Assembly (NCBI RefSeq): GCF_014931715.1
Contig: NZ_CP063164.1
Location: forward strand, 1,302,001-1,366,000
Source of the DNA: Sulfurovum indicum
GTDB lineage: Bacteria > Campylobacterota > Campylobacteria > Campylobacterales > Sulfurovaceae
Length of the DNA: 64,000 nucleotides
Direction of reading: 5' to 3'
In this document: piece after piece, positions 1 through 64,000 of the stretch
How the letters are laid out: each line of letters starts with the position of its first letter
How positions within the stretch are numbered: the stretch's first letter is position 1
Made by a program: the position numbers and the translations under genes
Notes under the pieces: model-generated
What the model saw: only the letters and a program-made list of their open reading frames with translations
The model's database searches: none
What the model was told of the DNA's origin: nothing

Positions 1-54
1 AAACTCATTGAAAGTGTCACCGCCTATCTGCAAGATCATCAGAGCGCCGCATGA
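1..54 (+). CDS. C-terminal end of a gene cut by the window edge
   Basis: Seventeen in-frame codons ending with TGA at 52-54. The stop overlaps the ATG of the following AbiEii-like gene in an ATGA arrangement, so the two are probably translationally coupled. AbiEii-type toxins are usually encoded just downstream of a DNA-binding antitoxin, so this may be the antitoxin end. The visible peptide is too short to confirm that. Confidence 0.55.
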   Translation, partial: KLIESVTAYLQDHQSAA

Positions 55-728
55 TCAATCCTCAGACCCAAACACTACTGGAGCGGTTTTCTCAAATCGA
101 TATGTTTGCCGAGCATCAAGCCATTTTGATGGGTGGTACGGCATTGGCATACCATTTGAAACATCGAGAAAGCTTCGATCTGGATATCTGCTTTCCATTC
201 GCAGAGAAACTGCCTTCCATGGATTTCTTGGAAACTTTTGAAGATGTTACCTCTTTGGAGTTTGACAGAGCTATTATCGATACCGCCATCAACGAAGGCG
301 GCGATATTCACGAGCTTATGCAACGGTACATTATCAACGGTGTCAAAGTCGATTTCGTGATCAATCCTTCCAGCAATATCTACGAGAGCAAAATACTCCA
401 AAACGACACAGGTACCCAGCTGGGAACATTGCGAATCGCTTCTGTAGAGAGCATTTTCAAGCTCAAAGTGCTTTTGCTACTCGATCGAAACAAAATCCGT
501 GATCTGTACGATGTAGTTTACATGTTCAAACATTGCAGATTTAGCGGGAAAGATTTACTACAAACAATCACACACTATCGCATCACCTACCGTCCGGAAC
601 ATATCATCGATCTGCTCAAAGCAAAAAAGGAAGATCCTTTTGATTTTGAGGGGATTGAGAATGGTGTGATGGATTTGAGAGAGTATGACAAATTAAAGAA
701 TGAGTTGTTAAATCTTATAGTGCGCTAA
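51..728 (+). CDS. AbiEii/AbiGii-type nucleotidyltransferase toxin
   Basis: A 225-residue protein with the AbiEii (DUF1814) nucleotidyltransferase signature near residues 28-47: the GGTALAYHLKHR stretch followed by an S-x-DLD-like metal-binding segment (SFDLDI). A second acidic strand (VDFVIN) lies near residue 100. Family members are cytoplasmic toxins of type IV toxin-antitoxin or abortive-infection systems that transfer nucleotides to tRNA acceptor ends. The length and ATGA coupling to the upstream gene fit a two-gene operon. Substrate and toxicity are inferred from the family. It may be unrelated to the hydrogenase cluster that follows. Confidence 0.75.
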   Translation: MINPQTQTLLERFSQIDMFAEHQAILMGGTALAYHLKHRESFDLDICFPFAEKLPSMDFLETFEDVTSLEFDRAIIDTAINEGGDIHELMQRYIINGVKVDFVINPSSNIYESKILQNDTGTQLGTLRIASVESIFKLKVLLLLDRNKIRDLYDVVYMFKHCRFSGKDLLQTITHYRITYRPEHIIDLLKAKKEDPFDFEGIENGVMDLREYDKLKNELLNLIVR

Positions 729-1061
729 AGGGATATGCCTACTTAACATAAGATATATTGTTAAGTTTTTAATAAAAATATCACAGCTCCGCCAATAGCT
801 ACAAAAAGTAGGTAATACATATCATATAACAAAGTAAAGTATATTGTATTTGTTTGCCTGATTTCCGTAATTGGTGCTTTTAGTATAAAAACCTAAATAT
901 CTACAGAAGGTATAGTATCAAAGCCCCTATTCTGTATAATCATGAACATACATTCGCTTCACAACAGCGACATATGCTTTAAGAAAATAGAAAAACGGAC
1001 ACCATTATGGCACTTTTAAAAAGATTTGTCTCCAAGGTGACCGGTATAAAGGGGTAAGAGA
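729..1061 (+). other. Intergenic region with promoter and possible 16-codon leader ORF
   Basis: This AT-rich gap holds a good -10 box (TATAAT, 935-940) and, 2 bp downstream, a degenerate TetR-type palindrome, both listed separately. A 16-codon frame at 1007-1057 (peptide MALLKRFVSKVTGIKG) ends 4 bp before the GTG of the next gene. It has no convincing ribosome binding site and may be chance or a leader. No RNA gene is visible. Confidence 0.4.
935..956 (+). promoter_or_regulatory. Promoter -10 with degenerate TetR-type operator
   Basis: TATAAT at 935-940 is followed at 943-956 by TGAACATACATTCG, which matches the local palindrome TGAAT-N4-ATTCA at 8 of 10 defined positions. The operator-after--10 layout is the same as at the group 4 hydrogenase operon (32014-32039), so this pair probably drives the thioesterase-protease genes. 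Because of the mismatches it is the weakest member of the set. Confidence 0.4.
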
Positions 1062-1439
1062 GTGAACATACGGGTCTATTATGAAGATACTGATGCCGGG
1101 GGTATTGTCTATCATACCAAATATATCAATTTCTGTGAACGTGCCAGAAGCGATATATTTTTCAACAACGGTATGATGCCCGGTATTGGAGAAAAAAGCG
1201 GTTTTGTTGTACGAAAGATCAATGCAGATTTTTTAGGTAGTGCAAAGCTGGGAGACCTGCTTACTGTAAAGAATACGTTACTGCAGCTCAAACGAAGCTC
1301 CGCCATCCTTCTTCAGGAGATCTACAGGGAGAAGGAAAAGCTCTTTGGCATGGAGATCGTTCTGGTTTATATGGAGAACGGAAGGGTTTCCCGCATCCCT
1401 GAGAAGTTCAGAACACTTTTTTCAACAACTGAAGAGTGA
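1062..1439 (+). CDS. ybgC: YbgC-like acyl-CoA thioesterase (hot-dog fold)
   Basis: A 125-residue single-domain 4HBT/YbgC protein. The N-terminal signature YYEDTDAGGIVYHTKY contains the catalytic Asp of the family, followed by the ERARSD segment. Such enzymes hydrolyse short or medium acyl-CoA thioesters in the cytoplasm and are often linked to the Tol-Pal envelope system. The start is GTG at 1062 after a purine-rich tract. Seven bases separate it from the hydrogenase protease gene downstream, so the two appear cotranscribed. No functional link to hydrogenases is known; co-location may only be operon sharing. Confidence 0.85.
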   Translation: MNIRVYYEDTDAGGIVYHTKYINFCERARSDIFFNNGMMPGIGEKSGFVVRKINADFLGSAKLGDLLTVKNTLLQLKRSSAILLQEIYREKEKLFGMEIVLVYMENGRVSRIPEKFRTLFSTTEE

Positions 1440-1446
1440 GTTGCCG

Positions 1447-1980
1447 ATGGTTATACTGGGTATTGGAAATGTTCTGCAAAAAGATGACGGCCTTGGGGTT
1501 TACGCTGCAAGCTACCTCCATGAAAACTATACTTTCTCTCCGGAAATCACCATTGTTAACGGTGGAGTCGAGGGTATCAACCTTCTCAATATCTTTATGG
1601 AAAATGACCATATTGTAATTCTTGACTCCATTGAACTTGATGATGCACCTGCATCCATCTATGCCATTCCGGCCCAGGAGCTTGGCGGGTACGGACTTAA
1701 CAGCGGCGGCGCACATGAAATAGGTGTCATACAGTGTCTGGATATGCTTGAGCTGCAAGAGCTCAGGATACCCAAAACCATGCTGATCGGTATCATCCCT
1801 CAGCACGTCACTTTTGACATAGCACTTAGTGATACTATTAAAGAGGCATTTGAAGATTATATTTCCGTTGTCTTGCAGTATCTGAAAAAAGCGGGCATAG
1901 AGGCAGTACCCAAAAGTGTACATACACCACTACAGGAGATCATTGACCGTGCCAACGATCCTTCCGGTGTTATGATTTGA
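1447..1980 (+). CDS. Hydrogenase maturation endopeptidase (HyaD/HupD family)
   Basis: A 177-residue protease of the HybD/HupD family, which removes the C-terminal peptide of a [NiFe] large subunit after nickel insertion. The N-terminal GIGNVLQKDDGLG motif supplies the first nickel ligand as Asp14, where Glu is usual. Asp59 (ILDS) and His89 (GGAHE) match the other two ligands. ATG 1447 follows the thioesterase stop and a GAAGAG tract; the longer frame upstream overlaps that gene and lacks family similarity. The last 11 bases overlap convergently with the DUF695 gene. It is not beside any large subunit. By elimination the fusion hydrogenase at 10134-14209 is a plausible client, since both hyd operons have their own protease. 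Confidence 0.85.
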   Translation: MVILGIGNVLQKDDGLGVYAASYLHENYTFSPEITIVNGGVEGINLLNIFMENDHIVILDSIELDDAPASIYAIPAQELGGYGLNSGGAHEIGVIQCLDMLELQELRIPKTMLIGIIPQHVTFDIALSDTIKEAFEDYISVVLQYLKKAGIEAVPKSVHTPLQEIIDRANDPSGVMI

Positions 1981-2722
1981 CGATACTGGTCTCCCAGCCG
2001 TCATAGCTGGCACCATGTGCCTCAAGCAGATCTATGAGGTAGAGTGTCAGTTCATCAATATCATGATAGAATGGTTTGTCAATACGGTAAAAACTCACCC
2101 CTTTTATTCCCTCTTCATTCTCTATTTCATTCTGTATTTTAAACCCTTCGCTCTCCAGTTTCTCAAGTAACACATTTCTGCTTTCACTGTTTTCCGTAAA
2201 AAAGAGTTTATGTTCTATTGCACGAGGAAGATGCAGGTTATCCTCTTTCGTACGCATCGCATCACACACTTTGTGGTTCTGGATGATCTGCCACTCTTTT
2301 GGTGTGGGATAAAGCAGTTTTTGGTAGTAGTTCCACTCACCGTCATCCTGAAAACCGCTGGATATCTCATAATGGGAAAACTCATCAAGCGCGAATTCCA
2401 GAAAATCCTGCCAGTTATAGGTGAACTGCAGATAGTAAAGGAAGGTTACATATCCGTCACTGATCACACGTCCCACATACTTCCCGATACGAAACTTGAT
2501 CAGTGATGCTTCAAGTTTGTCTTCTATATAGGAGAGCTCAGGCTCTTCGTTTTCTGAAAGCAGGCCGCGTTCATTTGGCTCTTTCAGCTTGACTTTGACA
2601 AAAGCGATCGTCGGATAGATATATTTTATCTCATCCATCTCCATAGAGATCCCGGCATTAAAAAGGATAGATGCCGGATTCCCCTCCAGATTTTTCATAT
2701 AAAGTTCCCAGTATTCTTGCAT
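1970..2722 (-). CDS. DUF695 / RraB-like protein at the end of the hyp operon
   Basis: A 250-residue acidic soluble protein. The N-terminal part (about 1-135) resembles DUF695, a domain rich in aromatic and acidic residues. The C-terminal part (about 155-250), with features such as FYRIDKPF and a terminal GASYDGWETSI, resembles RraB, the regulator of ribonuclease E. It lies 9 bp downstream of hypA on the same strand and is therefore probably the last gene of the hyp operon. No hydrogenase role is known. The RraB-like part suggests RNA-metabolism control, but that is inference. Confidence 0.6.
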   Translation of the reverse strand: MQEYWELYMKNLEGNPASILFNAGISMEMDEIKYIYPTIAFVKVKLKEPNERGLLSENEEPELSYIEDKLEASLIKFRIGKYVGRVISDGYVTFLYYLQFTYNWQDFLEFALDEFSHYEISSGFQDDGEWNYYQKLLYPTPKEWQIIQNHKVCDAMRTKEDNLHLPRAIEHKLFFTENSESRNVLLEKLESEGFKIQNEIENEEGIKGVSFYRIDKPFYHDIDELTLYLIDLLEAHGASYDGWETSIVKS

Positions 2723-2731
2723 ATCTTCTCC

Positions 2732-3073
2732 CTATTCCATTTCAAGGCTCATCAGGTACATATCTTCCCCGTCAAGCACCTTTACCGTCAAACTTTCACA
2801 CTTGGTACAGTAGTAGCGTACTTCATCCGTTTCAAAAACATGTCCGCATTCCCGACACTCCAGCTTCAGCTTCTGTTTATTGATCACAAACTCCGCACCT
2901 TCACACATCGTACCCTCTTTAAAGGTATCAAAAGCCACTTGCAGAAGATGGGTCTCAATACCGCTCATCATTCCGATCTTGCAGACCACTTTGGTCACTT
3001 TTTCTGCTTCATTCTGCACTGCTATCTCTTCACATTGGTTAAGCAGTGCCTGAACTACACTGTATTCATGCAT
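2732..3073 (-). CDS. hypA: HypA nickel chaperone (first copy)
   Basis: A 113-residue HypA/HybF protein. It starts MHEYS, whose Met-His N-terminus binds nickel. Zinc is bound by two CxxC motifs near residues 73-93 (CRECG and CTKC). HypA delivers nickel to the hydrogenase large subunit with HypB in the cytoplasm. It lies in the minus-strand hyp operon, 78 bp after hypX and 9 bp before the DUF695 gene. A second hypA (35375-35716) sits in the group 4 hydrogenase operon, so the two may serve different clients. Confidence 0.95.
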   Translation of the reverse strand: MHEYSVVQALLNQCEEIAVQNEAEKVTKVVCKIGMMSGIETHLLQVAFDTFKEGTMCEGAEFVINKQKLKLECRECGHVFETDEVRYYCTKCESLTVKVLDGEDMYLMSLEME

Positions 3074-3130
3074 GTTGTATTATCCTTTGTCTTATTTTCT
3101 GTTCTATATGATGATCTGTTTTCTTCGCAT

Positions 3131-3145
3131 GCAATGCATACATTC
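3131..3145. repeat. Intergenic mini-repeat copy (GCAATGCATACAT)
   Basis: GCAATGCATACATTC lies in the gap between hypX and hypA. A near copy occurs between hypE and hypD (5843-5855) and a variant after hypF (18614-18626). The other two sit in a hairpin followed by TTCACTCTT-like repeats; this copy lacks the full hairpin. Confidence 0.4.
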
Positions 3146-3151
3146 AACACC

Positions 3152-4786
3152 TCACCCCTGCTTTCCCGCTTGCAAACGCTTCGGTGTCTGCACCGGGCAT
3201 ACTTTGTAGACAAACTCCCGCCTGAGAGAATGAAATACACTCTCTTCCTCCCAAAACTCCGGGTACATCACCTCAATTTCACGCTCTTTACATGCCTCTA
3301 TTTCTTCTCTATGCACTTCAAGATACTCCTGTTTCTCCCAGAGAAAATCATCATCTATTTTACTTTTTGCATAGCCATGCAGTGCCTCTTCATAACCTTC
3401 ATCTTCAAACACAGCATCCACCATGCCTATCTCCTTTGCATGTACCACAGAGATCGGCAGACAAGCATCCAGAAGCTGCTGTGCCGTACACTCTCCTACA
3501 CGTTTTGGCAAAGTATAGGTATGGTACTCGCTGCCTGTCAGCCCCAGAGTCTTATAGTGTGGATTCAGTACCACCCCCTTCCGTCCGGCTACATAGTCAC
3601 AGGCGAGACCGAGAAAAACACCACCGGCACCGGCATTACTTCCAAATGATGCAATAGTCACCACCTCGTCAGCAAAGAGAATGGATCGTATCAGATCATT
3701 CATTGCATTGATATTCGCCCAGCCGTCCTCTCCCTGTTTTTGACTGTCCTCAAGGATATTGAGGTGGATACCATTGCTGAAAAAATCCTGCCCTCCCATC
3801 AGTACCAGTACATCACACTCCTCTTTGAGATACTCCACCGCATACTTGAGCCTGATACACTGTGCGGTACTCATCGCACCGTTATGAAAGTTAAAGTGCA
3901 GGTATGCCACATTATCCCGTTTTGTCATGCCAAGCTCATAAAAAGTTTCGTAACTCCGGTCAAAGATCAGCGGCAAACGCTCCTCTTTAACCCCTTTAAG
4001 ACGCTCTTTGAGCACATAGGTGGCAGGCAGTTTGAATCTGCCGGGTTCTTTAAGATGACTGATCCATACAGCACCGTCACATGTCCCCAGGCAGATCGCC
4101 CCGTCACGTTTTGCCAGTATCTCTTTGGGGGCACCCCGAAACTTCTCTTCTCTCCATGCTCCATACAGATAACACGGTACTCCCAGTATCTCATCAAGTA
4201 CCCCTGGATGAGAGTCGGAAAGATGTATCTTCTCAATGATGGTCCGGGTATTGTCTTTCTCCCAATCAATAGCTCGTTTGGCTTGTGTAAACTGTTCATG
4301 GATAGGGTTGGGTATCTGCAGTTCACATCTACCCCCATTCCAGTTTTCAAAGAACTTCTCCAGAGCCGAAAGCGCAGCTTTCACTACCTCCTGACGGTAC
4401 AAAGAAGCCTTGTATGTATCCCGTACCTGAAAATGCTGCTGAGCATAGATATCTCCGCCGTCATACACCTCATTGGCCCTGAGTATCACCACTCCCCACT
4501 CTTTGGTATGGCTCTGCAATGCATACTCCAAAGCATTCGGACCTCTGTCACCTTTGGGACCTGGGTGGAAAATAAAGGTTGGGTAGTTCTCATAAATACT
4601 TGGCGGCAGATAACGTTTAAGAAAGGGGCACAAGATCAGATCAGGCCCGAATGCCTTTATCTCTTCAAGCATCTGTGGCTCATTGAGAGCATACGCTACG
4701 ATTACGGTCTCGCCCTTGTCTGTGAGTCTTGTATAGATCGCCTGGGTCAGCGAATTAAAGCCCGTAACAAGGAGGAGTATTTTCAT
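3152..4786 (-). CDS. hypX: HypX/HoxX, CO-ligand-forming hydrogenase maturation factor
   Basis: A 544-residue two-domain protein. The N-terminal half resembles formyltransferases that use formyl-tetrahydrofolate, with the HypX signature HPGPKGDRGP near residues 90-100. The C-terminal half (about 285-500) is an enoyl-CoA hydratase/isomerase fold with GGQDFFSNGIHLN and GSNAGAGGVFLGLACD. Studied HypX proteins make the CO ligand of the NiFe site from formyl-THF, which helps maturation in air. It lies between hypE (9-bp gap) and hypA in the hyp operon. Its presence suggests that some hydrogenases here are matured under microaerobic conditions. A long open frame on the opposite strand is an antisense shadow. 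Confidence 0.92.
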   Translation of the reverse strand: MKILLLVTGFNSLTQAIYTRLTDKGETVIVAYALNEPQMLEEIKAFGPDLILCPFLKRYLPPSIYENYPTFIFHPGPKGDRGPNALEYALQSHTKEWGVVILRANEVYDGGDIYAQQHFQVRDTYKASLYRQEVVKAALSALEKFFENWNGGRCELQIPNPIHEQFTQAKRAIDWEKDNTRTIIEKIHLSDSHPGVLDEILGVPCYLYGAWREEKFRGAPKEILAKRDGAICLGTCDGAVWISHLKEPGRFKLPATYVLKERLKGVKEERLPLIFDRSYETFYELGMTKRDNVAYLHFNFHNGAMSTAQCIRLKYAVEYLKEECDVLVLMGGQDFFSNGIHLNILEDSQKQGEDGWANINAMNDLIRSILFADEVVTIASFGSNAGAGGVFLGLACDYVAGRKGVVLNPHYKTLGLTGSEYHTYTLPKRVGECTAQQLLDACLPISVVHAKEIGMVDAVFEDEGYEEALHGYAKSKIDDDFLWEKQEYLEVHREEIEACKEREIEVMYPEFWEEESVFHSLRREFVYKVCPVQTPKRLQAGKQG

Positions 4787-4795
4787 CTTGCTCTC

Positions 4796-5788
4796 TTAAC
4801 AGATTCTCGGCAGCAATTCACCGGTAGGCAGATCCAGAAAACGTTTCGTTCCCCAGGAAGAGTTGAGGATAACTTTGCCGTCATGCTGGCGTGTTACCGT
4901 ACCGATGATCTGAGCATTTTCATTATTGTGTTTCAGTACTTTCAACGCTTTTGCTTCATCCTCTTTGTTCACCGTCAACACAAATGTTCCCTCATTGGCA
5001 AGATTGACCGCTTCAAACCCCAGCATTTCACAGATACCCCTTACCTCTTCGGCAACAGGAATCTTCTCCTCATCTATCTCAATGCAGACTTCACTTCCTT
5101 TTGCCCACTCATTGAGCACTGCGGCTACACCACCTCGTGTAGCATCACGCATTGCAACAATCCTGATACCCGCATCCATCAACGCTTTTACCTGTGGATA
5201 GAGTGAAGCACAATCGGTTTGCAGGCTGCTCTCAAGCATGATCCCCTCTCTTGCTGCAAAGATCGTTGCACCATGTGCTCCTACATCACGGCTGATCAGA
5301 ATACTCATCCCCTCTTGCAGATTGGAAGAGGAGATACCGGTATGCTCTATCTCACCTATTCCTGTCGTATTGATGAAAAGTTTGTCCACACTCCCTTTGG
5401 GTACGACTTTGGTATCACCGCTCACTACCATCGCACCATTTATCTCCAGCTCTTTTTTCATAGAGCGTACGATCTTCTCAAGTTCACGGGTGGAGAAACC
5501 CTCTTCTATAATAACTGAACAGGTCAGATATTTTGGCTTGGCGCCCATCATCGCAAGATCGTTACAGGTACCGCAAACTGCCAGTTTGCCAATATCCCCT
5601 CCCGGAAAAAAGAGTGGAGAGACAGTAAAAGAGTCAGTAGTAAATGCCAACTCGCCATTATGTATCACTGCGGCATCTTCACTTTTGGACAGGATCTCGT
5701 TTTCAAAGTGTTTGTAGAAAATCTTCTTTATAAGTTCATTATTCTCTTCACCACCGTTACCGTGGGCTATGGTGATTGTTTTGTTCAT
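4796..5788 (-). CDS. hypE: HypE, carbamoyl dehydratase of cyanide-ligand synthesis
   Basis: A 330-residue HypE. It begins with the AHGNGG segment, has the AIR-synthase/PurM-like ATP-binding fold (GGDIGKLAVCGTCNDLAMMGA), and ends PRIC, whose C-terminal Cys carries the thiocarbamate that is dehydrated to thiocyanate. It partners with HypF, which loads the carbamoyl group, and with HypC-HypD, which receive the CN. Length is normal for the family. It lies between hypD, 100 bp upstream in transcription, and hypX. Confidence 0.96.
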   Translation of the reverse strand: MNKTITIAHGNGGEENNELIKKIFYKHFENEILSKSEDAAVIHNGELAFTTDSFTVSPLFFPGGDIGKLAVCGTCNDLAMMGAKPKYLTCSVIIEEGFSTRELEKIVRSMKKELEINGAMVVSGDTKVVPKGSVDKLFINTTGIGEIEHTGISSSNLQEGMSILISRDVGAHGATIFAAREGIMLESSLQTDCASLYPQVKALMDAGIRIVAMRDATRGGVAAVLNEWAKGSEVCIEIDEEKIPVAEEVRGICEMLGFEAVNLANEGTFVLTVNKEDEAKALKVLKHNNENAQIIGTVTRQHDGKVILNSSWGTKRFLDLPTGELLPRIC

Positions 5789-5836
5789 TCTCTCTCCTTG
5801 GTGTGTTGTTACACACCCTTGTATTCATAAAAGCAT

Positions 5837-5890
5837 TGCATTGCAATGCATACATAAACTATTCACTATTCACTCTTAATTCTTCACTTC
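5837..5890. repeat. Composite intergenic repeat between hypE and hypD
   Basis: It starts with a 14-bp perfect palindrome, TGCATTGCAATGCA (5837-5850). This is followed by ACTATTCACTATTCACTCTT-like direct repeats (5858-5888) and then by CACTTC-AC-GAAGTG around the end of hypD. The hairpin plus TTCACTCTT layout recurs after hypF (18602-18655), and a relative lies inside hypF. This suggests a dispersed mini-repeat. Confidence 0.5.
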
Positions 5891-7040
5891 ACGAAGTGAT
5901 CAGGTTTCCATATTTGTAATACGCCGCACAAGCCCCTTCACTGCTTACCATACAGGAACCGATCGGTGTTGTAGGCTTACACGCCGTACCGAAGATCGTA
6001 CATTCAGGCGGCTTTGCCATCCCTCTTAGTATATCTCCGCAGATACATAACTTATGGTCCTCTATCTCTGCAATAGGCAACACATCTCTGTAGATCACTT
6101 CTGCATCATATTTGGCATAGCCATCTTTTAGTTTCAATCCGCTCTCGGGAACATTTCCCAGTCCTCTCCATCTGAAGAGATCGACCTTGTCAAAGTAGGT
6201 CTCAATAAGTTTTTGTGCATTGAGGTTACCCTCATAGGTCACCACTCTTTTATACTGTATTTCAAGCTCACATCGTTTTTCAACAAACTGCTTAACGATC
6301 ATACTGATACCTTCCATCACATCCACCGGCTCAAATCCGCTGACCACTACAGGCCTTCCGTAATCTTTGGGAAACTTTTCATAAATCTTGCTTCCGGCAA
6401 TGACACTTACATGGCTGGGGCCCAAAAATGCATCGATCTTGTTATTGTAGCTGTCCACATGGATATCACGGCTGTCAATCAGCTCAACCATCACTTCCGG
6501 TACAGTGACATGATTAATGTGAAACAAGATATTGGTGATATTCTGCTTGATCACCTGGTCAAGCAGCACGGCTGTCATCGGTGTGGTTGTCTCAAATCCG
6601 ATCGCAAAGAAGATCACCTTCTTCTCCGGGTTCTCCTGTGCGATCTTGATACACTCCATCGGAGAGTAGACAAAACGTACATCCGCTCCTTTGGCTCTGG
6701 CATCCTGCAGACTGCCGTTAGAGCCCGGTACCTTGATCATGTCTCCGAGTGTTACCAAAATCACATCCGGCTGCATTGCCAGGACATAGGCATGATCTAT
6801 ACGCTCTTTGGGCATAATACACACAGGGCATCCCGGCCCATGGATAAAATTGACATTCTCAGGCATCATCTGGGGAATACCGAACTTCATAATGCTGTGT
6901 GTATGCCCTCCGCACACCTCCATGATGTTAATAGGACGCTCTAGCTTTGCCGCATCTTCAGCAATGATCCTGGCATAAGCCTGAAGCGTCTTTCCGTCAC
7001 GAAAGTCATCATACAGATTGTTAAGTTCAAGCCCTGCCAT
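5889..7040 (-). CDS. hypD: HypD, Fe(CN)2CO assembly scaffold
   Basis: A 383-residue HypD, an iron-sulfur protein that with HypC assembles the Fe(CN)2CO unit. Visible family motifs are CGGHTHSI near residue 40, GPGCPVCI near 70, the segment GFETTTP and C-terminal Cys clusters (CICGDILRG, FGTACKP). ATG 7040 (MAGLELNN) is preferred. The longer frame upstream encodes an unrelated stretch lying in another frame of hypC. With this start it overlaps hypC by 14 bp, which suggests translational coupling. Confidence 0.95.
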   Translation of the reverse strand: MAGLELNNLYDDFRDGKTLQAYARIIAEDAAKLERPINIMEVCGGHTHSIMKFGIPQMMPENVNFIHGPGCPVCIMPKERIDHAYVLAMQPDVILVTLGDMIKVPGSNGSLQDARAKGADVRFVYSPMECIKIAQENPEKKVIFFAIGFETTTPMTAVLLDQVIKQNITNILFHINHVTVPEVMVELIDSRDIHVDSYNNKIDAFLGPSHVSVIAGSKIYEKFPKDYGRPVVVSGFEPVDVMEGISMIVKQFVEKRCELEIQYKRVVTYEGNLNAQKLIETYFDKVDLFRWRGLGNVPESGLKLKDGYAKYDAEVIYRDVLPIAEIEDHKLCICGDILRGMAKPPECTIFGTACKPTTPIGSCMVSSEGACAAYYKYGNLITS

Positions 7041-7353
7041 CTGTTTCAAGCTCCTCGGCATACTGCTCACCCCGTGCCGGACATTCATCATCTTCAAGGA
7101 TCGCCCGTTTACGCTCCTCTTCATCCATAAGTTCCAGTATCTCTTTGTAGGTAGCAATGGAGGCAAGTGCCTCCTCCTCATCGATCTTGTTCATAACAAA
7201 ACCGATATGCAGCAATACATAGTCACCTACTTTGACCTCATCATCGGCCATCATCATAAGATTCGCGTCCCGCTGTACACCCATTGTATCAACTGTACAC
7301 ATTGTTTTGTCTTCATTGATCTTGACTACTTTACTTGGGATAGATAAGCACAC
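7027..7353 (-). CDS. hypC: HypC, chaperone of Fe(CN)2CO transfer
   Basis: A 108-residue HypC/HupF/HybG protein. The essential N-terminal Cys requires a start directly before CLSIPSK. A GTG at 7353 gives this and is preceded by AAAAGGAG at good spacing. The upstream in-frame extension would bury the catalytic Cys and is rejected. The protein binds HypD and the large-subunit precursor. Its tail (about 80-108) is charged and longer than in short HypC forms. It overlaps hypD and lies 83 bp after hypB. It is the only hypC-type gene in the window, so one chaperone may serve several hydrogenases. Confidence 0.94.
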   Translation of the reverse strand: MCLSIPSKVVKINEDKTMCTVDTMGVQRDANLMMMADDEVKVGDYVLLHIGFVMNKIDEEEALASIATYKEILELMDEEERKRAILEDDECPARGEQYAEELETDGRA

Positions 7354-7436
7354 TTTTTCTCCTTTTGATCGAAAAGCTAAGAACAATTATTCTTCGTTTT
7401 TAACTTTTCAGTTTTTAATTTTTAATTGAGAAAATG

Positions 7437-8225
7437 CTACCGCATTTTTCTTTTGAACTCGATCCACTCCGCCACTGCCTTGACCGAACCGATATCATTG
7501 ATGTTCACTTCCAGAATATCAACATTTGGCTTGATACGTCTTGCCTCTTTTTTCTCCGCTTCAATATCATACTTGAAATGCGGCAGCAAGTCGGTTTTGG
7601 TAATAAGCACCAGGTCCGCCTGGCGGAACATCACCGGATACTTGGCGATCTTATCCTCACCTTCAGGAATGGAAACAAGTACGATATTCAGGTGGGTTCC
7701 TACATCATAACTGGCAGGACAGACAAGGTTTCCGACATTCTCTACAAAGAGTACATCCACCTCATCCAAAGGAATATGGTGCAATCCTTTATGCACCATA
7801 AAGGCATCGAGATGACACGCAGAGCCTGTCTGTATCTGTTCGGCAATGATCCCCTTGGCCTTAAGTCTGTCTGCATCTCTGTTCGTCTCCAGGTCACCTT
7901 CAACCACACCGAACTTGAACGGTGCCACATCTGCAAGATACTCCAGCAATGTTGTTTTACCGCTGCCGGGGCTGCTCATCAGATTGATACCCAGCACCCC
8001 TGCTTTTTCCAGGTGTGCACGGTTATGTTCAGCCTCATGGTCATTCTTGTCCAGTATCTTCTGAATCATTGAGATGGTCTTGGCATCATTAAGCTGAGGA
8101 TTATGGTGCAAATGTTCATGCGCCTTTTGGTGTTCTCCGCTCTGGTCATGAGTATGATCCTCTCCATGGCTATGGCTATGCGCCATTGCACTCTCTGTAA
8201 TACTACATCCGCAGTCTGTACACAT
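7437..8225 (-). CDS. hypB: HypB, nickel-binding GTPase
   Basis: A 262-residue SIMIBI-class GTPase. It opens with MCTDCGC, a high-affinity nickel site, followed by a His-rich stretch (about residues 16-42, with many HSH, HEH and HH pairs). The Walker A loop is GSPGSGKTT near residue 83, and the metal-binding Cys/His of the G domain is in GSACHLD. HypB hydrolyses GTP to drive nickel transfer from HypA. The His-rich tract suggests added nickel storage. It lies 12 bp after the nickel transporter gene, fitting one nickel-supply unit. Confidence 0.96.
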   Translation of the reverse strand: MCTDCGCSITESAMAHSHSHGEDHTHDQSGEHQKAHEHLHHNPQLNDAKTISMIQKILDKNDHEAEHNRAHLEKAGVLGINLMSSPGSGKTTLLEYLADVAPFKFGVVEGDLETNRDADRLKAKGIIAEQIQTGSACHLDAFMVHKGLHHIPLDEVDVLFVENVGNLVCPASYDVGTHLNIVLVSIPEGEDKIAKYPVMFRQADLVLITKTDLLPHFKYDIEAEKKEARRIKPNVDILEVNINDIGSVKAVAEWIEFKRKMR

Positions 8226-8237
8226 TCTATTTTCTCC

Positions 8238-8879
8238 TTATCCTATTAATATATTGCTTCCTACAATAAGCGATACTATACCCGCTGTTGCAAAAGCACG
8301 TCTTACATTGCCGATATTACCCAAAAAGTGCTCATTGAGATAGAGCATGACCAGGCCGAACCCGACAAATATCAACATCACTCCGGCAGTAAAGGCACCT
8401 ATCATGGCAAAGTCGACATGTCCGCTGCCAACCGCACCAAGGGTAACAAGCATACCTCTCACACCTCCGGCTCCCATCAACAGCCCCATCGTAAAAGAGG
8501 AGCTTTGGGCAATGGTATCGTCATGTTCATGTGACTTTCCGAACCAGATATGGATATGCTCTTTTCCGTTATGCATATGTTTTCCCAGCTGTATGCGATC
8601 AGTAAGCACCATGAAAAGCAGATAGCAGCCCATGGCAATGATCACTGTTGCAGAGATAATATCTCCCCATCCCAGTATCTCTTCAGAGATAGGCATATGC
8701 TCAAGAAGCTTTGCAAAGAGGAAAAGACTTAAACCATGCCCCACAGCAAAAAGTGTTGTAATCAGCAGTGTTTTACGTTTGTTCTTTCCTATTGAGAAGT
8801 CTGCTATGGCAGTTAGGTGATCGGGACCGAAGGCATGCAAGATACCGTACCAAAAGATCAAAAGCAATGATAACTCCAT
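8238..8879 (-). CDS. Nickel/cobalt permease (NicO/NiCoT type)
   Basis: A 213-residue integral membrane protein with about six hydrophobic segments. The first holds HAFGPDH (H-x4-D-H, near residues 16-22), the metal-selectivity motif of NiCoT/NicO permeases. A short His-rich cytoplasmic loop (HMHNGKEHIHIWFGKSHEHDD, about 99-119) lies between segments. It likely imports nickel for hydrogenase assembly. It is the first gene of the hyp operon, with AAAGGAG before the ATG and a TetR-type operator 20 bp upstream. Cobalt transport cannot be excluded. Confidence 0.88.
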   Translation of the reverse strand: MELSLLLIFWYGILHAFGPDHLTAIADFSIGKNKRKTLLITTLFAVGHGLSLFLFAKLLEHMPISEEILGWGDIISATVIIAMGCYLLFMVLTDRIQLGKHMHNGKEHIHIWFGKSHEHDDTIAQSSSFTMGLLMGAGGVRGMLVTLGAVGSGHVDFAMIGAFTAGVMLIFVGFGLVMLYLNEHFLGNIGNVRRAFATAGIVSLIVGSNILIG

Positions 8880-8898
8880 AAGAGACTCCTTTTTTTAC

Positions 8899-8912
8899 TG
8901 AATAACGATTCA
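8899..8912 (-). promoter_or_regulatory. TetR-type operator of the hyp operon
   Basis: TGAATAACGATTCA is an exact match to the palindrome TGAAT-N4-ATTCA found before the hydrogenase and psr operons. It lies 20 bp upstream of the nickel permease ATG. On the minus strand a TATTAT hexamer, a possible -10, precedes it. Binding here would block transcription of the whole hyp operon. Confidence 0.65.
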
Positions 8913-8997
8913 CATCAAATAATAGTCTTTTAATATTAAGTCCAAATTAAAAAGCATATTTCTACTCTATTTCAGGGACTAAAAGTTATACTAACAT

Positions 8998-9633
8998 ATG
9001 TATTGTCTCTATTGTAAACACCCCTATACTTACGAACTGGCGAACGGCCAGCGTAAATGCAGCAAATGTAAGCGCAAATTCAGCCCGAAAAAGATAGAAC
9101 GGGAAAAAATACTTTATAAACTCTTCATAAACGGGCTGACCTCCAGAGAAGCAGCTTTACAGACAAAGATGCATTTTGGAACCGTCCAGAAGTATTATCA
9201 CCTCTTTCGCAACAAACTTGCCCTTGAGTGCGATGAAAAGTACCATCAGAACAGCCATAAGATCAATGACTACAATGAGTATCTCTACCTTCCCCAAAGC
9301 CTTGAACCCGATACGCATATTGGCAAGATCAAACATTTTCTGACCCTCGCCTATGAGGGAAAAGTCTATAACCTGATGATGCCTTCTGTTACCAGGTTGG
9401 GATTCGACCCTGAAAACAGAGATGAGCAGAAGCTGCTCAAAAAGTATCTTCGCTACAACACGATCTCCAAACTCTCCGAGGAGCGCTCCACTATACGAAA
9501 CTTCTGGGAATACTTTGAAACATTTATTCTCAAATTCAAAGGCGTAAGTGATGAACGTTTCATCTATTATCTAAAAGAGGCGGAATGGCGATTTAATAAT
9601 AGGGGCACCTCTAATAACCCCATATGCTCATAA
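8998..9633 (+). pseudogene. IS1595-like zinc-ribbon transposase relic, 3' end replaced by a MITE
   Basis: A 211-codon frame. The N-terminus has a zinc ribbon (YCLYC ... CSKC, residues 2-24) and an HTH (about 38-62). The C-terminal part, with NTI-x-FW-like and YLKEAEWRFN motifs (about 155-201), resembles the end of IS1595/ISXO2 DDE transposases. The usual catalytic acidic motifs of the core are not recognisable, so it is probably inactive or domesticated. The last codons after RFNN lie in the 129-bp MITE. Removing the MITE and one ATAG copy restores a short natural end, ...RFNNRL-stop. It diverges from the hyp operon. A regulatory role is conceivable but unsupported. Confidence 0.6.
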
Positions 9634-9731
9634 CATTGCCGGCTTTGTTCTAGGCTAGGACTTGAAAGCCTCTTGCAAAATCTCACATCTGCAAAACCCA
9701 TTATGGGCGTATGAGGTTATTAGAGGTGCCC
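9603..9731. mobile_element. 129-bp MITE with 31-bp terminal inverted repeats and ATAG duplication
   Basis: Both ends begin GGGCACCTCTAATAACC. The inverted repeats match over about 31 bases with three mismatches (9603-9633 against 9701-9731). The element is flanked by ATAG at 9599-9602 and 9732-9735, a 4-bp target-site duplication. It has no coding capacity, so a transposase in trans would be needed; 4-bp duplications and G-rich ends fit IS5-related elements. It inserted in the last codons of the transposase relic. Confidence 0.88.
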
Positions 9732-9737
9732 ATAGGT

Positions 9738-9743
9738 TATAAT
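9738..9743 (+). promoter_or_regulatory. Candidate -10 box just after the MITE
   Basis: TATAAT lies 7 bp after the end of the MITE and about 70 bp before the CDGSH gene. Any -35 region would fall inside the MITE, so the insertion may have changed this promoter. This is inferred from the hexamer alone. Confidence 0.45.
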
Positions 9744-9812
9744 ACCGGTATAGCATCTTAAATACCCTTGTGTCCCTGATGGGTTGTTTGAGATGCAGTT
9801 AAAGGAGTATAC

Positions 9813-10064
9813 ATGAAATACCCGGTAAAAGCTTATGTAAAAAAAGGGGAGAGTTACTCTTTTTGTACCTGTGGTAAAAGCAGTGACGGCGTGATCTGTA
9901 ACGGAAGCCATAAAGGTACAGAGTTCACCCCCATAAAATTCACTGCCACACGTACCGGGGAAGCACTGCTGTGTCTTTGTAAAAAGAGCGGTAACCTTCC
10001 CTACTGTGACGGTACACATGCCAAACGTGAGAAGCTGGAACTCGATTTTCTGCTTGATGCATGA
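9813..10064 (+). CDS. Double CDGSH-type iron-sulfur protein
   Basis: An 83-residue protein with two CDGSH (mitoNEET-like) motifs: CTCGKSSDGVICNGSH near residues 18-33 and CLCKKSGNLPYCDGTH near 55-70. Each supplies three Cys and one His for a [2Fe-2S] cluster. AAAGGAG precedes the ATG. It lies 69 bp upstream of the flavoprotein-hydrogenase fusion in the same direction, so it could be an electron carrier or cluster donor for it. No membrane segment is present. The motif call is firm; the role is inferred. Confidence 0.9.
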   Translation: MKYPVKAYVKKGESYSFCTCGKSSDGVICNGSHKGTEFTPIKFTATRTGEALLCLCKKSGNLPYCDGTHAKREKLELDFLLDA

Positions 10065-10133
10065 GAAAACAGCCGTATGAAAACCCTTAAGGCAGAATGC
10101 TACTATCATAAACAAATAGAGAAAGAGTGATTC

Positions 10134-12554
10134 ATGAGAATTGTAATTGTAGGTGGCGGAATATCTGCAGCTTATCTTGCCAACCATCTAAAAAAAGCCG
10201 CACCGTACCACGATATACTCATTGTCAGCGATGAGCCCTATCCTCCCTATGACCGTATTCACCTCTGTGCACTTGTTGAGCGCTCCAAAATGCTGGATGA
10301 TATCTCACTTTCTCTTGACCCTACCGTACAACTTGAACTGAAGCAGAAGATCATACATATCAATCCAAAGAAAAAACAGATCTTTTCACACAGCAGCATG
10401 TACAGTTACGACAAACTGATCATCGCAACCGGTTCACATGCCAAAGCGCCTTTTGATCTGAGCGGTATAAAGAATGCCTCAGTTTTCAGAAATGCAGATG
10501 AAGCGTTCAGGATTGCCGACCGTATCAGACACAAAGAGGTACTGCTTGTCGGTGCCGGGCCTATTGCCCTGGAACTTCTGGAGTCGTTGAACCATATTGA
10601 AGATGTAACGCATATCACACTGCTTGTCAGACACGACTACCTCTATGAGAGAACCCTCAGCAGCGAATCAGTCAAGATCATCGAATCCGCCTATCTGCAA
10701 AGCGGCAAAGTGACTATCTCCTATGAAGATGAGATCACCGATACCCTCATAGAAGGATCAGAGATCGTCAAGGTACATACCAAGAAGCATCTTTTTGATC
10801 ATCCTTTTGTCATTTACGGTATCGGTATAGAACCCAATATCGACTTTGCAAAAGATGTTCTTGAGTGTGACAGAGGTATACTCACAGACCGTTTCATGCA
10901 AACCTCCGACCCCGATATCTTTGCAGTGGGAGAGTGCGCGCAGATCAGAGAGACCGGTTTTATAGCCGGTCACGTCAAAGCATGTACCCTGCAGGCAGAC
11001 AGTGCTCTCTCAAAACTCTTGGAACTGGAAGCACTCCCTTTTGAAGAGGGAGTCTCAACCGATGTACTTAAAGTAGGCAGTTTCGAACTGGTTGATGTCA
11101 AAGCACCCTGCTTTGACAGGCACTTCGAAAAAGTCATTCTAAATGCGCCCCGGGAGAAAAGAGTCGATGAGTTTTACCTCGATAAAAACCGTTTAATCCG
11201 TTTCATAGGACTTAACTCAAACATGGATATCGGCTACCTGCAGGCACTGATGGAATCCAAAGAGAATGTAAACCTCGATACACTCTATGAAAGCCGGATT
11301 CCCAATGAAAAGGGTCGCCTGGTCTGCAGCTGCGAACATCTTTACCGGCAGGATCTTGTCAACATTATCACACAAAACGGTATCAGGGATTTTCATGCAC
11401 TCAAAGATTTTACTCAGGCAGGCAGAGTATGCGGGAAGTGCCGCCAAAGCATCCTACAGATCATAGAAGAGTCACAGCGCCTCATAGACCCGAATATGGT
11501 CACAAAAACACCCGAAGAACAAAAAAGAGAAGTCATACTGAAAAAGGTTGAAGAACGCATTGAGAAATACAATCGGCTGCACCCGCATAATCAGCTTGAC
11601 AAAACAGACCTTGAAAGTGCACTTGCGGCTATAGAGAAGGACCGGGAGACATTCAACCGGTGGATCTCCATGGTCACTGCCTCTATGCAGCTGCATCCCA
11701 GCTTTGAAAGACATGTCCAAAATGCCGTTACAGTACTGAACAAAATACCCATCATCTGGCTGGAACTCAGTGACTGTTCAGGAAACTCCGAGGCTTTCAT
11801 AAAATCCACCAACCCGTCCATCGAAGATCTGATCTTCAACTATATCTCTCTGGATTATCACGAGCTGATCATGAGTGCATCTTCCGATCAGAGTGAGAGT
11901 TTGCTTGAGTCGATCATTAAAACAGAAAAAGGCAGCTATATCCTTATTGTCGAAGGAGCTGTTCCTCTCGGTATGAATGGTAAATTCCTGCGTATCGGTG
12001 CAAAAGGTGAGACCGGTCTCTCCCTCCTTCAACGCTGTGCCGAAGATGCCGCACTTATTATTGCTGTGGGAAGCTGTGCCTATGACGGCGGCGTGGTAGC
12101 GGCTGCTCCCAATCCTACAGGTGCAGCCGGTGTGAGCGAAGCACTTAGGAGAGATGATGTCATCAATATCCCGGGTTGCCCTGCCAACCCTGTCAATATC
12201 GTGGGGACCCTGCTGCACTACATGATGTTCGAAGAGTTGCCTCCGCTTGACAGCAACAACCGGCCACTTTGGGCATATGAGGGGCGTATCCACGATAATT
12301 GTGAAAGACGCGGGCACTATGAGCTGGGAGAGTTCGTCAAAGAGTGGGGAGATGAAGGTGCGAAAAAAGGGTGGTGTCTGTTCGAAATGGGATGCAAAGG
12401 ACCTTATGCTTTTGCCAACTGTCCGACTATGAAATTCAATGAAAGTACCAGCTGGCCGGTACAGGCAGGTCACGGCTGTATGGCATGTACAGAAAAAAAC
12501 TTCTTCGACACCTATGCCCATGAAAGAAAAATCACACCAGAAGGTGAAAAATGA
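10134..12554 (+). CDS. FAD/NAD(P) oxidoreductase - BFD [2Fe-2S] - [NiFe] hydrogenase small subunit fusion
   Basis: An 806-residue three-part protein. Residues 1-300 form a pyridine-nucleotide disulfide oxidoreductase module like the N-terminus of NirB or rubredoxin reductase: FAD loop VGGGISA, NAD(P) loop VGAGPIALE and GILTD...DIFAVGECA. Residues 395-440 are a BFD-like [2Fe-2S] domain (C398, C400, C433, C436). After a helical linker, about 530-806 is a hydrogenase small subunit with C548, C648 and C682 for the proximal cluster plus the distal His/Cys set (IHDNC, GWC, MGC) and medial Cys set. Asn551 replaces the usual second proximal Cys. No Tat signal or membrane anchor is present, so it should be cytoplasmic. 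Its stop overlaps the large-subunit ATG (ATGA). The architecture suggests H2-dependent NAD(P) reduction or the reverse within two polypeptides. Confidence 0.9.
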   Translation: MRIVIVGGGISAAYLANHLKKAAPYHDILIVSDEPYPPYDRIHLCALVERSKMLDDISLSLDPTVQLELKQKIIHINPKKKQIFSHSSMYSYDKLIIATGSHAKAPFDLSGIKNASVFRNADEAFRIADRIRHKEVLLVGAGPIALELLESLNHIEDVTHITLLVRHDYLYERTLSSESVKIIESAYLQSGKVTISYEDEITDTLIEGSEIVKVHTKKHLFDHPFVIYGIGIEPNIDFAKDVLECDRGILTDRFMQTSDPDIFAVGECAQIRETGFIAGHVKACTLQADSALSKLLELEALPFEEGVSTDVLKVGSFELVDVKAPCFDRHFEKVILNAPREKRVDEFYLDKNRLIRFIGLNSNMDIGYLQALMESKENVNLDTLYESRIPNEKGRLVCSCEHLYRQDLVNIITQNGIRDFHALKDFTQAGRVCGKCRQSILQIIEESQRLIDPNMVTKTPEEQKREVILKKVEERIEKYNRLHPHNQLDKTDLESALAAIEKDRETFNRWISMVTASMQLHPSFERHVQNAVTVLNKIPIIWLELSDCSGNSEAFIKSTNPSIEDLIFNYISLDYHELIMSASSDQSESLLESIIKTEKGSYILIVEGAVPLGMNGKFLRIGAKGETGLSLLQRCAEDAALIIAVGSCAYDGGVVAAAPNPTGAAGVSEALRRDDVINIPGCPANPVNIVGTLLHYMMFEELPPLDSNNRPLWAYEGRIHDNCERRGHYELGEFVKEWGDEGAKKGWCLFEMGCKGPYAFANCPTMKFNESTSWPVQAGHGCMACTEKNFFDTYAHERKITPEGEK

Positions 12555-14209
12555 AAAAGATCGTGATAGACCCGGTCACCCGTATAGAGGGACATCTCCG
12601 AGTTGAGCTGATAGTAGATGAGACAAATAACGTAGAGGAAGCTTATGTCAGCGGACAGCTCTTCCGCGGGATCGAGACCATTCTTAAAAACAGGGATCCC
12701 CGAGATGCCGGCCTGATGGCAGGACGTATCTGCGGAGTCTGCACTAACTCACATTTTCGTGCTGCTGTCAGCTGCGTTGAAGATGCCTATGCCCTTGAGG
12801 TTCCCAAAAATGCGGAGATCATCAGGGAACTGATCGCACTGGCTCTTTTTATTCAGGACCATGTGGTACATTTCTACCATCTTCAATTACTCGATTTTGT
12901 CGATGTGACAAGCGCACTCGAAGCAGACCCGGCACAAACCGTTCAAACAGCACGCAGCTATTCGGATGATCCCTTCCGCAACTCACAGGCACACTACGAA
13001 AATGTCCAAAAGAGACTTCAGGCTTTTGTCAATGCAGGCAGACTCGGGCCCTTCGCAAATGCCTACTGGGGGCATTCCGCCTACAGATTAAGCCCTGAAG
13101 AGAACCTTGTTCTGCTTTCACACTATCTTGATGCTCTCAAATTCCAGACCAGTATCTCCAAAGCTGTTGCCGTCTTCGGCGGGAAAACCCCCCACCCCCA
13201 AAGTATCGTTGTAGGCGGAGTCACCAGTGTGATGGATATGCTCAGTCCGGCCAGGGTCAATGAGTATCTCTTTACGATTAAAGAAGCAAAGGAGTTCATA
13301 GACAGAGCCTACCTCCCCGACATGAAACTGCTTGTAAACGCTTATCGTGATGAAATCAAAGCAGGGGTCGGCCGGGCAAACGGAAATTTCATCTCTGCCG
13401 GGGGATTTAACTTTAGCGGAGGCACACTCTTTGAAAGCGGTGTGATCTTTGAACATGACTTCAATACGCTCAAACCGTTCGACCCTGAAAACATCAGTGA
13501 AGGTGTGGAGAGAGCCTGGTATGAAAAGAACGATCCGCAGATACCCTGTTATACGGACCTCAACGAGGACGGCTCACTTAAAACAGAGAAGCGTACTGAC
13601 AAATACAGCTGGATCAAAGCTCCACGCTACCAGGGCAAAACAATGGAATGCGGACCTCTGGCACGTCTTCTCGTCAACTATATCAAAAAGAATACCTGCA
13701 TGAAACCTTATGTAGACAGATTTCTGAATGAGACAAACCTTGAACTCATCGACCTTTCAACCAGTATAGGCAGAAATGCTGCACGTGCCATTGAAACACA
13801 GTACATTGCAGAGTATCTCTTCAGGTTTATCAGTGATCTTCTTCAGAATCTTACCTATCACGATACAGATACATGGGGGAAATATGATTTTGATGCACTG
13901 CCCAAAACAGCCAGAGGAGAGGCTTTTTTTGAGGTGCCAAGAGGGCTTCTTTCACACTTTGTCAATATTAAAGAGCAAAAGATAGCCAACTATTCCGTCA
14001 TCGCACCCACTACCTGGAATGCCGGACCCAAAAGCCTTGACGGAGAAAGGGGCATCTACGAAGAAGCTCTTACAGGTATCAGGATAGCAGACACAGAAAA
14101 ACCGCTCGAAGCACTCAGGATCATCCGCTCATTTGATCCATGCCTCGCCTGTGCCGTACATATCATAGACCTAAAAGGCAAAGTGTTGCACCGCTACAAA
14201 ATCACTTAA
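12551..14209 (+). CDS. [NiFe] hydrogenase large subunit, partner of the flavoprotein fusion
   Basis: A 552-residue large subunit. It starts with a DPVTRIEGHL segment. The L1 motif RICGVCTNSH (about residue 58) and L2 motif DPCLACAVH near the C-terminus supply the four nickel Cys. Fifteen residues follow the L2 His, so a maturation protease must remove them. It is translationally coupled to the fused small subunit (4-bp overlap), and its closest-looking relatives here are HydB1 and HydB2. It has no export signal of its own and, with a Tat-less partner, should remain in the cytoplasm. No protease gene lies next to it; the one at 1447-1980 is a candidate. Confidence 0.95.
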   Translation: MKKIVIDPVTRIEGHLRVELIVDETNNVEEAYVSGQLFRGIETILKNRDPRDAGLMAGRICGVCTNSHFRAAVSCVEDAYALEVPKNAEIIRELIALALFIQDHVVHFYHLQLLDFVDVTSALEADPAQTVQTARSYSDDPFRNSQAHYENVQKRLQAFVNAGRLGPFANAYWGHSAYRLSPEENLVLLSHYLDALKFQTSISKAVAVFGGKTPHPQSIVVGGVTSVMDMLSPARVNEYLFTIKEAKEFIDRAYLPDMKLLVNAYRDEIKAGVGRANGNFISAGGFNFSGGTLFESGVIFEHDFNTLKPFDPENISEGVERAWYEKNDPQIPCYTDLNEDGSLKTEKRTDKYSWIKAPRYQGKTMECGPLARLLVNYIKKNTCMKPYVDRFLNETNLELIDLSTSIGRNAARAIETQYIAEYLFRFISDLLQNLTYHDTDTWGKYDFDALPKTARGEAFFEVPRGLLSHFVNIKEQKIANYSVIAPTTWNAGPKSLDGERGIYEEALTGIRIADTEKPLEALRIIRSFDPCLACAVHIIDLKGKVLHRYKIT

Positions 14210-14657
14210 AACTCATCAGTGCATAACCTTTGTTCTGGTACCCGATCGTATCTATAAAACTGTTTGGAGAGACAGATACAAAAGGAAGTACCTCTTTCTT
14301 ATCAATACCGTTGGCATCCAGTGACATCGCACAGGCAATGACCCTCACACCTCTTTTTTCAGCCAGCATTTTGATTCGCATCTGGGCAACAGAGAGGGAT
14401 TCTGCCTCCTCATCATCTACTACAATATCTTTATAACTGCTTGCTATCATCGGAACACAACCGCCGTGAAGCGTAATGACAAAAGTAGCCTTGTCTCCTT
14501 TTGCTTCAATCATATCCATAGTCTTTCCTACCAGCCACATACGGCTCTTGATATAATCCGCATCACTCGAACTGCAGTCAAAAACAGCTTTGTACTCCTG
14601 GGCATAGGCAGTACTCCAAAAGAGTACACCTGTCAGTAAAAATCCAAACAATCTCAT
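14202..14657 (-). CDS. Exported DsrE-like protein
   Basis: A 151-residue protein with a Sec signal peptide (MRLFGFLLTGVLFWSTAYA, about 1-19). The mature part resembles DsrE/DsrF-like proteins: VTLHGG-like and VRVIACAMSLDANGI segments, with a Cys (VIACAMS) where sulfur-relay members have theirs. ATG 14657 follows directly after the upstream stop and gives the signal peptide; a longer frame lacks it. It is the second gene of a minus-strand pair with the AhpD-like gene and overlaps the hydrogenase large subunit by 8 bp at the 3' end. A periplasmic sulfur-handling role is plausible but inferred. Confidence 0.75.
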   Translation of the reverse strand: MRLFGFLLTGVLFWSTAYAQEYKAVFDCSSSDADYIKSRMWLVGKTMDMIEAKGDKATFVITLHGGCVPMIASSYKDIVVDDEEAESLSVAQMRIKMLAEKRGVRVIACAMSLDANGIDKKEVLPFVSVSPNSFIDTIGYQNKGYALMSFK

Positions 14658-14658
14658 C

Positions 14659-15189
14659 TTACTGCCCAAGCCCGAATACATTGGAGAGTGTGTTGATATA
14701 GTTGAAATATCCGGTGATTGCAACTGCTTCGATGATCTCGGTATCACTCCAGCCCATCTCTTTAAGCGCATCAATATCCTCTTTTTGGATCTTGTAATTG
14801 TCTTTCCGTGATGCCCGGATACAGAAATTCAACAATGCTTTCTCTTTTTCATCTGTATCAATGGCACTGACCCCCTGCAGGATCTCTTCAATCCGCTGAT
14901 CAGAGAGTCCCAGCATTTTGGCAATCCCCTTATGGACATCAACACACATCTTACAGCTGTTCTCTTTTGATATCAAAAGTGCGATCGCCTCTTTGATGTC
15001 ATATGAGAGTGCCGTTTCATCCAAAAGATACCCCTGTACCATTGCATCTGTTGCAAAATAGATCTTTTCATCCACAGCAAGCAGCTTGAATATCTCTCCA
15101 AGCTTTCCTGTTTTTTCCATGATCGGTCTGGCCTTTTCCTGTATCACAGAGCTCATCTCTTCAAATTCAGGCAGGTCTATATATGCCAT
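14659..15189 (-). CDS. AhpD-like / carboxymuconolactone decarboxylase family protein
   Basis: A 176-residue all-helical protein of the CMD/AhpD fold. The motif SCKMCVDVHKG (about residues 90-100) has the C-x2-C-x3-H arrangement of AhpD-type peroxidases, whose Cys pair reduces alkyl hydroperoxides or partner proteins. It is the first gene of a two-gene minus-strand unit with the exported DsrE-like gene. It diverges from the merR gene, with a MerR-style palindrome between them, suggesting control by that regulator. The substrate is unknown. Confidence 0.8.
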   Translation of the reverse strand: MAYIDLPEFEEMSSVIQEKARPIMEKTGKLGEIFKLLAVDEKIYFATDAMVQGYLLDETALSYDIKEAIALLISKENSCKMCVDVHKGIAKMLGLSDQRIEEILQGVSAIDTDEKEKALLNFCIRASRKDNYKIQKEDIDALKEMGWSDTEIIEAVAITGYFNYINTLSNVFGLGQ

Positions 15190-15219
15190 TGTCTACTCCT
15201 TTGATTATTTATAAAAAAT

Positions 15220-15236
15220 GTAAAGTTCAACTTAAC
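15220..15236. promoter_or_regulatory. Candidate MerR operator, copy 1
   Basis: GTAAAG-TTCAA-CTTAAC is an imperfect inverted repeat between the AhpD-like gene and merR. It is nearly identical to the copy at 15993-16009 downstream of merR, including the following GTTTTA. A TATAAT hexamer lies at 15253-15258 on the merR side. The placement fits autoregulation and control of the divergent pair. Confidence 0.6.
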
Positions 15237-15288
15237 GTTTTAAATTATAGGGTATAATTCTTAAAAGCCTATTGAAAGAGAGCATAAA

Positions 15289-15972
15289 TTGGAATATAAA
15301 ATTTCTGAACTTGTAGCCAAAACCGATATACCAAAATCAACGATCCTTTACTATATACGGGAGGGCTTGCTGCCCAAAGCCGAAAAACTGAAATCCAATG
15401 TCCACCGCTACAGTGATGAACATCTTGAACTGCTTAAATATATCAAATATATGAAAGAGCATCTTGGCAGCAGCAATGAACAGATCAAATATGCTTTACA
15501 GAACAGAGATCAGTCTCTTTCAACCTCCTCCACCATGATAGAGCCATTGATGAATACACTCAGTGCAATCACACCGGATATGCAGCACTATACAAAAAAA
15601 GAGTTCATTGATACCTTCAATATAGATGCAAAACTGCTTGAAAGACTGTTGAAAGATGAGATCGTTGCGCCGATAAGTGACAATGACTATACGCAAAAAG
15701 AGGCTTCCATCATCAGGCTTGTAGAGCACTTTATTGACGCAGGTATCGATTATGCCGTTCTCAAATCCTACGTCTATCATGCCAAAGCACTCAGCCAGAT
15801 CGAAAACATGATGCAGACCCAGCTTTGCAGTGTCAGAAACGACAACAACTTCTCTACTTTATGGAAGATCATGTTTGAAACACTCTTTAATGCAAAAGAG
15901 TATATTTTTAAACGACATACCTACAGAATGTTCCTCGAAACACTAAAAAATGAAATTTCAAACAAATCTTAG
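15289..15972 (+). CDS. MerR-family transcription regulator
   Basis: A 227-residue regulator. The N-terminal winged HTH (about 1-70) has the MerR pattern YKISELVAKTDIPKSTILYY then REGLLP. A second segment (about 100-165, KEFIDTFNIDAKLLERLL ... KEASIIRLVEHFIDAGIDY) also resembles a MerR-like winged helix, so the protein may carry two such folds. A single Cys (MQTQLCS) argues against a classical metal-binding Cys cluster. The start is TTG 15289, with GAAAGAG upstream; no ATG is available nearby. Matching palindromes lie before this gene and before the next one. The effector is unknown. Confidence 0.82.
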   Translation: MEYKISELVAKTDIPKSTILYYIREGLLPKAEKLKSNVHRYSDEHLELLKYIKYMKEHLGSSNEQIKYALQNRDQSLSTSSTMIEPLMNTLSAITPDMQHYTKKEFIDTFNIDAKLLERLLKDEIVAPISDNDYTQKEASIIRLVEHFIDAGIDYAVLKSYVYHAKALSQIENMMQTQLCSVRNDNNFSTLWKIMFETLFNAKEYIFKRHTYRMFLETLKNEISNKS

Positions 15973-15989
15973 GAACTTTCCACTACAAT

Positions 15990-16012
15990 AACGTTAAGTA
16001 CAACTTAACGTT
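15990..16012. promoter_or_regulatory. Candidate MerR operator, copy 2 (perfect palindrome)
   Basis: Arms AACGTTAAG and CTTAACGTT (9 bp, perfect) surround the spacer TACAA, 26 bp upstream of the small periplasmic gene. The core matches the copy at 15220-15236. Two copies flanking merR, one before each neighbouring transcription unit, suggest a local regulon. Confidence 0.65.
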
Positions 16013-16037
16013 TTACCATTTTCTTTAGGATCACATC

Positions 16038-16367
16038 ATGAAAAAAAGACTCTCTACGGCAACTCTCATACTATTGATAAGCATCAGTTTTCCTACACTC
16101 TCAACGGCGAATGCAAAGCAGGGACAGAGGATATACAAAAAGAAACTCCAGAAAAAGTGCGGTTTTTCTGCTGTACGCTTTGCACGCAATCATACCCAGG
16201 CAGAATGGGAGGATATCTATAACAGCGGCAACTTCACTGCTGAAGCACAAAAGATCTGTCCCGAAATTGACATAATGAAGATCAAGGAGAAATGGTGGAA
16301 AGAACTCTATGCTTTCTCTTTCAAATATGCCAAAGACGGTATTGAACCCAACGGATGCAATGATTAG
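16038..16367 (+). CDS. Small periplasmic protein with three cysteines
   Basis: A 109-residue protein with a clear Sec signal peptide (about 1-26, MKKRLSTATLILLISISFPT then ...TANA). The mature part is basic and helical, with Cys in KKCGFS, KICP and NGCND. It resembles small exported proteins sometimes annotated as cytochrome-like in Campylobacterota, but there is no CxxCH, so c-type haem binding is not supported. AGGATCACATC precedes the ATG. It lies 26 bp after a MerR-type palindrome and overlaps the end of hypF by 4 bp convergently. Function unknown. Confidence 0.7.
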   Translation: MKKRLSTATLILLISISFPTLSTANAKQGQRIYKKKLQKKCGFSAVRFARNHTQAEWEDIYNSGNFTAEAQKICPEIDIMKIKEKWWKELYAFSFKYAKDGIEPNGCND

Positions 16368-18595
16368 GTCCGGCTTCCTGCCATAAGCTGTCCCAGTGCA
16401 ATACCACCGTCATTTGGAGGAAAAGCATTTGGAAGCAGTGCATTGGGGAAACGATTTAAAAGCAGCTTCAACAGTACCCTGTTTTGAAAAACACCGCCGC
16501 TGCATACCAGGGGCAGATCATGATACCCTTCGTATACAACAGTGATCATCTCTATAAGTGTATTAAAGAACCTGCTCACAGCAACAGCGGTATTCTCTTC
16601 TTTCAATATTTCCCTGATCATAGGCAGCACATCTATCCTGCCCTTTTCATAGCCAAACGTATATACTCCGCTGATACTGCTGTCATACAGCTCTTCAAGC
16701 AGCATACCGCTCTCTCCTTCAAAACTCATAATATGACAGACACCAAGCAGTGAAGCAACTGCATCAAAGAGCCTTCCCATTGAAGAGCTCAGTGGTGCAT
16801 TGAGCCCCTTTTCCCATGCTACATAGTAGGTTTGCAGTTCTGATCTGCCAAAGGATATCACTGTCGGATTATCCAAATTAACTGCCTCTTTACCATACTC
16901 TTCAAAGAGCAGGCTCAGGGCTACACGTCTTGGCTCCCTGATAGCTTTGGCTCCTCCCAGAAGTTTAAAATAGTTTAGATGAGCTACTCTTTCAAACCCC
17001 TCATAGTCACATACCATAAACTCCCCGCCCCATAAATTGCCGTCATCACCGTAACCGGTACCGTCAAATGCCACACCGAATACTTTGCCTCTAAGTTGTT
17101 TCTCTGCCATCACACCTAAAATATGGGCATAATGGTGCTGAACTTCTTTTACTGCTATCTGTTCACTGCCAACTGCTAACGTTTTAGCAACTTTTGTGGA
17201 TTCATAATTGGGATGTTTATCGTGAATGATGATCTGTGGTTTGAAATCATAAATACGTTCCAGTGTCTCGATATTTTTTTTGTAATATTCTACCGAACCA
17301 ATACTGTCCAGATCACCGATATGAGGAGAGAGGATCGCCTTGTCTTCAAAACCGATGGCAACGGTACTTTTTTGATTTGCACCCATCGCCAGAGTATGAT
17401 TCTTCAGTCGGAACGGCAGTGTTATACTCGCAGGAGCATACCCTCTTGCCCGTCTGAGTATGATCTGCTGCTGCTTGACCACCATCAGTACCGAATCATC
17501 GCAGCCATTGACTATGCAACGGTTATGGTCTAATATATAATCATACACATCTTTCAGTTTTTCCAGAGAGTCTCTGTTAGTACAGATAGGCTCATCTGTC
17601 ACATTGGCAGAAGTAGCAACCAAAGGACGTTTGAATCTCTCCAACAACAGTAAGTGCAAGGGTGTATAAGGTAAAAAAAGTCCAATACGAGAAATATTTG
17701 GAGCTACCTGCAGAGGCAATCCCTCGTGGTTGCCTTTTTTTCGTACCAATACAATAGGTCTCTCCTTGGAAACCAAAAGCTCCTCTTCCATCTGCGAAAT
17801 AACTGCCAATTCTCCAGCCATCTTTATATCCCTCACCATTACAGCAAAAGGCTTGGTGGGTCTATGTTTACGATCTCTAAGCATTTGTACTGCCGCTTCA
17901 TTAGTCGCATCACACATCAGATGATACCCGCCTACCCCTTTTACAGCTACAATCTTCCCTTCTGACAAAAGCTGTGCAGCAGTATCCACCAACGCATCAC
18001 TCTTCACTCTTAACTCTTCACTTTTGTCTCGTAGAGACAAGCTGGGTCCGCACTCCCAACACCCTATCGGCTGCGCATGATAGCGTCTATCCAATGGATT
18101 GGTATATTCTGCTTCACACACTTCACACATCTCAAAGAATTTCATAGAAGTGTTCTTTCGGTCATAGGGCAGATCATAGATGATAGAATAACGAACGCCG
18201 CAATGGGTACAGGTAATAAAAGGGTAACCATAACGTCTGTTGGAGGGGTCGAACAGCTCTTCTTCACATGCCTGACAGATACTCACATCCGGTGGTATCC
18301 GTACTGTTTTTTCACCTTCATCATCGGTTGAAATAATTGTAAAGCCATCAAAAGAGTGATCTTCTGTCTGTTTGACAGTGATCGTATCAATCGAAGCAAG
18401 CGGAGGCAGCTCTTTTTGCAAAGCCTGCAGAAATATCTCTAACTGTGCAGAGGTGGCTTCAAGTGTGATCTCCACTCCCTTAGTACCGTTAAGTACCGTA
18501 CCTTTCAGTGCATATTGTGTCGCAAGCTTATAGACAAACGGCCGGAACCCTACCCCCTGTACAGTCCCTTCTATCTCTATTTTATATGTTTGCAT
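16364..18595 (-). CDS. hypF: HypF carbamoyltransferase
   Basis: A 743-residue full-length HypF. In order: an acylphosphatase domain (VQGVGFRPF, about 10-20), two zinc-finger motifs (CQACEEELFD and CEVCEAEY regions, about 108-180), a YrdC-like domain (KGVGGYHLMCDA, about 218-232), and a Kae1-like domain with metal-binding HHYAH (about 487). It uses carbamoyl phosphate and ATP to carbamoylate the HypE C-terminal Cys. It is the last gene of the hyd1 operon rather than of the hyp operon. An unusual insert between the zinc fingers and the YrdC domain (about residues 185-199, DKSEELRVKSD) is encoded by a DNA repeat also found between genes. Confidence 0.96.
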   Translation of the reverse strand: MQTYKIEIEGTVQGVGFRPFVYKLATQYALKGTVLNGTKGVEITLEATSAQLEIFLQALQKELPPLASIDTITVKQTEDHSFDGFTIISTDDEGEKTVRIPPDVSICQACEEELFDPSNRRYGYPFITCTHCGVRYSIIYDLPYDRKNTSMKFFEMCEVCEAEYTNPLDRRYHAQPIGCWECGPSLSLRDKSEELRVKSDALVDTAAQLLSEGKIVAVKGVGGYHLMCDATNEAAVQMLRDRKHRPTKPFAVMVRDIKMAGELAVISQMEEELLVSKERPIVLVRKKGNHEGLPLQVAPNISRIGLFLPYTPLHLLLLERFKRPLVATSANVTDEPICTNRDSLEKLKDVYDYILDHNRCIVNGCDDSVLMVVKQQQIILRRARGYAPASITLPFRLKNHTLAMGANQKSTVAIGFEDKAILSPHIGDLDSIGSVEYYKKNIETLERIYDFKPQIIIHDKHPNYESTKVAKTLAVGSEQIAVKEVQHHYAHILGVMAEKQLRGKVFGVAFDGTGYGDDGNLWGGEFMVCDYEGFERVAHLNYFKLLGGAKAIREPRRVALSLLFEEYGKEAVNLDNPTVISFGRSELQTYYVAWEKGLNAPLSSSMGRLFDAVASLLGVCHIMSFEGESGMLLEELYDSSISGVYTFGYEKGRIDVLPMIREILKEENTAVAVSRFFNTLIEMITVVYEGYHDLPLVCSGGVFQNRVLLKLLLNRFPNALLPNAFPPNDGGIALGQLMAGSRT
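17996..18040. repeat. Mini-repeat carried inside hypF
   Basis: TTCACTCTTAACTCTTCACT (18003-18022) is followed by the hairpin TTGTCTC-GTA-GAGACAA (18024-18040). The direct-repeat part resembles the intergenic sequence at 5861-5888. In hypF it encodes a charged DKSEELRVKS-like stretch without breaking the frame. Confidence 0.5.
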
Positions 18596-18601
18596 TTAAA
18601 A

Positions 18602-18655
18602 ATGTATTGCTTAGCAATACATACCTTCACTCTTTGTTCTTCACTTATCACTCTA
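18602..18655. repeat. Composite repeat between hydE1 and hypF
   Basis: The hairpin ATGTATTGC-TTA-GCAATACAT (18602-18622) is followed by TTCACTCTTTGTTCTTCACT. The layout matches the repeat between hypE and hypD. It occupies most of the 57-bp gap between hydE1 and hypF and could fold in the mRNA. Confidence 0.5.
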
Positions 18656-20578
18656 CAAATAGAGGGCTCCATGTACTGCATTCTCCTTGCCAATAGGGAA
18701 CTTTTGGTTCATCAACGGTTTATACTGTCCCAATGTTCTCTGTATTCTACCATAGAGTGACTGGTTTGCAAAAGTTTCTCCGCTAAGTACTACTGTACGT
18801 GTATCAACCTTCTCGATCAATTGTGGAATGATCTCACCTATGTAGTCACCAAACGACTCATAGATACTGTAACACATAAAGTTGTTCTCCACATCACCAA
18901 GCTGATAGCTCATGATACTTGTCAAAAAAGCATAATTGTCAAAACGATTGTCTTTGACTCTCGTATCGATCTGCAATCCTCCCTTGCCAAGGAAGCTCAG
19001 TGCCTCGGCCGAAATACCCTCCAGGCTCTCATCCTTCAATCCAAGCGTGATCGCCGTGACTTTGAAAATATCAATATCACCTTCAAGGTTGTTAAGTCTC
19101 TCCCATGTTTCGGGAAAACGTTTCTTGTAGTTGACAACCAGTCTGTCTGAGCCTTCTCTGAGAGTACCTATCTTCTCCCACAGGTTATCAGACTCAAACG
19201 GAATAGGCGGCACGGCATTGATCACTTCTTTGCCGTTGTAATAGAGGAAGTAGAGCTGTCCGTCAAAATGTGCACCTACCGCCTTCTCTCCCAGTTTGCC
19301 ATGCTCAGCCAAAACAGAAAGCATCGATGCCTTCCACTGAGGGAAGCGTACTTCATTACTGTGACCGCTCTCAAACACTTCTCCTTCAAGTATACGAATC
19401 TCAGCCGTCTCTACACTCTCAAAATGATCAAAATTATCAATGATCGTAACATCACCTGCTTTTGCAGCTGCAAGACCGTATGCAATGCCTAATACTCTTT
19501 TTGGATTAGGGACAGTTACAGGGTAGACAATACGTTCACCGGAAACAAAAAGTTTTGTATCCTGATTGATAAAGAGTTTTGTATCTTTTTGGGCCCCTAC
19601 AGGAAGGTCAAAGTCCACCAGAAAGTCCGCCTCTTCCTTTGCATCACACTCAATATACGCAGCATAGTCAAGACCACAGGCAAGCAGCTCTTTTGCAAAA
19701 AGCATACTCATCCCGTCGTCAGGGTACTTCACCAATACACTGCTCCCATAAAGTGCTTTGAGTTCTTCACTTTTCGTTGCAACTCTCAAAAGGGGACGCT
19801 CTATGCTTAAGAGTGCATTGAACTCCTGTTGTACCATCATCAAATGGTTATTAAGCGTGTTGGCATCTGCCATCAGCAGAATAGAGTTGGGTGGTATCTT
19901 CCCCTCCTGGGGTTTAAAGAGTTTTCTAAACCCGTGTGCTGTCTTCATTAAAACTGTTTCACCTGCAGCAACCGCTCTGGCACTCACTTCAAAAAGCTGT
20001 CTGTATGTACCCTTGTCATTGGCCGTATGTTCACTCTCTTTATCCATCATACGCAGAGGTACCCCGCAGTCAATGCAGGATATAAGCGGATAATCAAGCC
20101 TGAATGCATTCTCCTTTACCTCATTAAGACATGCTTCACAGGGTGCAAAGAATTTCATCAGAGAGTTTTCTCTCTTGTAAGGATAGTGTGTAACAAACGG
20201 ATGCTGTGAACCACAGGCATTACAGGAGGTGAACGGATAGTAGTACCTTCTGCTGCTTACATCGAACATCTCCTTTTGGCAGGTTGGACAGGGAGCGATG
20301 TTCAATGGCAGGTTCTCGTCGGCGTAGTGGCTCTGCTGCGGCTTCTCTTCGGAGAAGTAGTGTTTACTCTTACCTAAGAAAAGAGAAGCCGGAAGTACTT
20401 CTTCAAGTCCAAGCAGAAAGCTCTCAAGATCTTTCTCATCACGATCTATTGCCAATATGATCTTCTGTCCGTCCTGTATCACATCCGCATCAATTCCGAT
20501 ACGTTTTGCATGGGCTTTCATCAAGTCGGCAACATAGGTTTTTGAAGAATTAAAGTCAAGTTCAAAGACAAAATACAT
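18653..20578 (-). CDS. hydE: HydE-like HypF paralog, hyd1 operon
   Basis: A 641-residue protein in the hydE position of the Wolinella-type hydABCDE operon. It keeps HypF-like order: a degenerate acylphosphatase-like N-terminus, zinc-finger motifs (CPTCQKEMFD, CNACG, CEACLNE, CIDCG, about 98-170), a YrdC-like stretch lacking the KGxGGYHLxCDA motif, and a Kae1-like C-terminus lacking the HHxxH metal site. It is therefore unlikely to be a carbamoyltransferase. HydE of Wolinella and Helicobacter is needed for hydrogenase activity by an unclear mechanism. It shares the zinc-finger and C-terminal layout with the second copy at 25832-27496. Confidence 0.82.
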   Translation of the reverse strand: MYFVFELDFNSSKTYVADLMKAHAKRIGIDADVIQDGQKIILAIDRDEKDLESFLLGLEEVLPASLFLGKSKHYFSEEKPQQSHYADENLPLNIAPCPTCQKEMFDVSSRRYYYPFTSCNACGSQHPFVTHYPYKRENSLMKFFAPCEACLNEVKENAFRLDYPLISCIDCGVPLRMMDKESEHTANDKGTYRQLFEVSARAVAAGETVLMKTAHGFRKLFKPQEGKIPPNSILLMADANTLNNHLMMVQQEFNALLSIERPLLRVATKSEELKALYGSSVLVKYPDDGMSMLFAKELLACGLDYAAYIECDAKEEADFLVDFDLPVGAQKDTKLFINQDTKLFVSGERIVYPVTVPNPKRVLGIAYGLAAAKAGDVTIIDNFDHFESVETAEIRILEGEVFESGHSNEVRFPQWKASMLSVLAEHGKLGEKAVGAHFDGQLYFLYYNGKEVINAVPPIPFESDNLWEKIGTLREGSDRLVVNYKKRFPETWERLNNLEGDIDIFKVTAITLGLKDESLEGISAEALSFLGKGGLQIDTRVKDNRFDNYAFLTSIMSYQLGDVENNFMCYSIYESFGDYIGEIIPQLIEKVDTRTVVLSGETFANQSLYGRIQRTLGQYKPLMNQKFPIGKENAVHGALYL

Positions 20579-20614
20579 ACTGATCCTAAAAAATAATTTT
20601 TTATATTTACTTTA

Positions 20615-20693
20615 CAGCCAGCTACAGGACGTATATAAAAGATAAGGAGGTATATATACTGGGTAAAAAATAATTTTATTCCTGCTCTGGCTG
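20615..20693 (-). promoter_or_regulatory. Structured intergenic region between hydD1 and hydE1
   Basis: Outer arms CAGCCAG-CTA-CAGG (20615-20628) and CCTG-CT-CTGGCTG (20681-20693) can pair, with an inner GTATATA/TATATAC pair. On the operon strand the loop shows CCTCCTTATC, which resembles an anti-Shine-Dalgarno sequence. This may set expression of hydE relative to the upstream genes, or processing. It is predicted by eye only. Confidence 0.4.
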
Positions 20694-20704
20694 AAAACTA
20701 AATA

Positions 20705-21283
20705 TCAGACAGCATAATCAAAGGTCTGTTTTGGATTGGCATAGGCTTCTATGATCTCCTCAAAACTTACTTTATCTGCTTTTTCTTTAAGAGTAACTCC
20801 CGATTTCTCCAGCTCTTTGATTGTTACATCAACAAGCTTTGGCATATGAGCGAGAACAGTCTCTGTCAATCCGTTTCGTACATCGATAATATCTTCGGGT
20901 ACCATAGTGATCAACTGAACATCTCCCATATCTTCATGAAAAGAGCATATCTCTATCATCATCGTGATCTCAACCTCATTGGCGGTTTTGCATATAGGAC
21001 TTTTGTTAATAATATCCTGAGCACTTTCAATAGTGATCGTTCCTACTTCACCCTCATTGGAACCTACACCAACCACAATAATCTTGTCATACTCCTGGTA
21101 ATAGGTCATAAGACCAAAACCAAGAGTACCACCTTCAAGCACCAGAAGATTATCCGGTACCTGATAGTTCTCCTCGATATATTTCACCAAATAGGCCCCC
21201 AGGCCTTCATCGTGGAACATAATGTTCCCTATACCGATAAGTGCTATTTTTTCATACTTCAATTTATTTCCTTCTACTGACAA
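20705..21283 (-). CDS. hydD: HydD-like hydrogenase maturation protease with two metal ligands lost
   Basis: A 192-residue HybD/HupD-family protein in the hyd1 operon. The fold motifs are present: GIGNIMFHDEGLG with Glu26, then LEGGTLGFGL. The second ligand Asp is replaced by Gly72 (IIVVGVG, where HydD2 has IIIDCV) and the ligand His by Asn102 (TANEVE, where HydD2 has SAHEVE). These residues bind nickel in the precursor and are needed for cleavage in studied members. It may be inactive as a protease, or act as a chaperone. HydB1 still carries a C-terminal extension. It lies 5 bp from hydC1. Confidence 0.85.
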   Translation of the reverse strand: MSVEGNKLKYEKIALIGIGNIMFHDEGLGAYLVKYIEENYQVPDNLLVLEGGTLGFGLMTYYQEYDKIIVVGVGSNEGEVGTITIESAQDIINKSPICKTANEVEITMMIEICSFHEDMGDVQLITMVPEDIIDVRNGLTETVLAHMPKLVDVTIKELEKSGVTLKEKADKVSFEEIIEAYANPKQTFDYAV

Positions 21284-21288
21284 AGAGG

Positions 21289-22071
21289 TTACTTCTCTGT
21301 ATTAACCTCTTTGTTGCCGTCTTCTCCAACCTTCATAAATTTACTTCCTCCAACAACAATGGCGATATCACCTTCCTGCCAGAAGATCGTTCTCCACACC
21401 TGGTAATAGATATGGAAAACAACCCAGAGGACAATAAACCACATAGAATAGTGATGTACGATACGTACATCCATGATCGATGCAGTAGGTCCTCCACCAA
21501 GAATCCAGCCGCTTACAGGTATTGTCCAGTCAGTAACCAGGTGAAGCATCCATGGCCACCAGGTACCGATACTGCTCTCTCCCGATGCCAAGCCATGCAC
21601 ATAAAGCTGAAGTCCGGTAAAGAGCATCCATGCCAACAGTGCATGGAAGATAATAAAGTATACCGAATTGAAGCTGTCACTGTGAGAGGAATCAAAACTC
21701 TTTCTTCGATTCAGCGTAACAAGGTTCAAAAATACTTCCCAGAACTCTTTTATATTCCTCTTCGTCGGAATTACCTTTAAATAGTGTTTTTCAAAACGAG
21801 AGAAGAAAAACAGATATGAAACAATGATCGATGTCACATCAAAAATAATAGCAACAATGAAATGCCCCCATCTGTTCCAGGCCATAACATACTTATCTAC
21901 AGCATCATCTGCTATAAAAGTCTGGTAGTAAGGTGCTGCTATATACAGACCCGTAGCAATAGCAACAACCATCGATATGACATTTACCCAGTGAATAATC
22001 CGCATGGTAAATGTCATGCGTCTTACTCTGACTCTCTTGTGACCTAATTTATCATCATATTTTGCATCCAT
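21289..22071 (-). CDS. hydC: HydC, cytochrome b of the hyd1 hydrogenase
   Basis: A 260-residue di-haem cytochrome b-type membrane subunit with about four hydrophobic segments. Candidate haem ligands are HW in segment 1, WGH in segment 2, and HH plus FH in the last segment. It takes electrons from the periplasmic HydAB dimer and passes them to menaquinone. ATG 22071 (MDAKYDDK) is preferred: it lies 10 bp after the hydB stop with AAGGAG in place, while the longer frame runs through hydB in another frame. The last residues are charged. Confidence 0.9.
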   Translation of the reverse strand: MDAKYDDKLGHKRVRVRRMTFTMRIIHWVNVISMVVAIATGLYIAAPYYQTFIADDAVDKYVMAWNRWGHFIVAIIFDVTSIIVSYLFFFSRFEKHYLKVIPTKRNIKEFWEVFLNLVTLNRRKSFDSSHSDSFNSVYFIIFHALLAWMLFTGLQLYVHGLASGESSIGTWWPWMLHLVTDWTIPVSGWILGGGPTASIMDVRIVHHYSMWFIVLWVVFHIYYQVWRTIFWQEGDIAIVVGGSKFMKVGEDGNKEVNTEK

Positions 22072-22081
22072 AAAAGACTCC

Positions 22082-23944
22082 TTAGAATGCACAGGTAGGA
22101 TCGACTTTGTAAACAGCCAGCTCCTTACCTTTGGTATCGACCACGTGTACGGCACAGGCAATACATGGGTCGAAACTGTGTACCGTACGGATGATCTCAA
22201 GCGGCTGCTCAGGATCTGCCACTTTCGTACCGATGAGACTTCCTTCATAGGCACCTACTTCCCCGTTCGGTCCTCTTGGCCCTGCATTCCATGTTGATGG
22301 CACAACTGCCTGATAGTTCTCTACCTTTCCGTCCTTGATCTTCACCCAGTGTCCGAGTGACCCTCTCGGTGCTTCAGACAAAGCTCTACCTTTACTGTCT
22401 GCAGAGACTACATCAAAATCGAAGTCTGTCCAGGTGCTGAGATCTCCGCTCGCAGCATTTTTTGCCAATTCGTCAACCCACTCCAACATGACATCAGCCA
22501 TCAGCTCAGTCTCGATCGCACGTGCTGCCGTTCTACCTACTGTTGAGAATAACACTGTAATAGGCAGGTTCGCACGTTTGAGGAAGTTTCCTACATACTT
22601 CTGTATACGTTCGTCACCTTTCACATAACCGACAACCATACGTGCAAGTGGGCCGACTTCTACTTTTTTACCATCATAAAGAGGAGATTTTATCCATGAA
22701 TACTTCTCATCGGTTTTAAGATATTTGTATCCGTCTTCACCCTCTTTGAGTCCCGTGTATTTAGGGATAGTTGTTCCCTCATACGGATGTTCAGGTGCAC
22801 CTGTACCCTCATACCATGAGTGTGTTACATCTTCTGTGATCTTTGTTTCATCAAGATCGAATGCTTTTGAAATGTCACCATCAAGTACGACTCCTGACGG
22901 GAAGAGAAGCGCAGAGTTGTAGAACCCGGTATCATCCAGCCTGAAATCTCCATAACTCATATAGCTGAGGATCCCCCCACCGGTACCACCGACACCTTTG
23001 AAAGTTGCATCCTTATCAGTTGCTTCATCTGCATACATTGTTCCTGCCATATAGATATCCGGAAGATAGGCACGCTTAATAAACTCTGTAGAGTCCTGAA
23101 GCAGCTGCTTGAAGAGTCCGATACGTGCAGGGTTCTGAATATCCTGAACACATGTTACTCCACCAACAACGATACTCTGCGGATGCGGGTTCTTACCACC
23201 AAAGATCGCCTGCATTTTTGCCATGTCTCTCTGGATATCAAGTGCTTTAAGATAGTGCGCTACCCCAATGAGGTTCTGCTCCGGTGTCAACTTATAGTGC
23301 GGGTTGCCCCAGTAACCGTTACCAAAAATACCCAGTCGCCCCTCTTTCACAAACTTGATGATACGGTCCTGGATCACTTTAAACTCGGCAGGATCAGAGG
23401 TATAAGGTGCTACACCGGCAACTTTCGCCCATTTAGCTGCTTCAGCCGCTGTAGCAGCAGGATCAGCCTTGGTAGCAGCCACGACATCAACAAAATCGAG
23501 TGCATGCAGATGATAGAAGTGTACCAGGTGATCATGTACATAAAGAGACCCCTGAATTAGATTTCGTACCAGTCTTGCATTCTTGGGGATTGTAATATTA
23601 AATGCATCCTCAACCGCCTCAATACTTCTTTGGTAGTGTGTACCTGTACAGACACCGCAGATACGCATTGCCATCAGACCGCAGTCTCTTGGGTCTCTGC
23701 CTTTCAGGATTGTCTCGATTCCTCTAAACATTGTTGAAGACGAGAAAGCATCAACAATCTTGTTATTGCTGTCTATCACAGCTTCGATTCTAAGGTGCCC
23801 TTCGATCCTTGTAATAGGGTCCACAATAATATGCTTGTTTCCATTGGCATCGGTTTTGTGAAAACCATGTTCTTCTGCTGTTTCTGTCATTGCAGTTCCG
23901 CCTCCTGTTACCTGGGCTTCTGCTTGTTCATTTAATACTGGCAT
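22082..23944 (-). CDS. hydB: HydB, large subunit of hyd1 [NiFe] hydrogenase
   Basis: A 620-residue group 1-type large subunit. L1 RICGVCTGTH and L2 DPCIACAVH hold the nickel Cys; the 20-residue tail after L2 is expected to be cleaved. The N-terminus has about 38 extra residues before HIIVDPITRIEGH compared with HydB2. ATG 23944 overlaps the hydA stop by 1 bp and has AAGGAGG, but an internal ATG at 23890 also has AGGAGG upstream, so the true N-terminus is uncertain. It is exported with HydA by the Tat pathway and faces the periplasm. Confidence 0.96.
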   Translation of the reverse strand: MPVLNEQAEAQVTGGGTAMTETAEEHGFHKTDANGNKHIIVDPITRIEGHLRIEAVIDSNNKIVDAFSSSTMFRGIETILKGRDPRDCGLMAMRICGVCTGTHYQRSIEAVEDAFNITIPKNARLVRNLIQGSLYVHDHLVHFYHLHALDFVDVVAATKADPAATAAEAAKWAKVAGVAPYTSDPAEFKVIQDRIIKFVKEGRLGIFGNGYWGNPHYKLTPEQNLIGVAHYLKALDIQRDMAKMQAIFGGKNPHPQSIVVGGVTCVQDIQNPARIGLFKQLLQDSTEFIKRAYLPDIYMAGTMYADEATDKDATFKGVGGTGGGILSYMSYGDFRLDDTGFYNSALLFPSGVVLDGDISKAFDLDETKITEDVTHSWYEGTGAPEHPYEGTTIPKYTGLKEGEDGYKYLKTDEKYSWIKSPLYDGKKVEVGPLARMVVGYVKGDERIQKYVGNFLKRANLPITVLFSTVGRTAARAIETELMADVMLEWVDELAKNAASGDLSTWTDFDFDVVSADSKGRALSEAPRGSLGHWVKIKDGKVENYQAVVPSTWNAGPRGPNGEVGAYEGSLIGTKVADPEQPLEIIRTVHSFDPCIACAVHVVDTKGKELAVYKVDPTCAF

Positions 23945-25182
23945 TAGTACTGTCCTCCTTCTGCTTTTTTACCTGCTACCGCACTTGCTGCTGCATGAAT
24001 ACCGATTCCGATACTTGCAGCTGTCAATAATCCCAAACCAAACTCATCTACTGTTTTTTCAACACCGCCTGTCGGCGCTTTGATATGGGCATTAGCCATT
24101 GGTCTCTCATAGGCATATTTATCCCAAAAGTCCGGCTCAGAACATCCAATACATCCGCGTCCTACTCCAATAGGCCAGTTAACACCTTCGTTATAGCGTA
24201 TAATCGAACAGTTATTGAAGGTCATTGGTCCTTTACATCCCATTTTATAAAGACAGAAGTTGTTCTTCGCACCTTCATCTCCCCACTCTTCAACAAATTC
24301 TCCGGCATCAAAGTGGGCTCTTCTTTCACAGTTATCATGAATACGGTAACCAAATGCAAATTTCGGTCTGAGAAGAGAATCCAGTTCAGGAATAGTTCCT
24401 GTCAAGACAAAGTGCAGGAGTACTCCAACCATGTTGGAGGGGTTGGCCGGACAGGCAGGAATGTTGATCACCGGTTTGCCTTTTATAACATCCATTACCC
24501 CTACCGCATCCGTAGGATTCGGTGCAGCTGCCGGAATACCGCCATAGGTAGCACATGATCCAACCGCTACAACTGCAGCTGCTCCGGATGCAGCTCTTAA
24601 AAGATGTTCATGGAATGTTTCTGCTTTTGCACCGATCGTTCCATACTGACCATCCATCCCCATAGGAATAGAGCCTTCGACAAAAAGAAGATACTTGCCG
24701 TGAAAGTGCTCCATAGCTTCATCCATCTGTTTTTCAGCCTGATGTCCTGAGGCAGCCTGCAGTGTCTCATGGAATTCAAGTGAAATAATATCCAGGATGA
24801 TCTCATCGATCTGAGGTCCGTCAGAACGCAGTAACGCTTCTGAGTTACCTGCACAATCCTGCAGTTCTACCCATATTACCGGTACACGATTCATCAAAAC
24901 AGCCGCTTCTGCAACAAGTGGTGTAAAAGAAGCCGGCAGCATCATCATCGCAGTCGTAGCAGATGCCCATTTAAGGAAATCTCTCCTCTCAAGACCTTGC
25001 TCTTCAATGCTTTTGGTAAAATCCATACGATTGTTAAGAGGTTCAAGTTTCCTCAAATCTTCAATCCGCTTTTGACATTGTATATACAGTTCATCGTAGA
25101 AAGCATCACCTTTATTGGTGTCCACTTTTGCACTTTCAGCGGTAAACAGTTTTTTTACGGACTCTTCTTTATCTATACTCAT
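23944..25182 (-). CDS. hydA: HydA, small subunit of hyd1 [NiFe] hydrogenase
   Basis: A 412-residue small subunit with an unusually long pre-Tat region. The twin-Arg motif ERRDFLKW (R66, R67) is followed by a hydrophobic stretch. The proximal cluster has C110, GSCATYGG and IPACP, but Asn113 stands where the second Cys of CxGC is usual (DCAGNSE). Medial and distal ligands are complete (IHDNC, FC-x5-GC, NC, RGC-x2-C). A hydrophobic C-terminal anchor (about 375-400) ties it to the membrane with HydC. It is the first gene of the operon, with a TetR-type palindrome 54 bp upstream. Confidence 0.96.
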   Translation of the reverse strand: MSIDKEESVKKLFTAESAKVDTNKGDAFYDELYIQCQKRIEDLRKLEPLNNRMDFTKSIEEQGLERRDFLKWASATTAMMMLPASFTPLVAEAAVLMNRVPVIWVELQDCAGNSEALLRSDGPQIDEIILDIISLEFHETLQAASGHQAEKQMDEAMEHFHGKYLLFVEGSIPMGMDGQYGTIGAKAETFHEHLLRAASGAAAVVAVGSCATYGGIPAAAPNPTDAVGVMDVIKGKPVINIPACPANPSNMVGVLLHFVLTGTIPELDSLLRPKFAFGYRIHDNCERRAHFDAGEFVEEWGDEGAKNNFCLYKMGCKGPMTFNNCSIIRYNEGVNWPIGVGRGCIGCSEPDFWDKYAYERPMANAHIKAPTGGVEKTVDEFGLGLLTAASIGIGIHAAASAVAGKKAEGGQY

Positions 25183-25235
25183 GGTTCAGTCTCCTTTTAG
25201 ATTTCAATACACCTTAAAAATAAAATAAAATAAAG

Positions 25236-25249
25236 TGAATTGGTATTCA
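25236..25249 (-). promoter_or_regulatory. TetR-type operator of the hyd1 operon
   Basis: TGAATTGGTATTCA is an exact TGAAT-N4-ATTCA palindrome 54 bp upstream of hydA1. On the minus strand it directly follows a TATATT hexamer, a possible -10. The hyd2 operon has the same arrangement. Confidence 0.7.
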
Positions 25250-25831
25250 ATATACTAAGAAAAATCAACTTAAATAAACATTAATTTTTCTTAAATTTCA
25301 CATTATCTAATACCAATTTTATAAATTTAATACATATTTAAAATCAAAATTATTTATTATATAACATATACTGTACAAATATTATATAGTGTTGCAAAAG
25401 TTATAGAATAGTTATCAGATGAAGCGTAAGGGATACAATATCACGTACTGAGAATAAATAGACGGATATTATAATGGAGTGTTCTTTTAAGACTCACCGC
25501 AGCGTATAATATCAAAAAAAATCTCTACGGCTGTCAGCCTCTTTTTCTCAGTGAAAATATTTTAGGAATAAGTAAAAAAGTGTGTTCTATGGTAGCAGTG
25601 TTGTGAAGAGTATCTATTGTATGTAGGTGGAGTGTATCATTCAGCATCTCTCAAAAAGTATTTGAATACCTCTCTGACGTTGCAGCTTTGCCCTCCTATA
25701 CTGTTGTCAGAGCATACTTGAGATCATAATAAACGACAGTTTCATACTGAAAAGATCTGAAGTCATTTCTTGAACCATATCGTATCTGTTTACTACATTA
25801 TATATGAAACCATAAAATATGGTGCTGTGAA
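25250..25831. other. Non-coding stretch between the two hyd operons
   Basis: AT-rich and without a supported gene. Short frames on both strands lack start signals and family features. No clear intrinsic terminator or RNA gene was recognised. With the operator just before it, it forms the 649-bp space between hydA1 and the end of hydE2. Confidence 0.5.
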
Positions 25832-27496
25832 CTATAGTGACATTCCACCATAAAACATATTTCTGCCGTCAACAGGCAGTTCATTATTGAAATAAATATT
25901 ATGATTGACAGATATCTCTCTGCTCATTTTTGAGAAAAGATGTTTATTTGACAAAAGGGAACCGCTTGCAGTGATAGCTGTTATATCCATATTCTGTTTC
26001 ATTTCATCAAGTTCATTGGCCAAAAATTCAAGAAAGCTCTCTATCACCCCATAACTCAGCATAAGCGGATCAACACCCGCTAGACGAAAGCTCATGGCAG
26101 TTCGGATCGTCATTAAAGGGTCCAAATAGACTTTTCCGTCTATATTGAGCAGTTTATAGTCTATTCTCGGTCCTTTTTCACCTAAAAAAGATATGGCATT
26201 CTCTTCCAATACTTCGGCAGCTTTTATAGGATCATTACTTGAAGTATAATCAAGTACCATCGCTACCACTCCCCACAGCTTAAAGAGGTTAAAACTCTTA
26301 TCTTCAAATATGATACCCGATATTCGTTCAAAATGCTCAGGATATTTTTTCTGATAGTTTGCAACGATCTTGCTGCCGTTTTCATCACTATTGACGATCT
26401 TATCAAAGATCTCTTGCATTGATTCAAATTCAAAATTGAAGGAGAGGTATTCTACGATCCCATATTTTTTTCCGTAAACCAGAAGATTGTTTTTATACTC
26501 TTTACTTAGACTGATACCTGCAATGTTCTCATCTGCAAGCTGATGCTCTCTGACGACAGAGAAAAAAGAGCCTATTGACGGATTGACCTCTTTTGCATTG
26601 AGAGGAAACTGAGGTAATCCTTTTTCACCGGAGACAATCACCACATCATTTTCGGAGACTACCACTTCTATAGGATCAAGTTCCTCTTTGAAATCTGTCA
26701 AAAGCAGCTTTTCCTGTGCCGGAATTTTCTTCTTTGTTATAAAAACAGCATCGATCCCAACATTATGTAACTCTTCCATTAAAAGGTGCAGAATAAAATC
26801 ATCAGGAAGTTTAAAACGGATCAGATCGGCTTCAACCTCTTCATGATCCATAGTAAAACTGAGTTTCTTTTTCAGTTTGATAAGCGGCTTTTCAAAAGAG
26901 CCCAATGCCGTGATCTCATATTTCTCCACATTGGCATATTTTTCAACTGTTGCAAGATCGTATACAACAATATCAAATGGAATGGTATTGCATATTTTAG
27001 CAGGTATACCGACATAATACTTTCCGTAAAAAGTATTCACTTCCAGTACTTTTCCTGCCTTGATCGTAACTGCTGCTTCCTCAAACTCTTTTTTATAACT
27101 TCTGTTCTCTCCGCTTACATTATAGCCACAGGCATCACATGCGGTATAAATATTATAATAATCCCTGTTTTTACTGTCCATTACACGCTGAAGACATTGT
27201 GGACAAAAGGGAAGCGGATATTTCTTCTGTTCTTCAATTTCATAATCGGTATCCGGCATCTCCTCAACCAACTGGGCAGATGTCTGACGTACGAAAATAG
27301 AATGAGGAAGTACAGAGGAGAGGCTCGTTGCAAAAGATTCCAGAGCATCTGCTGTATCAGCTTCTACATAAAGTTTAAGAAGAAAATGCTCTTTGACAAT
27401 CTTTCCATTCAGACTATGCTCTTTCAAAGTTTGCAAAAAGAGCTTCTCATAAATGGAAGAAGAGGTACGGTAGTCAATACTAAACTCCAATATCAT
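25832..27496 (-). CDS. hydE: HydE-like HypF paralog, hyd2 operon
   Basis: A 554-residue protein related to the 641-residue HydE at 18653-20578 and, more distantly, to HypF. Near residues 97-125 it keeps two CxxC zinc-finger halves (CPQCLQRVMD, CDACG) but has lost the second finger pair present in the longer copy. YrdC and Kae1 active-site motifs are absent. Both copies share C-terminal features (SFLGEKGPRIDYK against SFLGKGGLQIDTR). It overlaps hydD2 by 17 bp. One dedicated HydE per membrane hydrogenase suggests client-specific assembly, which is inference. Confidence 0.8.
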   Translation of the reverse strand: MILEFSIDYRTSSSIYEKLFLQTLKEHSLNGKIVKEHFLLKLYVEADTADALESFATSLSSVLPHSIFVRQTSAQLVEEMPDTDYEIEEQKKYPLPFCPQCLQRVMDSKNRDYYNIYTACDACGYNVSGENRSYKKEFEEAAVTIKAGKVLEVNTFYGKYYVGIPAKICNTIPFDIVVYDLATVEKYANVEKYEITALGSFEKPLIKLKKKLSFTMDHEEVEADLIRFKLPDDFILHLLMEELHNVGIDAVFITKKKIPAQEKLLLTDFKEELDPIEVVVSENDVVIVSGEKGLPQFPLNAKEVNPSIGSFFSVVREHQLADENIAGISLSKEYKNNLLVYGKKYGIVEYLSFNFEFESMQEIFDKIVNSDENGSKIVANYQKKYPEHFERISGIIFEDKSFNLFKLWGVVAMVLDYTSSNDPIKAAEVLEENAISFLGEKGPRIDYKLLNIDGKVYLDPLMTIRTAMSFRLAGVDPLMLSYGVIESFLEFLANELDEMKQNMDITAITASGSLLSNKHLFSKMSREISVNHNIYFNNELPVDGRNMFYGGMSL

Positions 27497-28040
27497 ATTC
27501 TATTCCTTTGGTATACGTATTGGCAACAACATCTGTAATCACTAAATTATTTTTTATCTGTATATCAAAATTCAGCGTTTTCAAATAATCGATAATAACT
27601 TTTTCCATCGTCTTACTCGCTTTTATTACTTCTTCGGTCATGGAAAAGGTACTATCCTCTCCTATCACATAGGGAATGACACCAACAATTTTTACAGGAG
27701 GAAGGTCTCCCATCATCTCTATCATCTGCAATGTTTGCAGCATTTCCACTTCATGTGCACTCCCGTCCCATGTAATATACTCCGGCATATCACTGAACTC
27801 AAAAGAGTACACATCACCGACTTCCCCATCATCTACCTTGACACAATCAATGATAATGACCCTGTCATATTCCGTGATAATAGGAATAAGTCTCTGTGCC
27901 AATGTTCCACCATCTATAATATCAAGTGTATGTGCAGCGGAAGAGAAATCATATTTTTCATCTAAGAGATTTGCCAAATGAGGACCTATCCCTTCATCAC
28001 CGAATAGAATATTACCGATTCCTAAAATTAAAACTTTCAA
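27480..28040 (-). CDS. hydD: HydD, maturation protease of hyd2
   Basis: A 186-residue HybD/HupD-family protease with all three expected metal ligands: Glu16 (GDEGIG), Asp65 (IIIDCV) and His96 (SAHEVE). It should cleave the 24-residue tail of HydB2. The start is TTG 28040, placing KVLILGIGN at the N-terminus as in the family. It lies 142 bp after hydC2 across a structured gap, and its end overlaps hydE2. It gives a clear internal comparison for the degenerate HydD1. Confidence 0.93.
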   Translation of the reverse strand: MKVLILGIGNILFGDEGIGPHLANLLDEKYDFSSAAHTLDIIDGGTLAQRLIPIITEYDRVIIIDCVKVDDGEVGDVYSFEFSDMPEYITWDGSAHEVEMLQTLQMIEMMGDLPPVKIVGVIPYVIGEDSTFSMTEEVIKASKTMEKVIIDYLKTLNFDIQIKNNLVITDVVANTYTKGIEYDIGV

Positions 28041-28077
28041 TTGTCTGTCTTTCTATTTTATTTTAAATATTACTCAA

Positions 28078-28142
28078 GAGGGAAAAAAAAAGGAGGCTTT
28101 TCAGTTAGCTTTGGATAATAACTGTTTAACAATTTTTCCCTC
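28078..28142 (-). promoter_or_regulatory. Structured intergenic region between hydC2 and hydD2
   Basis: GAGGGAAAAA (28078-28087) and TTTTTCCCTC (28133-28142) are perfect complements enclosing an inner stem CAGTTA/TAACTG (28102-28107 and 28119-28124). On the operon strand an unpaired CCTCC lies between the stems, as in the hydD1-hydE1 gap. It could be an attenuator or an RNA-processing site. Confidence 0.4.
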
Positions 28143-28182
28143 ATGACTAATATTAAATGGCCAGCCTGAGCCAGCCATAAAA

Positions 28183-28884
28183 TTAATGTTTTTTATGCCA
28201 TTTCATACCTGAGAAGATAGCATCCATAGAACCCTCTTTGCCAAATACCGCATTGAATATTGCCATATAAACATGAACAACTACAAATATAATAACACCC
28301 CACATAGCAATGTGATGAAGCTCTCTTACCCAGGCAAGTCCACCCAGCATGACCTCAAAACTTCTCATAGACTCGTAAAGTAAAGCACCCAGTCCTTCAT
28401 GATACACGTGCACATAGAGAATCAAACCTGTAAGGATCAATATGAACATCAACATATAAAAACCCAGATATGCTATAAACTGAAGTGGGTTATATGTACC
28501 TTTAAGATGCGGATGCTTTGATACCAGAAGGTAATATCCTATCTGTTTAATCCATGTTTTCGGATTTATAAAATCTTTAATAGATCCAATTTCATCACGG
28601 TATCTTTTTGCAAAAACAAAAAGATAACTTTTAAATACAACAACCGCAATCAGTACAAAGCCAAAAATTTCATGCCAGCCTCTAAAAAGAGCCTGCATAA
28701 AATTAGTCGGCTCCGAATTTGGAATAGGCGCTACAAACGGATCTGCAATATAAAATCCAGTCACTGTTAAAACTACTATGGATAGTGCCCTAATCCAGTG
28801 CTGCCATCTGTAGGCAGGAGTAAATTCCATTTCTCTTTCTATACAGGTATCTTCAGCAGATATCTCTTTATGAACAGTTTCCAT
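28183..28884 (-). CDS. hydC: HydC, cytochrome b of the hyd2 hydrogenase
   Basis: A 233-residue membrane cytochrome b related to HydC1. About four hydrophobic segments carry candidate haem His residues: HW (about 30), GWHE (about 70), and HH plus VH in the last segment (ELHHIAMWG, VVVHVY). It links HydA2B2 to the quinone pool. It is 9 bp after hydB2 with a suitable ribosome binding site and is separated from hydD2 by a 142-bp structured gap. Confidence 0.9.
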   Translation of the reverse strand: METVHKEISAEDTCIEREMEFTPAYRWQHWIRALSIVVLTVTGFYIADPFVAPIPNSEPTNFMQALFRGWHEIFGFVLIAVVVFKSYLFVFAKRYRDEIGSIKDFINPKTWIKQIGYYLLVSKHPHLKGTYNPLQFIAYLGFYMLMFILILTGLILYVHVYHEGLGALLYESMRSFEVMLGGLAWVRELHHIAMWGVIIFVVVHVYMAIFNAVFGKEGSMDAIFSGMKWHKKH

Positions 28885-28893
28885 TTTAGCTCC

Positions 28894-30630
28894 TTATACG
28901 CTACATGCGCCACCATAGAGTGGATCTACTTTATATTCACTCAACTTGTTGCCTTTGGTATCCATCACATGTACAGCACATGCAATACATGGATCATAAG
29001 AGTGAATAATTCTAATGATCTCCAGCGGTTGGGACAAATTCTCAATTTTAAGTCCAATGAGATCTGCTTCATACGGGCCTTTGACACCGCTTGCATCTTC
29101 AGGACTTGCATTCCATGTAGACGGTACAACTGCCTGATAGTTCTCACATACTCCATTTTTGATTCTAATCCAGTGACTCAACATTCCTCTTGGTACATCT
29201 CCGATCCCTCTACCTTTGTACTCCTTGTCTTTATCGATCACATATGGAGCACAGGTTTCCTGATCTACCTTAAGATTTTCTACAAGATTATAGAATGCTT
29301 TAATAGCATTGTCTGCAACAATCTCCGCCTGAAGTGCACGTGCTGCTGTTCTTCCGAGTGTTGTAAACAGAGCATCAACCGGCAGACCTGTCTCTTTAAG
29401 GAATCCGTCAACAGCATCTTTGACCAGCTTATTCCCTTTGGCATAATTGACAAGCAGACAGGCAAGAGGTCCAACTTCCATAGGCTTACCATCATATCTT
29501 GGTGATTTTATCCAGCTGTATTTACCTTTTGGATCAATATTTTTGGAATGGATCATTTCTCCGTCAGGACCTACACTCTCTCCATCCACATAACCTGTAT
29601 ATTTTGGTACAGTTGTACCATCATACGGATGCTGAGGATCATTGTCTGCATACCATGAGTGTGTTGCCTCTTCTGTGATAAGATCTTCATTGATCTCAAA
29701 AACCTTGCTTAAATCAGCATCCAGAATGTAGCCGCTTTCAAAGAGATACTCATCTCTTCCAACCATGAATTCCTGGAATGCCATAAAGTTCTTAACACCG
29801 GCAGGCTTCACAACAGAAGGTTCGGTTGCATACATCTCTGCAGCCATTTTGATATCTGCAATATAGGCATTTTTTACAAAGTTTGCCATATCTTTGTATT
29901 TTGTCAGATACTCACCCATTCTTGATGGATCCAGGATATCCATTACACAGGTAACACCACCGACTACAAGGCTTTGCGGATGTGGGTTTTTACCACCGAA
30001 AATTGCCATAAGCTGTGCTGCCAGTCTCTGCATCTCCAAAGCTTTCAGATAATGGGACAACGCGATCAGGTTCTGTTCAGGTGTGAATTTGTAAGTTCCA
30101 TGCCCCCAGTATGCATTGGCAAACGGTCCGAGTCCCTGAGGATCCTTAGCAAACTTTGCTACTGTCTCCTGTACTTTTTTTAGATCATTTTCACCTGTTG
30201 CAATAGGACTGTCTGTATATTTAAATGCAAGTTCGCTTGCTTTTTTAGGATCTGCACTAAGCGCAGAGACAATATCTACCCAGTCAACACCATGCAGATG
30301 ATAGAAGTGAACCACATGGTCATGAAAGAAGAGTGCTGCATTCATGAGTGTTCTCACCAATTCTGCATTAAGCGGGATTTTAATACCGAGTGCATCTTCA
30401 ACCGCCATGGTACTTTTCAAATAGTGGGAGTAGGTACACACACCACAAATTCTCTGCATCAACAGAGGTACATTTCTGGGGTCTCTTCCTTTAGCAATAA
30501 CTTCCAGTCCTCTCCAGAGCGTTGAAGATACAAATGCATCCTCTACTACACCTTCATCATTAACAACAACCTCGGCTCTTAAATGCCCTTCAATCCTTGT
30601 AATCGGGTCTACTACTACTCTTTTTGACAT
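28894..30630 (-). CDS. hydB: HydB, large subunit of hyd2 [NiFe] hydrogenase
   Basis: A 578-residue group 1-type large subunit starting MSKRVVVDPITRIEGH. L1 is RICGVCTYSH and L2 DPCIACAVH; the 24 residues after L2 are expected to be removed by HydD2. It lacks the N-terminal extension of HydB1. It lies 17 bp after hydA2 with GAGGAGA near the start. Periplasmic location follows from cotransport with the Tat signal of HydA2. Confidence 0.96.
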   Translation of the reverse strand: MSKRVVVDPITRIEGHLRAEVVVNDEGVVEDAFVSSTLWRGLEVIAKGRDPRNVPLLMQRICGVCTYSHYLKSTMAVEDALGIKIPLNAELVRTLMNAALFFHDHVVHFYHLHGVDWVDIVSALSADPKKASELAFKYTDSPIATGENDLKKVQETVAKFAKDPQGLGPFANAYWGHGTYKFTPEQNLIALSHYLKALEMQRLAAQLMAIFGGKNPHPQSLVVGGVTCVMDILDPSRMGEYLTKYKDMANFVKNAYIADIKMAAEMYATEPSVVKPAGVKNFMAFQEFMVGRDEYLFESGYILDADLSKVFEINEDLITEEATHSWYADNDPQHPYDGTTVPKYTGYVDGESVGPDGEMIHSKNIDPKGKYSWIKSPRYDGKPMEVGPLACLLVNYAKGNKLVKDAVDGFLKETGLPVDALFTTLGRTAARALQAEIVADNAIKAFYNLVENLKVDQETCAPYVIDKDKEYKGRGIGDVPRGMLSHWIRIKNGVCENYQAVVPSTWNASPEDASGVKGPYEADLIGLKIENLSQPLEIIRIIHSYDPCIACAVHVMDTKGNKLSEYKVDPLYGGACSV

Positions 30631-30647
30631 ATTTATCTCCTCTGCTT

Positions 30648-31820
30648 TTATTCTTTAGGTGGTTTAACGGATGCAATTGCTGCATGTGCTGCTATGCCTA
30701 CTGCTGTGGCTGTCAACAACCCTATTCCGATCTTATCAGCTGTTGCATCTGCGCCAAGTCCGCCGAATGTCGTATTGTAAAGTCGATCTTTGAGCGGTTC
30801 ATTCACTGTTCCCATTGTATCCCAGAAATCCGGTTCACTACATCCCATACATCCAAAACCGACCTGTACCGGCCAGGAAGTGCCTTGATTGAATTTGTTT
30901 TTTGAACAGTTGTTAAATGTATAAGGACCTTTACAGCCTACTTTGTAGAGACAATAGCCGTCTTTTGCACCTTCATCCCCGAACTGTTCAACAAATTCAC
31001 CGGCATCAAAGTGTCCTCTTCTTTCACACAGGTCATGAATTCTGAGCCTATATGCCCATTTTGGTCTATTGTATACATCCAGTGCAGGCAGAGTACCATA
31101 TAACAGATAGTGAAGCAGTGTTCCTACAATATTCTTTTCACTCGGAGGACATCCCGGTACATTGATTACAGTTTTATGTGTTACTTCACTGAGTGCTACC
31201 GAACCCGTTGGATTTGGAACAGCTGCCTGAACTCCACCAAATGCAGAACATGTTCCAATAGCAAAAATCGCTGCTGCTTTTTCAGAGGCCTCAATCGCAA
31301 TATCCTTACCTTTTTTGCCGTGCCCTCCAATAGTCAGGAAAGATCCCTCGTTTCCTGTCGGGATCCCTCCTTCAACCATGAGAATATATCGGCCGTCATA
31401 TTTTTCCATCGCACGTTCAAGATTCTGCTCTGCCTGCCAACCGGCAGCAGACATAAGAGTTTCTTGATACTCTAAAGAAATATAGTCGAATATAAGACTG
31501 TCAATAGTAGGCTCTGCAGAACGAAGAAGTGATTCCGTACATCCTGTACATTCAGCCATATGCAGCCAGATAATAGGCAACCTGTCTGCCACTTTTACGG
31601 CTTCAGCCATCAGTGGCGTAAAGGTTGAAGGCAATGATAGCAGCGCAGTCATCATACCTGTCCACTTCATAAAATCCCTTCTTCCGAAACCGTTTTCCTC
31701 TATTACTTCCTCTATAGAGCTCTCTTCCTTCATTTTTGGCAGCTTTTTAAGCTGCTCGATCCTCTCTTCAAACGATGCATATAATGCATCGTAAGATGTA
31801 TCTTTTCTACCCATACTCAT
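30648..31820 (-). CDS. hydA: HydA, small subunit of hyd2 [NiFe] hydrogenase
   Basis: A 390-residue small subunit. Tat motif GRRDFMKW (R47, R48) after a long N-region, then a hydrophobic stretch. The proximal cluster has the canonical ECTGCTE (C91, C94), GTCSAFGG and VPGCP; unlike HydA1 and the fusion protein it keeps the second Cys. Medial and distal sets are complete (IHDLC, YC-x5-GC, NC, FGC-x2-C). A hydrophobic C-terminal helix (about 360-383) anchors it. It is the first gene of hyd2, with two palindromes upstream. The two operons probably differ in redox or oxygen behaviour. Confidence 0.96.
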   Translation of the reverse strand: MSMGRKDTSYDALYASFEERIEQLKKLPKMKEESSIEEVIEENGFGRRDFMKWTGMMTALLSLPSTFTPLMAEAVKVADRLPIIWLHMAECTGCTESLLRSAEPTIDSLIFDYISLEYQETLMSAAGWQAEQNLERAMEKYDGRYILMVEGGIPTGNEGSFLTIGGHGKKGKDIAIEASEKAAAIFAIGTCSAFGGVQAAVPNPTGSVALSEVTHKTVINVPGCPPSEKNIVGTLLHYLLYGTLPALDVYNRPKWAYRLRIHDLCERRGHFDAGEFVEQFGDEGAKDGYCLYKVGCKGPYTFNNCSKNKFNQGTSWPVQVGFGCMGCSEPDFWDTMGTVNEPLKDRLYNTTFGGLGADATADKIGIGLLTATAVGIAAHAAIASVKPPKE

Positions 31821-31837
31821 TGGTTCTCCTTTTAAAG

Positions 31838-31851
31838 TGAATAGCTATTCA
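31838..31851 (-). promoter_or_regulatory. TetR-type operator of the hyd2 operon
   Basis: TGAATAGCTATTCA is a perfect 14-bp palindrome 17 bp upstream of hydA2, between its ribosome binding site and a TAGAATATT -10-like sequence on the minus strand. Occupation should block transcription of hyd2. Confidence 0.75.
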
Positions 31852-31882
31852 ATATTCTAAACAAAATAAACTTAATTTAAAA

Positions 31883-31896
31883 TGAATATTCATTCA
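31883..31896. promoter_or_regulatory. Additional TetR-type operator between divergent hydrogenase operons
   Basis: TGAATATTCATTCA matches TGAAT-N4-ATTCA. It lies 31 bp beyond the hyd2 operator in the 291-bp space shared with the divergent group 4 operon, so it may act on either. Confidence 0.6.
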
Positions 31897-32013
31897 GTTG
31901 ATGACTAAATACGCATTATATCCATTCAATTAATGCTTGACCTATAATTTTATGTGCATAAATCATACTTATCAATTCAATAAGTATACCATATTAATTA
32001 AATAAAAAAAGGG

Positions 32014-32039
32014 TATAATTTTTATTGAATGACTATTCA
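32014..32039 (+). promoter_or_regulatory. Promoter and TetR-type operator of the group 4 hydrogenase operon
   Basis: TATAAT at 32014-32019 is followed by TGAATGACTATTCA at 32026-32039. The palindrome covers the expected transcription start, a typical repressor position. The first gene begins 72 bp further on after a strong AGGAGG. Confidence 0.75.
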
Positions 32040-32111
32040 TTCAAGGTAACAAATATTTAATTTATTATTTGTTAGTCTTTAAGTTTAAATTAAAAAAAAG
32101 AGGAGGTAGCT

Positions 32112-32396
32112 GTGAATGAAACATGTATACGAATGTATTGTGAATCAGAGGGTAGATGTCATGGTATTGTGTTAGTTTTTTTTAATAAAGAACAAAAAGA
32201 GAGAGTATTGTCCAAAGCGGATGAACTGGCTCACAGACATAGAGTTGCACCTGATATCTCTATTCGTAAAATGAATAAATATGGAGAAGTATTTATAGAA
32301 TTTTATGATGATTATCATAAAGAAGGCGGGTGTTTTTTTGAGGACCTTGTAGAAACACTTGGTGCTAAATTATGTGATTGTGAGGAGTTGTTATGA
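32112..32396 (+). CDS. Unrecognised small cysteine-containing protein, first gene of the group 4 operon
   Basis: A 94-residue protein with GTG start (32112) after AGGAGG. It has Cys in three places: TCIRMYC and GRC in the first 16 residues, GGC near 73, and CDC near the end. The middle is mixed alpha/beta with no known motif and no signal or membrane segment. It overlaps the next gene by 4 bp (ATGA), so it is coupled to the NuoB-like subunit. The Cys pattern could bind a metal or assist assembly of the complex. I do not recognise the family. Confidence 0.7.
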   Translation: MNETCIRMYCESEGRCHGIVLVFFNKEQKERVLSKADELAHRHRVAPDISIRKMNKYGEVFIEFYDDYHKEGGCFFEDLVETLGAKLCDCEELL

Positions 32397-33274
32397 GTAA
32401 AGTTATTCCCAAACTGTTTAGAATAAATACAGGAAGCTGTAATGGTTGTGATGTTGAGTTTGTAGCTACAGCCTTTGTAGATAAGTTTCAGCTTGACACC
32501 CTGGGCATAGAACTGGTGAGTGATGTAAAAGATGCCAACTTATTGGTAATTACAGGTCCTTTGTCTGCAAGAAGTGAATCTTTTTTGAAAAATGCCTTAG
32601 GTAAGCTAAAAAAACCCTTTGTTGTTGTTGGGATCGGAACCTGTTCTGTGAGTTGCGGGATTTTCAGGGACTCATATGCCATCAACGGACCTATTGACAA
32701 GTTCGTTGAAGTAGATGTCAATATAGCAGGCTGTCCTCCAAGACCTCAGTCTATTGCAGAAGGTATTGCCAAGGGTGTCAAAGTATTGGAACAGAAAATG
32801 CATGGTGAAGCAACACCCAAAGCTATTGATACCATCTTTAAAGACTTCTCTGCACCTGAGAGTTTTCGGGGAAGAATGTCACTTAATGAAGAGAACTGTA
32901 CAGCATGCAGAACATGTGAAACAGTCTGTCCGTCAAATGCAATAGAGATATCTTCGACAGACGATGGATGGTTTGTTCATAAAATCTGGCATAACAGCTG
33001 TTGTTTTTGTGGGAATTGTGCCTATTTTTGTCCAACAGACGCCATTTTTGCTACCAACAGCTTTGATACAGCAAAACTTCAAAGTGAAAAGTTCAGTGAT
33101 GTAAATATCGGCTATATAGACTATCAAAAATGTTCCTGTTGCGGAGAGATGTATATGCCACCTTCACAAGGACTTCTAAATAAATCATATATATATAATA
33201 ATGTAAGTAAATTAAATGAAAGAATCTGTTCAAAATGCAGAAAAGAGGCAAATTTCAAAAGGATGTATGCATGA
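32393..33274 (+). CDS. Group 4 [NiFe] hydrogenase small subunit (NuoB/HycG/CooL-like) fused to a ferredoxin
   Basis: A 293-residue fusion. Residues 1-140 are NuoB-like with the N2/proximal cluster Cys in SCNGCD, GTCSVSCG and AGCPPRP. Residues 160-220 hold two [4Fe-4S] motifs, CTACRTCETVCP and CCFCGNCAYFCP. The tail (about 240-285) has two further CxxC pairs (CSCC, CSKC) that look like a zinc ribbon. This joins CooL-like and CooX-like functions in one chain. It overlaps both neighbours by ATGA. No membrane segment is seen. Electrons from the NiFe site would pass through this subunit. Confidence 0.9.
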   Translation: MSKVIPKLFRINTGSCNGCDVEFVATAFVDKFQLDTLGIELVSDVKDANLLVITGPLSARSESFLKNALGKLKKPFVVVGIGTCSVSCGIFRDSYAINGPIDKFVEVDVNIAGCPPRPQSIAEGIAKGVKVLEQKMHGEATPKAIDTIFKDFSAPESFRGRMSLNEENCTACRTCETVCPSNAIEISSTDDGWFVHKIWHNSCCFCGNCAYFCPTDAIFATNSFDTAKLQSEKFSDVNIGYIDYQKCSCCGEMYMPPSQGLLNKSYIYNNVSKLNERICSKCRKEANFKRMYA

Positions 33275-33774
33275 ATATAGAAGAGTTTAACAATGCTATA
33301 AAAAGCAAAACTTTTGCAGGGTATGAACTGAAAGAAGATAAAGACAGCTATGGAAATGCTTCTGCCTGGATCATTTTAAATGATAAAAAAGATATAGAAG
33401 CCGTAGCTAACGCTGTAAAAGCCTACAAAGGCAGATGTATTGTTGCTACAGCCTATAAGAACCATAGCGGAACACATACAGTGATTTACCATTTTGATAT
33501 CGAGGGACTGATCATCAATGTACAGCTGGAAACAGATGACCAGAGTATTGTTTCCATTACCCCTACCCTTCCAAGCGCAAACTGGGCAGAAAGAGAGATA
33601 AGGGAGATGTATGGTGTTGAACCGATAGGACACCCTGATAAAGATAGACTATTTCTGGACTACAGTCTTGCAAAAGGGGTTTTAAATGAATATATATCAC
33701 TCTCCAAAATGCAGTTGGGAGTAAGTGAGACGGATATACTTTGGGAAAATGTAAACAAGGAAATAAAACAATGA
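33271..33774 (+). CDS. NuoC-like 30-kDa subunit (CooU / HycE N-terminal type)
   Basis: A 167-residue protein of the complex I 30-kDa family. The characteristic motif AEREIREMYGVEPIGHPD (about 113-130) is present. The start is ATG 33271, coupled to the previous stop; the longer frame is not needed. In group 4 hydrogenases this subunit packs against the large subunit as a separate protein (CooU) or as the N-terminus of HycE. It overlaps the next ATG by 4 bp. Confidence 0.9.
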   Translation: MNIEEFNNAIKSKTFAGYELKEDKDSYGNASAWIILNDKKDIEAVANAVKAYKGRCIVATAYKNHSGTHTVIYHFDIEGLIINVQLETDDQSIVSITPTLPSANWAEREIREMYGVEPIGHPDKDRLFLDYSLAKGVLNEYISLSKMQLGVSETDILWENVNKEIKQ

Positions 33775-34853
33775 AAGAAAAGATAACTATAGGACCATTT
33801 CATCCGGAACTGGAAGAGTCTGTCTATTTTAAACTTGTTGCAGATGAGAACAGAACCGTAACACAAGTAGAGATCATCAATGGATTTATTCACAGAGGTA
33901 TGGAGTCTCTTGTAACACAAAAGAACTTTATGCAAAATCTTATTTTGACAGAAAGGGTCTGCTCTCTGTGTTCAAATAATCATCCCTTTGCCTATGCTCT
34001 GGCAGTGGAAAAAATTTCCGGGGTCAAAGTACCTCCACGTGCAGAAGCATTGAGAGTCATTGCCGATGAAGTAAAAAGAGTAGCCTCAGACCTCTTTAAT
34101 CTTGCAATGTTGACACATTTGGCCCATCATCATGAACTGATGAAAGATACGATGGATGCCAGAGAGCATATGCAGGATCTTAAAGAGATCATCTGGGGGA
34201 ACAGAATGGATATGAGCGCAAATCAACTTACCGGTGTCAAATATGATTTAAATGAGGAAAAAATTAAACTTGTTTTGGACACGATCGCCATTGTAGAGCC
34301 AAAAGTAAACGCTCTTCTGGAAAGATACGAAAATGATGAAAGCATAAGAGCCAAAACGATCGGTGTAGGTGTATTGCCCTATAAAGATGCTTTAGCACTT
34401 GGAGTAACCGGACCGGTAGCAAGAGGAAGCGGTATCAACAATGATGTACGAATCGTTGCCCCCTACTCTCTTTATGGTGAACTTAAACCGAAAGCTACTC
34501 TCAGAGACGGTTGTGATGTACACTCCAGAGCTATGGCACGGTTTGGAGATATTGTTGAGGCGATCAGAATGATAAAAGAGGTTGTAAGAAATCTTCCAGA
34601 AGGTGATACATATGTAGAGAAGAGACCGCATATTCCGGCAGGAGAAGCTGTTGTCAGAGTAGAAGCACCAAGAGGAGAGCTTATTTACTATCTCAAAACA
34701 GACGGTTCCCAAAAACCGGTAAGAATGAAATGGAAAGTCCCCACTTTTACAAACTGGGAAGCGTTAAAAGTGATGATCCTGGGTGACAAGGTAGACAATG
34801 TAACCATGATACTCAACAGTATTGACCCTTGTATATCCTGTACTGAAAGATAG
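33771..34853 (+). CDS. Group 4 [NiFe] hydrogenase large subunit (CooH/EchE-like)
   Basis: A 360-residue large subunit of the NuoD/HycE family. It retains both nickel motifs, RVCSLCSNNH (about residue 61) and C-terminal DPCISCTER, so it is a hydrogenase and not a complex I subunit. It ends directly after L2, so no protease processing is needed, as in CooH-type proteins. Start ATG 33771 overlaps the NuoC-like stop. Group 4 enzymes normally sit on a membrane arm (NuoH- and NuoL-like subunits), but none is encoded in this operon. Confidence 0.93.
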   Translation: MKEKITIGPFHPELEESVYFKLVADENRTVTQVEIINGFIHRGMESLVTQKNFMQNLILTERVCSLCSNNHPFAYALAVEKISGVKVPPRAEALRVIADEVKRVASDLFNLAMLTHLAHHHELMKDTMDAREHMQDLKEIIWGNRMDMSANQLTGVKYDLNEEKIKLVLDTIAIVEPKVNALLERYENDESIRAKTIGVGVLPYKDALALGVTGPVARGSGINNDVRIVAPYSLYGELKPKATLRDGCDVHSRAMARFGDIVEAIRMIKEVVRNLPEGDTYVEKRPHIPAGEAVVRVEAPRGELIYYLKTDGSQKPVRMKWKVPTFTNWEALKVMILGDKVDNVTMILNSIDPCISCTER

Positions 34854-34862
34854 GAGAGATGA

Positions 34863-35369
34863 ATGAGAAACAATAGATTTATATATGCTGACCCCGACAA
34901 GTGCATAGGCTGTATCAATTGTGAATTAGCCTGTTCTGCCAGCCATATGGGATTGGATATCGATACTGTTTACGAGATGGCATTAGGAGGTGAGACTATT
35001 GCACCTTCAAGAAACAGAGTGATCAAAGTAGAAGGCAAAACCGCTCCTATGCAGTGTATGCAGTGTCCTGATGCCCCCTGCCTTGAAGGGTGTCCTGTTG
35101 ATATCATCAGGTTTGAAGATAACTTTGTCAAATATTATGAAGATGACTGTATCGGCTGTCAAAGCTGTGATATGGTCTGTCCCTATGGTGCAGTCGTAAT
35201 GGCAGCCAACATAAAACCAGATGCTCCTGTAAGCCAGATGGTAGCACTTACATGTGACCTGTGCGGCGGTGAGAATGGGAAACAGGCCTGTATCTCCATA
35301 TGCCCTACGGATGCCATAAGCTTGATTGATTACAAACAATTTGAGCAGATACAGACTTTACGAAGATAA
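34863..35369 (+). CDS. Four-cluster ferredoxin (CooF/HycB/HydN-like)
   Basis: A 168-residue protein with four Cys-rich motifs: CIGCINCELAC near 14-24, CMQCPDAPCLEGCP near 65-78, CIGCQSCDMVCP near 97-108, and CDLCGG with CISICP near 126-142. This matches the four-[4Fe-4S] polyferredoxins that carry electrons to or from group 4 hydrogenases. It has no Tat signal or membrane segment, so it is cytoplasmic. GGAGAGATG-like spacing places a ribosome binding site upstream. It is probably the bridge between the hydrogenase core and the GltD-like flavoprotein. Confidence 0.9.
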   Translation: MRNNRFIYADPDKCIGCINCELACSASHMGLDIDTVYEMALGGETIAPSRNRVIKVEGKTAPMQCMQCPDAPCLEGCPVDIIRFEDNFVKYYEDDCIGCQSCDMVCPYGAVVMAANIKPDAPVSQMVALTCDLCGGENGKQACISICPTDAISLIDYKQFEQIQTLRR

Positions 35370-35374
35370 CGAAG

Positions 35375-35716
35375 ATGCATGAGTACTCTATTGTCCAATC
35401 GATGCTTGACCTTTGCGAGAAACATGCAAAGGACAGGAAGGTCGACAAGGTGGCTGTAAAGATCGGCAGGATGAGCGGCATAGAACCCCATTTCCTCAAA
35501 GAGAGTTTTGATGTATTCAAAGAAGAGACTGCCTGTGAAAGCGCAACGATGGAGATAGACATAATCGATATAACCATCGTTTGTAAAGATTGTGGGAAAG
35601 AAGCCGTCATTGACAGTTTTAACTTTTTCTGTCCTCATTGCAAGGGAGGGAATACAGAAGTTTTAACGGGGCAGGAGATGCATATAGACTATATAGAACT
35701 GAAGGAAGAAAAATGA
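35375..35716 (+). CDS. hypA: HypA nickel chaperone, second copy
   Basis: A 113-residue HypA starting MHEYS with two zinc CxxC motifs (CKDCG and CPHC, about 72-90). It is inside the group 4 operon, 5 bp after the ferredoxin gene, and overlaps the GltD-like gene by ATGA. It differs clearly in sequence from the hyp-operon copy. A dedicated HypA suggests that nickel insertion into the group 4 large subunit uses its own chaperone, as hycA/hybF-type divisions show elsewhere; this is inference. Confidence 0.94.
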   Translation: MHEYSIVQSMLDLCEKHAKDRKVDKVAVKIGRMSGIEPHFLKESFDVFKEETACESATMEIDIIDITIVCKDCGKEAVIDSFNFFCPHCKGGNTEVLTGQEMHIDYIELKEEK

Positions 35717-37143
35717 ATAAGAAAAAGCAGTATCTAAAAATTAAAAAAGAGACTCCTCGGAAGAGAGAAGCTGAACAAAGGGTAGTTGATTTCTATCCGA
35801 CATACCATCTATTTAGCAAAGAGGAGGCAGATACACAGTCACTAAGATGTATTAAGTGTCCTGTTGATCTGCTGAAAGGACTGGAGAGTGAGTTCAGCTT
35901 TTGCAGAACAGGCTGTCCATTGGAAAATAAAATTCCCATCTGGATAGAAAAAGTAAAAGAGGGAGACATAAAAGGGGCATTTGAAGCAAGCAATGAAATT
36001 TCTCCTTTCCCTGAAATTCTTGGAATGGTCTGTCCCCATGATGTACTTTGTCAAGGTGGATGTACCATAGCTAAAACAGAGAGCGGAAGTGTCTCTATCG
36101 GAGCCATAGAAGTCTATCTGAATGAACAGGCTTTTAAGATGGGACTTAAGCCTGACTATGGACAGAACAGACAGAAAAGCGGGAAAAGAGTTGCTGTTAT
36201 CGGAAGCGGACCTGCAGGTATGAGTTGTGCAACCTTTCTGCTTAGAGGCGGTGTTGAAGTAGATATGTTCGAAAAATCTGATAGACCTGGAGGCCTTCTT
36301 ACTTATGGTATTCCAAACTTTAAAATCAAAAAAGATGTGATCTTAAGACGATTTAATTGGATGCAGGAAGCTGGTATGAACCTCCATTTAAACAGCGATA
36401 TACAAAGCTCCGAACAACTTAAAAGAATGTTGGATGACTACGATGCTATTTTTGTAGGTATCGGTGCACCGAGCAGCAGAGGTGCCAGAATGAAAAATGA
36501 AGATGCACACGGTGTGTATCATGTTATGGATATCTTGAAACATGCGCAGAAAAGAGTCTTTGAAGACTTCTATGAAAGCATTTTGGAAAATAAGCATGTG
36601 GTAGTTATCGGAGGTGGTGACTCTGCTATGGATGCTGTAAGAACTTCCGTAAGAATGAAAGCAAAATCGGTTCGATGTGCCTACAGAAGGGACGAAGCAA
36701 ATATGCCCGGTTCTGTCAAAGAGGTCATTAATGCCAAAGAAGAGGGGGTGATTTTTGAATTTTATACTGCTCCCAAAGAGGTCATTATTGATAAAGGCAG
36801 ACATGTAAAAGGTTTGCTCTGCCAAAGAACTCAACTGGGAAAACCCGATGAAAGCGGGAGAAGAAAACTTGAAGTTATAGAAAATAGTGAGTTTACATTG
36901 GAGTGTGATGTAATTATATTGGCACTTGGTTTTGATAATGTAGAGTTTCCATGGTATGATGATGCACAGATCAATACCGGCAAATGGGGAGATATCATTG
37001 TAGATGATGAAAAAAGAACTTCAAATGCAAGAATTTATGCAGGAGGAGATGCGGTCAGAGGTGCAGATCTTGCGGTAACTGCTGCAGCAGATGGCAGAAA
37101 AGCCGCACTTGCTATGCTGAAAAAGTTCAATATCAATCTATAA
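35713..37143 (+). CDS. GltD-like NADPH-dependent FAD / iron-sulfur oxidoreductase
   Basis: A 476-residue protein of the glutamate synthase beta-subunit/NfnB family. The N-terminal Fer4_20-type domain has the Cys set CIKCP, CRTGCP, CPHDVLCQGGC (about 47-120). Then come the FAD loop GSGPAGMSCA (about 163), the NADPH loop GGGDSAMDAVRT (about 302) with the downstream RRD arginine pair favouring NADPH, and GGDAVRGADLAVTAAADG. No GltA large subunit is nearby. Start ATG 35713 is coupled to hypA2. In this operon it probably links NADP(H) to the group 4 hydrogenase through the ferredoxin. Confidence 0.92.
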   Translation: MNKKKQYLKIKKETPRKREAEQRVVDFYPTYHLFSKEEADTQSLRCIKCPVDLLKGLESEFSFCRTGCPLENKIPIWIEKVKEGDIKGAFEASNEISPFPEILGMVCPHDVLCQGGCTIAKTESGSVSIGAIEVYLNEQAFKMGLKPDYGQNRQKSGKRVAVIGSGPAGMSCATFLLRGGVEVDMFEKSDRPGGLLTYGIPNFKIKKDVILRRFNWMQEAGMNLHLNSDIQSSEQLKRMLDDYDAIFVGIGAPSSRGARMKNEDAHGVYHVMDILKHAQKRVFEDFYESILENKHVVVIGGGDSAMDAVRTSVRMKAKSVRCAYRRDEANMPGSVKEVINAKEEGVIFEFYTAPKEVIIDKGRHVKGLLCQRTQLGKPDESGRRKLEVIENSEFTLECDVIILALGFDNVEFPWYDDAQINTGKWGDIIVDDEKRTSNARIYAGGDAVRGADLAVTAAADGRKAALAMLKKFNINL

Positions 37144-37148
37144 TCTAC

Positions 37149-37162
37149 TGAACGACCATTCA
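37149..37162. promoter_or_regulatory. TetR-type operator before the small exported gene and tetR1
   Basis: TGAACGACCATTCA matches the local palindrome except for C at position 5. It is centred in a larger inverted repeat with arms CTACTGAA and TTCAGTAG (37145-37166). It lies 5 bp after the GltD-like stop, so it could also fold as an mRNA hairpin ending the operon, although no U-run follows. Autoregulation of tetR1 is the simplest reading. Confidence 0.5.
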
Positions 37163-37318
37163 GTAGACTTAAGAAAAACATATTTTATATTGATATACAA
37201 TATGGAAGTTACTTTTAATGTTCCATAATATATCCGAGAATTAGAAGCTGTCTATAAAAATAATTTAGGGAGAATTCATAGCTTTATTTTCTATCATATA
37301 CAAAGGAAAAAGGACAAG

Positions 37319-37543
37319 ATGAATAAATTATTGACAATTGCTCTGTTACTCTTGTATTTACCTATATTCTCAATAGCTTCTGAGACTCTGGGTAGGATGA
37401 ATGGACAAAATATTACAACTTATTTTCTTCTAAACGAACAGGCTAATCAAATAAAATTAAGTGATAAAAGATTAAGAGAATACTGTCTACTAAACCAATA
37501 TAGATATTTTAAAGTTTATCAGGAAAGAAATTTAAATATATGA
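37319..37543 (+). CDS. Small exported protein of unknown function
   Basis: A 74-residue protein with a Sec-type signal sequence (MNKLLTIALLLLYLPIFSIA, about 1-20). The mature part is short and polar with one Cys and no recognised domain. AAAGGAAAAAGGAC lies before the ATG. Its stop overlaps the tetR1 start by 4 bp (ATGA), so it is cotranscribed with that regulator. The function cannot be told from sequence. Confidence 0.6.
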   Translation: MNKLLTIALLLLYLPIFSIASETLGRMNGQNITTYFLLNEQANQIKLSDKRLREYCLLNQYRYFKVYQERNLNI

Positions 37544-38124
37544 GAAATAAATTCAAAAAAAAGAATACGATAATCCTGTCGGCATTAAAACTTTTTTCAA
37601 AAAAAGGTTTTTACAATACTACGATATCAGAAATTTCAAAAAACATGGGAGTCAGTGTAGGAAATATTTATAACTATTTTCCATCAAAGAACTCTTTGGC
37701 AAAAGCATCAATAACATTTGTTGCAAAAAAACTGGCTACTAATTTAAGATATATAAACAATCAAAATATATCTTCCCAAGAGAAGGTATATATGTTTGTC
37801 ATAAGTTACCTGAACTTTTTAAAAGAACACCCTGAAATGATAGATTATTTTTTCAGGGTCTACTTATCCAACAGAGAGGTTTTTTGTAAAGAAGAAGACT
37901 GCGGGTTCCAACTCGCAAAAGACTTTATTGATGAAATTGAAATACTTATAGACACGGGAACAGAAAACGGTGAATTCAAAAAACAGAATTTCTATGTCGG
38001 TTTTTCCTGTATTACCGGAATACTTGGAGGCATAACATTTTTAAATGGTGAAAAAGTTCTGGAAGATGACTTAAATATTTATGCCCGGGATCTGTCAACT
38101 GCTATTTGTAAGGCTTTATCATAA
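37540..38124 (+). CDS. TetR-family regulator 1
   Basis: A 194-residue TetR/AcrR protein. The N-terminal HTH (about 10-56) holds the recognition segment VSVGNIYNYFPSK. The ligand domain has Cys near the motif RVYLSNREVF (CKEEDC, about residues 112-117) and another in FSCITG, possible redox or metal contacts. It is a paralog of the regulator at 50443-51036, sharing the YLSNREVF stretch and recognition helix. It follows the group 4 hydrogenase operon. It is the likely ligand of the TGAAT-N4-ATTCA palindromes, alone or with its paralog. Confidence 0.88.
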   Translation: MRNKFKKKNTIILSALKLFSKKGFYNTTISEISKNMGVSVGNIYNYFPSKNSLAKASITFVAKKLATNLRYINNQNISSQEKVYMFVISYLNFLKEHPEMIDYFFRVYLSNREVFCKEEDCGFQLAKDFIDEIEILIDTGTENGEFKKQNFYVGFSCITGILGGITFLNGEKVLEDDLNIYARDLSTAICKALS

Positions 38125-38790
38125 AAGCCTATAACATATTAACCCACTCTTTATTGATCTAGACTGAAAGACTGTTAAAAACAAACATATCCACTGAAAA
38201 CCTGTAACACTCTAAAAACCCTACACCTGACTTCTGAATAAAATCAAAGAGTATCCTGAAAGCAAAACTGTTTTTATACTAAAAGAACTTTACGCACCCT
38301 TATTGAAAATACGCAAACAACTCTCTTACGGCTATTCATAAAACAGTTGACAAACGATTTATAAAATCAACTTTTCACCTCTTGTCTTTTCTCCCAAAGA
38401 CTCCAGTAGTACAATTATCCTTCAATACTAAATAAAGAGGAAAGCTTAAAGTGAATTACCATTCACTTTTTTAAAACTCTTTTAAAACTTCTTTGGTTAG
38501 CATAACAATATTATATATTTATAATAAGATGAAGTAGATATATTTTCAGGTTTTTATGATTATTTAATATACAGCCAGAAACAGGAAAAATTGATTTGTC
38601 CAAAACATGTTGCATGATTATCATCTTATGCATAACTACAGTCTTGTTTTTTGGTTGTATACTAAATAATTATTGATATCAGGATGAACAGTCATTACAA
38701 ACCTTCATGGTAATGAAAGTAATCTCACAGAACGGATCACCTGATATAGCAAAAGTCATCACAAAAATAAAATCACTGGAGACCAGCAGA
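38125..38790. other. Long non-coding stretch upstream of nrdD
   Basis: AT-rich, with no supported gene. It holds the palindrome at 38452-38465 (listed separately) and a TATACT hexamer (38658-38663) that may be the nrdD -10. An in-frame extension of nrdD up to 38707 has no ribosome binding site and no family similarity, so the gene is started at 38791. Confidence 0.5.
38452..38465. promoter_or_regulatory. TetR-type operator in the nrdD upstream region
   Basis: TGAATTACCATTCA is an exact TGAAT-N4-ATTCA match, with arms extending to 9 bp (AAAGTGAAT and ATTCACTTT). It lies about 340 bp upstream of nrdD and 327 bp after tetR1, so its target promoter is unclear. The anaerobic ribonucleotide reductase would fit a regulon of anaerobic functions. 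Confidence 0.6.
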
Positions 38791-40886
38791 ATGATAAAAA
38801 CAATTATAAAAAGAGACGGGAGTTCTCAGCGGTTCGTACCCTTCAAGATCGAAGATGCTATCAAAAAAGCATTTATGAGCGAAGCAAAAGAGTATGATAA
38901 AAGTGTCTTTAAAGAACTGATGGAGATGATAAGAGACAAAGAGGAGATCAGTGTCGAAGAGATCCAGGACCTGATAGAGAAAGTGCTCTATGAGCATCAG
39001 CATTTTGAAGTGATGAAATCCTTTATGCTCTATCGTCACCTGCACAAGATCCAGAGGGAGCAGATACTGGGTCTGAATGAAGATACCACCTATATCAACT
39101 CAACACAGACGGTGAAAGAGTATATAGACAAAGCAGACTGGAGGATCAATGCCAACTCCAATACAGGTTACTCCAATGCCGGACTTGTCAATAATACGGC
39201 AGGCAAGGTGATTGCCAACTTCTGGCTGGATGCGATCTACTCCAAAGAGGAGGGATATGCACACAGAGACGGAGACTACCATATCCATGATCTGGACTGC
39301 CTTACCGGATATTGTGCAGGGTGGAGTCTTCGTGTCCTTTTGGATGAGGGCTTTAACGGAGTCAGAGGCAGAGTTGAGAGCAGAGCGCCCAACCATTTCA
39401 GAGAGGCTCTGGGGCAGATGGCGAACTTTCTGGGGATTTTACAGAGTGAATGGGCCGGAGCACAGGCATTCTCCTCATTCGATACCTATCTGGCACCCTA
39501 TGTGTTCAAAGACAGGCTCTCATTTTCTGAGATCAAAAAAGCGATCAGAAGCTTTGTGTACAATCTCAATGTTCCGGCCAGATGGGGACAGAGTCCTTTT
39601 ACCAATATTACCATTGACTGGACAGTTCCTTCAGACCTGAAAGATCAGATACCCACAAGAGAGCAGAAGCATCTGTTCTCTGGCCTGGATGATGCAGTGT
39701 TGTGGGAGGAAGCAAAGCGCAGAGATGCGGATATTCACTCTTTGGAGAGTATGACCTACAGACACTTTCAGCCTGAAATGAATCTTATCAACAGAGCCTT
39801 CTATGAAGTGATGACCGAAGGTGACAGGAACGGACAGCCGTTTACTTTTCCCATTCCTACGGTAAATATCACCGAAGAGTTTGACTGGTATGGTGAAAAT
39901 ACCGATATCCTTTTTGAAAATACCGCCAAGATAGGATCTTCCTATTTTCAGAACTTTATAGGCAGTCAGTATGTAAGAGATGAAAACGGAGCACTTGTGC
40001 CTAATGAGGAGGCCTATAAGCCCGGGCATGTCAGAAGTATGTGCTGCAGGCTGCAGCTGGACCTTCGCGAACTTCTTAAAAGAGGCGGAGGTCTGTTCGG
40101 CAGTGCCGAAATGACGGGGAGTATCGGTGTGGTGACGATCAATATGGCACGATTGGATATCTCTATGCCGGTGATGAGGAGAAACTTATTGCAAAGCTTG
40201 GCAAACTCATGGAGTATGCCTACTCGACACTTGAGAAGAAAAGGATCTTCATTCAGGAGATGTATGACAGGGGACTTTACCCCTATACGGCAAGGTATCT
40301 TCCCGGGTTTAACAACCACTTCTCTACTATCGGTGTCAACGGGATGAATGAGATGATACGGAACTTCACCAATGACAGGCATACGATCACAGATGCATTT
40401 GGAAAAGAGATGGCACTGAGGATCCTGGATTTCATGCGGGATCAGCTCAAAGATTTCCAGGAGCGTTCAGGAAACCTCTATAACCTGGAAGCAACCCCTG
40501 CAGAGGGAACTACGTACCGTTTTGCCAGAGAAGATATCAAGAGGTATCCGGATATCATTCAGGCAGGGACCAGTGAGAACAACTACTATACCAACTCCTC
40601 TCAGATCCCTGTCTTTTACACCGATGATCCGTTTGAAGCATTGATGCTGCAGGATGATCTGCAGTGCAAGTATACAGGAGGAACAGTCATGCACCTCTAT
40701 ATGAGAGAGAAGCTAAGCTCTCCGGAAGCAGCCAGAAAACTGGTGAAAAATGTCATCAGCAACTTCAGGCTTCCCTATATCACTCTGACACCGACATTTT
40801 CCATCTGTGAAAAGCATGGTTATCTCTCGGGTGAGTATGAATACTGCCCCAAATGTGATGCAGAGATCCTGCAAAAGGCAAGTTGA
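38791..40886 (+). pseudogene. nrdD: Anaerobic ribonucleotide reductase NrdD, frameshifted, lacking its glycyl-radical end
   Basis: Class III ribonucleoside-triphosphate reductase, which makes dNTPs without oxygen. It starts MIKTIIKRDGSSQRF with an ATP-cone domain (to about 95), followed by the catalytic barrel. Frame is lost at about 40155: one missing G in TTGGATA would restore ARLGYLYAGDEEKL, and the protein continues in another frame from 40157 to 40886. The end keeps the zinc-site motifs SICEKHGY and CPKC but stops before the glycyl-radical domain, encoded separately at 41026-41199. The frameshift may be real or a sequencing error. ATG 38791 follows GGAGACC. Confidence 0.85.
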
Positions 40887-41025
40887 TGATCCGTGCAGGT
40901 GAAGGTCGATATAGTGTAATGTTGTATGCTTCAGGTCATGAGGCAGAAAAGGCATTTTCTGCAGGTAGTTGAAGAGATGCTTTGCTTCTCTTCACGGAGA
41001 TATATTTCATAAAAAAGGAGAAAAG

Positions 41026-41199
41026 ATGAATCAAAATAAAGTGCTTGAAAAATATAAAGCAGAGCGAACAAAATGTATAGTGTATACAAGAGTAATGGGT
41101 TACCACAGACCGGTTGAGAGTTTCAATACAGGTAAAAAAGGTGAGCACAGGGAGAGAAAGTTCTTTCTTGAAAAGGCATCACAGACCAATGCAGCATAA
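41026..41199 (+). CDS. Stand-alone NrdD glycyl-radical domain
   Basis: A 57-residue protein with its own start and a good ribosome binding site (AAAGGAG, 7-8 bp upstream). It holds CIVYTRVMGYHRPV followed by FNTGKKGE, the C-terminal glycyl-radical motif of NrdD; Gly25 would carry the radical. In most class III reductases this segment continues directly from the zinc domain. Here 139 bp with stops in all frames, including a GAAGAGA/TCTCTTC hairpin, separate them. It may work in trans, much as YfiD can replace the PFL radical domain. Its end overlaps nrdG by 11 bp. Confidence 0.8.
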   Translation: MNQNKVLEKYKAERTKCIVYTRVMGYHRPVESFNTGKKGEHRERKFFLEKASQTNAA

Positions 41200-41863
41200 G
41201 CCTCTGTATGATATTACTCCCTTCACGCTTCTGGATTATCCTGACCATCTGGCAGCCATTTTCTGGTTTGCCCGGTGCAATATGCGCTGTGTCTATTGCT
41301 ACAACCGGGATATTGTCTTTGGAGAAGGAGAGAGAAGCGAGGAGGAAGCAATAGCATTCTTAGAGAGCAGAACAGGCCTTCTTGAAGCGGTTGTTCTTTC
41401 CGGAGGAGAAGCCACACTCTATGAGGATCTGCCGGCATTCTGTAAAAAAATCAGGCAGTTAAAATTCAAGATTAAACTGGATACCAACGGTCTGAACCCG
41501 GAAATGATCCGCAGACTGGTTGAAGAGAATCTGGTTGACTATATCGCTCTTGATTACAAAGCACCCAAAGAGAGATATTACACTGTTACAAAAGATAAAC
41601 ATTTTGACCGTTTCTCAAAAACATTGAACTTCCTTATCAGTCAGGCATTCCCTTTTGAGGTAAGAACAACGGTGCATAATGATCTCTTAGGCGTGGAAGA
41701 GATCAACCGTATTATCAGAGATCTTGTAAAACGAGGCTATACCGGTACCTATTATCTGCAACCGTTTGTTTTTTCAGAGCATACAATAGGAAAGGTCAAG
41801 CCGGAACAAAGCTCTTTTGACCAATCACTGCTCTCTTCTGACCTGAAAGTGGTTTGGAGATGA
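41189..41863 (+). CDS. nrdG: NrdG-like radical SAM activase of NrdD
   Basis: A 224-residue radical SAM protein. The cluster motif C-x3-C-x2-C is in ARCNMRCVYCYN (about 28-39), followed by the SAM-binding VVLSGGEATL. It activates NrdD by forming the glycyl radical. Start ATG 41189 is chosen because family similarity begins there; it overlaps the glycyl-radical ORF by 11 bp, indicating coupled translation. The close coupling to the detached radical domain supports that domain being functional. Confidence 0.9.
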   Translation: MQHKPLYDITPFTLLDYPDHLAAIFWFARCNMRCVYCYNRDIVFGEGERSEEEAIAFLESRTGLLEAVVLSGGEATLYEDLPAFCKKIRQLKFKIKLDTNGLNPEMIRRLVEENLVDYIALDYKAPKERYYTVTKDKHFDRFSKTLNFLISQAFPFEVRTTVHNDLLGVEEINRIIRDLVKRGYTGTYYLQPFVFSEHTIGKVKPEQSSFDQSLLSSDLKVVWR

Positions 41864-41939
41864 GAGGTTCAAAAATACTTCTACTCCCCTTCCCCTATAA
41901 GTAATATGGTATATCTATCCACATAGTTTATTTCTGTTT

Positions 41940-42956
41940 TTATGAAAAGAGTCCTATGATCTTTGCCATATCAACCACTCTTTTGGCATATCCATATTCA
42001 TTATCCTGCCAAGCCGATATTCTAAGAAGGTTTTCCCCCGCTACATCTGTGAAAGGAAGATTGATAACTGCACTGTACGGATTTTGTATGTAGTTATCTG
42101 CCCCGCCCGGTGTATTTGTTATATCGAGTATATCTGCATATATCGATCTTACCTCCTCCTCAAAACGAAAATTGACCTCTTCTTTTGTATAGCGCCCATT
42201 CAGTTTGACAGTCAGATCATAAAGTGTCGCAGCAGGTATGGGGACCCGTATACTTTTAGCAGACATTCTACCCTTTAAGTGAGGGAAAAAACAAGCTGTT
42301 GCCTCAGCAGCACTACTTATAAGAGGAATAGTATTTTGTGTGGCAGATCTTGTTCTGCGTATATCCATGGAATAATGGCTGTTGTCAAGTAGATTTTGGT
42401 AGCTTGTATAGCTGTGATACATGTTCATTATCGCTCCCTGTATCCCAAAATATTTATCTACTATTTTAAATATTGGAACAATCGCATTGGCAGAGCAGCT
42501 TGAGTTTGAGACAATATATTCTCCTTCAAAAGTCTCATGATTCACACCATAGATATATGTAGGCATCGAGTCTGATGCAGGAGCGGAAACAAGCACCCTT
42601 TTTGCCCCATTCCTTATCAAAGGCAAATTAGCCTCTACCGTCAGGAACATCCCGCTGCACTGCAGCACAACATCCACATCAAGTGCTCCCAGATCCATCT
42701 TTTCCGGATTTGATTCGGAAAAAAGCTGCACTTTTCTTTCATCAATAAAAAGTACATCACCTTCTGTTTTTATACTATAGGGTAATGCAGGATAAAGAGA
42801 ATCATACTTTAAAAGATATGCCATCTGTTCATAGCTGTAGAGATCATTGATGCCAACCAACTCAAAACTGCTCTCTTTAAGTATAATACGTGCTGTGCTT
42901 CTCCCTATTCTTCCAAACCCATTGATAAAAACACGTATACGCTTCTTATTCATCAT
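41940..42956 (-). CDS. Divergent GAPDH-family dehydrogenase
   Basis: A 338-residue glyceraldehyde-3-phosphate dehydrogenase-like protein. NAD-binding INGFGRIGR (about 11-19), catalytic Cys in SNSSCSANAIVP (usual form SNASCTTN) and catalytic His in MYHSYTSYQ (usual form HAYTNDQ). The end keeps WQDNEYGYAKRV. The altered active-site surroundings suggest a second paralog or a different substrate, such as erythrose 4-phosphate. It is monocistronic on the minus strand between nrdG and psrC. No link to the hydrogenase genes is obvious. Confidence 0.85.
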   Translation of the reverse strand: MMNKKRIRVFINGFGRIGRSTARIILKESSFELVGINDLYSYEQMAYLLKYDSLYPALPYSIKTEGDVLFIDERKVQLFSESNPEKMDLGALDVDVVLQCSGMFLTVEANLPLIRNGAKRVLVSAPASDSMPTYIYGVNHETFEGEYIVSNSSCSANAIVPIFKIVDKYFGIQGAIMNMYHSYTSYQNLLDNSHYSMDIRRTRSATQNTIPLISSAAEATACFFPHLKGRMSAKSIRVPIPAATLYDLTVKLNGRYTKEEVNFRFEEEVRSIYADILDITNTPGGADNYIQNPYSAVINLPFTDVAGENLLRISAWQDNEYGYAKRVVDMAKIIGLFS

Positions 42957-43332
42957 ACATTCCTCTCCTGCACTTAACTTCTCATTACTTCTCTTCTATG
43001 AGATCAAGACAACGTAAGAAGATCTTTCCTGTTCAGTATAAAATCTCCCTTCTTTTTCCGGTAATCCAAAAAACTCACCTCAGCTTCCTTTTATCTTGCG
43101 CTTCGTTACAGAGTTCACCTGCTTCTATCTCTTCACAAAACAGCATGATACTCTGTCTTATTTCTCTTTTGGATATGTATACTTTTACATATTTGTTTCG
43201 AGTGACTGTACCGTAATTTTACATATTGATGTGAGTACTGCTGAAATTATCTGGATCAGAAAGAAAAGATAGTCTAAAGTATTTGCATACTTCACCATTC
43301 CCGGTGAAGCACACATTTTGTCTTAAAAAGCT
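42957..43332. other. Intergenic region between psrC and the GAPDH-like gene
   Basis: No gene is supported. It holds a 7-bp hairpin, CTTCACC-ATTCCC-GGTGAAG (43290-43309), without a following T-run, and on the psrC side the stem-loop over the psrC stop. The GAPDH promoter probably lies in its first 100 bp, but no clear -10 stands out. Confidence 0.45.
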
Positions 43333-43343
43333 CTAAGCTTTTT
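43325..43343 (-). terminator. Hairpin centred on the psrC stop codon
   Basis: AAAAAGCT-CTA-AGCTTTTT is a perfect 8-bp inverted repeat whose 3-base loop is the psrC stop (TAG on the minus strand). The T-rich 3' arm resembles a short intrinsic terminator and could work in both directions. Confidence 0.5.
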
Positions 43344-44541
43344 GTTCTGCATGACCTTCATCTGCATCAAGGTTAAAGAATTTTGTTCCCAGGTAATAGA
43401 GTGTAATACATAGCCCTATTCCACCAAGTGAAATCATCCACTCTGCAGCAGATGGTGAGTAGTGTATCCATGTAGGAGGAAGTTGGTACTCATAGACTTT
43501 TAACATTTGCAGCGGTTTAACCTGCGTATCATGAATAAGATTATATCTCATAAATGCAATACCGGCCATACCCGAAAATGATGCATAGAACATGGCAACA
43601 TGTGAACGACCCATATCTTTAAGCAACACCAGCAGCGGTATCACGATTACAAGAATTACTTCTGCCCAGAATGTCCAAGATCCCAGAATATGATGCGCGA
43701 CATCTGCTCTGTTCGGCATACCGCCATATAGATCTGTCAACATTTTCCAAGTCATAAAGAAAGCAAGAAATGATAAAAGAAATATCTGGATCTTGCCCAA
43801 ATTCGTCAACATTTTTTTCACTCTTTCAGGGAACTTCAGTTTATATCTGAAACCCATGAACAGATACGCGATGAATACACCTGTAATAAATGCTGTCAAA
43901 ATGAAATACATTGGAAAATAGACTCCGTTAGAGATAGGTCTTGCATTCAGGAATCCAAATACTGCACCCAGGTTGGAGTGGGCAGCAAGACCTATGATCA
44001 ATCCTACCAAACCAAAATACTTCGCAAACTTTGCATCTCCTTTTAATAAGAATACAAACTCAATAATCATAAATGTCAAATAGAGACCATAAAGTGTACC
44101 CATCCACCAGATCGCTGAAGTTAAGCCTGGAGTCAATACATTGTATATCACCATGGTGACCGGGTGACCGATTTCAAACAAGATAACTGCAAAACCGGAC
44201 AGGATCGTCACAATTGAGCCAAAAATTGCTCTTTTTGAGATCAACTCATAATCTTTAAAACCAAACACATCTCCCAGTGACCCAATAATACACAGCCCTG
44301 TTGAAGAGACGACAAAGAAAATATACGCAGCAAGAAGAAGTCCCCAAGGATGTTCTCTTGTTACATTGTAGGCATGGTGACCATGCAGTAAATACAATCC
44401 GACACCGGCGGCAAACATTGCCAGAAGTCCAAATGTCAACACTGTCAATATCAGGTTTCTTGGTGTTTTCTCATATCCGAAAATATCTTTAAATCCAACC
44501 TTATTCACGGGAATAGAGGCTACAAACTCTTTTATACTCAT
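43333..44541 (-). CDS. psrC: NrfD/PsrC-type membrane subunit of a sulfur reductase
   Basis: A 402-residue protein with about eight to nine hydrophobic segments and the NrfD/PsrC pattern, including conserved polar residues in the second and third segments (GHHAYN, GLCIIGSLGD). It exchanges electrons with the menaquinone pool and passes them to the PsrB-type subunit. ATG 44541 with AAGGAG is preferred over a TTG two codons upstream. It is the last gene of psrABC. Confidence 0.88.
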   Translation of the reverse strand: MSIKEFVASIPVNKVGFKDIFGYEKTPRNLILTVLTFGLLAMFAAGVGLYLLHGHHAYNVTREHPWGLLLAAYIFFVVSSTGLCIIGSLGDVFGFKDYELISKRAIFGSIVTILSGFAVILFEIGHPVTMVIYNVLTPGLTSAIWWMGTLYGLYLTFMIIEFVFLLKGDAKFAKYFGLVGLIIGLAAHSNLGAVFGFLNARPISNGVYFPMYFILTAFITGVFIAYLFMGFRYKLKFPERVKKMLTNLGKIQIFLLSFLAFFMTWKMLTDLYGGMPNRADVAHHILGSWTFWAEVILVIVIPLLVLLKDMGRSHVAMFYASFSGMAGIAFMRYNLIHDTQVKPLQMLKVYEYQLPPTWIHYSPSAAEWMISLGGIGLCITLYYLGTKFFNLDADEGHAEQKA

Positions 44542-44552
44542 AATCAATCTCC

Positions 44553-45116
44553 TTATGTTAGGTAGAACAGTTTTGGTTTAGTACCGAGGTGGGCTTTGAG
44601 AGAATAGTGATCTCTTCTTCTAAGCAATTCACTGATTTCACTGTACGGATCATCCAGATCACCAAAAGTTCTTACTTTGGTCGGACAAGTATTCTGACAT
44701 GCAGTTGTTGTTTCTCCTCTTGCCAGTCTGGTATCTGAACAGAAGTTACATTTATCGACTGTCATCGTTCTGTCATCCACATAACGTGCATCATAAGGAC
44801 ATGCATTCATACAGTAGGTACAAAGAATACATTTATCAGCATCAACTCTGACCACACCATTCTCATCATAATAGGTCGCATTGGTAGGACAAACTTCCTG
44901 ACAAGGTGCCGCTTCGCAGTGCTGACACTGGCTCGGTACAAATCCGCTGCTTGATATGCTCAAGAACGGGAACTCACCCTCAACCTCTTTGGTACCTACC
45001 CATATTCTGTGCTTATCTGCACCCAACAGTACACCATTTTCTTCTTTACAAGCACTTTCACATGCTTTACAGTCAATACAGTTTTTATAATCTAATGCCA
45101 TTCCATATCTAGCCAT
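44553..45116 (-). CDS. psrB: PsrB-type four-cluster ferredoxin subunit
   Basis: A 187-residue protein with four [4Fe-4S] binding motifs: CIDCKACESAC near 13-23, CQHCEAAPCQEVCP near 64-77, CILCTYCMNACP near 96-107, and CNFC with CQNTCP near 124-144. It carries electrons between PsrC and PsrA on the periplasmic face, exported with PsrA. It is 2 bp after psrA and 11 bp before psrC. Confidence 0.92.
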   Translation of the reverse strand: MARYGMALDYKNCIDCKACESACKEENGVLLGADKHRIWVGTKEVEGEFPFLSISSSGFVPSQCQHCEAAPCQEVCPTNATYYDENGVVRVDADKCILCTYCMNACPYDARYVDDRTMTVDKCNFCSDTRLARGETTTACQNTCPTKVRTFGDLDDPYSEISELLRRRDHYSLKAHLGTKPKLFYLT

Positions 45117-45118
45117 AA

Positions 45119-47581
45119 TTACACCTTTCTAACTTCAACAATTGTTTCATGCATAGCTGCACTACCGAAGACTGGTTCAATAATGTCCTCAATAATATGA
45201 TTATCCGCAGCACCATTCCCCTTCGCAAAAGTAAGTCCGTCAGAATCTGCACCAAACCCGTGAATAAAGAACAGGTTGTTTGGACCGATCTTCTCCGTCG
45301 GATATGCTTTAATGGTGATCTGACCGACCTTACTTTTCACTTCAACGTTATCACCAAATTTAATACCTTTGCTTTCAGCAACTCTTTTATTGATCCATAA
45401 ATAATTCTCCGGCATAAGCTCAAGAAGCATCACATTGTTCGATGAGCTGTTCTGCGTAAATTGTGCATGACGGCCGGTGATGAACTTGAATTTTCCTTCA
45501 GGTATTTGAGTAAACTGTGTATCATCCCAGCTTGGCATAGGTGACACACCTCTCTTTGCCAGGTTTGGAAGTACACACTCCACTTTTCCTGATGGTGTTT
45601 TAAACTCTTTTTTAAGTACAGCAATCTCTTTTTCATCCACACATGTATCATGGAAAACATCTGACTTGAATTCTCCTTCAACCACGGAATAAAATCTTTC
45701 TTTTTTAGGATACCACTGGAACTCATTGTTTGATATTTGTTTCCAGAATTTATCCATGTTGGGGTAGTACACACCTTCTTTCAATAATGTTTTGTATGCT
45801 TCTTCTCCATATTTCTCAACAACCATATGTTTATTTATCTCTTCTTGAGAGTGTCGGAAGGCATCAGCGAGATCAAACCCGTCTTCTTTATAAACACTTT
45901 CCTCTCCTCTCTCTTTAATTGCATCCTGTACTTCAGAGTCGAATTTTTTTGTGATCTCAAACAATGGTCTGGAAACTTTTTCTGCCAATCCGCGAATAAT
46001 CTCAATTACCGGTTTCGTATCGTACATTGGGTCGATCACTTTTTGTCTCAACGCAATAGCAGGCTGTGCCGAACCGAATGATTTGACAGGGTCTTCTCTC
46101 TCCAGGTAGGTACACTCAGGCAAAATAACATCTGCCATCATCGCTGTGTCTGAAGGCATCGTATCAATCACAACAACCAGATCCATTTTTTCAAACAGCT
46201 GTTTTGTTTTTGCAGTATTAGGGATACTCAACATCGGGTTCTGCTTATAAACAAACATACTTCTTACCGGATAGGCAGCCTTCTCTTCCAGAATAGTGTT
46301 TCTCCAACCGATCCAAGAACCCGAACCGCCTATAATGGCCGCTGCTTTTTTATCAATTCTCTCTTGTGCATTATCATACATTGGTGTATTGATATTGTGT
46401 TTTCCCAAAGGAAGTTTCTTACCAAAGATAATACCCCCTTCACGGTCAATACCGCCACCCATTGCAGAGAAAATAGCCTGAGCCCGTCTAAGTTGGAAAT
46501 CCTGTTTGCTCCAAGCAGTCCTTCTGCCCTGATAATATATGGCTCTGGGTGCTGCTGCCATAAAATCTCTGGCTACCTGTCTTATATCAGATGCCCTGAT
46601 ACCTGTTATTTTTTCAGCCCATTCAGGAGTATATTTACTTGTTAGGATATGCTCTTTATATTCCTCAAAACCATTGAAATTCAATTCAACGAACTTTTTG
46701 TTATATATATTCTCTTCAATTGCAACATATGTCAATGCCAAAACAAAAGCAAGGTCTGTACCCACCTCAATCGGAAGCCACTTGTCTGCATGTGACGCTG
46801 TATTGGTAAAACGCGGATCAACAACTATTAATTTTGCACCTCTTCCCTTTGTTCTCTTGAACAGATCCATTGTATCTGGAGTAACAATCGCTTCTGCTCT
46901 GTTCGCACCGGCCATAATAACATAGTTGGCATTTTCCAGATCAGCCTGTCCGTAACCACCGATCGTCAGAGCATATCCTGATACAGTTGTCTGAAGACAG
47001 ATAGAAGCATGGTTTACAAAGTTTGATGATCCAAGTTTGTCCTGCATAAATACTTTATACGTATGCTCAGCCATACCTTCACCGGCACAGTAACCGATAG
47101 TGGAACGGTTGTCCTCTTCTTCTTCCAGAATGGCAGCAAGACCTTTGAATCTGTCCGTACCATTCAAGATCGCCTCATAGGCCTCATCCCAGGTAACTCT
47201 TTTGTATTTTCCGTCACCCTTCTCTCCGATACGAACAAGCGGGTACTTCAACCTGTCAGGATCATACAAGGCCTGTATCCCTGCATTTCCTCTTGGACAA
47301 AGCATATTCTTCGATTTCGGGAACATGGGATTTGGATCAAGTTTAGTAACGACTCCATCTTCCATTCTCGCAATCGCTGCACATTTGTTAACGCACATTT
47401 CACATAAAGTAGGAACAAGTTTAAGCTCTTTGGCTTCACCGGTCTTTGTGGTGAAGGTCAGCTTTTTTTCCACTTTATCATCCTTAGCAAGTAAATTTGT
47501 CGCACTGACAGCGGACCCACCTACAATACTCATAGCTACAGTCCCCTGAAGAAACTTTCGTCTCGACATTTCAATCTGCAT
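45119..47581 (-). CDS. psrA: PsrA/PhsA-type molybdopterin polysulfide or thiosulfate reductase
   Basis: An 820-residue catalytic subunit of the DMSO reductase family. The Tat signal starts SRRKFLQG (about 6-13). An N-terminal [4Fe-4S] site C-x2-C-x3-C plus MLCPRG lies near 59-97. The likely Mo/W ligand is Cys in NHASICLQT (about residue 195), as in polysulfide and thiosulfate reductases. It reduces polysulfide, sulfur or thiosulfate in the periplasm with electrons derived from H2 through menaquinone. Start ATG 47581 has AAGGAGC. Its exact substrate cannot be decided from sequence. Confidence 0.9.
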   Translation of the reverse strand: MQIEMSRRKFLQGTVAMSIVGGSAVSATNLLAKDDKVEKKLTFTTKTGEAKELKLVPTLCEMCVNKCAAIARMEDGVVTKLDPNPMFPKSKNMLCPRGNAGIQALYDPDRLKYPLVRIGEKGDGKYKRVTWDEAYEAILNGTDRFKGLAAILEEEEDNRSTIGYCAGEGMAEHTYKVFMQDKLGSSNFVNHASICLQTTVSGYALTIGGYGQADLENANYVIMAGANRAEAIVTPDTMDLFKRTKGRGAKLIVVDPRFTNTASHADKWLPIEVGTDLAFVLALTYVAIEENIYNKKFVELNFNGFEEYKEHILTSKYTPEWAEKITGIRASDIRQVARDFMAAAPRAIYYQGRRTAWSKQDFQLRRAQAIFSAMGGGIDREGGIIFGKKLPLGKHNINTPMYDNAQERIDKKAAAIIGGSGSWIGWRNTILEEKAAYPVRSMFVYKQNPMLSIPNTAKTKQLFEKMDLVVVIDTMPSDTAMMADVILPECTYLEREDPVKSFGSAQPAIALRQKVIDPMYDTKPVIEIIRGLAEKVSRPLFEITKKFDSEVQDAIKERGEESVYKEDGFDLADAFRHSQEEINKHMVVEKYGEEAYKTLLKEGVYYPNMDKFWKQISNNEFQWYPKKERFYSVVEGEFKSDVFHDTCVDEKEIAVLKKEFKTPSGKVECVLPNLAKRGVSPMPSWDDTQFTQIPEGKFKFITGRHAQFTQNSSSNNVMLLELMPENYLWINKRVAESKGIKFGDNVEVKSKVGQITIKAYPTEKIGPNNLFFIHGFGADSDGLTFAKGNGAADNHIIEDIIEPVFGSAAMHETIVEVRKV

Positions 47582-48089
47582 GTAAGCTCCTTAAAATAAT
47601 GAGTTTAATTTCAAGTTATAAATAAGACTAAAAAGGTCCAATTCATAACCTCCACTTATATAGTACACCTTTAATTCTTTTTTTATTCTAAAATTCATCT
47701 ATTTTATTGAATAACTATTCATTTTTTACTGATTAATACGGAAATATCGGTGAGAAGGCTTAAAATTGACCTATAAAAATATCTTTTCAGGAGCTGTTTA
47801 AACAATTTAAACTGATATTTATACCTTAAACAAAACTGAGTGGTCATATTTATTTGAATATATTATATTTATTCTCAATTCCAGAAAGAGTGTTTCTGGA
47901 AAGATATACTATTTTCAGAAATCTCCATACAGAGCTCTCATTTCCATATCCTAAATGTACCTGTCTTGTTTCAATAATCGTGCTATCAAGTATACTCTTC
48001 TGTAATAGTTCAGAACTATGTATACAGATCAGCAATAGCATCAATCCATATTATTATCAGAATTTGTTTTGAAAAAATGATCTTTGTAT
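47582..48089. other. Non-coding region upstream of psrA
   Basis: An AT-rich region with the psr promoter and a palindrome at 47708-47721. Short frames on both strands between 47850 and 48072 have odd composition and no start signals and are not called. A TATATA hexamer about 75 bp upstream of psrA is a possible -10. Confidence 0.45.
47708..47721 (-). promoter_or_regulatory. TetR-type operator of the psr operon
   Basis: TGAATAACTATTCA is an exact match to the shared palindrome, 127 bp upstream of psrA. It is farther from the start codon than in the hydrogenase operons. It ties the sulfur reductase to the same regulon. Confidence 0.65.
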
Positions 48090-48260
48090 ATGGTAATAAC
48101 TCCAAACCTGCGAGTCATAGAACAACTGCTCTTGGACTTCAAAAATATGACAGACTGGAATGAAATGTTTGCAGTGATCAGATCTTTGGAAGCATATTGG
48201 CTACCGGAGACCCCAAAAAACCTATTTGAGGATTTTAAAGAGAGGAGAAGTGAAGCGTAG
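48090..48260 (+). CDS. Possible 56-residue protein
   Basis: A short frame from ATG 48090 to TAG 48258-48260, ending 1 bp before the convergent hupV-like stop. The peptide has ordinary protein composition with helical acidic segments (MTDWNEMFAVIRSLEAYW). No ribosome binding site is clear and no family is recognised. It could be a real small protein or a gene remnant. Confidence 0.35.
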   Translation: MVITPNLRVIEQLLLDFKNMTDWNEMFAVIRSLEAYWLPETPKNLFEDFKERRSEA

Positions 48261-48261
48261 G

Positions 48262-49554
48262 TTACTGTGCTGTACAAACAGAACAGACATCAAAAGTACG
48301 AAAGATAAATGTAGCCTCTTCAATACTTTTTGAGCCTACCATTGCCCGAATTGCAATACCCTTCTCCTGAGACGTACCATGACTAAGGTTCCACTGTGTA
48401 GGTGTAATGATCTCATAATTAACGATCTTTCCCTTTTCTACAGTTGTCTTATGAATCAATGATCCTCTTGAAGCCTCTACAATACCTACACCTTCAAAGC
48501 TGTCATGAGTCTGATTGGCTTCCAAGACACAGGAAGGCTCATCTAAAGACAAATCATATAAAAGTTCTTTACAATATCCCAGCAACTGAGCAATCTCATT
48601 CACACGTGCAAAAATACGTGTATACAATGAATCCTTATAGCGTTTATGCAAACTCCGGACAATTGGTGTTTTAGCTACCATTCCCCGTGCAAGCGGCCCT
48701 ACTTCATAAAGTCTGTTCTTATATGTAACAGCTTTTGCTACAGTACCTTTCTGCTCTGATTCTTCTACATAACGTATATCAGCATTAGCGACACTCGTTG
48801 CGATCAATTTACCTGAAGGTCTTCCCATATCTTTTCCAAAGACGATAAAACGGTCATAGCTCTGTCCTGTGCTTAGCATACCGTATACTTCCAGTCCGTC
48901 TATCAACTTTCTGAGATCACCATTAATCTTAGACAGTGAAGAGACAGACTCAATCTCCAAATAGTCACTAAAAGAGATTCCTGTCATAACCTGTTCAAAA
49001 AAACGTATTGCTTCATCAACAAACCCCTCAGCCTGCATCACATCCACATAAGTTGGATCACAGGTAATACCTCCCGGAACCGCATAGGAAGAGTGGGGCC
49101 ACTGACCTGCAAAAACGGCCAGTGCTTTTGTAATAGTTGATGAAAGATATGATGCCTTTAATGCATAGTTTTCACCACTTTGCGTAGCTGTCAGGTGTTC
49201 AAACTGTGGCAAGATGACCAGATAGAACCATTTGATATGGTTTTGAATGACTTCACACGCCAGCGTAAACTCCCGGATCTTTTCAGCTTTGCTTGTCAAC
49301 TGAATGCTGATCCCCTGACTCTGATAACCATTCTCGATCGCTCTGACCGCTGCAAGAAGATGTGCATGATTGCAGATACCGCAGACCCTGGGGGTGATCA
49401 CCAGTGCATCTCTTGGTACTTTTCCCACAAGTATCTCCTCGATACCACGGTAAAATCCAAAACCTATGTGAACATCTTCTATCTTGCCATTCTTAAATGT
49501 AAAGTCAAGCTCAGCTTCGCCCTCTATCTTCTCAATCAGTTTTTTCACGACCAT
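48262..49554 (-). CDS. HupV-like [NiFe] hydrogenase large subunit, no C-terminal extension
   Basis: A 430-residue large subunit, shorter than the group 1 proteins here. L1 is RVCGICNHAH (about 52) and the protein ends at DVCSVCTAQ, directly after L2. Lack of a cleavable tail is typical of H2-sensing HupV/HoxC subunits. No signal is present. ATG 49554 with AGAGGA is chosen over a TTG seven codons earlier; it overlaps the small-subunit stop by 23 bp. It is in one operon with tetR2. A sensor role is inferred; a group 2 cytoplasmic uptake enzyme is the alternative. Confidence 0.88.
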   Translation of the reverse strand: MVVKKLIEKIEGEAELDFTFKNGKIEDVHIGFGFYRGIEEILVGKVPRDALVITPRVCGICNHAHLLAAVRAIENGYQSQGISIQLTSKAEKIREFTLACEVIQNHIKWFYLVILPQFEHLTATQSGENYALKASYLSSTITKALAVFAGQWPHSSYAVPGGITCDPTYVDVMQAEGFVDEAIRFFEQVMTGISFSDYLEIESVSSLSKINGDLRKLIDGLEVYGMLSTGQSYDRFIVFGKDMGRPSGKLIATSVANADIRYVEESEQKGTVAKAVTYKNRLYEVGPLARGMVAKTPIVRSLHKRYKDSLYTRIFARVNEIAQLLGYCKELLYDLSLDEPSCVLEANQTHDSFEGVGIVEASRGSLIHKTTVEKGKIVNYEIITPTQWNLSHGTSQEKGIAIRAMVGSKSIEEATFIFRTFDVCSVCTAQ

Positions 49555-50440
49555 AGTCGATGATCCTCTCTTCAAGTCGTTTGATCCTGAAACTTTTACT
49601 AACCCCTGTAGCTGTTAAATAAGCCCGTCTTGGTACGCCAAGAGGCATAGTAGCAGGAATCCCCATATTGGTCTTGGTTTCAAAAAGAGTCGTTTTGGGG
49701 AAATCAGGCTCAGTACAGCCAAAACAAGGCATACCGGCAACCGTTTTGGAACTCACATCATTCCAAAGTATTTTATTACAGCTTCCTCTTGTGTATGGGC
49801 CCTGACACCCCTGCTCATAAAAAAGACACCCCTCTTTAAGCCCAAAACCTTTAGTATCAATCTTCCACTCAAAGTATTCATTTCGTACACATCCTGTATG
49901 CACGGTAATACCGTAAAGTTCCTGTGGACGATGCATCTCATCGAGAGGAATATGCCTCTTGTTGGCAATCATCATCAACACATAGGAGAGCCACTTGGGA
50001 TGAATAGGACAGCCAGGAAGGGAGATCAGTTTGGAAGCATATCTCTTATAACGCTTCCCCGGCTCTTCTCCGTCAAAACAAAATCCTGTGATCGCATCAG
50101 GATCATGTTGCTTAAAGACCCCGCCAAAGGTAGCACAGGTACCTGCTGAAATAATAAATTTTGCTTTTTTTGCATAGGTCTCCACAAAGGAAATGACCTC
50201 AACACCACTTTTTACAAAGCCCTCTTCCCGGAAAGAACCCTCCAGTATCAGTACATCACAAGGAACTTTTCCCTTGATGACTTCCTCCAGTGTATATTCT
50301 GTTTCAAGTACCGGATGGTACAGTAGTTCAAAGTGTGAAAGTATGGAGAAAAGATCGTAGTGATTGAAAAAAGAGTGGGTATTACCATTGCAGGTTATGG
50401 ACTGAAGCCAAAGTAGTTTGGGTTTGGCCTCTGCTGACAC
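49532..50440 (-). CDS. HupU-like [NiFe] hydrogenase small subunit
   Basis: A 302-residue small subunit without Tat signal or membrane anchor. It begins LLWLQSITCNGNTHSF, where C17 is present and Asn20 replaces the second proximal Cys, as in some group 2 enzymes such as cyanobacterial HupS. GTCATFGG and LPGCP supply the other proximal ligands. Distal and medial ligands are complete (VHTGC, EGC-x5-GC, SC, MPC-x2-C). It starts 2 bp after the tetR2 stop. No HupT-like kinase or HupR-like regulator is nearby. Confidence 0.88.
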   Translation of the reverse strand: MSAEAKPKLLWLQSITCNGNTHSFFNHYDLFSILSHFELLYHPVLETEYTLEEVIKGKVPCDVLILEGSFREEGFVKSGVEVISFVETYAKKAKFIISAGTCATFGGVFKQHDPDAITGFCFDGEEPGKRYKRYASKLISLPGCPIHPKWLSYVLMMIANKRHIPLDEMHRPQELYGITVHTGCVRNEYFEWKIDTKGFGLKEGCLFYEQGCQGPYTRGSCNKILWNDVSSKTVAGMPCFGCTEPDFPKTTLFETKTNMGIPATMPLGVPRRAYLTATGVSKSFRIKRLEERIIDYGREKTD

Positions 50441-50442
50441 TG

Positions 50443-51036
50443 CTATGCCTTGAGTGCAAAATAGATATTACGGGAGATATCATCGATGTAGTATTCGATC
50501 TCTTTGGGAAGTACCCCCTCACCCTTGAGAAAGACCATGCCTCCAAGATATCCCATAAAAAGTCCAAATGCAGAGAAAAAGTCCTGATTACGAAGTTCTC
50601 CTGAGGAGACAGCATCATCAAAAAAGATCATAATCTCTGTAATGAATCCCGAAACACAGACCATTCCTTCACACCCACTGCTGAATACTTCCCGGTTTGA
50701 AAGGTAGACACGCAGAAAATACTCGATCATCTCCGGTTTCTCTTTTGCTGTAGTAAAATAAACCTCAACTATCTTTCTGATCTTCTCTTGCGAACTGATA
50801 TCCATCATGTTGACTTCTCGTATCTTTGAACCAAGCACCTCGGAGGTATATTTAATAATTTCCTGTGCAAGAATATCTTTTGATGAGAAGTAGTTATAGA
50901 GGTTACCTACACTCATCCCGAGCTTAGTTGCTATATCAGGGATAGTGGTTTTATGAAAACCATTTAAAGAGAAAAGCTGTAGTGCCGCCTGAATGATCGA
51001 CTCGCGCTTTAATGTTTTTTTATCCTTTATATCCAC
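50443..51036 (-). CDS. TetR-family regulator 2, in operon with the HupUV-like hydrogenase
   Basis: A 197-residue TetR/AcrR protein. The HTH (about 14-60) contains MSVGNLYNYFSSK, almost the same recognition helix as in TetR1. The shared segment RVYLSNREVF is followed by Cys residues (SSGCEGMVC, about 114-122). It is the first gene of a three-gene operon with the HupU- and HupV-like subunits, spaced by 2 bp. No clear TGAAT-N4-ATTCA site is seen upstream of this gene itself. The context suggests that it receives the H2 signal from the hydrogenase, which is inference. Confidence 0.88.
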   Translation of the reverse strand: MDIKDKKTLKRESIIQAALQLFSLNGFHKTTIPDIATKLGMSVGNLYNYFSSKDILAQEIIKYTSEVLGSKIREVNMMDISSQEKIRKIVEVYFTTAKEKPEMIEYFLRVYLSNREVFSSGCEGMVCVSGFITEIMIFFDDAVSSGELRNQDFFSAFGLFMGYLGGMVFLKGEGVLPKEIEYYIDDISRNIYFALKA

Positions 51037-51535
51037 TAAAATCCTTCACCTGTTCTATTCACATTAATCATAACAGTATGATAACATATCTCACATATAT
51101 ATAAGCGTATCTCTTTCCTTATTATTGTCAGATTTTATCATTTGGGATAGAATAGTTCCAACTCATTCTGCAGTGTTCAGGAAAATTTACGTCAGACACT
51201 ATCCTGACCTGCACCATTATGATCCCGGAAGTATACATTTTGCATCAAAACTGTATTCTTTTCCGTTCCAGTATACCTGACTCGCTTCCATCTGTTTATC
51301 CTGAACTTCATTCTAAGGCATATTAACTACTTAACTACAAACTAAGAATAATGTGAATTTTACCAAAAAACACTATAAAATCTACAAAAAATTTCATAAT
51401 TCTAAACATTCTCGGATATATAAACTCACAAAGTGTAAATACTAATAAATAATATTTCACAATTTGTGAATTATTCATGATGTTAGCATTTGTGCATGAT
51501 AGAATTTCCTTAATTGCTTTTTAAAAGGATATTCC
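51037..51535. other. Boundary between hydrogenase cluster and mobile island
   Basis: The first part holds the tetR2 promoter; no strong -10 was identified. The last 120 bp is very AT-rich and contains the island operators (listed separately). The left end of the island should lie here, but no tRNA gene or obvious attachment-site repeat is visible. Confidence 0.45.
51424..51500 (+). promoter_or_regulatory. Candidate island-repressor operators upstream of gmtY
   Basis: Three related sites: ACTCACAAAGTGTAAAT (51424-51440), the perfect palindrome TTCACAATTTGTGAA (51456-51470), and GCATTTGTGCATGA (about 51486-51499). Similar TTGTGTA/TACACAA half-sites cluster upstream of the repressor gene at 56485, so one repressor may control both ends. 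Confidence 0.5.
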
Positions 51536-52837
51536 ATGATTGTTAAAAAGGCTGACTCTTACATTATCTCCACAATATTCAATAACGAGGTAGTCACCTT
51601 GGTTGATTCAGAAGGGTGGAGTATTTGGATGAAACAGGTTAGAGACCTTTCTAATAATACCATACATGCCTTTCTCAAAAGCATGGAAAGGTTTTGGGAG
51701 TGGAGTCTTTATAATCCTATTGGGCTTCAAGAGCCTTTTGCATCCTATCAGGCGCGATACAGAAACCAACTACGGTCTGGGTTCGAGATCACCGTTAGGG
51801 AAGAAAGTGAATGGGATGCTGATGGTATTGAGGTAACGGTTCTTCAAAGTGCGCCGCTTGGAAAATCAACAATCAATAAAGAGATTGCGGGGATTAACTC
51901 TTATTTTTATTTTACAGAAGAGAGCGAACTGATAGAAGATCACCGTTTCATCAATCATCTGCAGGAAAGACACAAAGCCGCAAGAAGTTTCCTCGCAGGC
52001 GTTCAGATCAGGAAGTCCCCTCTCGCACTGGAAGCTTCTGGTTCAAAGGTTAAATATCTTCCACCATACAAAGTACCGAAGAACAGACAGCGTATTAAAT
52101 ATTTTCCGATGGAATTGTTCGATGAGCTGCTTGAGATATCCAAACCGAGAGAAAAGCTGCTTTATATTTTGTGCGGTGCGTGTGCGGCACGAATCGGACA
52201 AGCTCTAAACCTTACCCTGTACGATATCGACTATGAAAATCGGGAAGTGTGGCTGATTGACCCCAAATCGGATGATATCGATATCTACAACAACAAAAGA
52301 CGGGTGTGGCTCAAAGAAGAATACGATATTGACATGATGCTGGATAACGAGCACAATACACCCGATCTGCAATTTAAATACCCTATTCCTCTTAAACACG
52401 AACCACTCTACTGGCTGAGCGACAAATACCGTGATATGTTCTTTGAGACCATTGAATCGTATATGAAAAGCAAAACCTATGTATCCGAGTTTGCACGCTA
52501 TCCGAGACATCCCTTTTTCTTTACGACAAGTACGGGGAAGAGAGTGCATAGCAGAGATGCTTTATCCCGTTTGAAATCAGCACTTAAAAAACTTTACCAA
52601 AAACATCAAGAGAGTGTGGACAAAAAACTGCTTGATCTTGGATTTCATTCACTGCGTCACATGTTCGGTCATGCGCGGGCAGAACTTTATGCCCAAAGCG
52701 GCAACGATGCCATTCCATACATTACAATGAATGAAATGGGGCATAGTAATTTCGAATCAACACTTGTTTATTTCAATATGTCAAAAGAGACAATAAGAGA
52801 CTTGATATCAAGCTACTTGGAGCGTTGCGAAGAGTAA
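51536..52837 (+). CDS. gmtY: Tyrosine recombinase, GmtY-like
   Basis: A 433-residue tyrosine recombinase. Catalytic residues are visible: Arg in CAARIGQALNLT (about 222), H-x2-R-H in FHSLRHMFG (about 375), GHSNFE, then Tyr in TLVYFNM (about 418). It is followed by a 216-residue accessory gene and a second, larger tyrosine recombinase. The order and sizes match the gamma-mobile-trio GmtY-GmtX-GmtZ described in Gammaproteobacteria; Tn554-type elements have a related layout. Start ATG 51536 follows AAAAGGA. It should catalyse integration or excision of the island. Confidence 0.75.
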   Translation: MIVKKADSYIISTIFNNEVVTLVDSEGWSIWMKQVRDLSNNTIHAFLKSMERFWEWSLYNPIGLQEPFASYQARYRNQLRSGFEITVREESEWDADGIEVTVLQSAPLGKSTINKEIAGINSYFYFTEESELIEDHRFINHLQERHKAARSFLAGVQIRKSPLALEASGSKVKYLPPYKVPKNRQRIKYFPMELFDELLEISKPREKLLYILCGACAARIGQALNLTLYDIDYENREVWLIDPKSDDIDIYNNKRRVWLKEEYDIDMMLDNEHNTPDLQFKYPIPLKHEPLYWLSDKYRDMFFETIESYMKSKTYVSEFARYPRHPFFFTTSTGKRVHSRDALSRLKSALKKLYQKHQESVDKKLLDLGFHSLRHMFGHARAELYAQSGNDAIPYITMNEMGHSNFESTLVYFNMSKETIRDLISSYLERCEE

Positions 52838-52858
52838 AACTTATTAAAGAGGGACAAC

Positions 52859-53509
52859 ATGAAACACAAGGCAAAGAACGACAATTTGAAAAAGCATCAG
52901 CAGGCACTTGTAGAGAGAAATACGGCATTGATCAAAAGGGTTATCGAGCATATTAAACAGCTTGACGGCGAGATCACGATGTCAATCGTCTCAAAGGTCA
53001 GCTATGAGATTGCCGACAGCAAGAAGGGTGAAAAGGGGATTACACTTGCGGGCATATCTAAAAACAAGGTTTACCGCGCCTTGGTTGAAGAGGCTGCGGC
53101 AAGTGCCCGCATGGGCGAAAAGCAAAACCGGAGGGGAAGACCCCCGAAACATTATTCGGACGGCGATATCCGAATGATGCTTCATGCTCTGCGTACAGAG
53201 AATGCATTACTTAAACGCGAGAACACCATTTTATCCCAACAGCTAAAGGAGGTGCCAAATGCCATAGAAGCAACCGAACCGGTACCCGATATGATCATTC
53301 GGGAATACAACGGAGTTAAAAATGCAGCAAGGTCTATGGTGTCAAGACTGTGCGAAATGGAGTTGACCTATATAGACAGCGAAACCGAATGTCTGAAGGT
53401 GGCACACTACAACGAAGTGGTCGTACCGAAGGAGGCATTGAAGCTTTTTTACCAAAAGGAGTTACATGACATACAACGCAAGATTCGAGAAACTGCTCCC
53501 GACAATTAA
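52859..53509 (+). CDS. gmtX: Island accessory protein, GmtX-like
   Basis: A 216-residue basic protein. The N-terminus is helical with KKHQQALVERNTALIKR, and a middle HTH-like segment (ITLAGISKNKVYRAL, about 60-75) and GRRGRPP-type basic patch (about 92-98) suggest DNA binding. A coiled-coil-like part follows (about 105-135). Similar small proteins accompany paired recombinases in trio-type and Tn554-type elements. It lies 21 bp after gmtY and overlaps gmtZ by 44 bp. Role assigned by context. Confidence 0.6.
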   Translation: MKHKAKNDNLKKHQQALVERNTALIKRVIEHIKQLDGEITMSIVSKVSYEIADSKKGEKGITLAGISKNKVYRALVEEAAASARMGEKQNRRGRPPKHYSDGDIRMMLHALRTENALLKRENTILSQQLKEVPNAIEATEPVPDMIIREYNGVKNAARSMVSRLCEMELTYIDSETECLKVAHYNEVVVPKEALKLFYQKELHDIQRKIRETAPDN

Positions 53510-56362
53510 CATCAGTGACGAGTTTCTGATTATAGAAGATGCCTATACGACACTGGGAGAAGATTGGCTCGCCTATGTGAAACATACACTCAGCCTTGCC
53601 TTCAAAAAGGATACGAAGTTCAAAACGATTCGAGACGCAGTGAAAAAGCCGCAATCACTTCTATCTCTCAGCGACAAAGCCAAAAATCTTCTCGGCATGG
53701 GAGAAGATTTTTGCGTGATCGATATCGATATCGACAGAAACAATCAAATAAAAGTCACACCGATCATGGGCTATGATGAGCTGATCAAGATTTATTTTTC
53801 ATCTGAAAAACAGAAAGTTCACGGCATGGGAGTTAAAGCGATCATCGATAGATTCTTTGGCTACCAGTGGGGAAAGAAGAAACTTCTTTATCCGATCAAG
53901 AAGGTGCCGGAAGGTTATCAAAGACCGGATAACTGGAATGAGATGATCATGGAAACGGAATTGTCGGTAAAGTTGACTACATGGTTCACACAGCAACTCA
54001 AGGGGAAAGCAAAAGCAAACTATTACCATAGAAGGCAGGCATTAAACCGGGTATTGTCTGCAACAACGTGGTACACGCTCTCTCAAATCAGCGACAGAGA
54101 ACTCACGCTTCTTAGAGATGCGATCGTGGGGAATGAACACCAAAGCGACGGAAGAAGAACAAACGAGTTTGACATATTGATCATCAATGATTTGCGGTAT
54201 ATGCTGATAGACAGCGGAAGAGACGATATTACGCCTCCCAGAGATATTGCAAGAGAAAAACGATCCGATTATTTCGGTGAGGGGTCTTCCCTTGACGAGC
54301 GTTTTGAGTGGGTTGATACGGAACGGTTTCCAAACCTGACAGAGATCAAAGAAAAGGCGTATGACTATATCCACAGACTGAAGATCGAAGGTGCGGCGGC
54401 AGGAACGATCAACGGAAAGGCAACGGCAGTCAACAACTTCTTTAGGTTTCTGATGGATGTTTATCCGTTTGAGAAGATCGATATAGACAGGATCGATGAG
54501 TCTTTCGAGCCGGGCAGCTCAAAAAGCCTTCTTGGATACCTTGAGGAAGTTAGGTCAAGCAGGGAAAGCGCTATTACAGAACTGTATAAGATCATACAGT
54601 TTTTGGTGCATTGTGAACTCTACTCGGCAAAATCCCGAAAAAACACACCACAGCAGAGAAAAAAAGCCAAGCGAGAACCATATAGGGATGCTATGCCCAA
54701 AGAGATGGTGGCGCACATTGTTGAAATTCTCAAAAACAGACCTCCCAACAGCACCACAAGATGGAATCGATACAAAGCCGACAGTTCATGGTGGGAGCAT
54801 GATGTCTATCCCGTCTATCCGATGATGATGCTCTTTGGATACTATATCCCGATCAGAGGGGAGCAAGTAAGAAACCTGTGCAGAGAGAACTCCTTTGTTT
54901 TTGATTCATATGGAAAGATCGAAAGATTTGTCATCAATACGGACAAAAACGTGAACAAGAGATATCTGCATGAAGTTCCGTGCGTATGGGATGACTTGCA
55001 GGCATTCGTTCCTTTTCTCAAGTGGCACAAGGAATACTTTCCTCATTTGTCGAAAGTCAAATATCACAATGACGACAACTCTCCGTGGGAAGATATCGTG
55101 CCGCTTATGATCACACCGCAGGTACTTCGCCCTATGAGCAAAAAAACTCACATGGATTATCATAAACGCGTACTGTGCCAGTATCAGATTGAAGTTATGG
55201 AAAAGGCAAAAAAGGAAGGTCACAGCAACTATCCTGTGGTTGCATGGAGAAAAGACAAAAAACCGTTTTTTAAAAGTGTTGAAGAGCTCAACAGGGCATC
55301 AAGTACGGCAATGGATAACATCGGGATCAGCTATGATATCCACTCTTTAAGGGTTACGGGTGCAACACGGTACTTGGAGGCTGGTGTCGGAATCAAGACC
55401 GTAATGGATCTTACCGGACATGCCAGTGCAGAAACACTGATACGTATTTATGTGCAGCTTACCAGAGAAGAGAAGGAACAGACACTCCGTTCCGCGGCAG
55501 AGAGAATATTCTTCGGCAAAAAGGAGGACTTGATAGAAAATACCGATCAGCTCATACGGGGCGAGTTTGTCAGCGCCTATAACAAAGGAAAGGATGAGAT
55601 CAAGCATTCGCTTGAAGAGAATAAACTCTTTTCACTTTACCGGAAAGCTTCGGCAACAAAAACGGCAAAAGAACTCTATCCGGGTGTGGAGATTGCGCTG
55701 GAGAAGCATCCGACCACTTGGAGACCGATGATACACGGTATATGCCCTGCCGTCAAATGTCCCGAAGGAAGAGAGAACAAATGCTCATTGTGTCCTTATC
55801 TAATCACAGGGAAGCTCTTTATAACGGGGTTGTGCATCAGCTCAACAATCTGTTTGCAGCCTTTCAGAGAGAATCGGTTGTTATTGAAGAAGAGAAGAAC
55901 AAAGGATATGAAAATCATGCAAAGATCGAAGCGCAGGAGACACGCCTTGAAGAGATACTTGGCTATCAGGAGATACTTGACAGAATCAAGCATGACATGG
56001 AGCAGGAGTGTGAAGAAAGCAGCTTGGTTCAAGGCAAGGATCTCGCAAGGGGGCACCGAAAGTCATTGATCGTTGCAGAGAAAATACCTACGGAACTTGC
56101 GTATCTCAAGAATGCTTACGATGCACAGTTATTGGGGGTGGAGAAAGATCACTTCGGTATGAAGATATTGACAATCAAGGCGATGAAAGTGGCAGTTGAA
56201 ATGGGCGACAAGGATGCTTTCGACTCTATAGGGAGGGATGAGTCAAAAGCGATTGATTTGTTGATGAGCTATTACACCAACGGAATAGAGCATAAAGAAG
56301 ATATCGGAAATTTCATATCCTCTATTGGCATATTGCCACAAAAGACAGAAAAAAGTCCATAA
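53466..56362 (+). pseudogene. gmtZ: Large tyrosine recombinase, GmtZ-like, with one frameshift
   Basis: About 965 residues if restored. The core-binding region is near 300-430. The catalytic domain has Arg in IPIRGEQVRNL (about 462), HSLR (about 621), TGHASAETL and Tyr in IRIYVQ (about 665). A Cys-rich motif CPAVKCPEGRENKCSLCP follows (about 757-774). Frame is lost at about 55818-55820: one added base after CTCTTT gives YLITGKLFYNGV and the reading continues to 56362. Without repair the protein ends at 56069 with an unrelated tail. Start ATG 53466 has AAGGAG. The matching Cys motif and size fit GmtZ of gamma-mobile-trio elements. Confidence 0.68.
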
Positions 56363-56364
56363 AA

Positions 56365-56444
56365 TTTACAAAATGTGTAAAACTTTTTCAAAAATTACAC
56401 ATTTTGCACTTTATTTTGTGTAAAATTACAGATTTGTGTATGAA
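56365..56444 (+). promoter_or_regulatory. Candidate operators upstream of the island repressor
   Basis: TTTACA-AAATG-TGTAAA (56365-56381) is an inverted repeat. TTACACATTTTGCAC (from about 56395), TTTTGTGTAAAATTAC (about 56414) and GATTTGTGTATG (about 56431) share the TTGTGTA half-site. The cluster lies in the 120 bp before the repressor, as expected for autoregulation. Confidence 0.5.
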
Positions 56445-56484
56445 ATTGCTATAATAATACCAATACTGTAGAAGGATTCACAAA

Positions 56485-57138
56485 ATGAATACCATAGAAG
56501 ACATTATTGACAGGCTGATAGATATTCTTGAAAAAGAGCGGGGAGAAAAGGTCTATGTTAAAGACGTAGCCAAAGCCCTCAAAATGTCTTCTTCCCAACT
56601 CTCCAACTTTAAAAGCAGAAAATCCATTCCCTATGATAAAATTACAGAATACTGTGCGAGAAACCGTATCAACATCAACTGGGTACTCTTCGGGCAATCC
56701 GTAGAAATGCTCAATTCCGAGGTGGAAAGTGTCTATAGGGTCAAGTTGATAGAGGGGGTGCATTCCTCTGCCGGAGGCGGAGCGTTTAATGATGAAGACG
56801 TTGAGTTCTCATATCTTACGATAGACCCGATCTACAAAGACCTTCTCGGCATTAACAATATTGATGAGATAGAGGCAATCAGGGTTATAGGCGACTCAAT
56901 GGAGGACACGCTGCATGAGGGGGCAATCATCCTTGTAAATCGCAAAAAGACCGAGCTCTCCAACGGCGGCATATTCGTCATCAATACCCCCGGAGGAGTG
57001 TTCGTTAAGCGCGTTGCCATTAATCCCACCGGAGGGGTTGATCTGATCTCCGACAACAAGAGTTATGAAACGCAGACTATTCCTTTTGAGGATGTGACGG
57101 TGGTGGGCAGAGTTATTGGGGCTTTGGAAAAGATATGA
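56485..57138 (+). CDS. CI/LexA-like repressor with S24 peptidase domain
   Basis: A 217-residue phage-type repressor. The N-terminal HTH (about 20-62, VAKALKMSSSQLSNFKSRK) is followed by a linker with an Ala-Gly cleavage-like site (SSAGGG, about 94-99). The S24 self-cleaving domain has Ser in GDSMED (about 137) and Lys in VFVKRV (about 172). Such repressors lose activity after RecA-stimulated self-cleavage, so island genes could be induced by DNA damage. It lies between the recombinase genes and the restriction system. Confidence 0.9.
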   Translation: MNTIEDIIDRLIDILEKERGEKVYVKDVAKALKMSSSQLSNFKSRKSIPYDKITEYCARNRININWVLFGQSVEMLNSEVESVYRVKLIEGVHSSAGGGAFNDEDVEFSYLTIDPIYKDLLGINNIDEIEAIRVIGDSMEDTLHEGAIILVNRKKTELSNGGIFVINTPGGVFVKRVAINPTGGVDLISDNKSYETQTIPFEDVTVVGRVIGALEKI

Positions 57139-57166
57139 ATGTTAAATTATTATGGAGCAATAAGGC

Positions 57167-60112
57167 ATGAACACACAAACACAATTTATAGACTTGCTAA
57201 AAACAATATTTCAATTCAATAAAAATAAAATTGATCTTGATTTCGGAGTCTATAAAATTTTCAAATATAAAGAAAACGAGATTGTAGACTTTATTGAGAA
57301 GAAGCTTCCTGCTTTTATTGAGGAGGCAGTCAAAGATGTTGGTGAATATGATATTTATCGAGATGTTTTGAATTTCTTTGGCAGATATTACGATCAAGGG
57401 GATTTTTACCCCACTCCGGTATTTTCCAAAAACAAGCATCATATCTTTAGGCACAATGGAGAAGAGATTATTTTCTCATGGGCAAACAAGGATCAATATT
57501 ATATTAAAAGCGTGAATAGCTTTCAAGAGTATAAGATAGTTGATATCAGTGTAAAAAACAGGAAAAAAGCATTTAAAAATGTCACTAATATTAAATTTCT
57601 TATTGACGAAATAGAGGAAGAGAAAGGTACTACAAAATCTGGAAGAGCATTTGTGTTGAGTGAAAACAAAAAGCCACAAGTTTCAGATGATGGAAATAGT
57701 TTTTTAATTTACTTTGACTATAAAAAAAGCAAAACCCCTGTAACCCTTGAGGCATTGAAGAAAATTTTTGAATCAGAAAAAATAGAAATTGAAAACCTTG
57801 AGTTTCATTTCAAAAAATTCAATAGTCTCCACAAGTCAGATTTTTTTATTCATAAAAATCTTGATTCTTTTCTAACAATGGAGCTTGATTATTATATTAA
57901 GACTGTTGTTCTGGATTTGGATAAGCTTGAAGTTGAAAATGATTTGCTGATAAAAAGAGCTATTGCCATTAAAAAGATTGGAGCTTTTATTATTGAATTT
58001 TTAGCATCAATGGAAAACTTACAAAAACTTTTGTGGGAGAAGAAAAAGTTTGCATATGATGTGAACTATATTATCACACTTGATAAGATACATCTACCTT
58101 TGTTGAGAAAGATTATATCGCATGAGAAATTCAATAAGCAGGTAGAAGAATGGAAGAGTCTTGGCTTAATTGAAAAGTTTCCTAAAAATTCATTCATAGA
58201 CTCAAAAACAAAAGAGATCAAGGAGGAATATAAGTATTTGCCCTTAGATACTGCCATATTTGAAGATCAAGATTTGACTTATAGTGTGCTTGAACATATT
58301 GAGTATCTGGATGATACTATTGACAGTATTCTTGTTAACAGTGATAATTTTCATGGTATAAACTTTTTAATTGAAAAATTTAAAAAACTGATAAAATGTG
58401 TATATATCGATCCCCCATACAATACAGAAACCGATAGATCGAATGGGACTTTCCCCTATAAGGATGGGTATCCAGACAGCACTTGGTTATCGCTACTTGG
58501 TAGTCGCATAGAGGCATCTTTACCATTATTAAGCGATAATGCAGTGATCTTTTCAAGTATTGATGATAATGAGGTTGATAATTTGTTAAAGCTGTATAAG
58601 TCGCTTGGCTTTGATTTTGTTAAATTGCTACCAACGATAATGAATTTAAAAGGAAATAATGACGAATATGGTTTTTCTGGAGCACACGAATATACAATTT
58701 GTAGTATAAAAAATGGTAAAGTTGATGGTGCCATTTTAGAATTAAATGTAACTGAGGACGATATTATAAAGTGGGAGACTGATGAAAGAGGCTTTTTTAA
58801 AAAGGGGGCAACTTTAAAATCATCAGGAGAAAACGCACCAAGAACAAAGAGGCAAAATTTATATTATCCTATCTTATTTAATAAAAAGACAAACAAAGTA
58901 GAAAGTATCCTTTTTGAAGAATATGGCAAAATATATAATAAGGAAAACAATACTTTTAACGATAATTATATTGAAGAGTTAAGGACAAAGTATCAAAAAA
59001 AAGACTATGTCTTTTTATTACCTCTTGACGAAAAAGGTTCAAAGTTAACATGGAGGTGGTCGTTTGAAAAAATACAAAAGGAATCTTATGATGTAATTCC
59101 TGTCAAAACAAAAACAGGTGTTACTCTTTATAAAAAGCAGCGACCTGAACTAAAAGATTTTCCGACAAAAAAAGCAAAATCCTTCCTATATAAGCCCTCA
59201 TATAGTAGTGGAAATGGAACCGCGGAACTTAAAGAATTGTTTAACTCAAAACCATTTAAGTCTCCAAAGCCATTAGCTTTGGTAGAAGATTTGATTTCAT
59301 TGGGTTCCACCCCAGAGAGTGGATATATACTTGATTATTTTTTGGGAAGTGGAACAACAATACATGCAGCAATAAATCAAAAAAGGCTAAAGCAAGATTT
59401 TAAAGTTATTGGAATCGAAAATGGTGAATATTTTGATAGTTTAATTATAAAGAGAACAAAAAAGGCTATTTATTCAGATAGCTGGGAAGAAGGTAAAGCC
59501 CAAAAACCTAACGGAATAAGCCAAATAGTAAAATACTTCAAACTTGAACAATATGAAGATGCATTAGAGAATACCGTTTTCAATAGTAGTGACTATAGTG
59601 CTATTAAGGCATTTAAAGATGGTCTTGAACCCTTTAAGGAATACATGACTGAACACTACCAAAAAAGCTATCTTTCTCTGTATGAACACTTCGGAAAAAG
59701 CCACTCCCAATCACTTATGATGAAGATTGAAGATGAGCTATTGAATAAACCATTTGACTTCAAATTGAAAATATATGAAGATGGAACCATAAAAGAAAAA
59801 ACAATGGATTTGGTTGAAACATTTAATGCTCTAATTGGCATTAATGTGATGTCTATCAAAATGAGACAATATGAAGGAAAAAGGTATGTTTTTGTTGATA
59901 GTCCAGACATTTTAGTGATATGGAGAGAGTTTGACAATCTGAAGGAAGTGATGCAGACAGAATACAAAAATAAAGAAATGGAGTTCATGAAACAAGAAGT
60001 TGATATGAATGATAAAACGATTTATATGAATGGAGTATGTCAAACACATTCTCGTATTGAATTTGATGCAAAAGAAACGCTCTTCGCTCTTCGCGAAAAG
60101 CTAATTGACTAA
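57167..60112 (+). CDS. mod: Type III restriction-modification DNA methyltransferase (Mod)
   Basis: A 981-residue adenine-type methyltransferase. Motif IV DPPYNTE (about 413-419) precedes the SAM-binding motif DYFLGSGTT (about 724-732), the order of beta-class type III Mod proteins. Long regions before and after likely hold target recognition and Res contacts. It is longer than most Mod proteins. The gene is more AT-rich than the recombinase genes, consistent with a separate cargo origin. Res follows 14 bp later. It methylates the recognition sequence and is required for Res activity. Confidence 0.9.
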   Translation: MNTQTQFIDLLKTIFQFNKNKIDLDFGVYKIFKYKENEIVDFIEKKLPAFIEEAVKDVGEYDIYRDVLNFFGRYYDQGDFYPTPVFSKNKHHIFRHNGEEIIFSWANKDQYYIKSVNSFQEYKIVDISVKNRKKAFKNVTNIKFLIDEIEEEKGTTKSGRAFVLSENKKPQVSDDGNSFLIYFDYKKSKTPVTLEALKKIFESEKIEIENLEFHFKKFNSLHKSDFFIHKNLDSFLTMELDYYIKTVVLDLDKLEVENDLLIKRAIAIKKIGAFIIEFLASMENLQKLLWEKKKFAYDVNYIITLDKIHLPLLRKIISHEKFNKQVEEWKSLGLIEKFPKNSFIDSKTKEIKEEYKYLPLDTAIFEDQDLTYSVLEHIEYLDDTIDSILVNSDNFHGINFLIEKFKKLIKCVYIDPPYNTETDRSNGTFPYKDGYPDSTWLSLLGSRIEASLPLLSDNAVIFSSIDDNEVDNLLKLYKSLGFDFVKLLPTIMNLKGNNDEYGFSGAHEYTICSIKNGKVDGAILELNVTEDDIIKWETDERGFFKKGATLKSSGENAPRTKRQNLYYPILFNKKTNKVESILFEEYGKIYNKENNTFNDNYIEELRTKYQKKDYVFLLPLDEKGSKLTWRWSFEKIQKESYDVIPVKTKTGVTLYKKQRPELKDFPTKKAKSFLYKPSYSSGNGTAELKELFNSKPFKSPKPLALVEDLISLGSTPESGYILDYFLGSGTTIHAAINQKRLKQDFKVIGIENGEYFDSLIIKRTKKAIYSDSWEEGKAQKPNGISQIVKYFKLEQYEDALENTVFNSSDYSAIKAFKDGLEPFKEYMTEHYQKSYLSLYEHFGKSHSQSLMMKIEDELLNKPFDFKLKIYEDGTIKEKTMDLVETFNALIGINVMSIKMRQYEGKRYVFVDSPDILVIWREFDNLKEVMQTEYKNKEMEFMKQEVDMNDKTIYMNGVCQTHSRIEFDAKETLFALREKLID

Positions 60113-60126
60113 CGGGAGTTGAGCGT

Positions 60127-63100
60127 ATGCCATATCAAATCAAAGTTAATGGTCAATCCCCTATTGAGGTTGATGGTTCAAATATAAGTGCCACAGATGC
60201 AAAGAATGTTATTGAAAATCTTATGAAAGAGGAAAAATATGCATCGCTGATCCCTCTTATACAGAACAATGACAAAATCAAGTGTACACGCCTTATGGGA
60301 TCAAACAAAAAAGATTCTTACCTGAACAAGTATCTTTATCTGTATGAAATATTCTTGTCTCTATTTGGTGTTCAGTCGTGGCAGGAGCTTAAAGAATTAT
60401 ACTATAGGGATGAGTATGGGGATATATCGATAGACTCCATACATAAAGTTGATATAGACTCGGATTATCTGGAAAAAGCCATAGCATCTGTCTCTTCCTA
60501 TGAAAAGGAATTAAAAAAATCATATCGTGATCCAAGTTTCTCCTTTACTGACTATCAAATCTTCGCAATTTTATTTACAGAGCTTTTTCTCATGCAAAAA
60601 GAACATGGGAATAAAATATTTTCATTTGGATACCCCGCCAATATTGATGGGATAAGAGTCTATTCCGATGAAAAGGTATCAAAAATCATTGATACACATA
60701 GCGAAGAAGAAAGAATGCAGCTTGTTGCACATCTGATAGGTGACTTAAAAAGTAATGGTGCTCCAAAAGGATCATTTGTTGCAAAGTATGAAAAACTTCT
60801 TTCTATTGTAAATAATGAAAATAAAACTCTTCAGCAGGCACTCTATGAAGTGTTTGACATTCTTTCAATTAGCTCATATCTACAGGAGAACAACAAACTC
60901 GCCTATTATATGGCTACAGGTAGTGGCAAAACTGTTATATTGCATACCAATATTTTGCAAGCATATAAATTCTTTGGGAAAAAATCAAACTTTTATCTTA
61001 TTGTTCCTACTAAAGAATTGGGAAAACAACACAAAAAAAACCTTATTTCATTTGGCTTCAAAGAGTCAGATATTGGCTTTTTTGAAGATGAAAAAAGTGC
61101 TAAAGCTACTGTAGGGAAAAAAGTTAAGGAGATGATGGAGGCTTCCTATCCTTTAAAAATACTGACCAATTCCCAATTAAGTGCAGTCAATAAGCAGAAT
61201 ATTTTCTTCGCAGATAAAAATATTGTTTTTGTCGATGAGGGACACAAGGGAGAAGCAAAGGAAGAAGGCTGGAGAAAGGACAGGAAAAGTATTTTAGGAT
61301 GGGGAGGATTCGCCTTTGAATACAGTGCAACTTTTTCACATGCAATAAAAGACAACAACAAGTTACTACAAGAGTATTCAAAGGCTATCATTTTTGACTA
61401 TGCATATCAAAAATTTTATACAGATGGGTATGGAAAACAAGCTGAGTTTGAACCTAAAGAGATAATTAAAAATGACTTTGATAAGGAGTTGACGGATAAA
61501 GAGTCTTATAAGCTTTTTGTAAAGGATATAATGGCTTTTTTAGAGCAACAACTGTATTTCAAGGATCATAAAGGTAAACCAAATTTTGAAGCTTATTTTT
61601 TCAAGAAGCCTCTAAAGCTGATGATTTGCCGAAGGGTGGATGATGCCAACAATGAATCTGATGTTAAAAAAGCTATAACATATATCCAGAACCTTTCCTT
61701 GATAAAACAGGAGACACTTCGGTATATTAAGGAAAATCTTCCATATTTTTCATACATATCGACCATGAAACCGCTCGAAATCTATAATGCAATATTCCGT
61801 TTTATTTTTCATGCAAAATCTCCCGCACCAATTGAAATATATGAACTCAACAGTAAAGAGCTTGGTATCAAGGTAGCAAATGCTGAAGAGTATTTCGCAA
61901 CAGTGTATGTTGGCGAAGTTTCAAAAATAGGAATTAGCGAAGTAAGGAAAGACCCTCTGCAAAAAAGTCTGATTGATACTTTTTTTAAATCACAAGATGG
62001 CGACAATCCACAAATCAATATTGTAATTTCTGCAAGAATGCTGATTGAGGGATGGGATACTCAGCGTATTTCCTCTCTATCGTTATTTGACTTTGGAAAA
62101 CAAGAAGGTAGCCTTATTGTTCAATTATTTGGGCGAGGAGTAAGGCTTCATGGTTCACAGGAGAATAGACTCAAGCGATCAGGCGAGCATCCCATCATGG
62201 AGCGATTCAATATTTATGGATATGATTCTAAATTTTTAAAAACATTTATTAATGAGGCGGAACTTAGCGATATATCAAAAGACATAATGATTGAAGTTTA
62301 TATTGATAAAAATACGGATATGCTAAACAAAAAGCTTCCTATAGTGAAACCAAAACATTCATTTTCGACGCTTCCTTATACCTATCAATATGACAAAGAT
62401 ATTACTGAAGAACTATGTTCTAAAATGATAAAAAAGTATCATCTTGATAAAGGTGACTATTCTTTCTCACTACTTCCTCTTGTTGATGTTAAGGCGCTAT
62501 ATAAAACTTACATCGAAACTACAAGCTACTTGAATTATCACATACCGTATGCAGACTTCTGTCAAACAGTTGTAAAAATTTTTGGATTAAATTTTAGGCT
62601 CAAAGAAAAAGATCAATTTAAAAATGTCAATTCTGTAGAGCAAATGGCAAATAGGCTGGTTGAATATTTCTTTGATAGCGCATATAAGCTAAAAAAGAAA
62701 CAAGATGAACTCTCTACGCCAATGGTTGAACAATTGAGTGAAGACGACCCGAATGTAAACTTTGAGAAATATACTATTTCTGGAACAGAGGAAAGAATAG
62801 CAAACTTTATAGAACATTTTGAACAAAATAAAGGTCGTTTTTTTATATCCAAACAAAGTTATGATAGATATGGTTCATATGTTATTGAAGGTAGTATTTT
62901 TTCTTTCCTTTGCGACATACATGCTTATTCCCCATTGCTTGCTGAATATGGTCAATTAAGGATCAGCCCCGACAGACTGGTTGAGAGTGAACAAGATTTT
63001 GTTCATAAAGTCAATAAATACCTTTCTGATAATGATAAAAATAAGTCATACCAAGAAATTTATCTTTTAAGAAATCAACAAAAAATAGGTTTTAATGGCT

Positions 63101-63525
63101 ATTTCCCAGACTTCATTCTTTGGGTTATTGACAGAAACAATATTACGCATTTTGTCTTTATCGACCCCAAGGGAGTTAGCAGGCTAAATGTTGATTCAGT
63201 TTGGGAAAAAATGCTGTTCTCTATGGAAATTAAAAAAGTAGAAAAGTCTATTAGAAAAGAGTATCCTAATCTGCGCCTTCACTCGTTTATATGTGCAACG
63301 AAAAGTATTGATGAGTTGTCACAGGATAAGGTTTTGAGTAGTTTCATTGGTGGAAAAATTACTACAAAATTTACTGGCGACACAAAGCAGTTGTCTTCAC
63401 AACAATTAGCTACGGCACTTACACTTTTAAATGTTTTGTCCATTCAGGATCATGATCTTATTGAAACCATAGTGACAACAGTGTGCAAAACAGAGATAGA
63501 CGACTCCCTGAAGGGTTTTTTTTGA
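60127..63525 (+). CDS. res: Type III restriction enzyme Res subunit
   Basis: A 1132-residue helicase-nuclease. SF2 motif I is ATGSGKT (about 265), motif II DEGHKG (about 376), and motif VI-like QLFGRGVRL near 677. The C-terminal nuclease shows FPDFILWVID then FVFIDPKG (about 996-1020), the PD-D-x-K arrangement. It translocates or slides on DNA and cleaves unmethylated sites with Mod. The frame ends in a run of eight T; the next 101 codons in the adjacent frame continue without an ATG, so the true C-terminus may be longer. Confidence 0.92.
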   Translation: MPYQIKVNGQSPIEVDGSNISATDAKNVIENLMKEEKYASLIPLIQNNDKIKCTRLMGSNKKDSYLNKYLYLYEIFLSLFGVQSWQELKELYYRDEYGDISIDSIHKVDIDSDYLEKAIASVSSYEKELKKSYRDPSFSFTDYQIFAILFTELFLMQKEHGNKIFSFGYPANIDGIRVYSDEKVSKIIDTHSEEERMQLVAHLIGDLKSNGAPKGSFVAKYEKLLSIVNNENKTLQQALYEVFDILSISSYLQENNKLAYYMATGSGKTVILHTNILQAYKFFGKKSNFYLIVPTKELGKQHKKNLISFGFKESDIGFFEDEKSAKATVGKKVKEMMEASYPLKILTNSQLSAVNKQNIFFADKNIVFVDEGHKGEAKEEGWRKDRKSILGWGGFAFEYSATFSHAIKDNNKLLQEYSKAIIFDYAYQKFYTDGYGKQAEFEPKEIIKNDFDKELTDKESYKLFVKDIMAFLEQQLYFKDHKGKPNFEAYFFKKPLKLMICRRVDDANNESDVKKAITYIQNLSLIKQETLRYIKENLPYFSYISTMKPLEIYNAIFRFIFHAKSPAPIEIYELNSKELGIKVANAEEYFATVYVGEVSKIGISEVRKDPLQKSLIDTFFKSQDGDNPQINIVISARMLIEGWDTQRISSLSLFDFGKQEGSLIVQLFGRGVRLHGSQENRLKRSGEHPIMERFNIYGYDSKFLKTFINEAELSDISKDIMIEVYIDKNTDMLNKKLPIVKPKHSFSTLPYTYQYDKDITEELCSKMIKKYHLDKGDYSFSLLPLVDVKALYKTYIETTSYLNYHIPYADFCQTVVKIFGLNFRLKEKDQFKNVNSVEQMANRLVEYFFDSAYKLKKKQDELSTPMVEQLSEDDPNVNFEKYTISGTEERIANFIEHFEQNKGRFFISKQSYDRYGSYVIEGSIFSFLCDIHAYSPLLAEYGQLRISPDRLVESEQDFVHKVNKYLSDNDKNKSYQEIYLLRNQQKIGFNGYFPDFILWVIDRNNITHFVFIDPKGVSRLNVDSVWEKMLFSMEIKKVEKSIRKEYPNLRLHSFICATKSIDELSQDKVLSSFIGGKITTKFTGDTKQLSSQQLATALTLLNVLSIQDHDLIETIVTTVCKTEIDDSLKGFF

Positions 63526-63832
63526 GGTTATATTTCCAAATCAAAAAACAAAGCTTAACGAGTATTGGAATGACAAAAAACGAAGACTTAAAGATTGTAG
63601 TAATATTACAGGTCGATTGCAATCAGATGCCTTTTATACATATAAATATATTTTAAAAGATGAAGAGGCAAGTCGTAAGCTGTGTAAACAATTTGCGACT
63701 GGAGTGTGGAAAGATGCTATCTTAGATGCTGGATTTGAACTTCTAAACATTTCTTTTGCTGGCATGTTAAGACCTGGCTTAACACTATCAAAGCAGGCAT
63801 TAGGTTTTGTTCAATCAAAAATTTCTAACTAA
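63526..63832 (+). other. Open frame after res, possible extension or frameshifted continuation
   Basis: In the next frame the reading runs from the T8 tract to TAA at 63830-63832 (about 101 codons). It has protein-like composition (EYWNDKKRRLKDC; YTYKYILKDEEASRKLC; a hydrophobic GFELLNISFAGML stretch). There is no ATG before 63736; TTG 63617 is possible. Removing one T would fuse it to Res. It may instead be a separate small gene with a weak start. No family is recognised. Confidence 0.4.
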
Positions 63833-63851
63833 AATATTCTTTTTATTTTTT

Positions 63852-64000
63852 ATGTCTTTAGCCCATATAAATAGCTTTGGGGCAACCAAAAGTCATCTCA
63901 ACATAATAAACGGGGCAAGCACCGAATGCGTCATGCACAAATTCTATACCAACAGCGGATGGACACAGATAGAAGGCGAAGTCGGACGCAACGGTATTGA
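63852..64000 (+). CDS. Start of a gene cut by the window edge
   Basis: An open frame from ATG 63852 to the window end (49 codons). It contains TNSGWTQIEGEVGRNGI, which resembles segments seen in polymorphic-toxin or restriction-associated proteins, but the evidence is too short for a call. No ribosome binding site is clear and the real start may differ. Confidence 0.4.
   Translation, partial: MSLAHINSFGATKSHLNIINGASTECVMHKFYTNSGWTQIEGEVGRNGI

Follow-up and report, generated by a model that had tools for sequence, protein, structure and literature searches.

In the accepted view, ion-pumping membrane subunits mark a hydrogenase as a member of group 4 and as kin of complex I. The operon analyzed here lies in a 64,000-nt stretch of DNA (the window) of Sulfurovum indicum, a marine sulfur/hydrogen bacterium, and raises the question of what such a hydrogenase would do without them. 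An earlier note on this DNA had proposed a soluble, NADPH- and ferredoxin-linked enzyme, possibly a bifurcating one.

Gene Content of the Operon

By its sequence, the operon (32112-37143, all genes on the + strand) is a CooLXUH-type [NiFe] hydrogenase of the Coo group 4c lineage, with CooL and CooX fused. It starts with orf1 (32112..32396, GTG start), which encodes a conserved 94-aa leader protein of no assigned family. The CooL-CooX fusion (32393..33274) combines the NuoB-like small subunit with 2x[4Fe-4S] and a C-terminal CxxC...CxxC; Oxidored_q6 and two 4Fe-4S stretches were matched within its single frame. The CooU/NuoC-like subunit (33271..33774; Complex1_30kDa, PF00329, 4.3e-19) is followed by the CooH-like [NiFe] hydrogenase large subunit (33771..34853; PF00346/PF00374), whose Complex1_49kDa/NiFeSe_Hases match carries both nickel motifs, RVCSLCSNNH and DPCISCTER at the C-terminal end. 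All four Ni-binding cysteines of a group 4c large subunit (64, 67, 354 and 357) are present and invariant across 10 aligned orthologues, and the top PDB match is 6cfw_L, the membrane-bound hydrogenase subunit alpha. Then come a CooF/HydN-like four-cluster ferredoxin with 16 Cys (34863..35369; NF007658 HydN, 2e-31), the HypA nickel metallochaperone (35375..35716; PF01155, 1.8e-31) and a GltD-like FAD/NADPH flavoprotein (35713..37143, ATG start at 35713; Fer4_20 + Pyr_redox_2, PF14691 + PF07992) with two N-terminal [4Fe-4S] sites.

These Pfam/NCBIfam matches bear out the gene contents given in the earlier note, which left orf1 undescribed. Four of the six junctions are 4-bp ATGA overlaps, also as described there, and at the two remaining junctions the genes stand 9 and 5 nt apart. 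HypA, taken before for a private copy, turned out to be a routine component of Coo operons in the compared loci, and the flavoprotein previously called GltD/NfnB-like is indeed GltD-like, only of the AegA/GltD-gamma type and not of the NfnB type.

In the tree and alignment, CooH groups with the Carboxydothermus and Desulfocapsa CooH proteins (53-56% identical). Identity as an NADP-coupled group 3b enzyme was rejected, as CooH scored only 27-33 bits against the sulfhydrogenase models (NF040828, NF040832) versus 180 bits against Complex1_49kDa. A CO-linked function was rejected as well: the search of the genome with PF03063 gave no match, and neither a CO dehydrogenase (CODH) nor a Prismane-family gene is present.

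Every gene of the operon is under purifying selection (dN 0.016-0.17 versus dS 0.4-2.8 or saturated, for the closer pairs L103, L104 and L106). Since dN is far below dS in all genes and the gene order is kept in dozens of genomes, the operon is not a chance array. The orf1 gene is kept in nine other loci, with dN/dS of about 0.1-0.2 in close pairs. Its product matched nothing in Pfam/NCBIfam, and its predicted model (beta-beta-alpha-beta-beta-alpha, pLDDT 83) had no match in PDB with E<=0.001.

A perfect palindrome with 8-bp arms, TTGAATGA-CTAT-TCATTCAA, precedes the operon (32025..32044), being the only perfect match in the window. It is a possible operator of a TetR protein; a TetR-family regulator gene (PF00440) lies at 37540..38124 on the + strand, and TetR homologues are also encoded at the orthologous loci L103, L105, L111 and L112. 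No matching palindrome was found near the second TetR gene. Where gltD ends, an inverted repeat (37137..37174) may be a terminator-like or regulator site.

Probable Loss of the Membrane Arm

No membrane subunit genes were found inside or near the operon, in line with the earlier statement that NuoH-, NuoL- or CooK/CooM-like proteins are missing. The genome-wide search for orphan genes suggested at that time produced one NADHdh and three Proton_antipo_M matches, all within one nuo operon; no NuoH/L/M/N-like genes occur in the complete genome outside this sole complex I set. Hence, an orphan arm encoded elsewhere was rejected, and the CooM and CooK subunits typical of group 4c are absent from the operon and from the genome outside complex I.

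The order CooL-X-U-H-F-hypA-gltD, whose conservation the earlier note had proposed to check, recurs across Campylobacterota in dozens of genomes. One of the closest known systems is the Nautilia Coo hydrogenase (cooMKLXUHF; Hyd-3 in Nautilia sp. PV-1, PMC2628731, PMC10092268), and the Nautiliaceae orthologues share this order. They differ from the S. indicum operon in that CooM (about 1160 aa, 23-27 predicted TM segments) and CooK (319 aa, 8-9) are kept immediately upstream, and in that CooL and CooX are encoded by separate genes. The Ech-like/CooH-like EchEDFC of Sulfurospirillum multivorans (PMC5357620) has no membrane subunits, as its authors remarked. The same gltD-bearing module is found in that genus (CooH about 55% identical), with L and X mostly unfused and the arm probably lost independently; the text of the S. 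multivorans paper contains no mention of GltD. Both Sulfurovum-type and Sulfurospirillum-type operons lack CooM and CooK. The CooMKLXUH-F-S systems of Carboxydothermus and relatives (HydDB group 4c) have homologous catalytic subunits and the CooF adaptor (CooH 53-54% identical) but differ in the presence of the ion-pumping arm and CO dehydrogenase and the absence of GltD.

The outgroup operons all lack gltD, and the arm is present in nearly all of them. Mapped on the tree, gltD accounts for one character change and the arm for three. Since a single armless gltD clade was rejected (p-AU 0.004), and with it one single arm loss, two or more losses of the membrane arm are probable, and on the most likely reading of the tree they came after gltD had joined the operon. 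The CooM/K tree split into the three groups that the soluble subunits also form, with no donor clade and no sign of re-acquisition, which speaks against arm loss followed by re-gain in Nautiliaceae, unless the re-gain came from an unsampled source. The earlier note would have counted homologous operons with membrane subunits against its own reading. This is half the case, as Nautiliaceae have CooM and CooK, but the tree and the sequences indicate that the arm was truly lost and not overlooked.

Residues 20-56 of CooL, which match the membrane-facing loop of NuoB, are eroded in every armless lineage: 46-57% of the arm-conserved positions are lost in the armless gltD lineages versus 0-7% in the arm-bearing ones. 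This segment was picked after the pattern had been seen, and the sole independent test is the armless CODH operon L140, in which 29% of these positions are lost (p 0.05). The CooL segment could be used as a sequence marker of a membrane arm kept or lost.

Proposed Function and Alternatives

The GltD-like protein matched positions 191-653 of the AegA model (475 bits), the CooF-like protein matched its N-terminal part, and jointly they span the model. E. coli AegA, the function of which is unsettled (PMC8097209), joins HydN-like and GltD-like domains in one fused protein, whereas in the S. indicum operon they are two separate proteins. In StnC of the Stn transhydrogenase (PMC10482914), too, a GltD-like module gives an Fe-S chain its port to NADPH without bifurcating; Stn differs by having no [NiFe] site and by bifurcating at its HydBC-like StnAB. 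The distances between GltDs correlated with those between hydrogenase subunits (r 0.94-0.95), as vertical descent alone would also give.

Taken with the missing arm, these relationships make it fairly probable that the operon encodes a soluble, non-pumping H2:NADP+ oxidoreductase, whose arm (CooM, CooK) was lost after the GltD-like flavoprotein had joined; the soluble NADPH-linked enzyme of the earlier note is still the best reading. H2 would be oxidised at the NiFe site of CooH, and its electrons would pass first to the cluster in CooL and then to those in CooX. The CooF/HydN-like protein, with its four clusters, would relay them to GltD, where two [4Fe-4S] clusters and the FAD would carry them on to NADP+. 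GltD would thereby fill the position held by CO dehydrogenase (CooS) where Coo operons are CODH-linked, and CooF would be the adaptor common to both arrangements. We infer one-complex assembly, this electron path and its direction, and NADP+ as the acceptor; the NADP+ specificity is suggested by homology. The complex would be soluble and cytoplasmic, would work without ion pumping and could run in reverse as a redox valve.

An electron-splitting soluble hydrogenase would have H2 reduce ferredoxin and NADP+ together, and CooX or CooF would be the place where ferredoxin docks. Clostridium Hyt is a functional parallel for such co-reduction, the many Fe-S clusters offer potential ferredoxin ports, and rTCA organisms require reduced ferredoxin besides NADPH. 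Both needs were discussed for Nautilia (PMC10092268). However, the bifurcation residue Arg201 of NfnB (PMC10482914) is replaced by Lys in 41/41 operon GltDs (K204 in S. indicum), as in the non-bifurcating GOGAT GltD, and the operon encodes neither a HydB/HydC-like subunit nor, according to Pfam, any domain of an NfnA-like partner that would carry another FAD and an NAD site. Bifurcation at GltD, considered possible in the earlier note, was rejected on these grounds, and a bifurcating enzyme of any kind seems unlikely. That the main role is to act as a safety valve during fermentation, evolving H2 with electrons from ferredoxin or NADPH, looks distinctly unlikely: H2 evolution is usual for group 4 enzymes (HydDB, PMC5037454), and orthologue subunits were detected in S. 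cavolei grown on pyruvate (PMC6242987), but Sulfurospirillum soluble fractions produced no H2 from reduced viologen (PMC6242987), and several further uptake-type hydrogenases are encoded in the same window.

GltD might also be the small subunit of glutamate synthase placed incidentally in the operon of a ferredoxin-only hydrogenase. Its nearest PDB entry is the NADPH glutamate synthase small chain, and S. indicum encodes a full-length GltB (closest PDB entry NADPH-GltB) about 0.5 Mb away, with no gltD beside it and no other 465-aa GltD in the genome. Yet G136, with the operon CooH 97% identical, carries the operon GltD together with a separate GOGAT-type GltD (50% identical), members of the genus (G063-G065) lack both the GOGAT-type GltD and the operon, and the operon GltDs stand apart from the GOGAT-type ones and are retained in the operon across three lineages. 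This makes the incidental placement very unlikely, with some room left for it in the S. indicum genome itself, where the operon GltD might additionally serve glutamate synthase. Finally, the hydrogenase module borrowing the complex I arm in trans is scarcely credible: complex I is the sole arm in the genome, but each of the armless lineages shows erosion of the stretch of CooL that is homologous to NuoB's membrane-facing loop.

Returning to the soluble NADP+-reducing enzyme, the Coo hydrogenase of Nautilia PV-1 and its predicted NADPH-binding subunit were co-expressed in proteomics, and a role in NADPH production was proposed in 2022 (PMC10092268); this was the only statement on GltD beside CooH found in the literature. 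The absence of membrane subunits was remarked for S. multivorans in 2017 (PMC5357620). In S. cavolei, 5/6 subunits of the Ech-like hydrogenase were detected (PMC6242987). On the other side, published measurements showed no activity of an armless enzyme: methyl-viologen-driven H2 production by S. multivorans and S. cavolei was confined to membranes, the soluble fractions giving <0.01 nkat/mg (PMC6242987), and echE of S. multivorans was transcribed at negligible levels (PMC5357620).

Implications

New here are the link of the missing arm with the NADPH module, the repeated arm loss and the eroded docking face. We consider it rather likely that an energy-converting hydrogenase repeatedly became a soluble NADP+-reducing one: a GltD port attached via CooF would have made the pump dispensable, the pump would have been lost on two or more occasions, with decay of the NuoB-like docking face afterwards, Nautiliaceae keeping the intermediate with both the pump and the NADP port. 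The natural series of CODH with pump, pump with NADP port and NADP port without pump makes this modular history directly testable. The automatic annotation of group 4 enzymes as energy-conserving may mislead for these Campylobacterota. With vent-like H2, the complex would yield NADPH for biosynthesis and CO2 fixation. Searches of the S. indicum genome found neither PntB nor G6PDH, and the enzyme may answer where H2-dependent rTCA bacteria without a PntB-type transhydrogenase and G6PDH obtain their NADPH.

Operon integrity and the missing membrane arm

The operon (window 32112-37143) lies in a single-contig Campylobacterota genome of 2.21 Mb, of which the window represents positions 1302001-1366000. 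It encodes orf1, CooL-X, CooU, CooH, a CooF/HydN-like protein with 16 cysteines, HypA and a GltD-like protein, with 4-bp overlaps at four junctions and short gaps at two; among named GTDB contigs, its nearest relatives are MAGs of Sulfurovum, Arcobacter and Sulfurimonas. CooH retains both nickel motifs and ends in DPCISCTER. Its four Ni cysteines were invariant in 10 aligned sequences, the others being 54-91% identical to the window CooH. Strong purifying selection was found on every operon gene including gltD (for gltD itself, pairwise dN 0.02-0.17; dS 0.8-1.4 where unsaturated). The leader gene orf1 (window 32112-32396), coding for a small cysteine-bearing protein without a match to a known family, was seen in Sulfurovum-type operons only.

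The absence of a membrane arm, claimed in the earlier note, was upheld when orphan NuoH/NuoL-like genes were sought genome-wide and only the complex I (nuo) operon was found. The one NADHdh (NuoH-like) match and all three Proton_antipo_M matches sit in this operon at 208-228 kb, hence the arm is neither in the Coo operon nor orphan elsewhere. No Prismane-family/CODH gene was found in the genome. In the nuo operon, a 669-aa protein (contig C1, ~213.5-215.6 kb; L098:5552-7558) takes the place of NuoF. It combines the 4Fe-4S domain of NuoF with Fer4_20 and with a flavin/NAD(P) domain resembling GltD, and it is widespread in the genus.

Distribution and history of the gltD-bearing operons

CooH was searched for in 175 genomes of the family, 397 of the class and named GTDB contigs, and the neighbourhoods were then read. 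The gene order proved conserved beyond the window genome, in three kinds of gltD-bearing operon. Sulfurovum-type operons (fused CooL-X, then U, H, F, hypA and gltD, frequently accompanied by orf1 and a TetR gene) and Sulfurospirillum-type operons (S. cavolei, S. diekertiae, SCADC and others; the same order with L and X mostly unfused) have no arm. In Nautiliaceae, CooM and CooK directly precede L, X, U, H, F, hypA and gltD, one armless member (L081) apart. Several relatives are MAG contigs; the complete genomes of S. cavolei, S. diekertiae and the window organism agree on the armless arrangement. Two sibling genomes (G029, G069) carry the armless operon together with separate, complete arm-bearing group 4 operons, so the lack of an arm belongs to the clade and is no artefact of assembly. 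In G069, a GltD gene with 63% identity (L156:6987-8441) adjoins an operon for a formate dehydrogenase-Hyf system of the formate hydrogenlyase-like kind, which suggests that further group 4 hydrogenases have GltD ports.

In the outgroup (Desulfocapsa, Desulfobulbaceae, Carboxydothermus, Carboxydocella, Halodesulfovibrio, Propionispira and others), the operons include CooM and CooK but lack gltD, and in several of them a CooS-like gene, judged from sequence starts, adjoins CooF. A Firmicutes MAG (UBA5324, L140) has a CODH-linked operon made up of L, X, U, H, hypA, CooF and CooS; it lacks CooM/CooK and may encode a soluble CODH-hydrogenase.

In the outgroup-rooted tree of concatenated CooL-X-U-H (54 rows, 853 columns), all gltD operons were separated from the outgroup with support of 100/93 and branched as (Sulfurospirillum-type, (Nautiliaceae with arm, (L081, Sulfurovum-type))). 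This tree implies one change of state for gltD and three for the arm, L140 counted. A single clade of all armless gltD rows was rejected (p-AU 0.004). CooM/CooK yielded the same three groups without nesting; the GltD tree recovered the same operon groups with an unresolved base, placing a formate-hydrogenlyase-associated GltD near them. The simplest history is that gltD was gained once and the arm was lost afterwards at least twice.

Of the positions within CooL 20-56 that arm-bearing operons conserve, 57% were lost in both Sulfurovum-type and Sulfurospirillum-type operons, 46% in L081 and 29% in L140, versus 0-7% in every arm-bearing lineage tested, the long Halodesulfovibrio branch included. 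Outside this segment, losses were 9-20% in armless and 0-10% in arm-bearing lineages. The segment was chosen after the two main armless groups had been seen, which leaves L140, a later addition, as the sole independent check (p 0.05). The CooL segment ATTA.IPRYDVERLGC.Y.GSPKHADI aligns with SRYDFDRMGTIFRASPRQADV in NuoB of the organism's own complex I, a stretch that is presumably turned towards the membrane subunit NuoH.

In S. multivorans, the lack of membrane subunits in the Ech-like enzyme was called remarkable in 2017 (PMC5357620). N. profundicola carries cooMKLXUHF, C. mediatlanticus CooLH alone (PMC2628731). In the literature searched, no statement was found of one orthologous gltD-bearing family, of repeated arm loss or of docking-face decay.

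Other hydrogenases in the window

At window 10134-14209, an 806-aa fusion of a NirB-like FAD/NAD(P)H oxidoreductase, a BFD [2Fe-2S] domain and a [NiFe]-hydrogenase small subunit is followed by the large subunit; this is a second candidate for a soluble hydrogenase coupled to NAD(P). At least 11 further Campylobacterota genomes encode full-length fusions of this type (53-63% identical). A HupSL-like cytoplasmic hydrogenase (window 48262-51036) is led by its own TetR gene, matching the arrangement described for S. multivorans hupSL (PMC5357620).

Proposed role of the GltD-like protein

The AegA model is covered jointly by the CooF-like and GltD proteins, and among solved structures GltD comes closest to the small subunit of NADPH glutamate synthase. 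The earlier note considered bifurcation possible. The FAD site at which NfnB bifurcates requires Arg201 (PMC10482914); the residue aligned with position 201 of P. furiosus NfnL is Lys204 in the window GltD, within an operon family whose 41 GltD copies all share YGIPNFK, which does not support bifurcation. In Stn, StnC shows that a GltD module can serve as a plain NADPH port (PMC10482914). Taken together, the AegA coverage, the homology, the lysine and the StnC precedent make a path from H2 to NADP+ via CooF and GltD the best reading, although we infer every functional step. Electrons would pass from H2 through the NiFe site, CooL, CooX, CooF and the GltD clusters to FAD and NADP+, GltD standing in the place of CODH.

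GltD may also have a second role in glutamate synthesis, since the organism's own glutamate synthase large subunit (GltB; contig C1, 830.8-835.2 kb, L100:2795-7210) has no adjacent small subunit. As to the H2-to-NADP+ path, NADP+-linked H2 oxidation is thermodynamically favourable or close to equilibrium at the H2 levels of vents. Neither PntB nor G6PDH was found in the genome, so a direct route from H2 to NADPH would be useful to the organism.

Follow-up and report, generated by a model that had tools for sequence, protein, structure and literature searches.

The tetR2-hydrogenase operon

Campylobacterota and Aquificota play a major part in H2 oxidation at hydrothermal vents and in sulfidic waters, and in the literature searched we found no explanation of how they sense H2. 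The question is raised in a concrete form by a locus of Sulfurovum indicum (genome of 2.21 Mb, single contig), where a gene for a TetR-family regulator is combined with genes of a sensor-like NiFe hydrogenase. Here, we analysed the stretch of 64 kb that carries this locus (the window). On its minus strand, tetR2 (50443..51036; 197 aa; Pfam TetR_N, 2.3e-15) is the first gene of one operon with the small subunit (49532..50440; 302 aa; Pfam NiFe_hyd_SSU_C, 1.3e-23) and the large subunit (48262..49575; 437 aa; Pfam NiFeSe_Hases, 4.5e-39) of the hydrogenase. A sequence-only reading of this DNA had placed the tetR2 stop 2 bp from the small-subunit gene and described the latter as overlapping the large-subunit gene; the coordinates confirm both, with an ORF overlap of 44 bp, or 23 bp if translation of the large subunit begins with the first ATG. 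As claimed, this subunit also terminates right after the second nickel motif (...FDVCSVCTAQ). No kinase or NtrC-type regulator lies near the operon, and genome-wide searches gave only generic kinases for HoxJ (the best at 32% identity and some 0.78 Mb away) and only receiver-domain matches for HoxA, with no HoxA-type regulator. The claimed lack of a HupT/HupR pair is supported by these searches.

A different picture emerged for the proposed kinship with HupUV. In a tree of 26 large-subunit sequences, which included five HupV/HoxC, group 2a and group 1 rows, the window protein falls within a 14-row clade (100/100 support) of Campylobacterota and Aquificota proteins, among them Aquifex and Sulfurospirillum rows (L065, L067, L053). 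The five HupV/HoxC sequences form a separate clade of their own (100/100), and group 2a and group 1 are separate as well. By its sequence, the hydrogenase is therefore Aquifex-type, group 2d, and not a group 2b HupUV/HoxBC enzyme. The label group 2d rests on this tree and on printed usage, not on a HydDB classification, and it was chosen because it is the printed name for the Campylobacterota enzyme huaSL in the passages of PMC12286921. Of the circuit first envisaged, a TetR regulator coupled to a sensor-like hydrogenase without HupT/HupR is retained, while strict HupUV identity has to be abandoned.

The best solved relatives of both subunits are subunits of the Huc hydrogenase (small-subunit match 2.3e-53), and no signal peptide was seen on the small subunit. 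The large subunit ends in CTAQ without a C-terminal maturation peptide; the peptide is also absent in 5/5 group 2b rows, and C-terminal extensions are present on the group 2a rows and on two full-length group 1 rows. The equivalent of HoxC I62 is kept and that of F110 is a valine, both being residues which we take to line the gas channel. Nickel and Fe-S ligand cysteines are conserved in the subunits.

The sequence-only reading had asked whether the tetR-hydrogenase synteny is conserved across Campylobacterota. We surveyed 397 genomes, in 113 of which the hydrogenase was found (large-subunit match at E 1e-41 or better), and took as adjacency a TetR2 homologue upstream, on the same strand and within 3 kb. 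tetR2 directly precedes the hydrogenase in 111 of these 113 genomes, which are related, so the counts are not independent; both exceptions (G294, G299) break at contig ends. As the arrangement recurs in 111/113 genomes, it is far beyond chance, and the synteny can be regarded as conserved. The TetR gene is interrupted in G208. TetR2 matches without the hydrogenase occur in three genomes, as a fragment in G204 and in G143 and G347, which keep tetR2, its cysteine motif and the operator described below and have no group 2d hydrogenase. Among 50 loci from named genomes, TetR is adjacent to the hydrogenase in 35; the other 15 comprise four without upstream DNA, seven Aquificaceae-like and four Campylobacterota loci without an adjacent TetR (L047, L049, L055, L072). 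A TetR2 homologue (1e-59 or better) was found in 8 of 9 Aquificota-type genomes with the hydrogenase, mostly away from it, and in Aquificaceae the hydrogenase stands apart from tetR2, often within hyp operons.

Several observations concern the surroundings. Recombinase/integrase-like genes (51536-56069, by inspection) directly adjoin the operon, and the tetR2-hydrogenase unit is also plasmid-borne in Sulfurovum mangrovi and Sulfurimonas paralvinellae, inside H2-metabolism islands. An integrase flanks tetR on the S. paralvinellae plasmid, which together with the recombinase/integrase-like genes adjoining the operon here suggests that the module moves. Elsewhere in the window (10134-14209), a NirB-like fusion of a pyridine-nucleotide oxidoreductase, a BFD domain and a NiFe hydrogenase small subunit (806 aa) is followed by a large subunit, and many Campylobacterota have frames of a similar length (about 806-850 aa). 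On a Runella slithyformis plasmid (L286), a group 2a-like hydrogenase is preceded by two TetR genes, which may be a parallel case.

A palindrome ahead of hydrogenase and maturation genes

Most loci have a copy of the palindrome TGAAT-N4-ATTCA, a putative TetR2 operator, between the hydrogenase and the next hydA. Exact copies number 10 in the S. indicum genome (reversed control, 1). Seven of them are inside the window (binomial P of at least seven, 1.9e-9), and all seven are intergenic, though 88% of the window is coding. TGAATAACGATTCA (8899..8912) is 19 bp ahead of the hyp maturation operon (1970..8879, minus strand; names by inspection and from annotated homologues), whose first gene is NiCoT/HupE-like. 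TGAATTGGTATTCA (25236..25249) is 53 bp ahead of hydA1 and 2 nt past a TAGTAT box, the gene being part of the uptake hydrogenase hydAB (22082..25182, minus strand). Two copies precede hydA2 of a second uptake hydrogenase operon, hydABC (28183..31820, minus strand): TGAATAGCTATTCA (31838..31851), at 17 bp, and TGAATATTCATTCA (31883..31896). TGAATGACTATTCA (32026..32039) is 72 bp ahead of an ech/coo-like hydrogenase cluster (32112..35369, plus strand), and TGAATAACTATTCA (47708..47721) is 126 bp upstream of a psrA-like polysulfide reductase gene (45119..47581, minus strand; named by sequence inspection) of the psrABC operon (43333-47581). We propose all of these transcription units as targets. 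The seventh copy (38452..38465) lies between tetR1 and the gene at 38707, nrdD-like by inspection. About 70 kb outside the window, at genome position 1434493 (L127), one copy lies ahead of a PAS-domain gene, after which comes a second homologue of psrA; of the remaining two, one is at a small STAS-like gene and one looks unrelated.

A short gene of zinc-ribbon, transposase-like type (8998-9633) points away from the hyp operon. Its homologues, annotated as transposase on two plasmids, are again found next to the operator and hyp genes in other genomes, and for this reason the gene may be domesticated and co-regulated.

Does the palindrome follow tetR2 across genomes? For 40 genomes with tetR2, 30 hydA promoter loci were returned, and the operator is present within one mismatch in 30/30, with 21 exact, when dinucleotide shuffles expect 0.90 and 0.00, respectively, for 30 promoters. 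For 40 genomes chosen as lacking tetR2, 30 loci were likewise obtained, and G143 and G347 were removed because tetR2 is present there; the operator is found in 2 of the remaining 28 (G165 and G284, the latter a contig fragment). The hydA promoters of G143 and G347 carry the exact operator in 2/2 cases. Within 1 kb upstream of hypB, 12/15 tetR2 genomes have an exact copy and 13/15 one within one mismatch, versus 0/15 and 2/15 in genomes without tetR2. A -10-like TANNNT ends 0-5 nt ahead of the operator in 21/30 hydA promoters (background 21%), and this placement just downstream of a -10-like box makes the position repressor-type. Thus, TetR2 very probably acts at TGAAT-N4-ATTCA sites, and the suggestion that the circuit belongs to H2 metabolism gains from the way in which a conserved operator ahead of hydA and hyp tracks TetR2.

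No conserved palindrome was seen ahead of tetR2 itself in the upstream regions compared, and raw genome-wide operator counts in 397 genomes, taken unsummed, show no obvious excess over the control in many AT-rich ones; being noisy there, the counts were set aside as a test. When exact sites were viewed in nine further genomes, seven had some at hydA, hyp or DUF4198/nickel genes, and the remaining exact sites of those seven look unrelated. For G381 and G105, with four exact sites each, none was at hydA or hyp among the contexts viewed. In the Aquificota, operators precede the nickel-uptake cluster and hypC in a Hydrogenothermaceae locus (L066), flanking hypB-tetR2-hydrogenase, and the Aquifex-type L275/L281 shows the order tetR2, ferredoxin, operator, hydA. 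Of seven stretches of Aquificaceae type, four (L278, L279, L281, L282) have exact operators ahead of hydA, hyp or nickel genes, and L280, L283 and L284 have no exact copy, with a one-mismatch copy at hydA in L284; a TetR2 match was found for L280 (G402), yet no labelled tetR2 ORF lies in the stretch.

The paralogue tetR1 (37540..38124, plus strand) could be a second binder of the same sites. Its helix-turn-helix is closely similar to that of TetR2, and the TetR1-type genes of L194 and L195 have the operator ahead of themselves, so one may ask if the sites here are bound mainly by TetR1, with TetR2 serving another target. We consider this very improbable: TetR1-type genes were found in only 5 of the 115 genomes in which TetR2 is matched at 1e-40 or below, yet the hydA operator is universal in the tetR2 set above. 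TetR1 itself carries the cysteine motif in a shifted register, as do 4/7 members of its class (motifs read by eye). Further TetR1-type paralogues (L192, L193, L194, L195, L197), some of them close to hydrogenase or ech genes and some preceded by the operator, suggest a small family of H2-linked TetR regulators.

What TetR2 may respond to

The AF2 model of TetR2 (pLDDT 91.5) has the TetR fold, with a TetR_N helix-turn-helix (residues 14-60, 50857..50997, minus strand; Pfam match) and an all-helical ligand domain, as expected of a TetR family member. A cysteine pair, C122-X4-C127 (50656..50673, minus strand), marks the start of helix 7: in the model C122 is just ahead of helix 123-144 and C127 within its first turn. 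CX4C is present in 84 of 85 TetR2-class proteins, of which 82 were counted by script and two (L115, L060) by eye, the sole exception being a paralogue unlinked to a hydrogenase, and in all six Aquificota-type copies viewed.

We infer that TetR2 represses an H2-metabolism regulon. It would bind the palindromes past the -10 box of hydA and before hyp, blocking transcription, and in S. indicum would also act before the ech-like and psrA genes. The cytoplasmic group 2d hydrogenase of the same operon would be its H2 detector: H2 would be oxidised at the NiFe site, electrons would leave via the iron-sulfur clusters of the small subunit and alter the redox state of TetR2, most likely at C122/C127, or else the reduced hydrogenase would bind TetR2. 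Release of TetR2 would then allow uptake hydrogenase, maturation and nickel-uptake genes to be made. Taken as a whole, this chain, from H2 through the hydrogenase to TetR2 as repressor of the H2 regulon, is the account we lean towards. Its most specific form, a one-component, kinase-free switch in Campylobacterota and Aquificota in which hydrogenase electrons pass straight to C122/C127 and the operators are vacated, is a tentative proposal and rather doubtful.

That the hydrogenase supplies the H2 signal is suggested by the operon linkage, the sensor-like anatomy, the absence of a HoxA-type regulator and the very low expression in S. multivorans. According to the passages of PMC5357620, hydB is expressed there in nearly every condition, and hupL shows hardly any expression; in those of PMC12286921, huaSL (group 2d) of A. 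butzleri falls with H2. These expression data count on both sides, as they are unlike a main metabolic enzyme and also speak against the sensor chain. The same passages of PMC12286921 report hynAB of A. butzleri up 2.3-6.2-fold with H2, which would agree with the model if that strain carries tetR2, and no difference in hynAB between H2 and formate in Sulfurospirillum. The four Campylobacterota loci without an adjacent TetR, the valine in place of HoxC F110 and the raw operator counts without obvious excess in many AT-rich genomes also weigh against the chain.

Could the signal sensed by TetR2 be a different one, for example redox state, a metabolite or acyl-CoA? We see this as unlikely, though as the most serious of the alternatives. 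It would account for G143 and G347, where regulator and operator persist without the hydrogenase, and for the separation of the genes in Aquificaceae, both of which argue against the hydrogenase as the source of the signal. A catalytic role was proposed for such hydrogenases in the passages of PMC5357620 and PMC2628731, and the modelled fold of TetR2 resembles the acyl-CoA-binding FadR. However, near-obligate operon linkage in Campylobacterota, the missing maturation peptide, as in sensor hydrogenases, and the expression pattern just mentioned are hard to reconcile with it.

The operators at 47708, before psrA, and upstream of the second psrA operon (1434493) point to a further option, namely thiol-based sensing by TetR2 of polysulfide or another form of reactive sulfur (or O2), with CX4C being modified and hydABC and psrABC derepressed for H2-driven polysulfide respiration. 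The conservation of CX4C even where the hydrogenase was lost would fit. However, the targets seen repeatedly in other genomes are hydA, hyp and nickel-uptake genes rather than psr, and the hydrogenase linkage would be left unexplained, so we regard this as improbable. Repression by TetR2 with a signal from the hydrogenase thus remains our preferred reading, and the pairing, in many bacteria that use sulfur and hydrogen, of a repressor gene with a sensor-like hydrogenase in a single operon, with the apparent operator at H2-uptake genes, suggests an undescribed switch of H2 metabolism. As repressor, operator and targets can be named in genera that are culturable, both H2 sensing and the role of group 2d hydrogenases become directly testable.

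Comparison with known systems

In its fold, the modelled TetR2 is closest to FadR/YsiA of B. subtilis, a FadR-type TetR repressor (TM 0.81), and TGAAT-N4-ATTCA presumably resembles the FadR consensus. TetR2 differs from these in its hydrogenase-gene targets and its CX4C pair, and an acyl-CoA ligand is unsupported.

In the literature searched, with subscription journals mostly outside it, no TetR operator or regulon for hydrogenases in Campylobacterota or Aquificota is described; there is only a remark by Kruse et al. (2017, PMC5357620) that a TetR-like gene lying ahead of hupSL in S. multivorans may encode a hupSL repressor. The gene order there is the same as here, and in the passages of that paper neither an operator nor a hydABC/hyp regulon is named, nor is HupSL given a sensing role. 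What appears new here, on the evidence of the sequences, is the operator TGAAT-N4-ATTCA as the TetR2 target.

Aquifex hydrogenase III, S. multivorans HupSL and A. butzleri HuaSL are the known group 2d enzymes, and the Aquifex and Sulfurospirillum rows match the window protein in clade and anatomy. So far, such enzymes have been proposed as ferredoxin-reducing or left without a role (passages of PMC5357620 and PMC2628731), while here the enzyme is tied to a repressor and a regulon. In the passages of PMC2628731, the group 2 hydrogenase of Nautilia is called H2-sensing by phylogeny and its role is discussed as ferredoxin coupling.

The group 2b systems, HupUV-HupT-HupR and HoxBC-HoxJ-HoxA, resemble this locus in that their NiFe hydrogenase is cytoplasmic and lacks a C-terminal peptide, that its genes are grouped with the gene of a transcription regulator, and that genes for uptake hydrogenase and hyp genes are close by. 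They belong, however, to another clade, in which HoxC has F110 where the protein studied here has valine, and their output runs through a kinase and a sigma-54 activator, whereas in S. indicum it is apparently a one-component TetR repressor.
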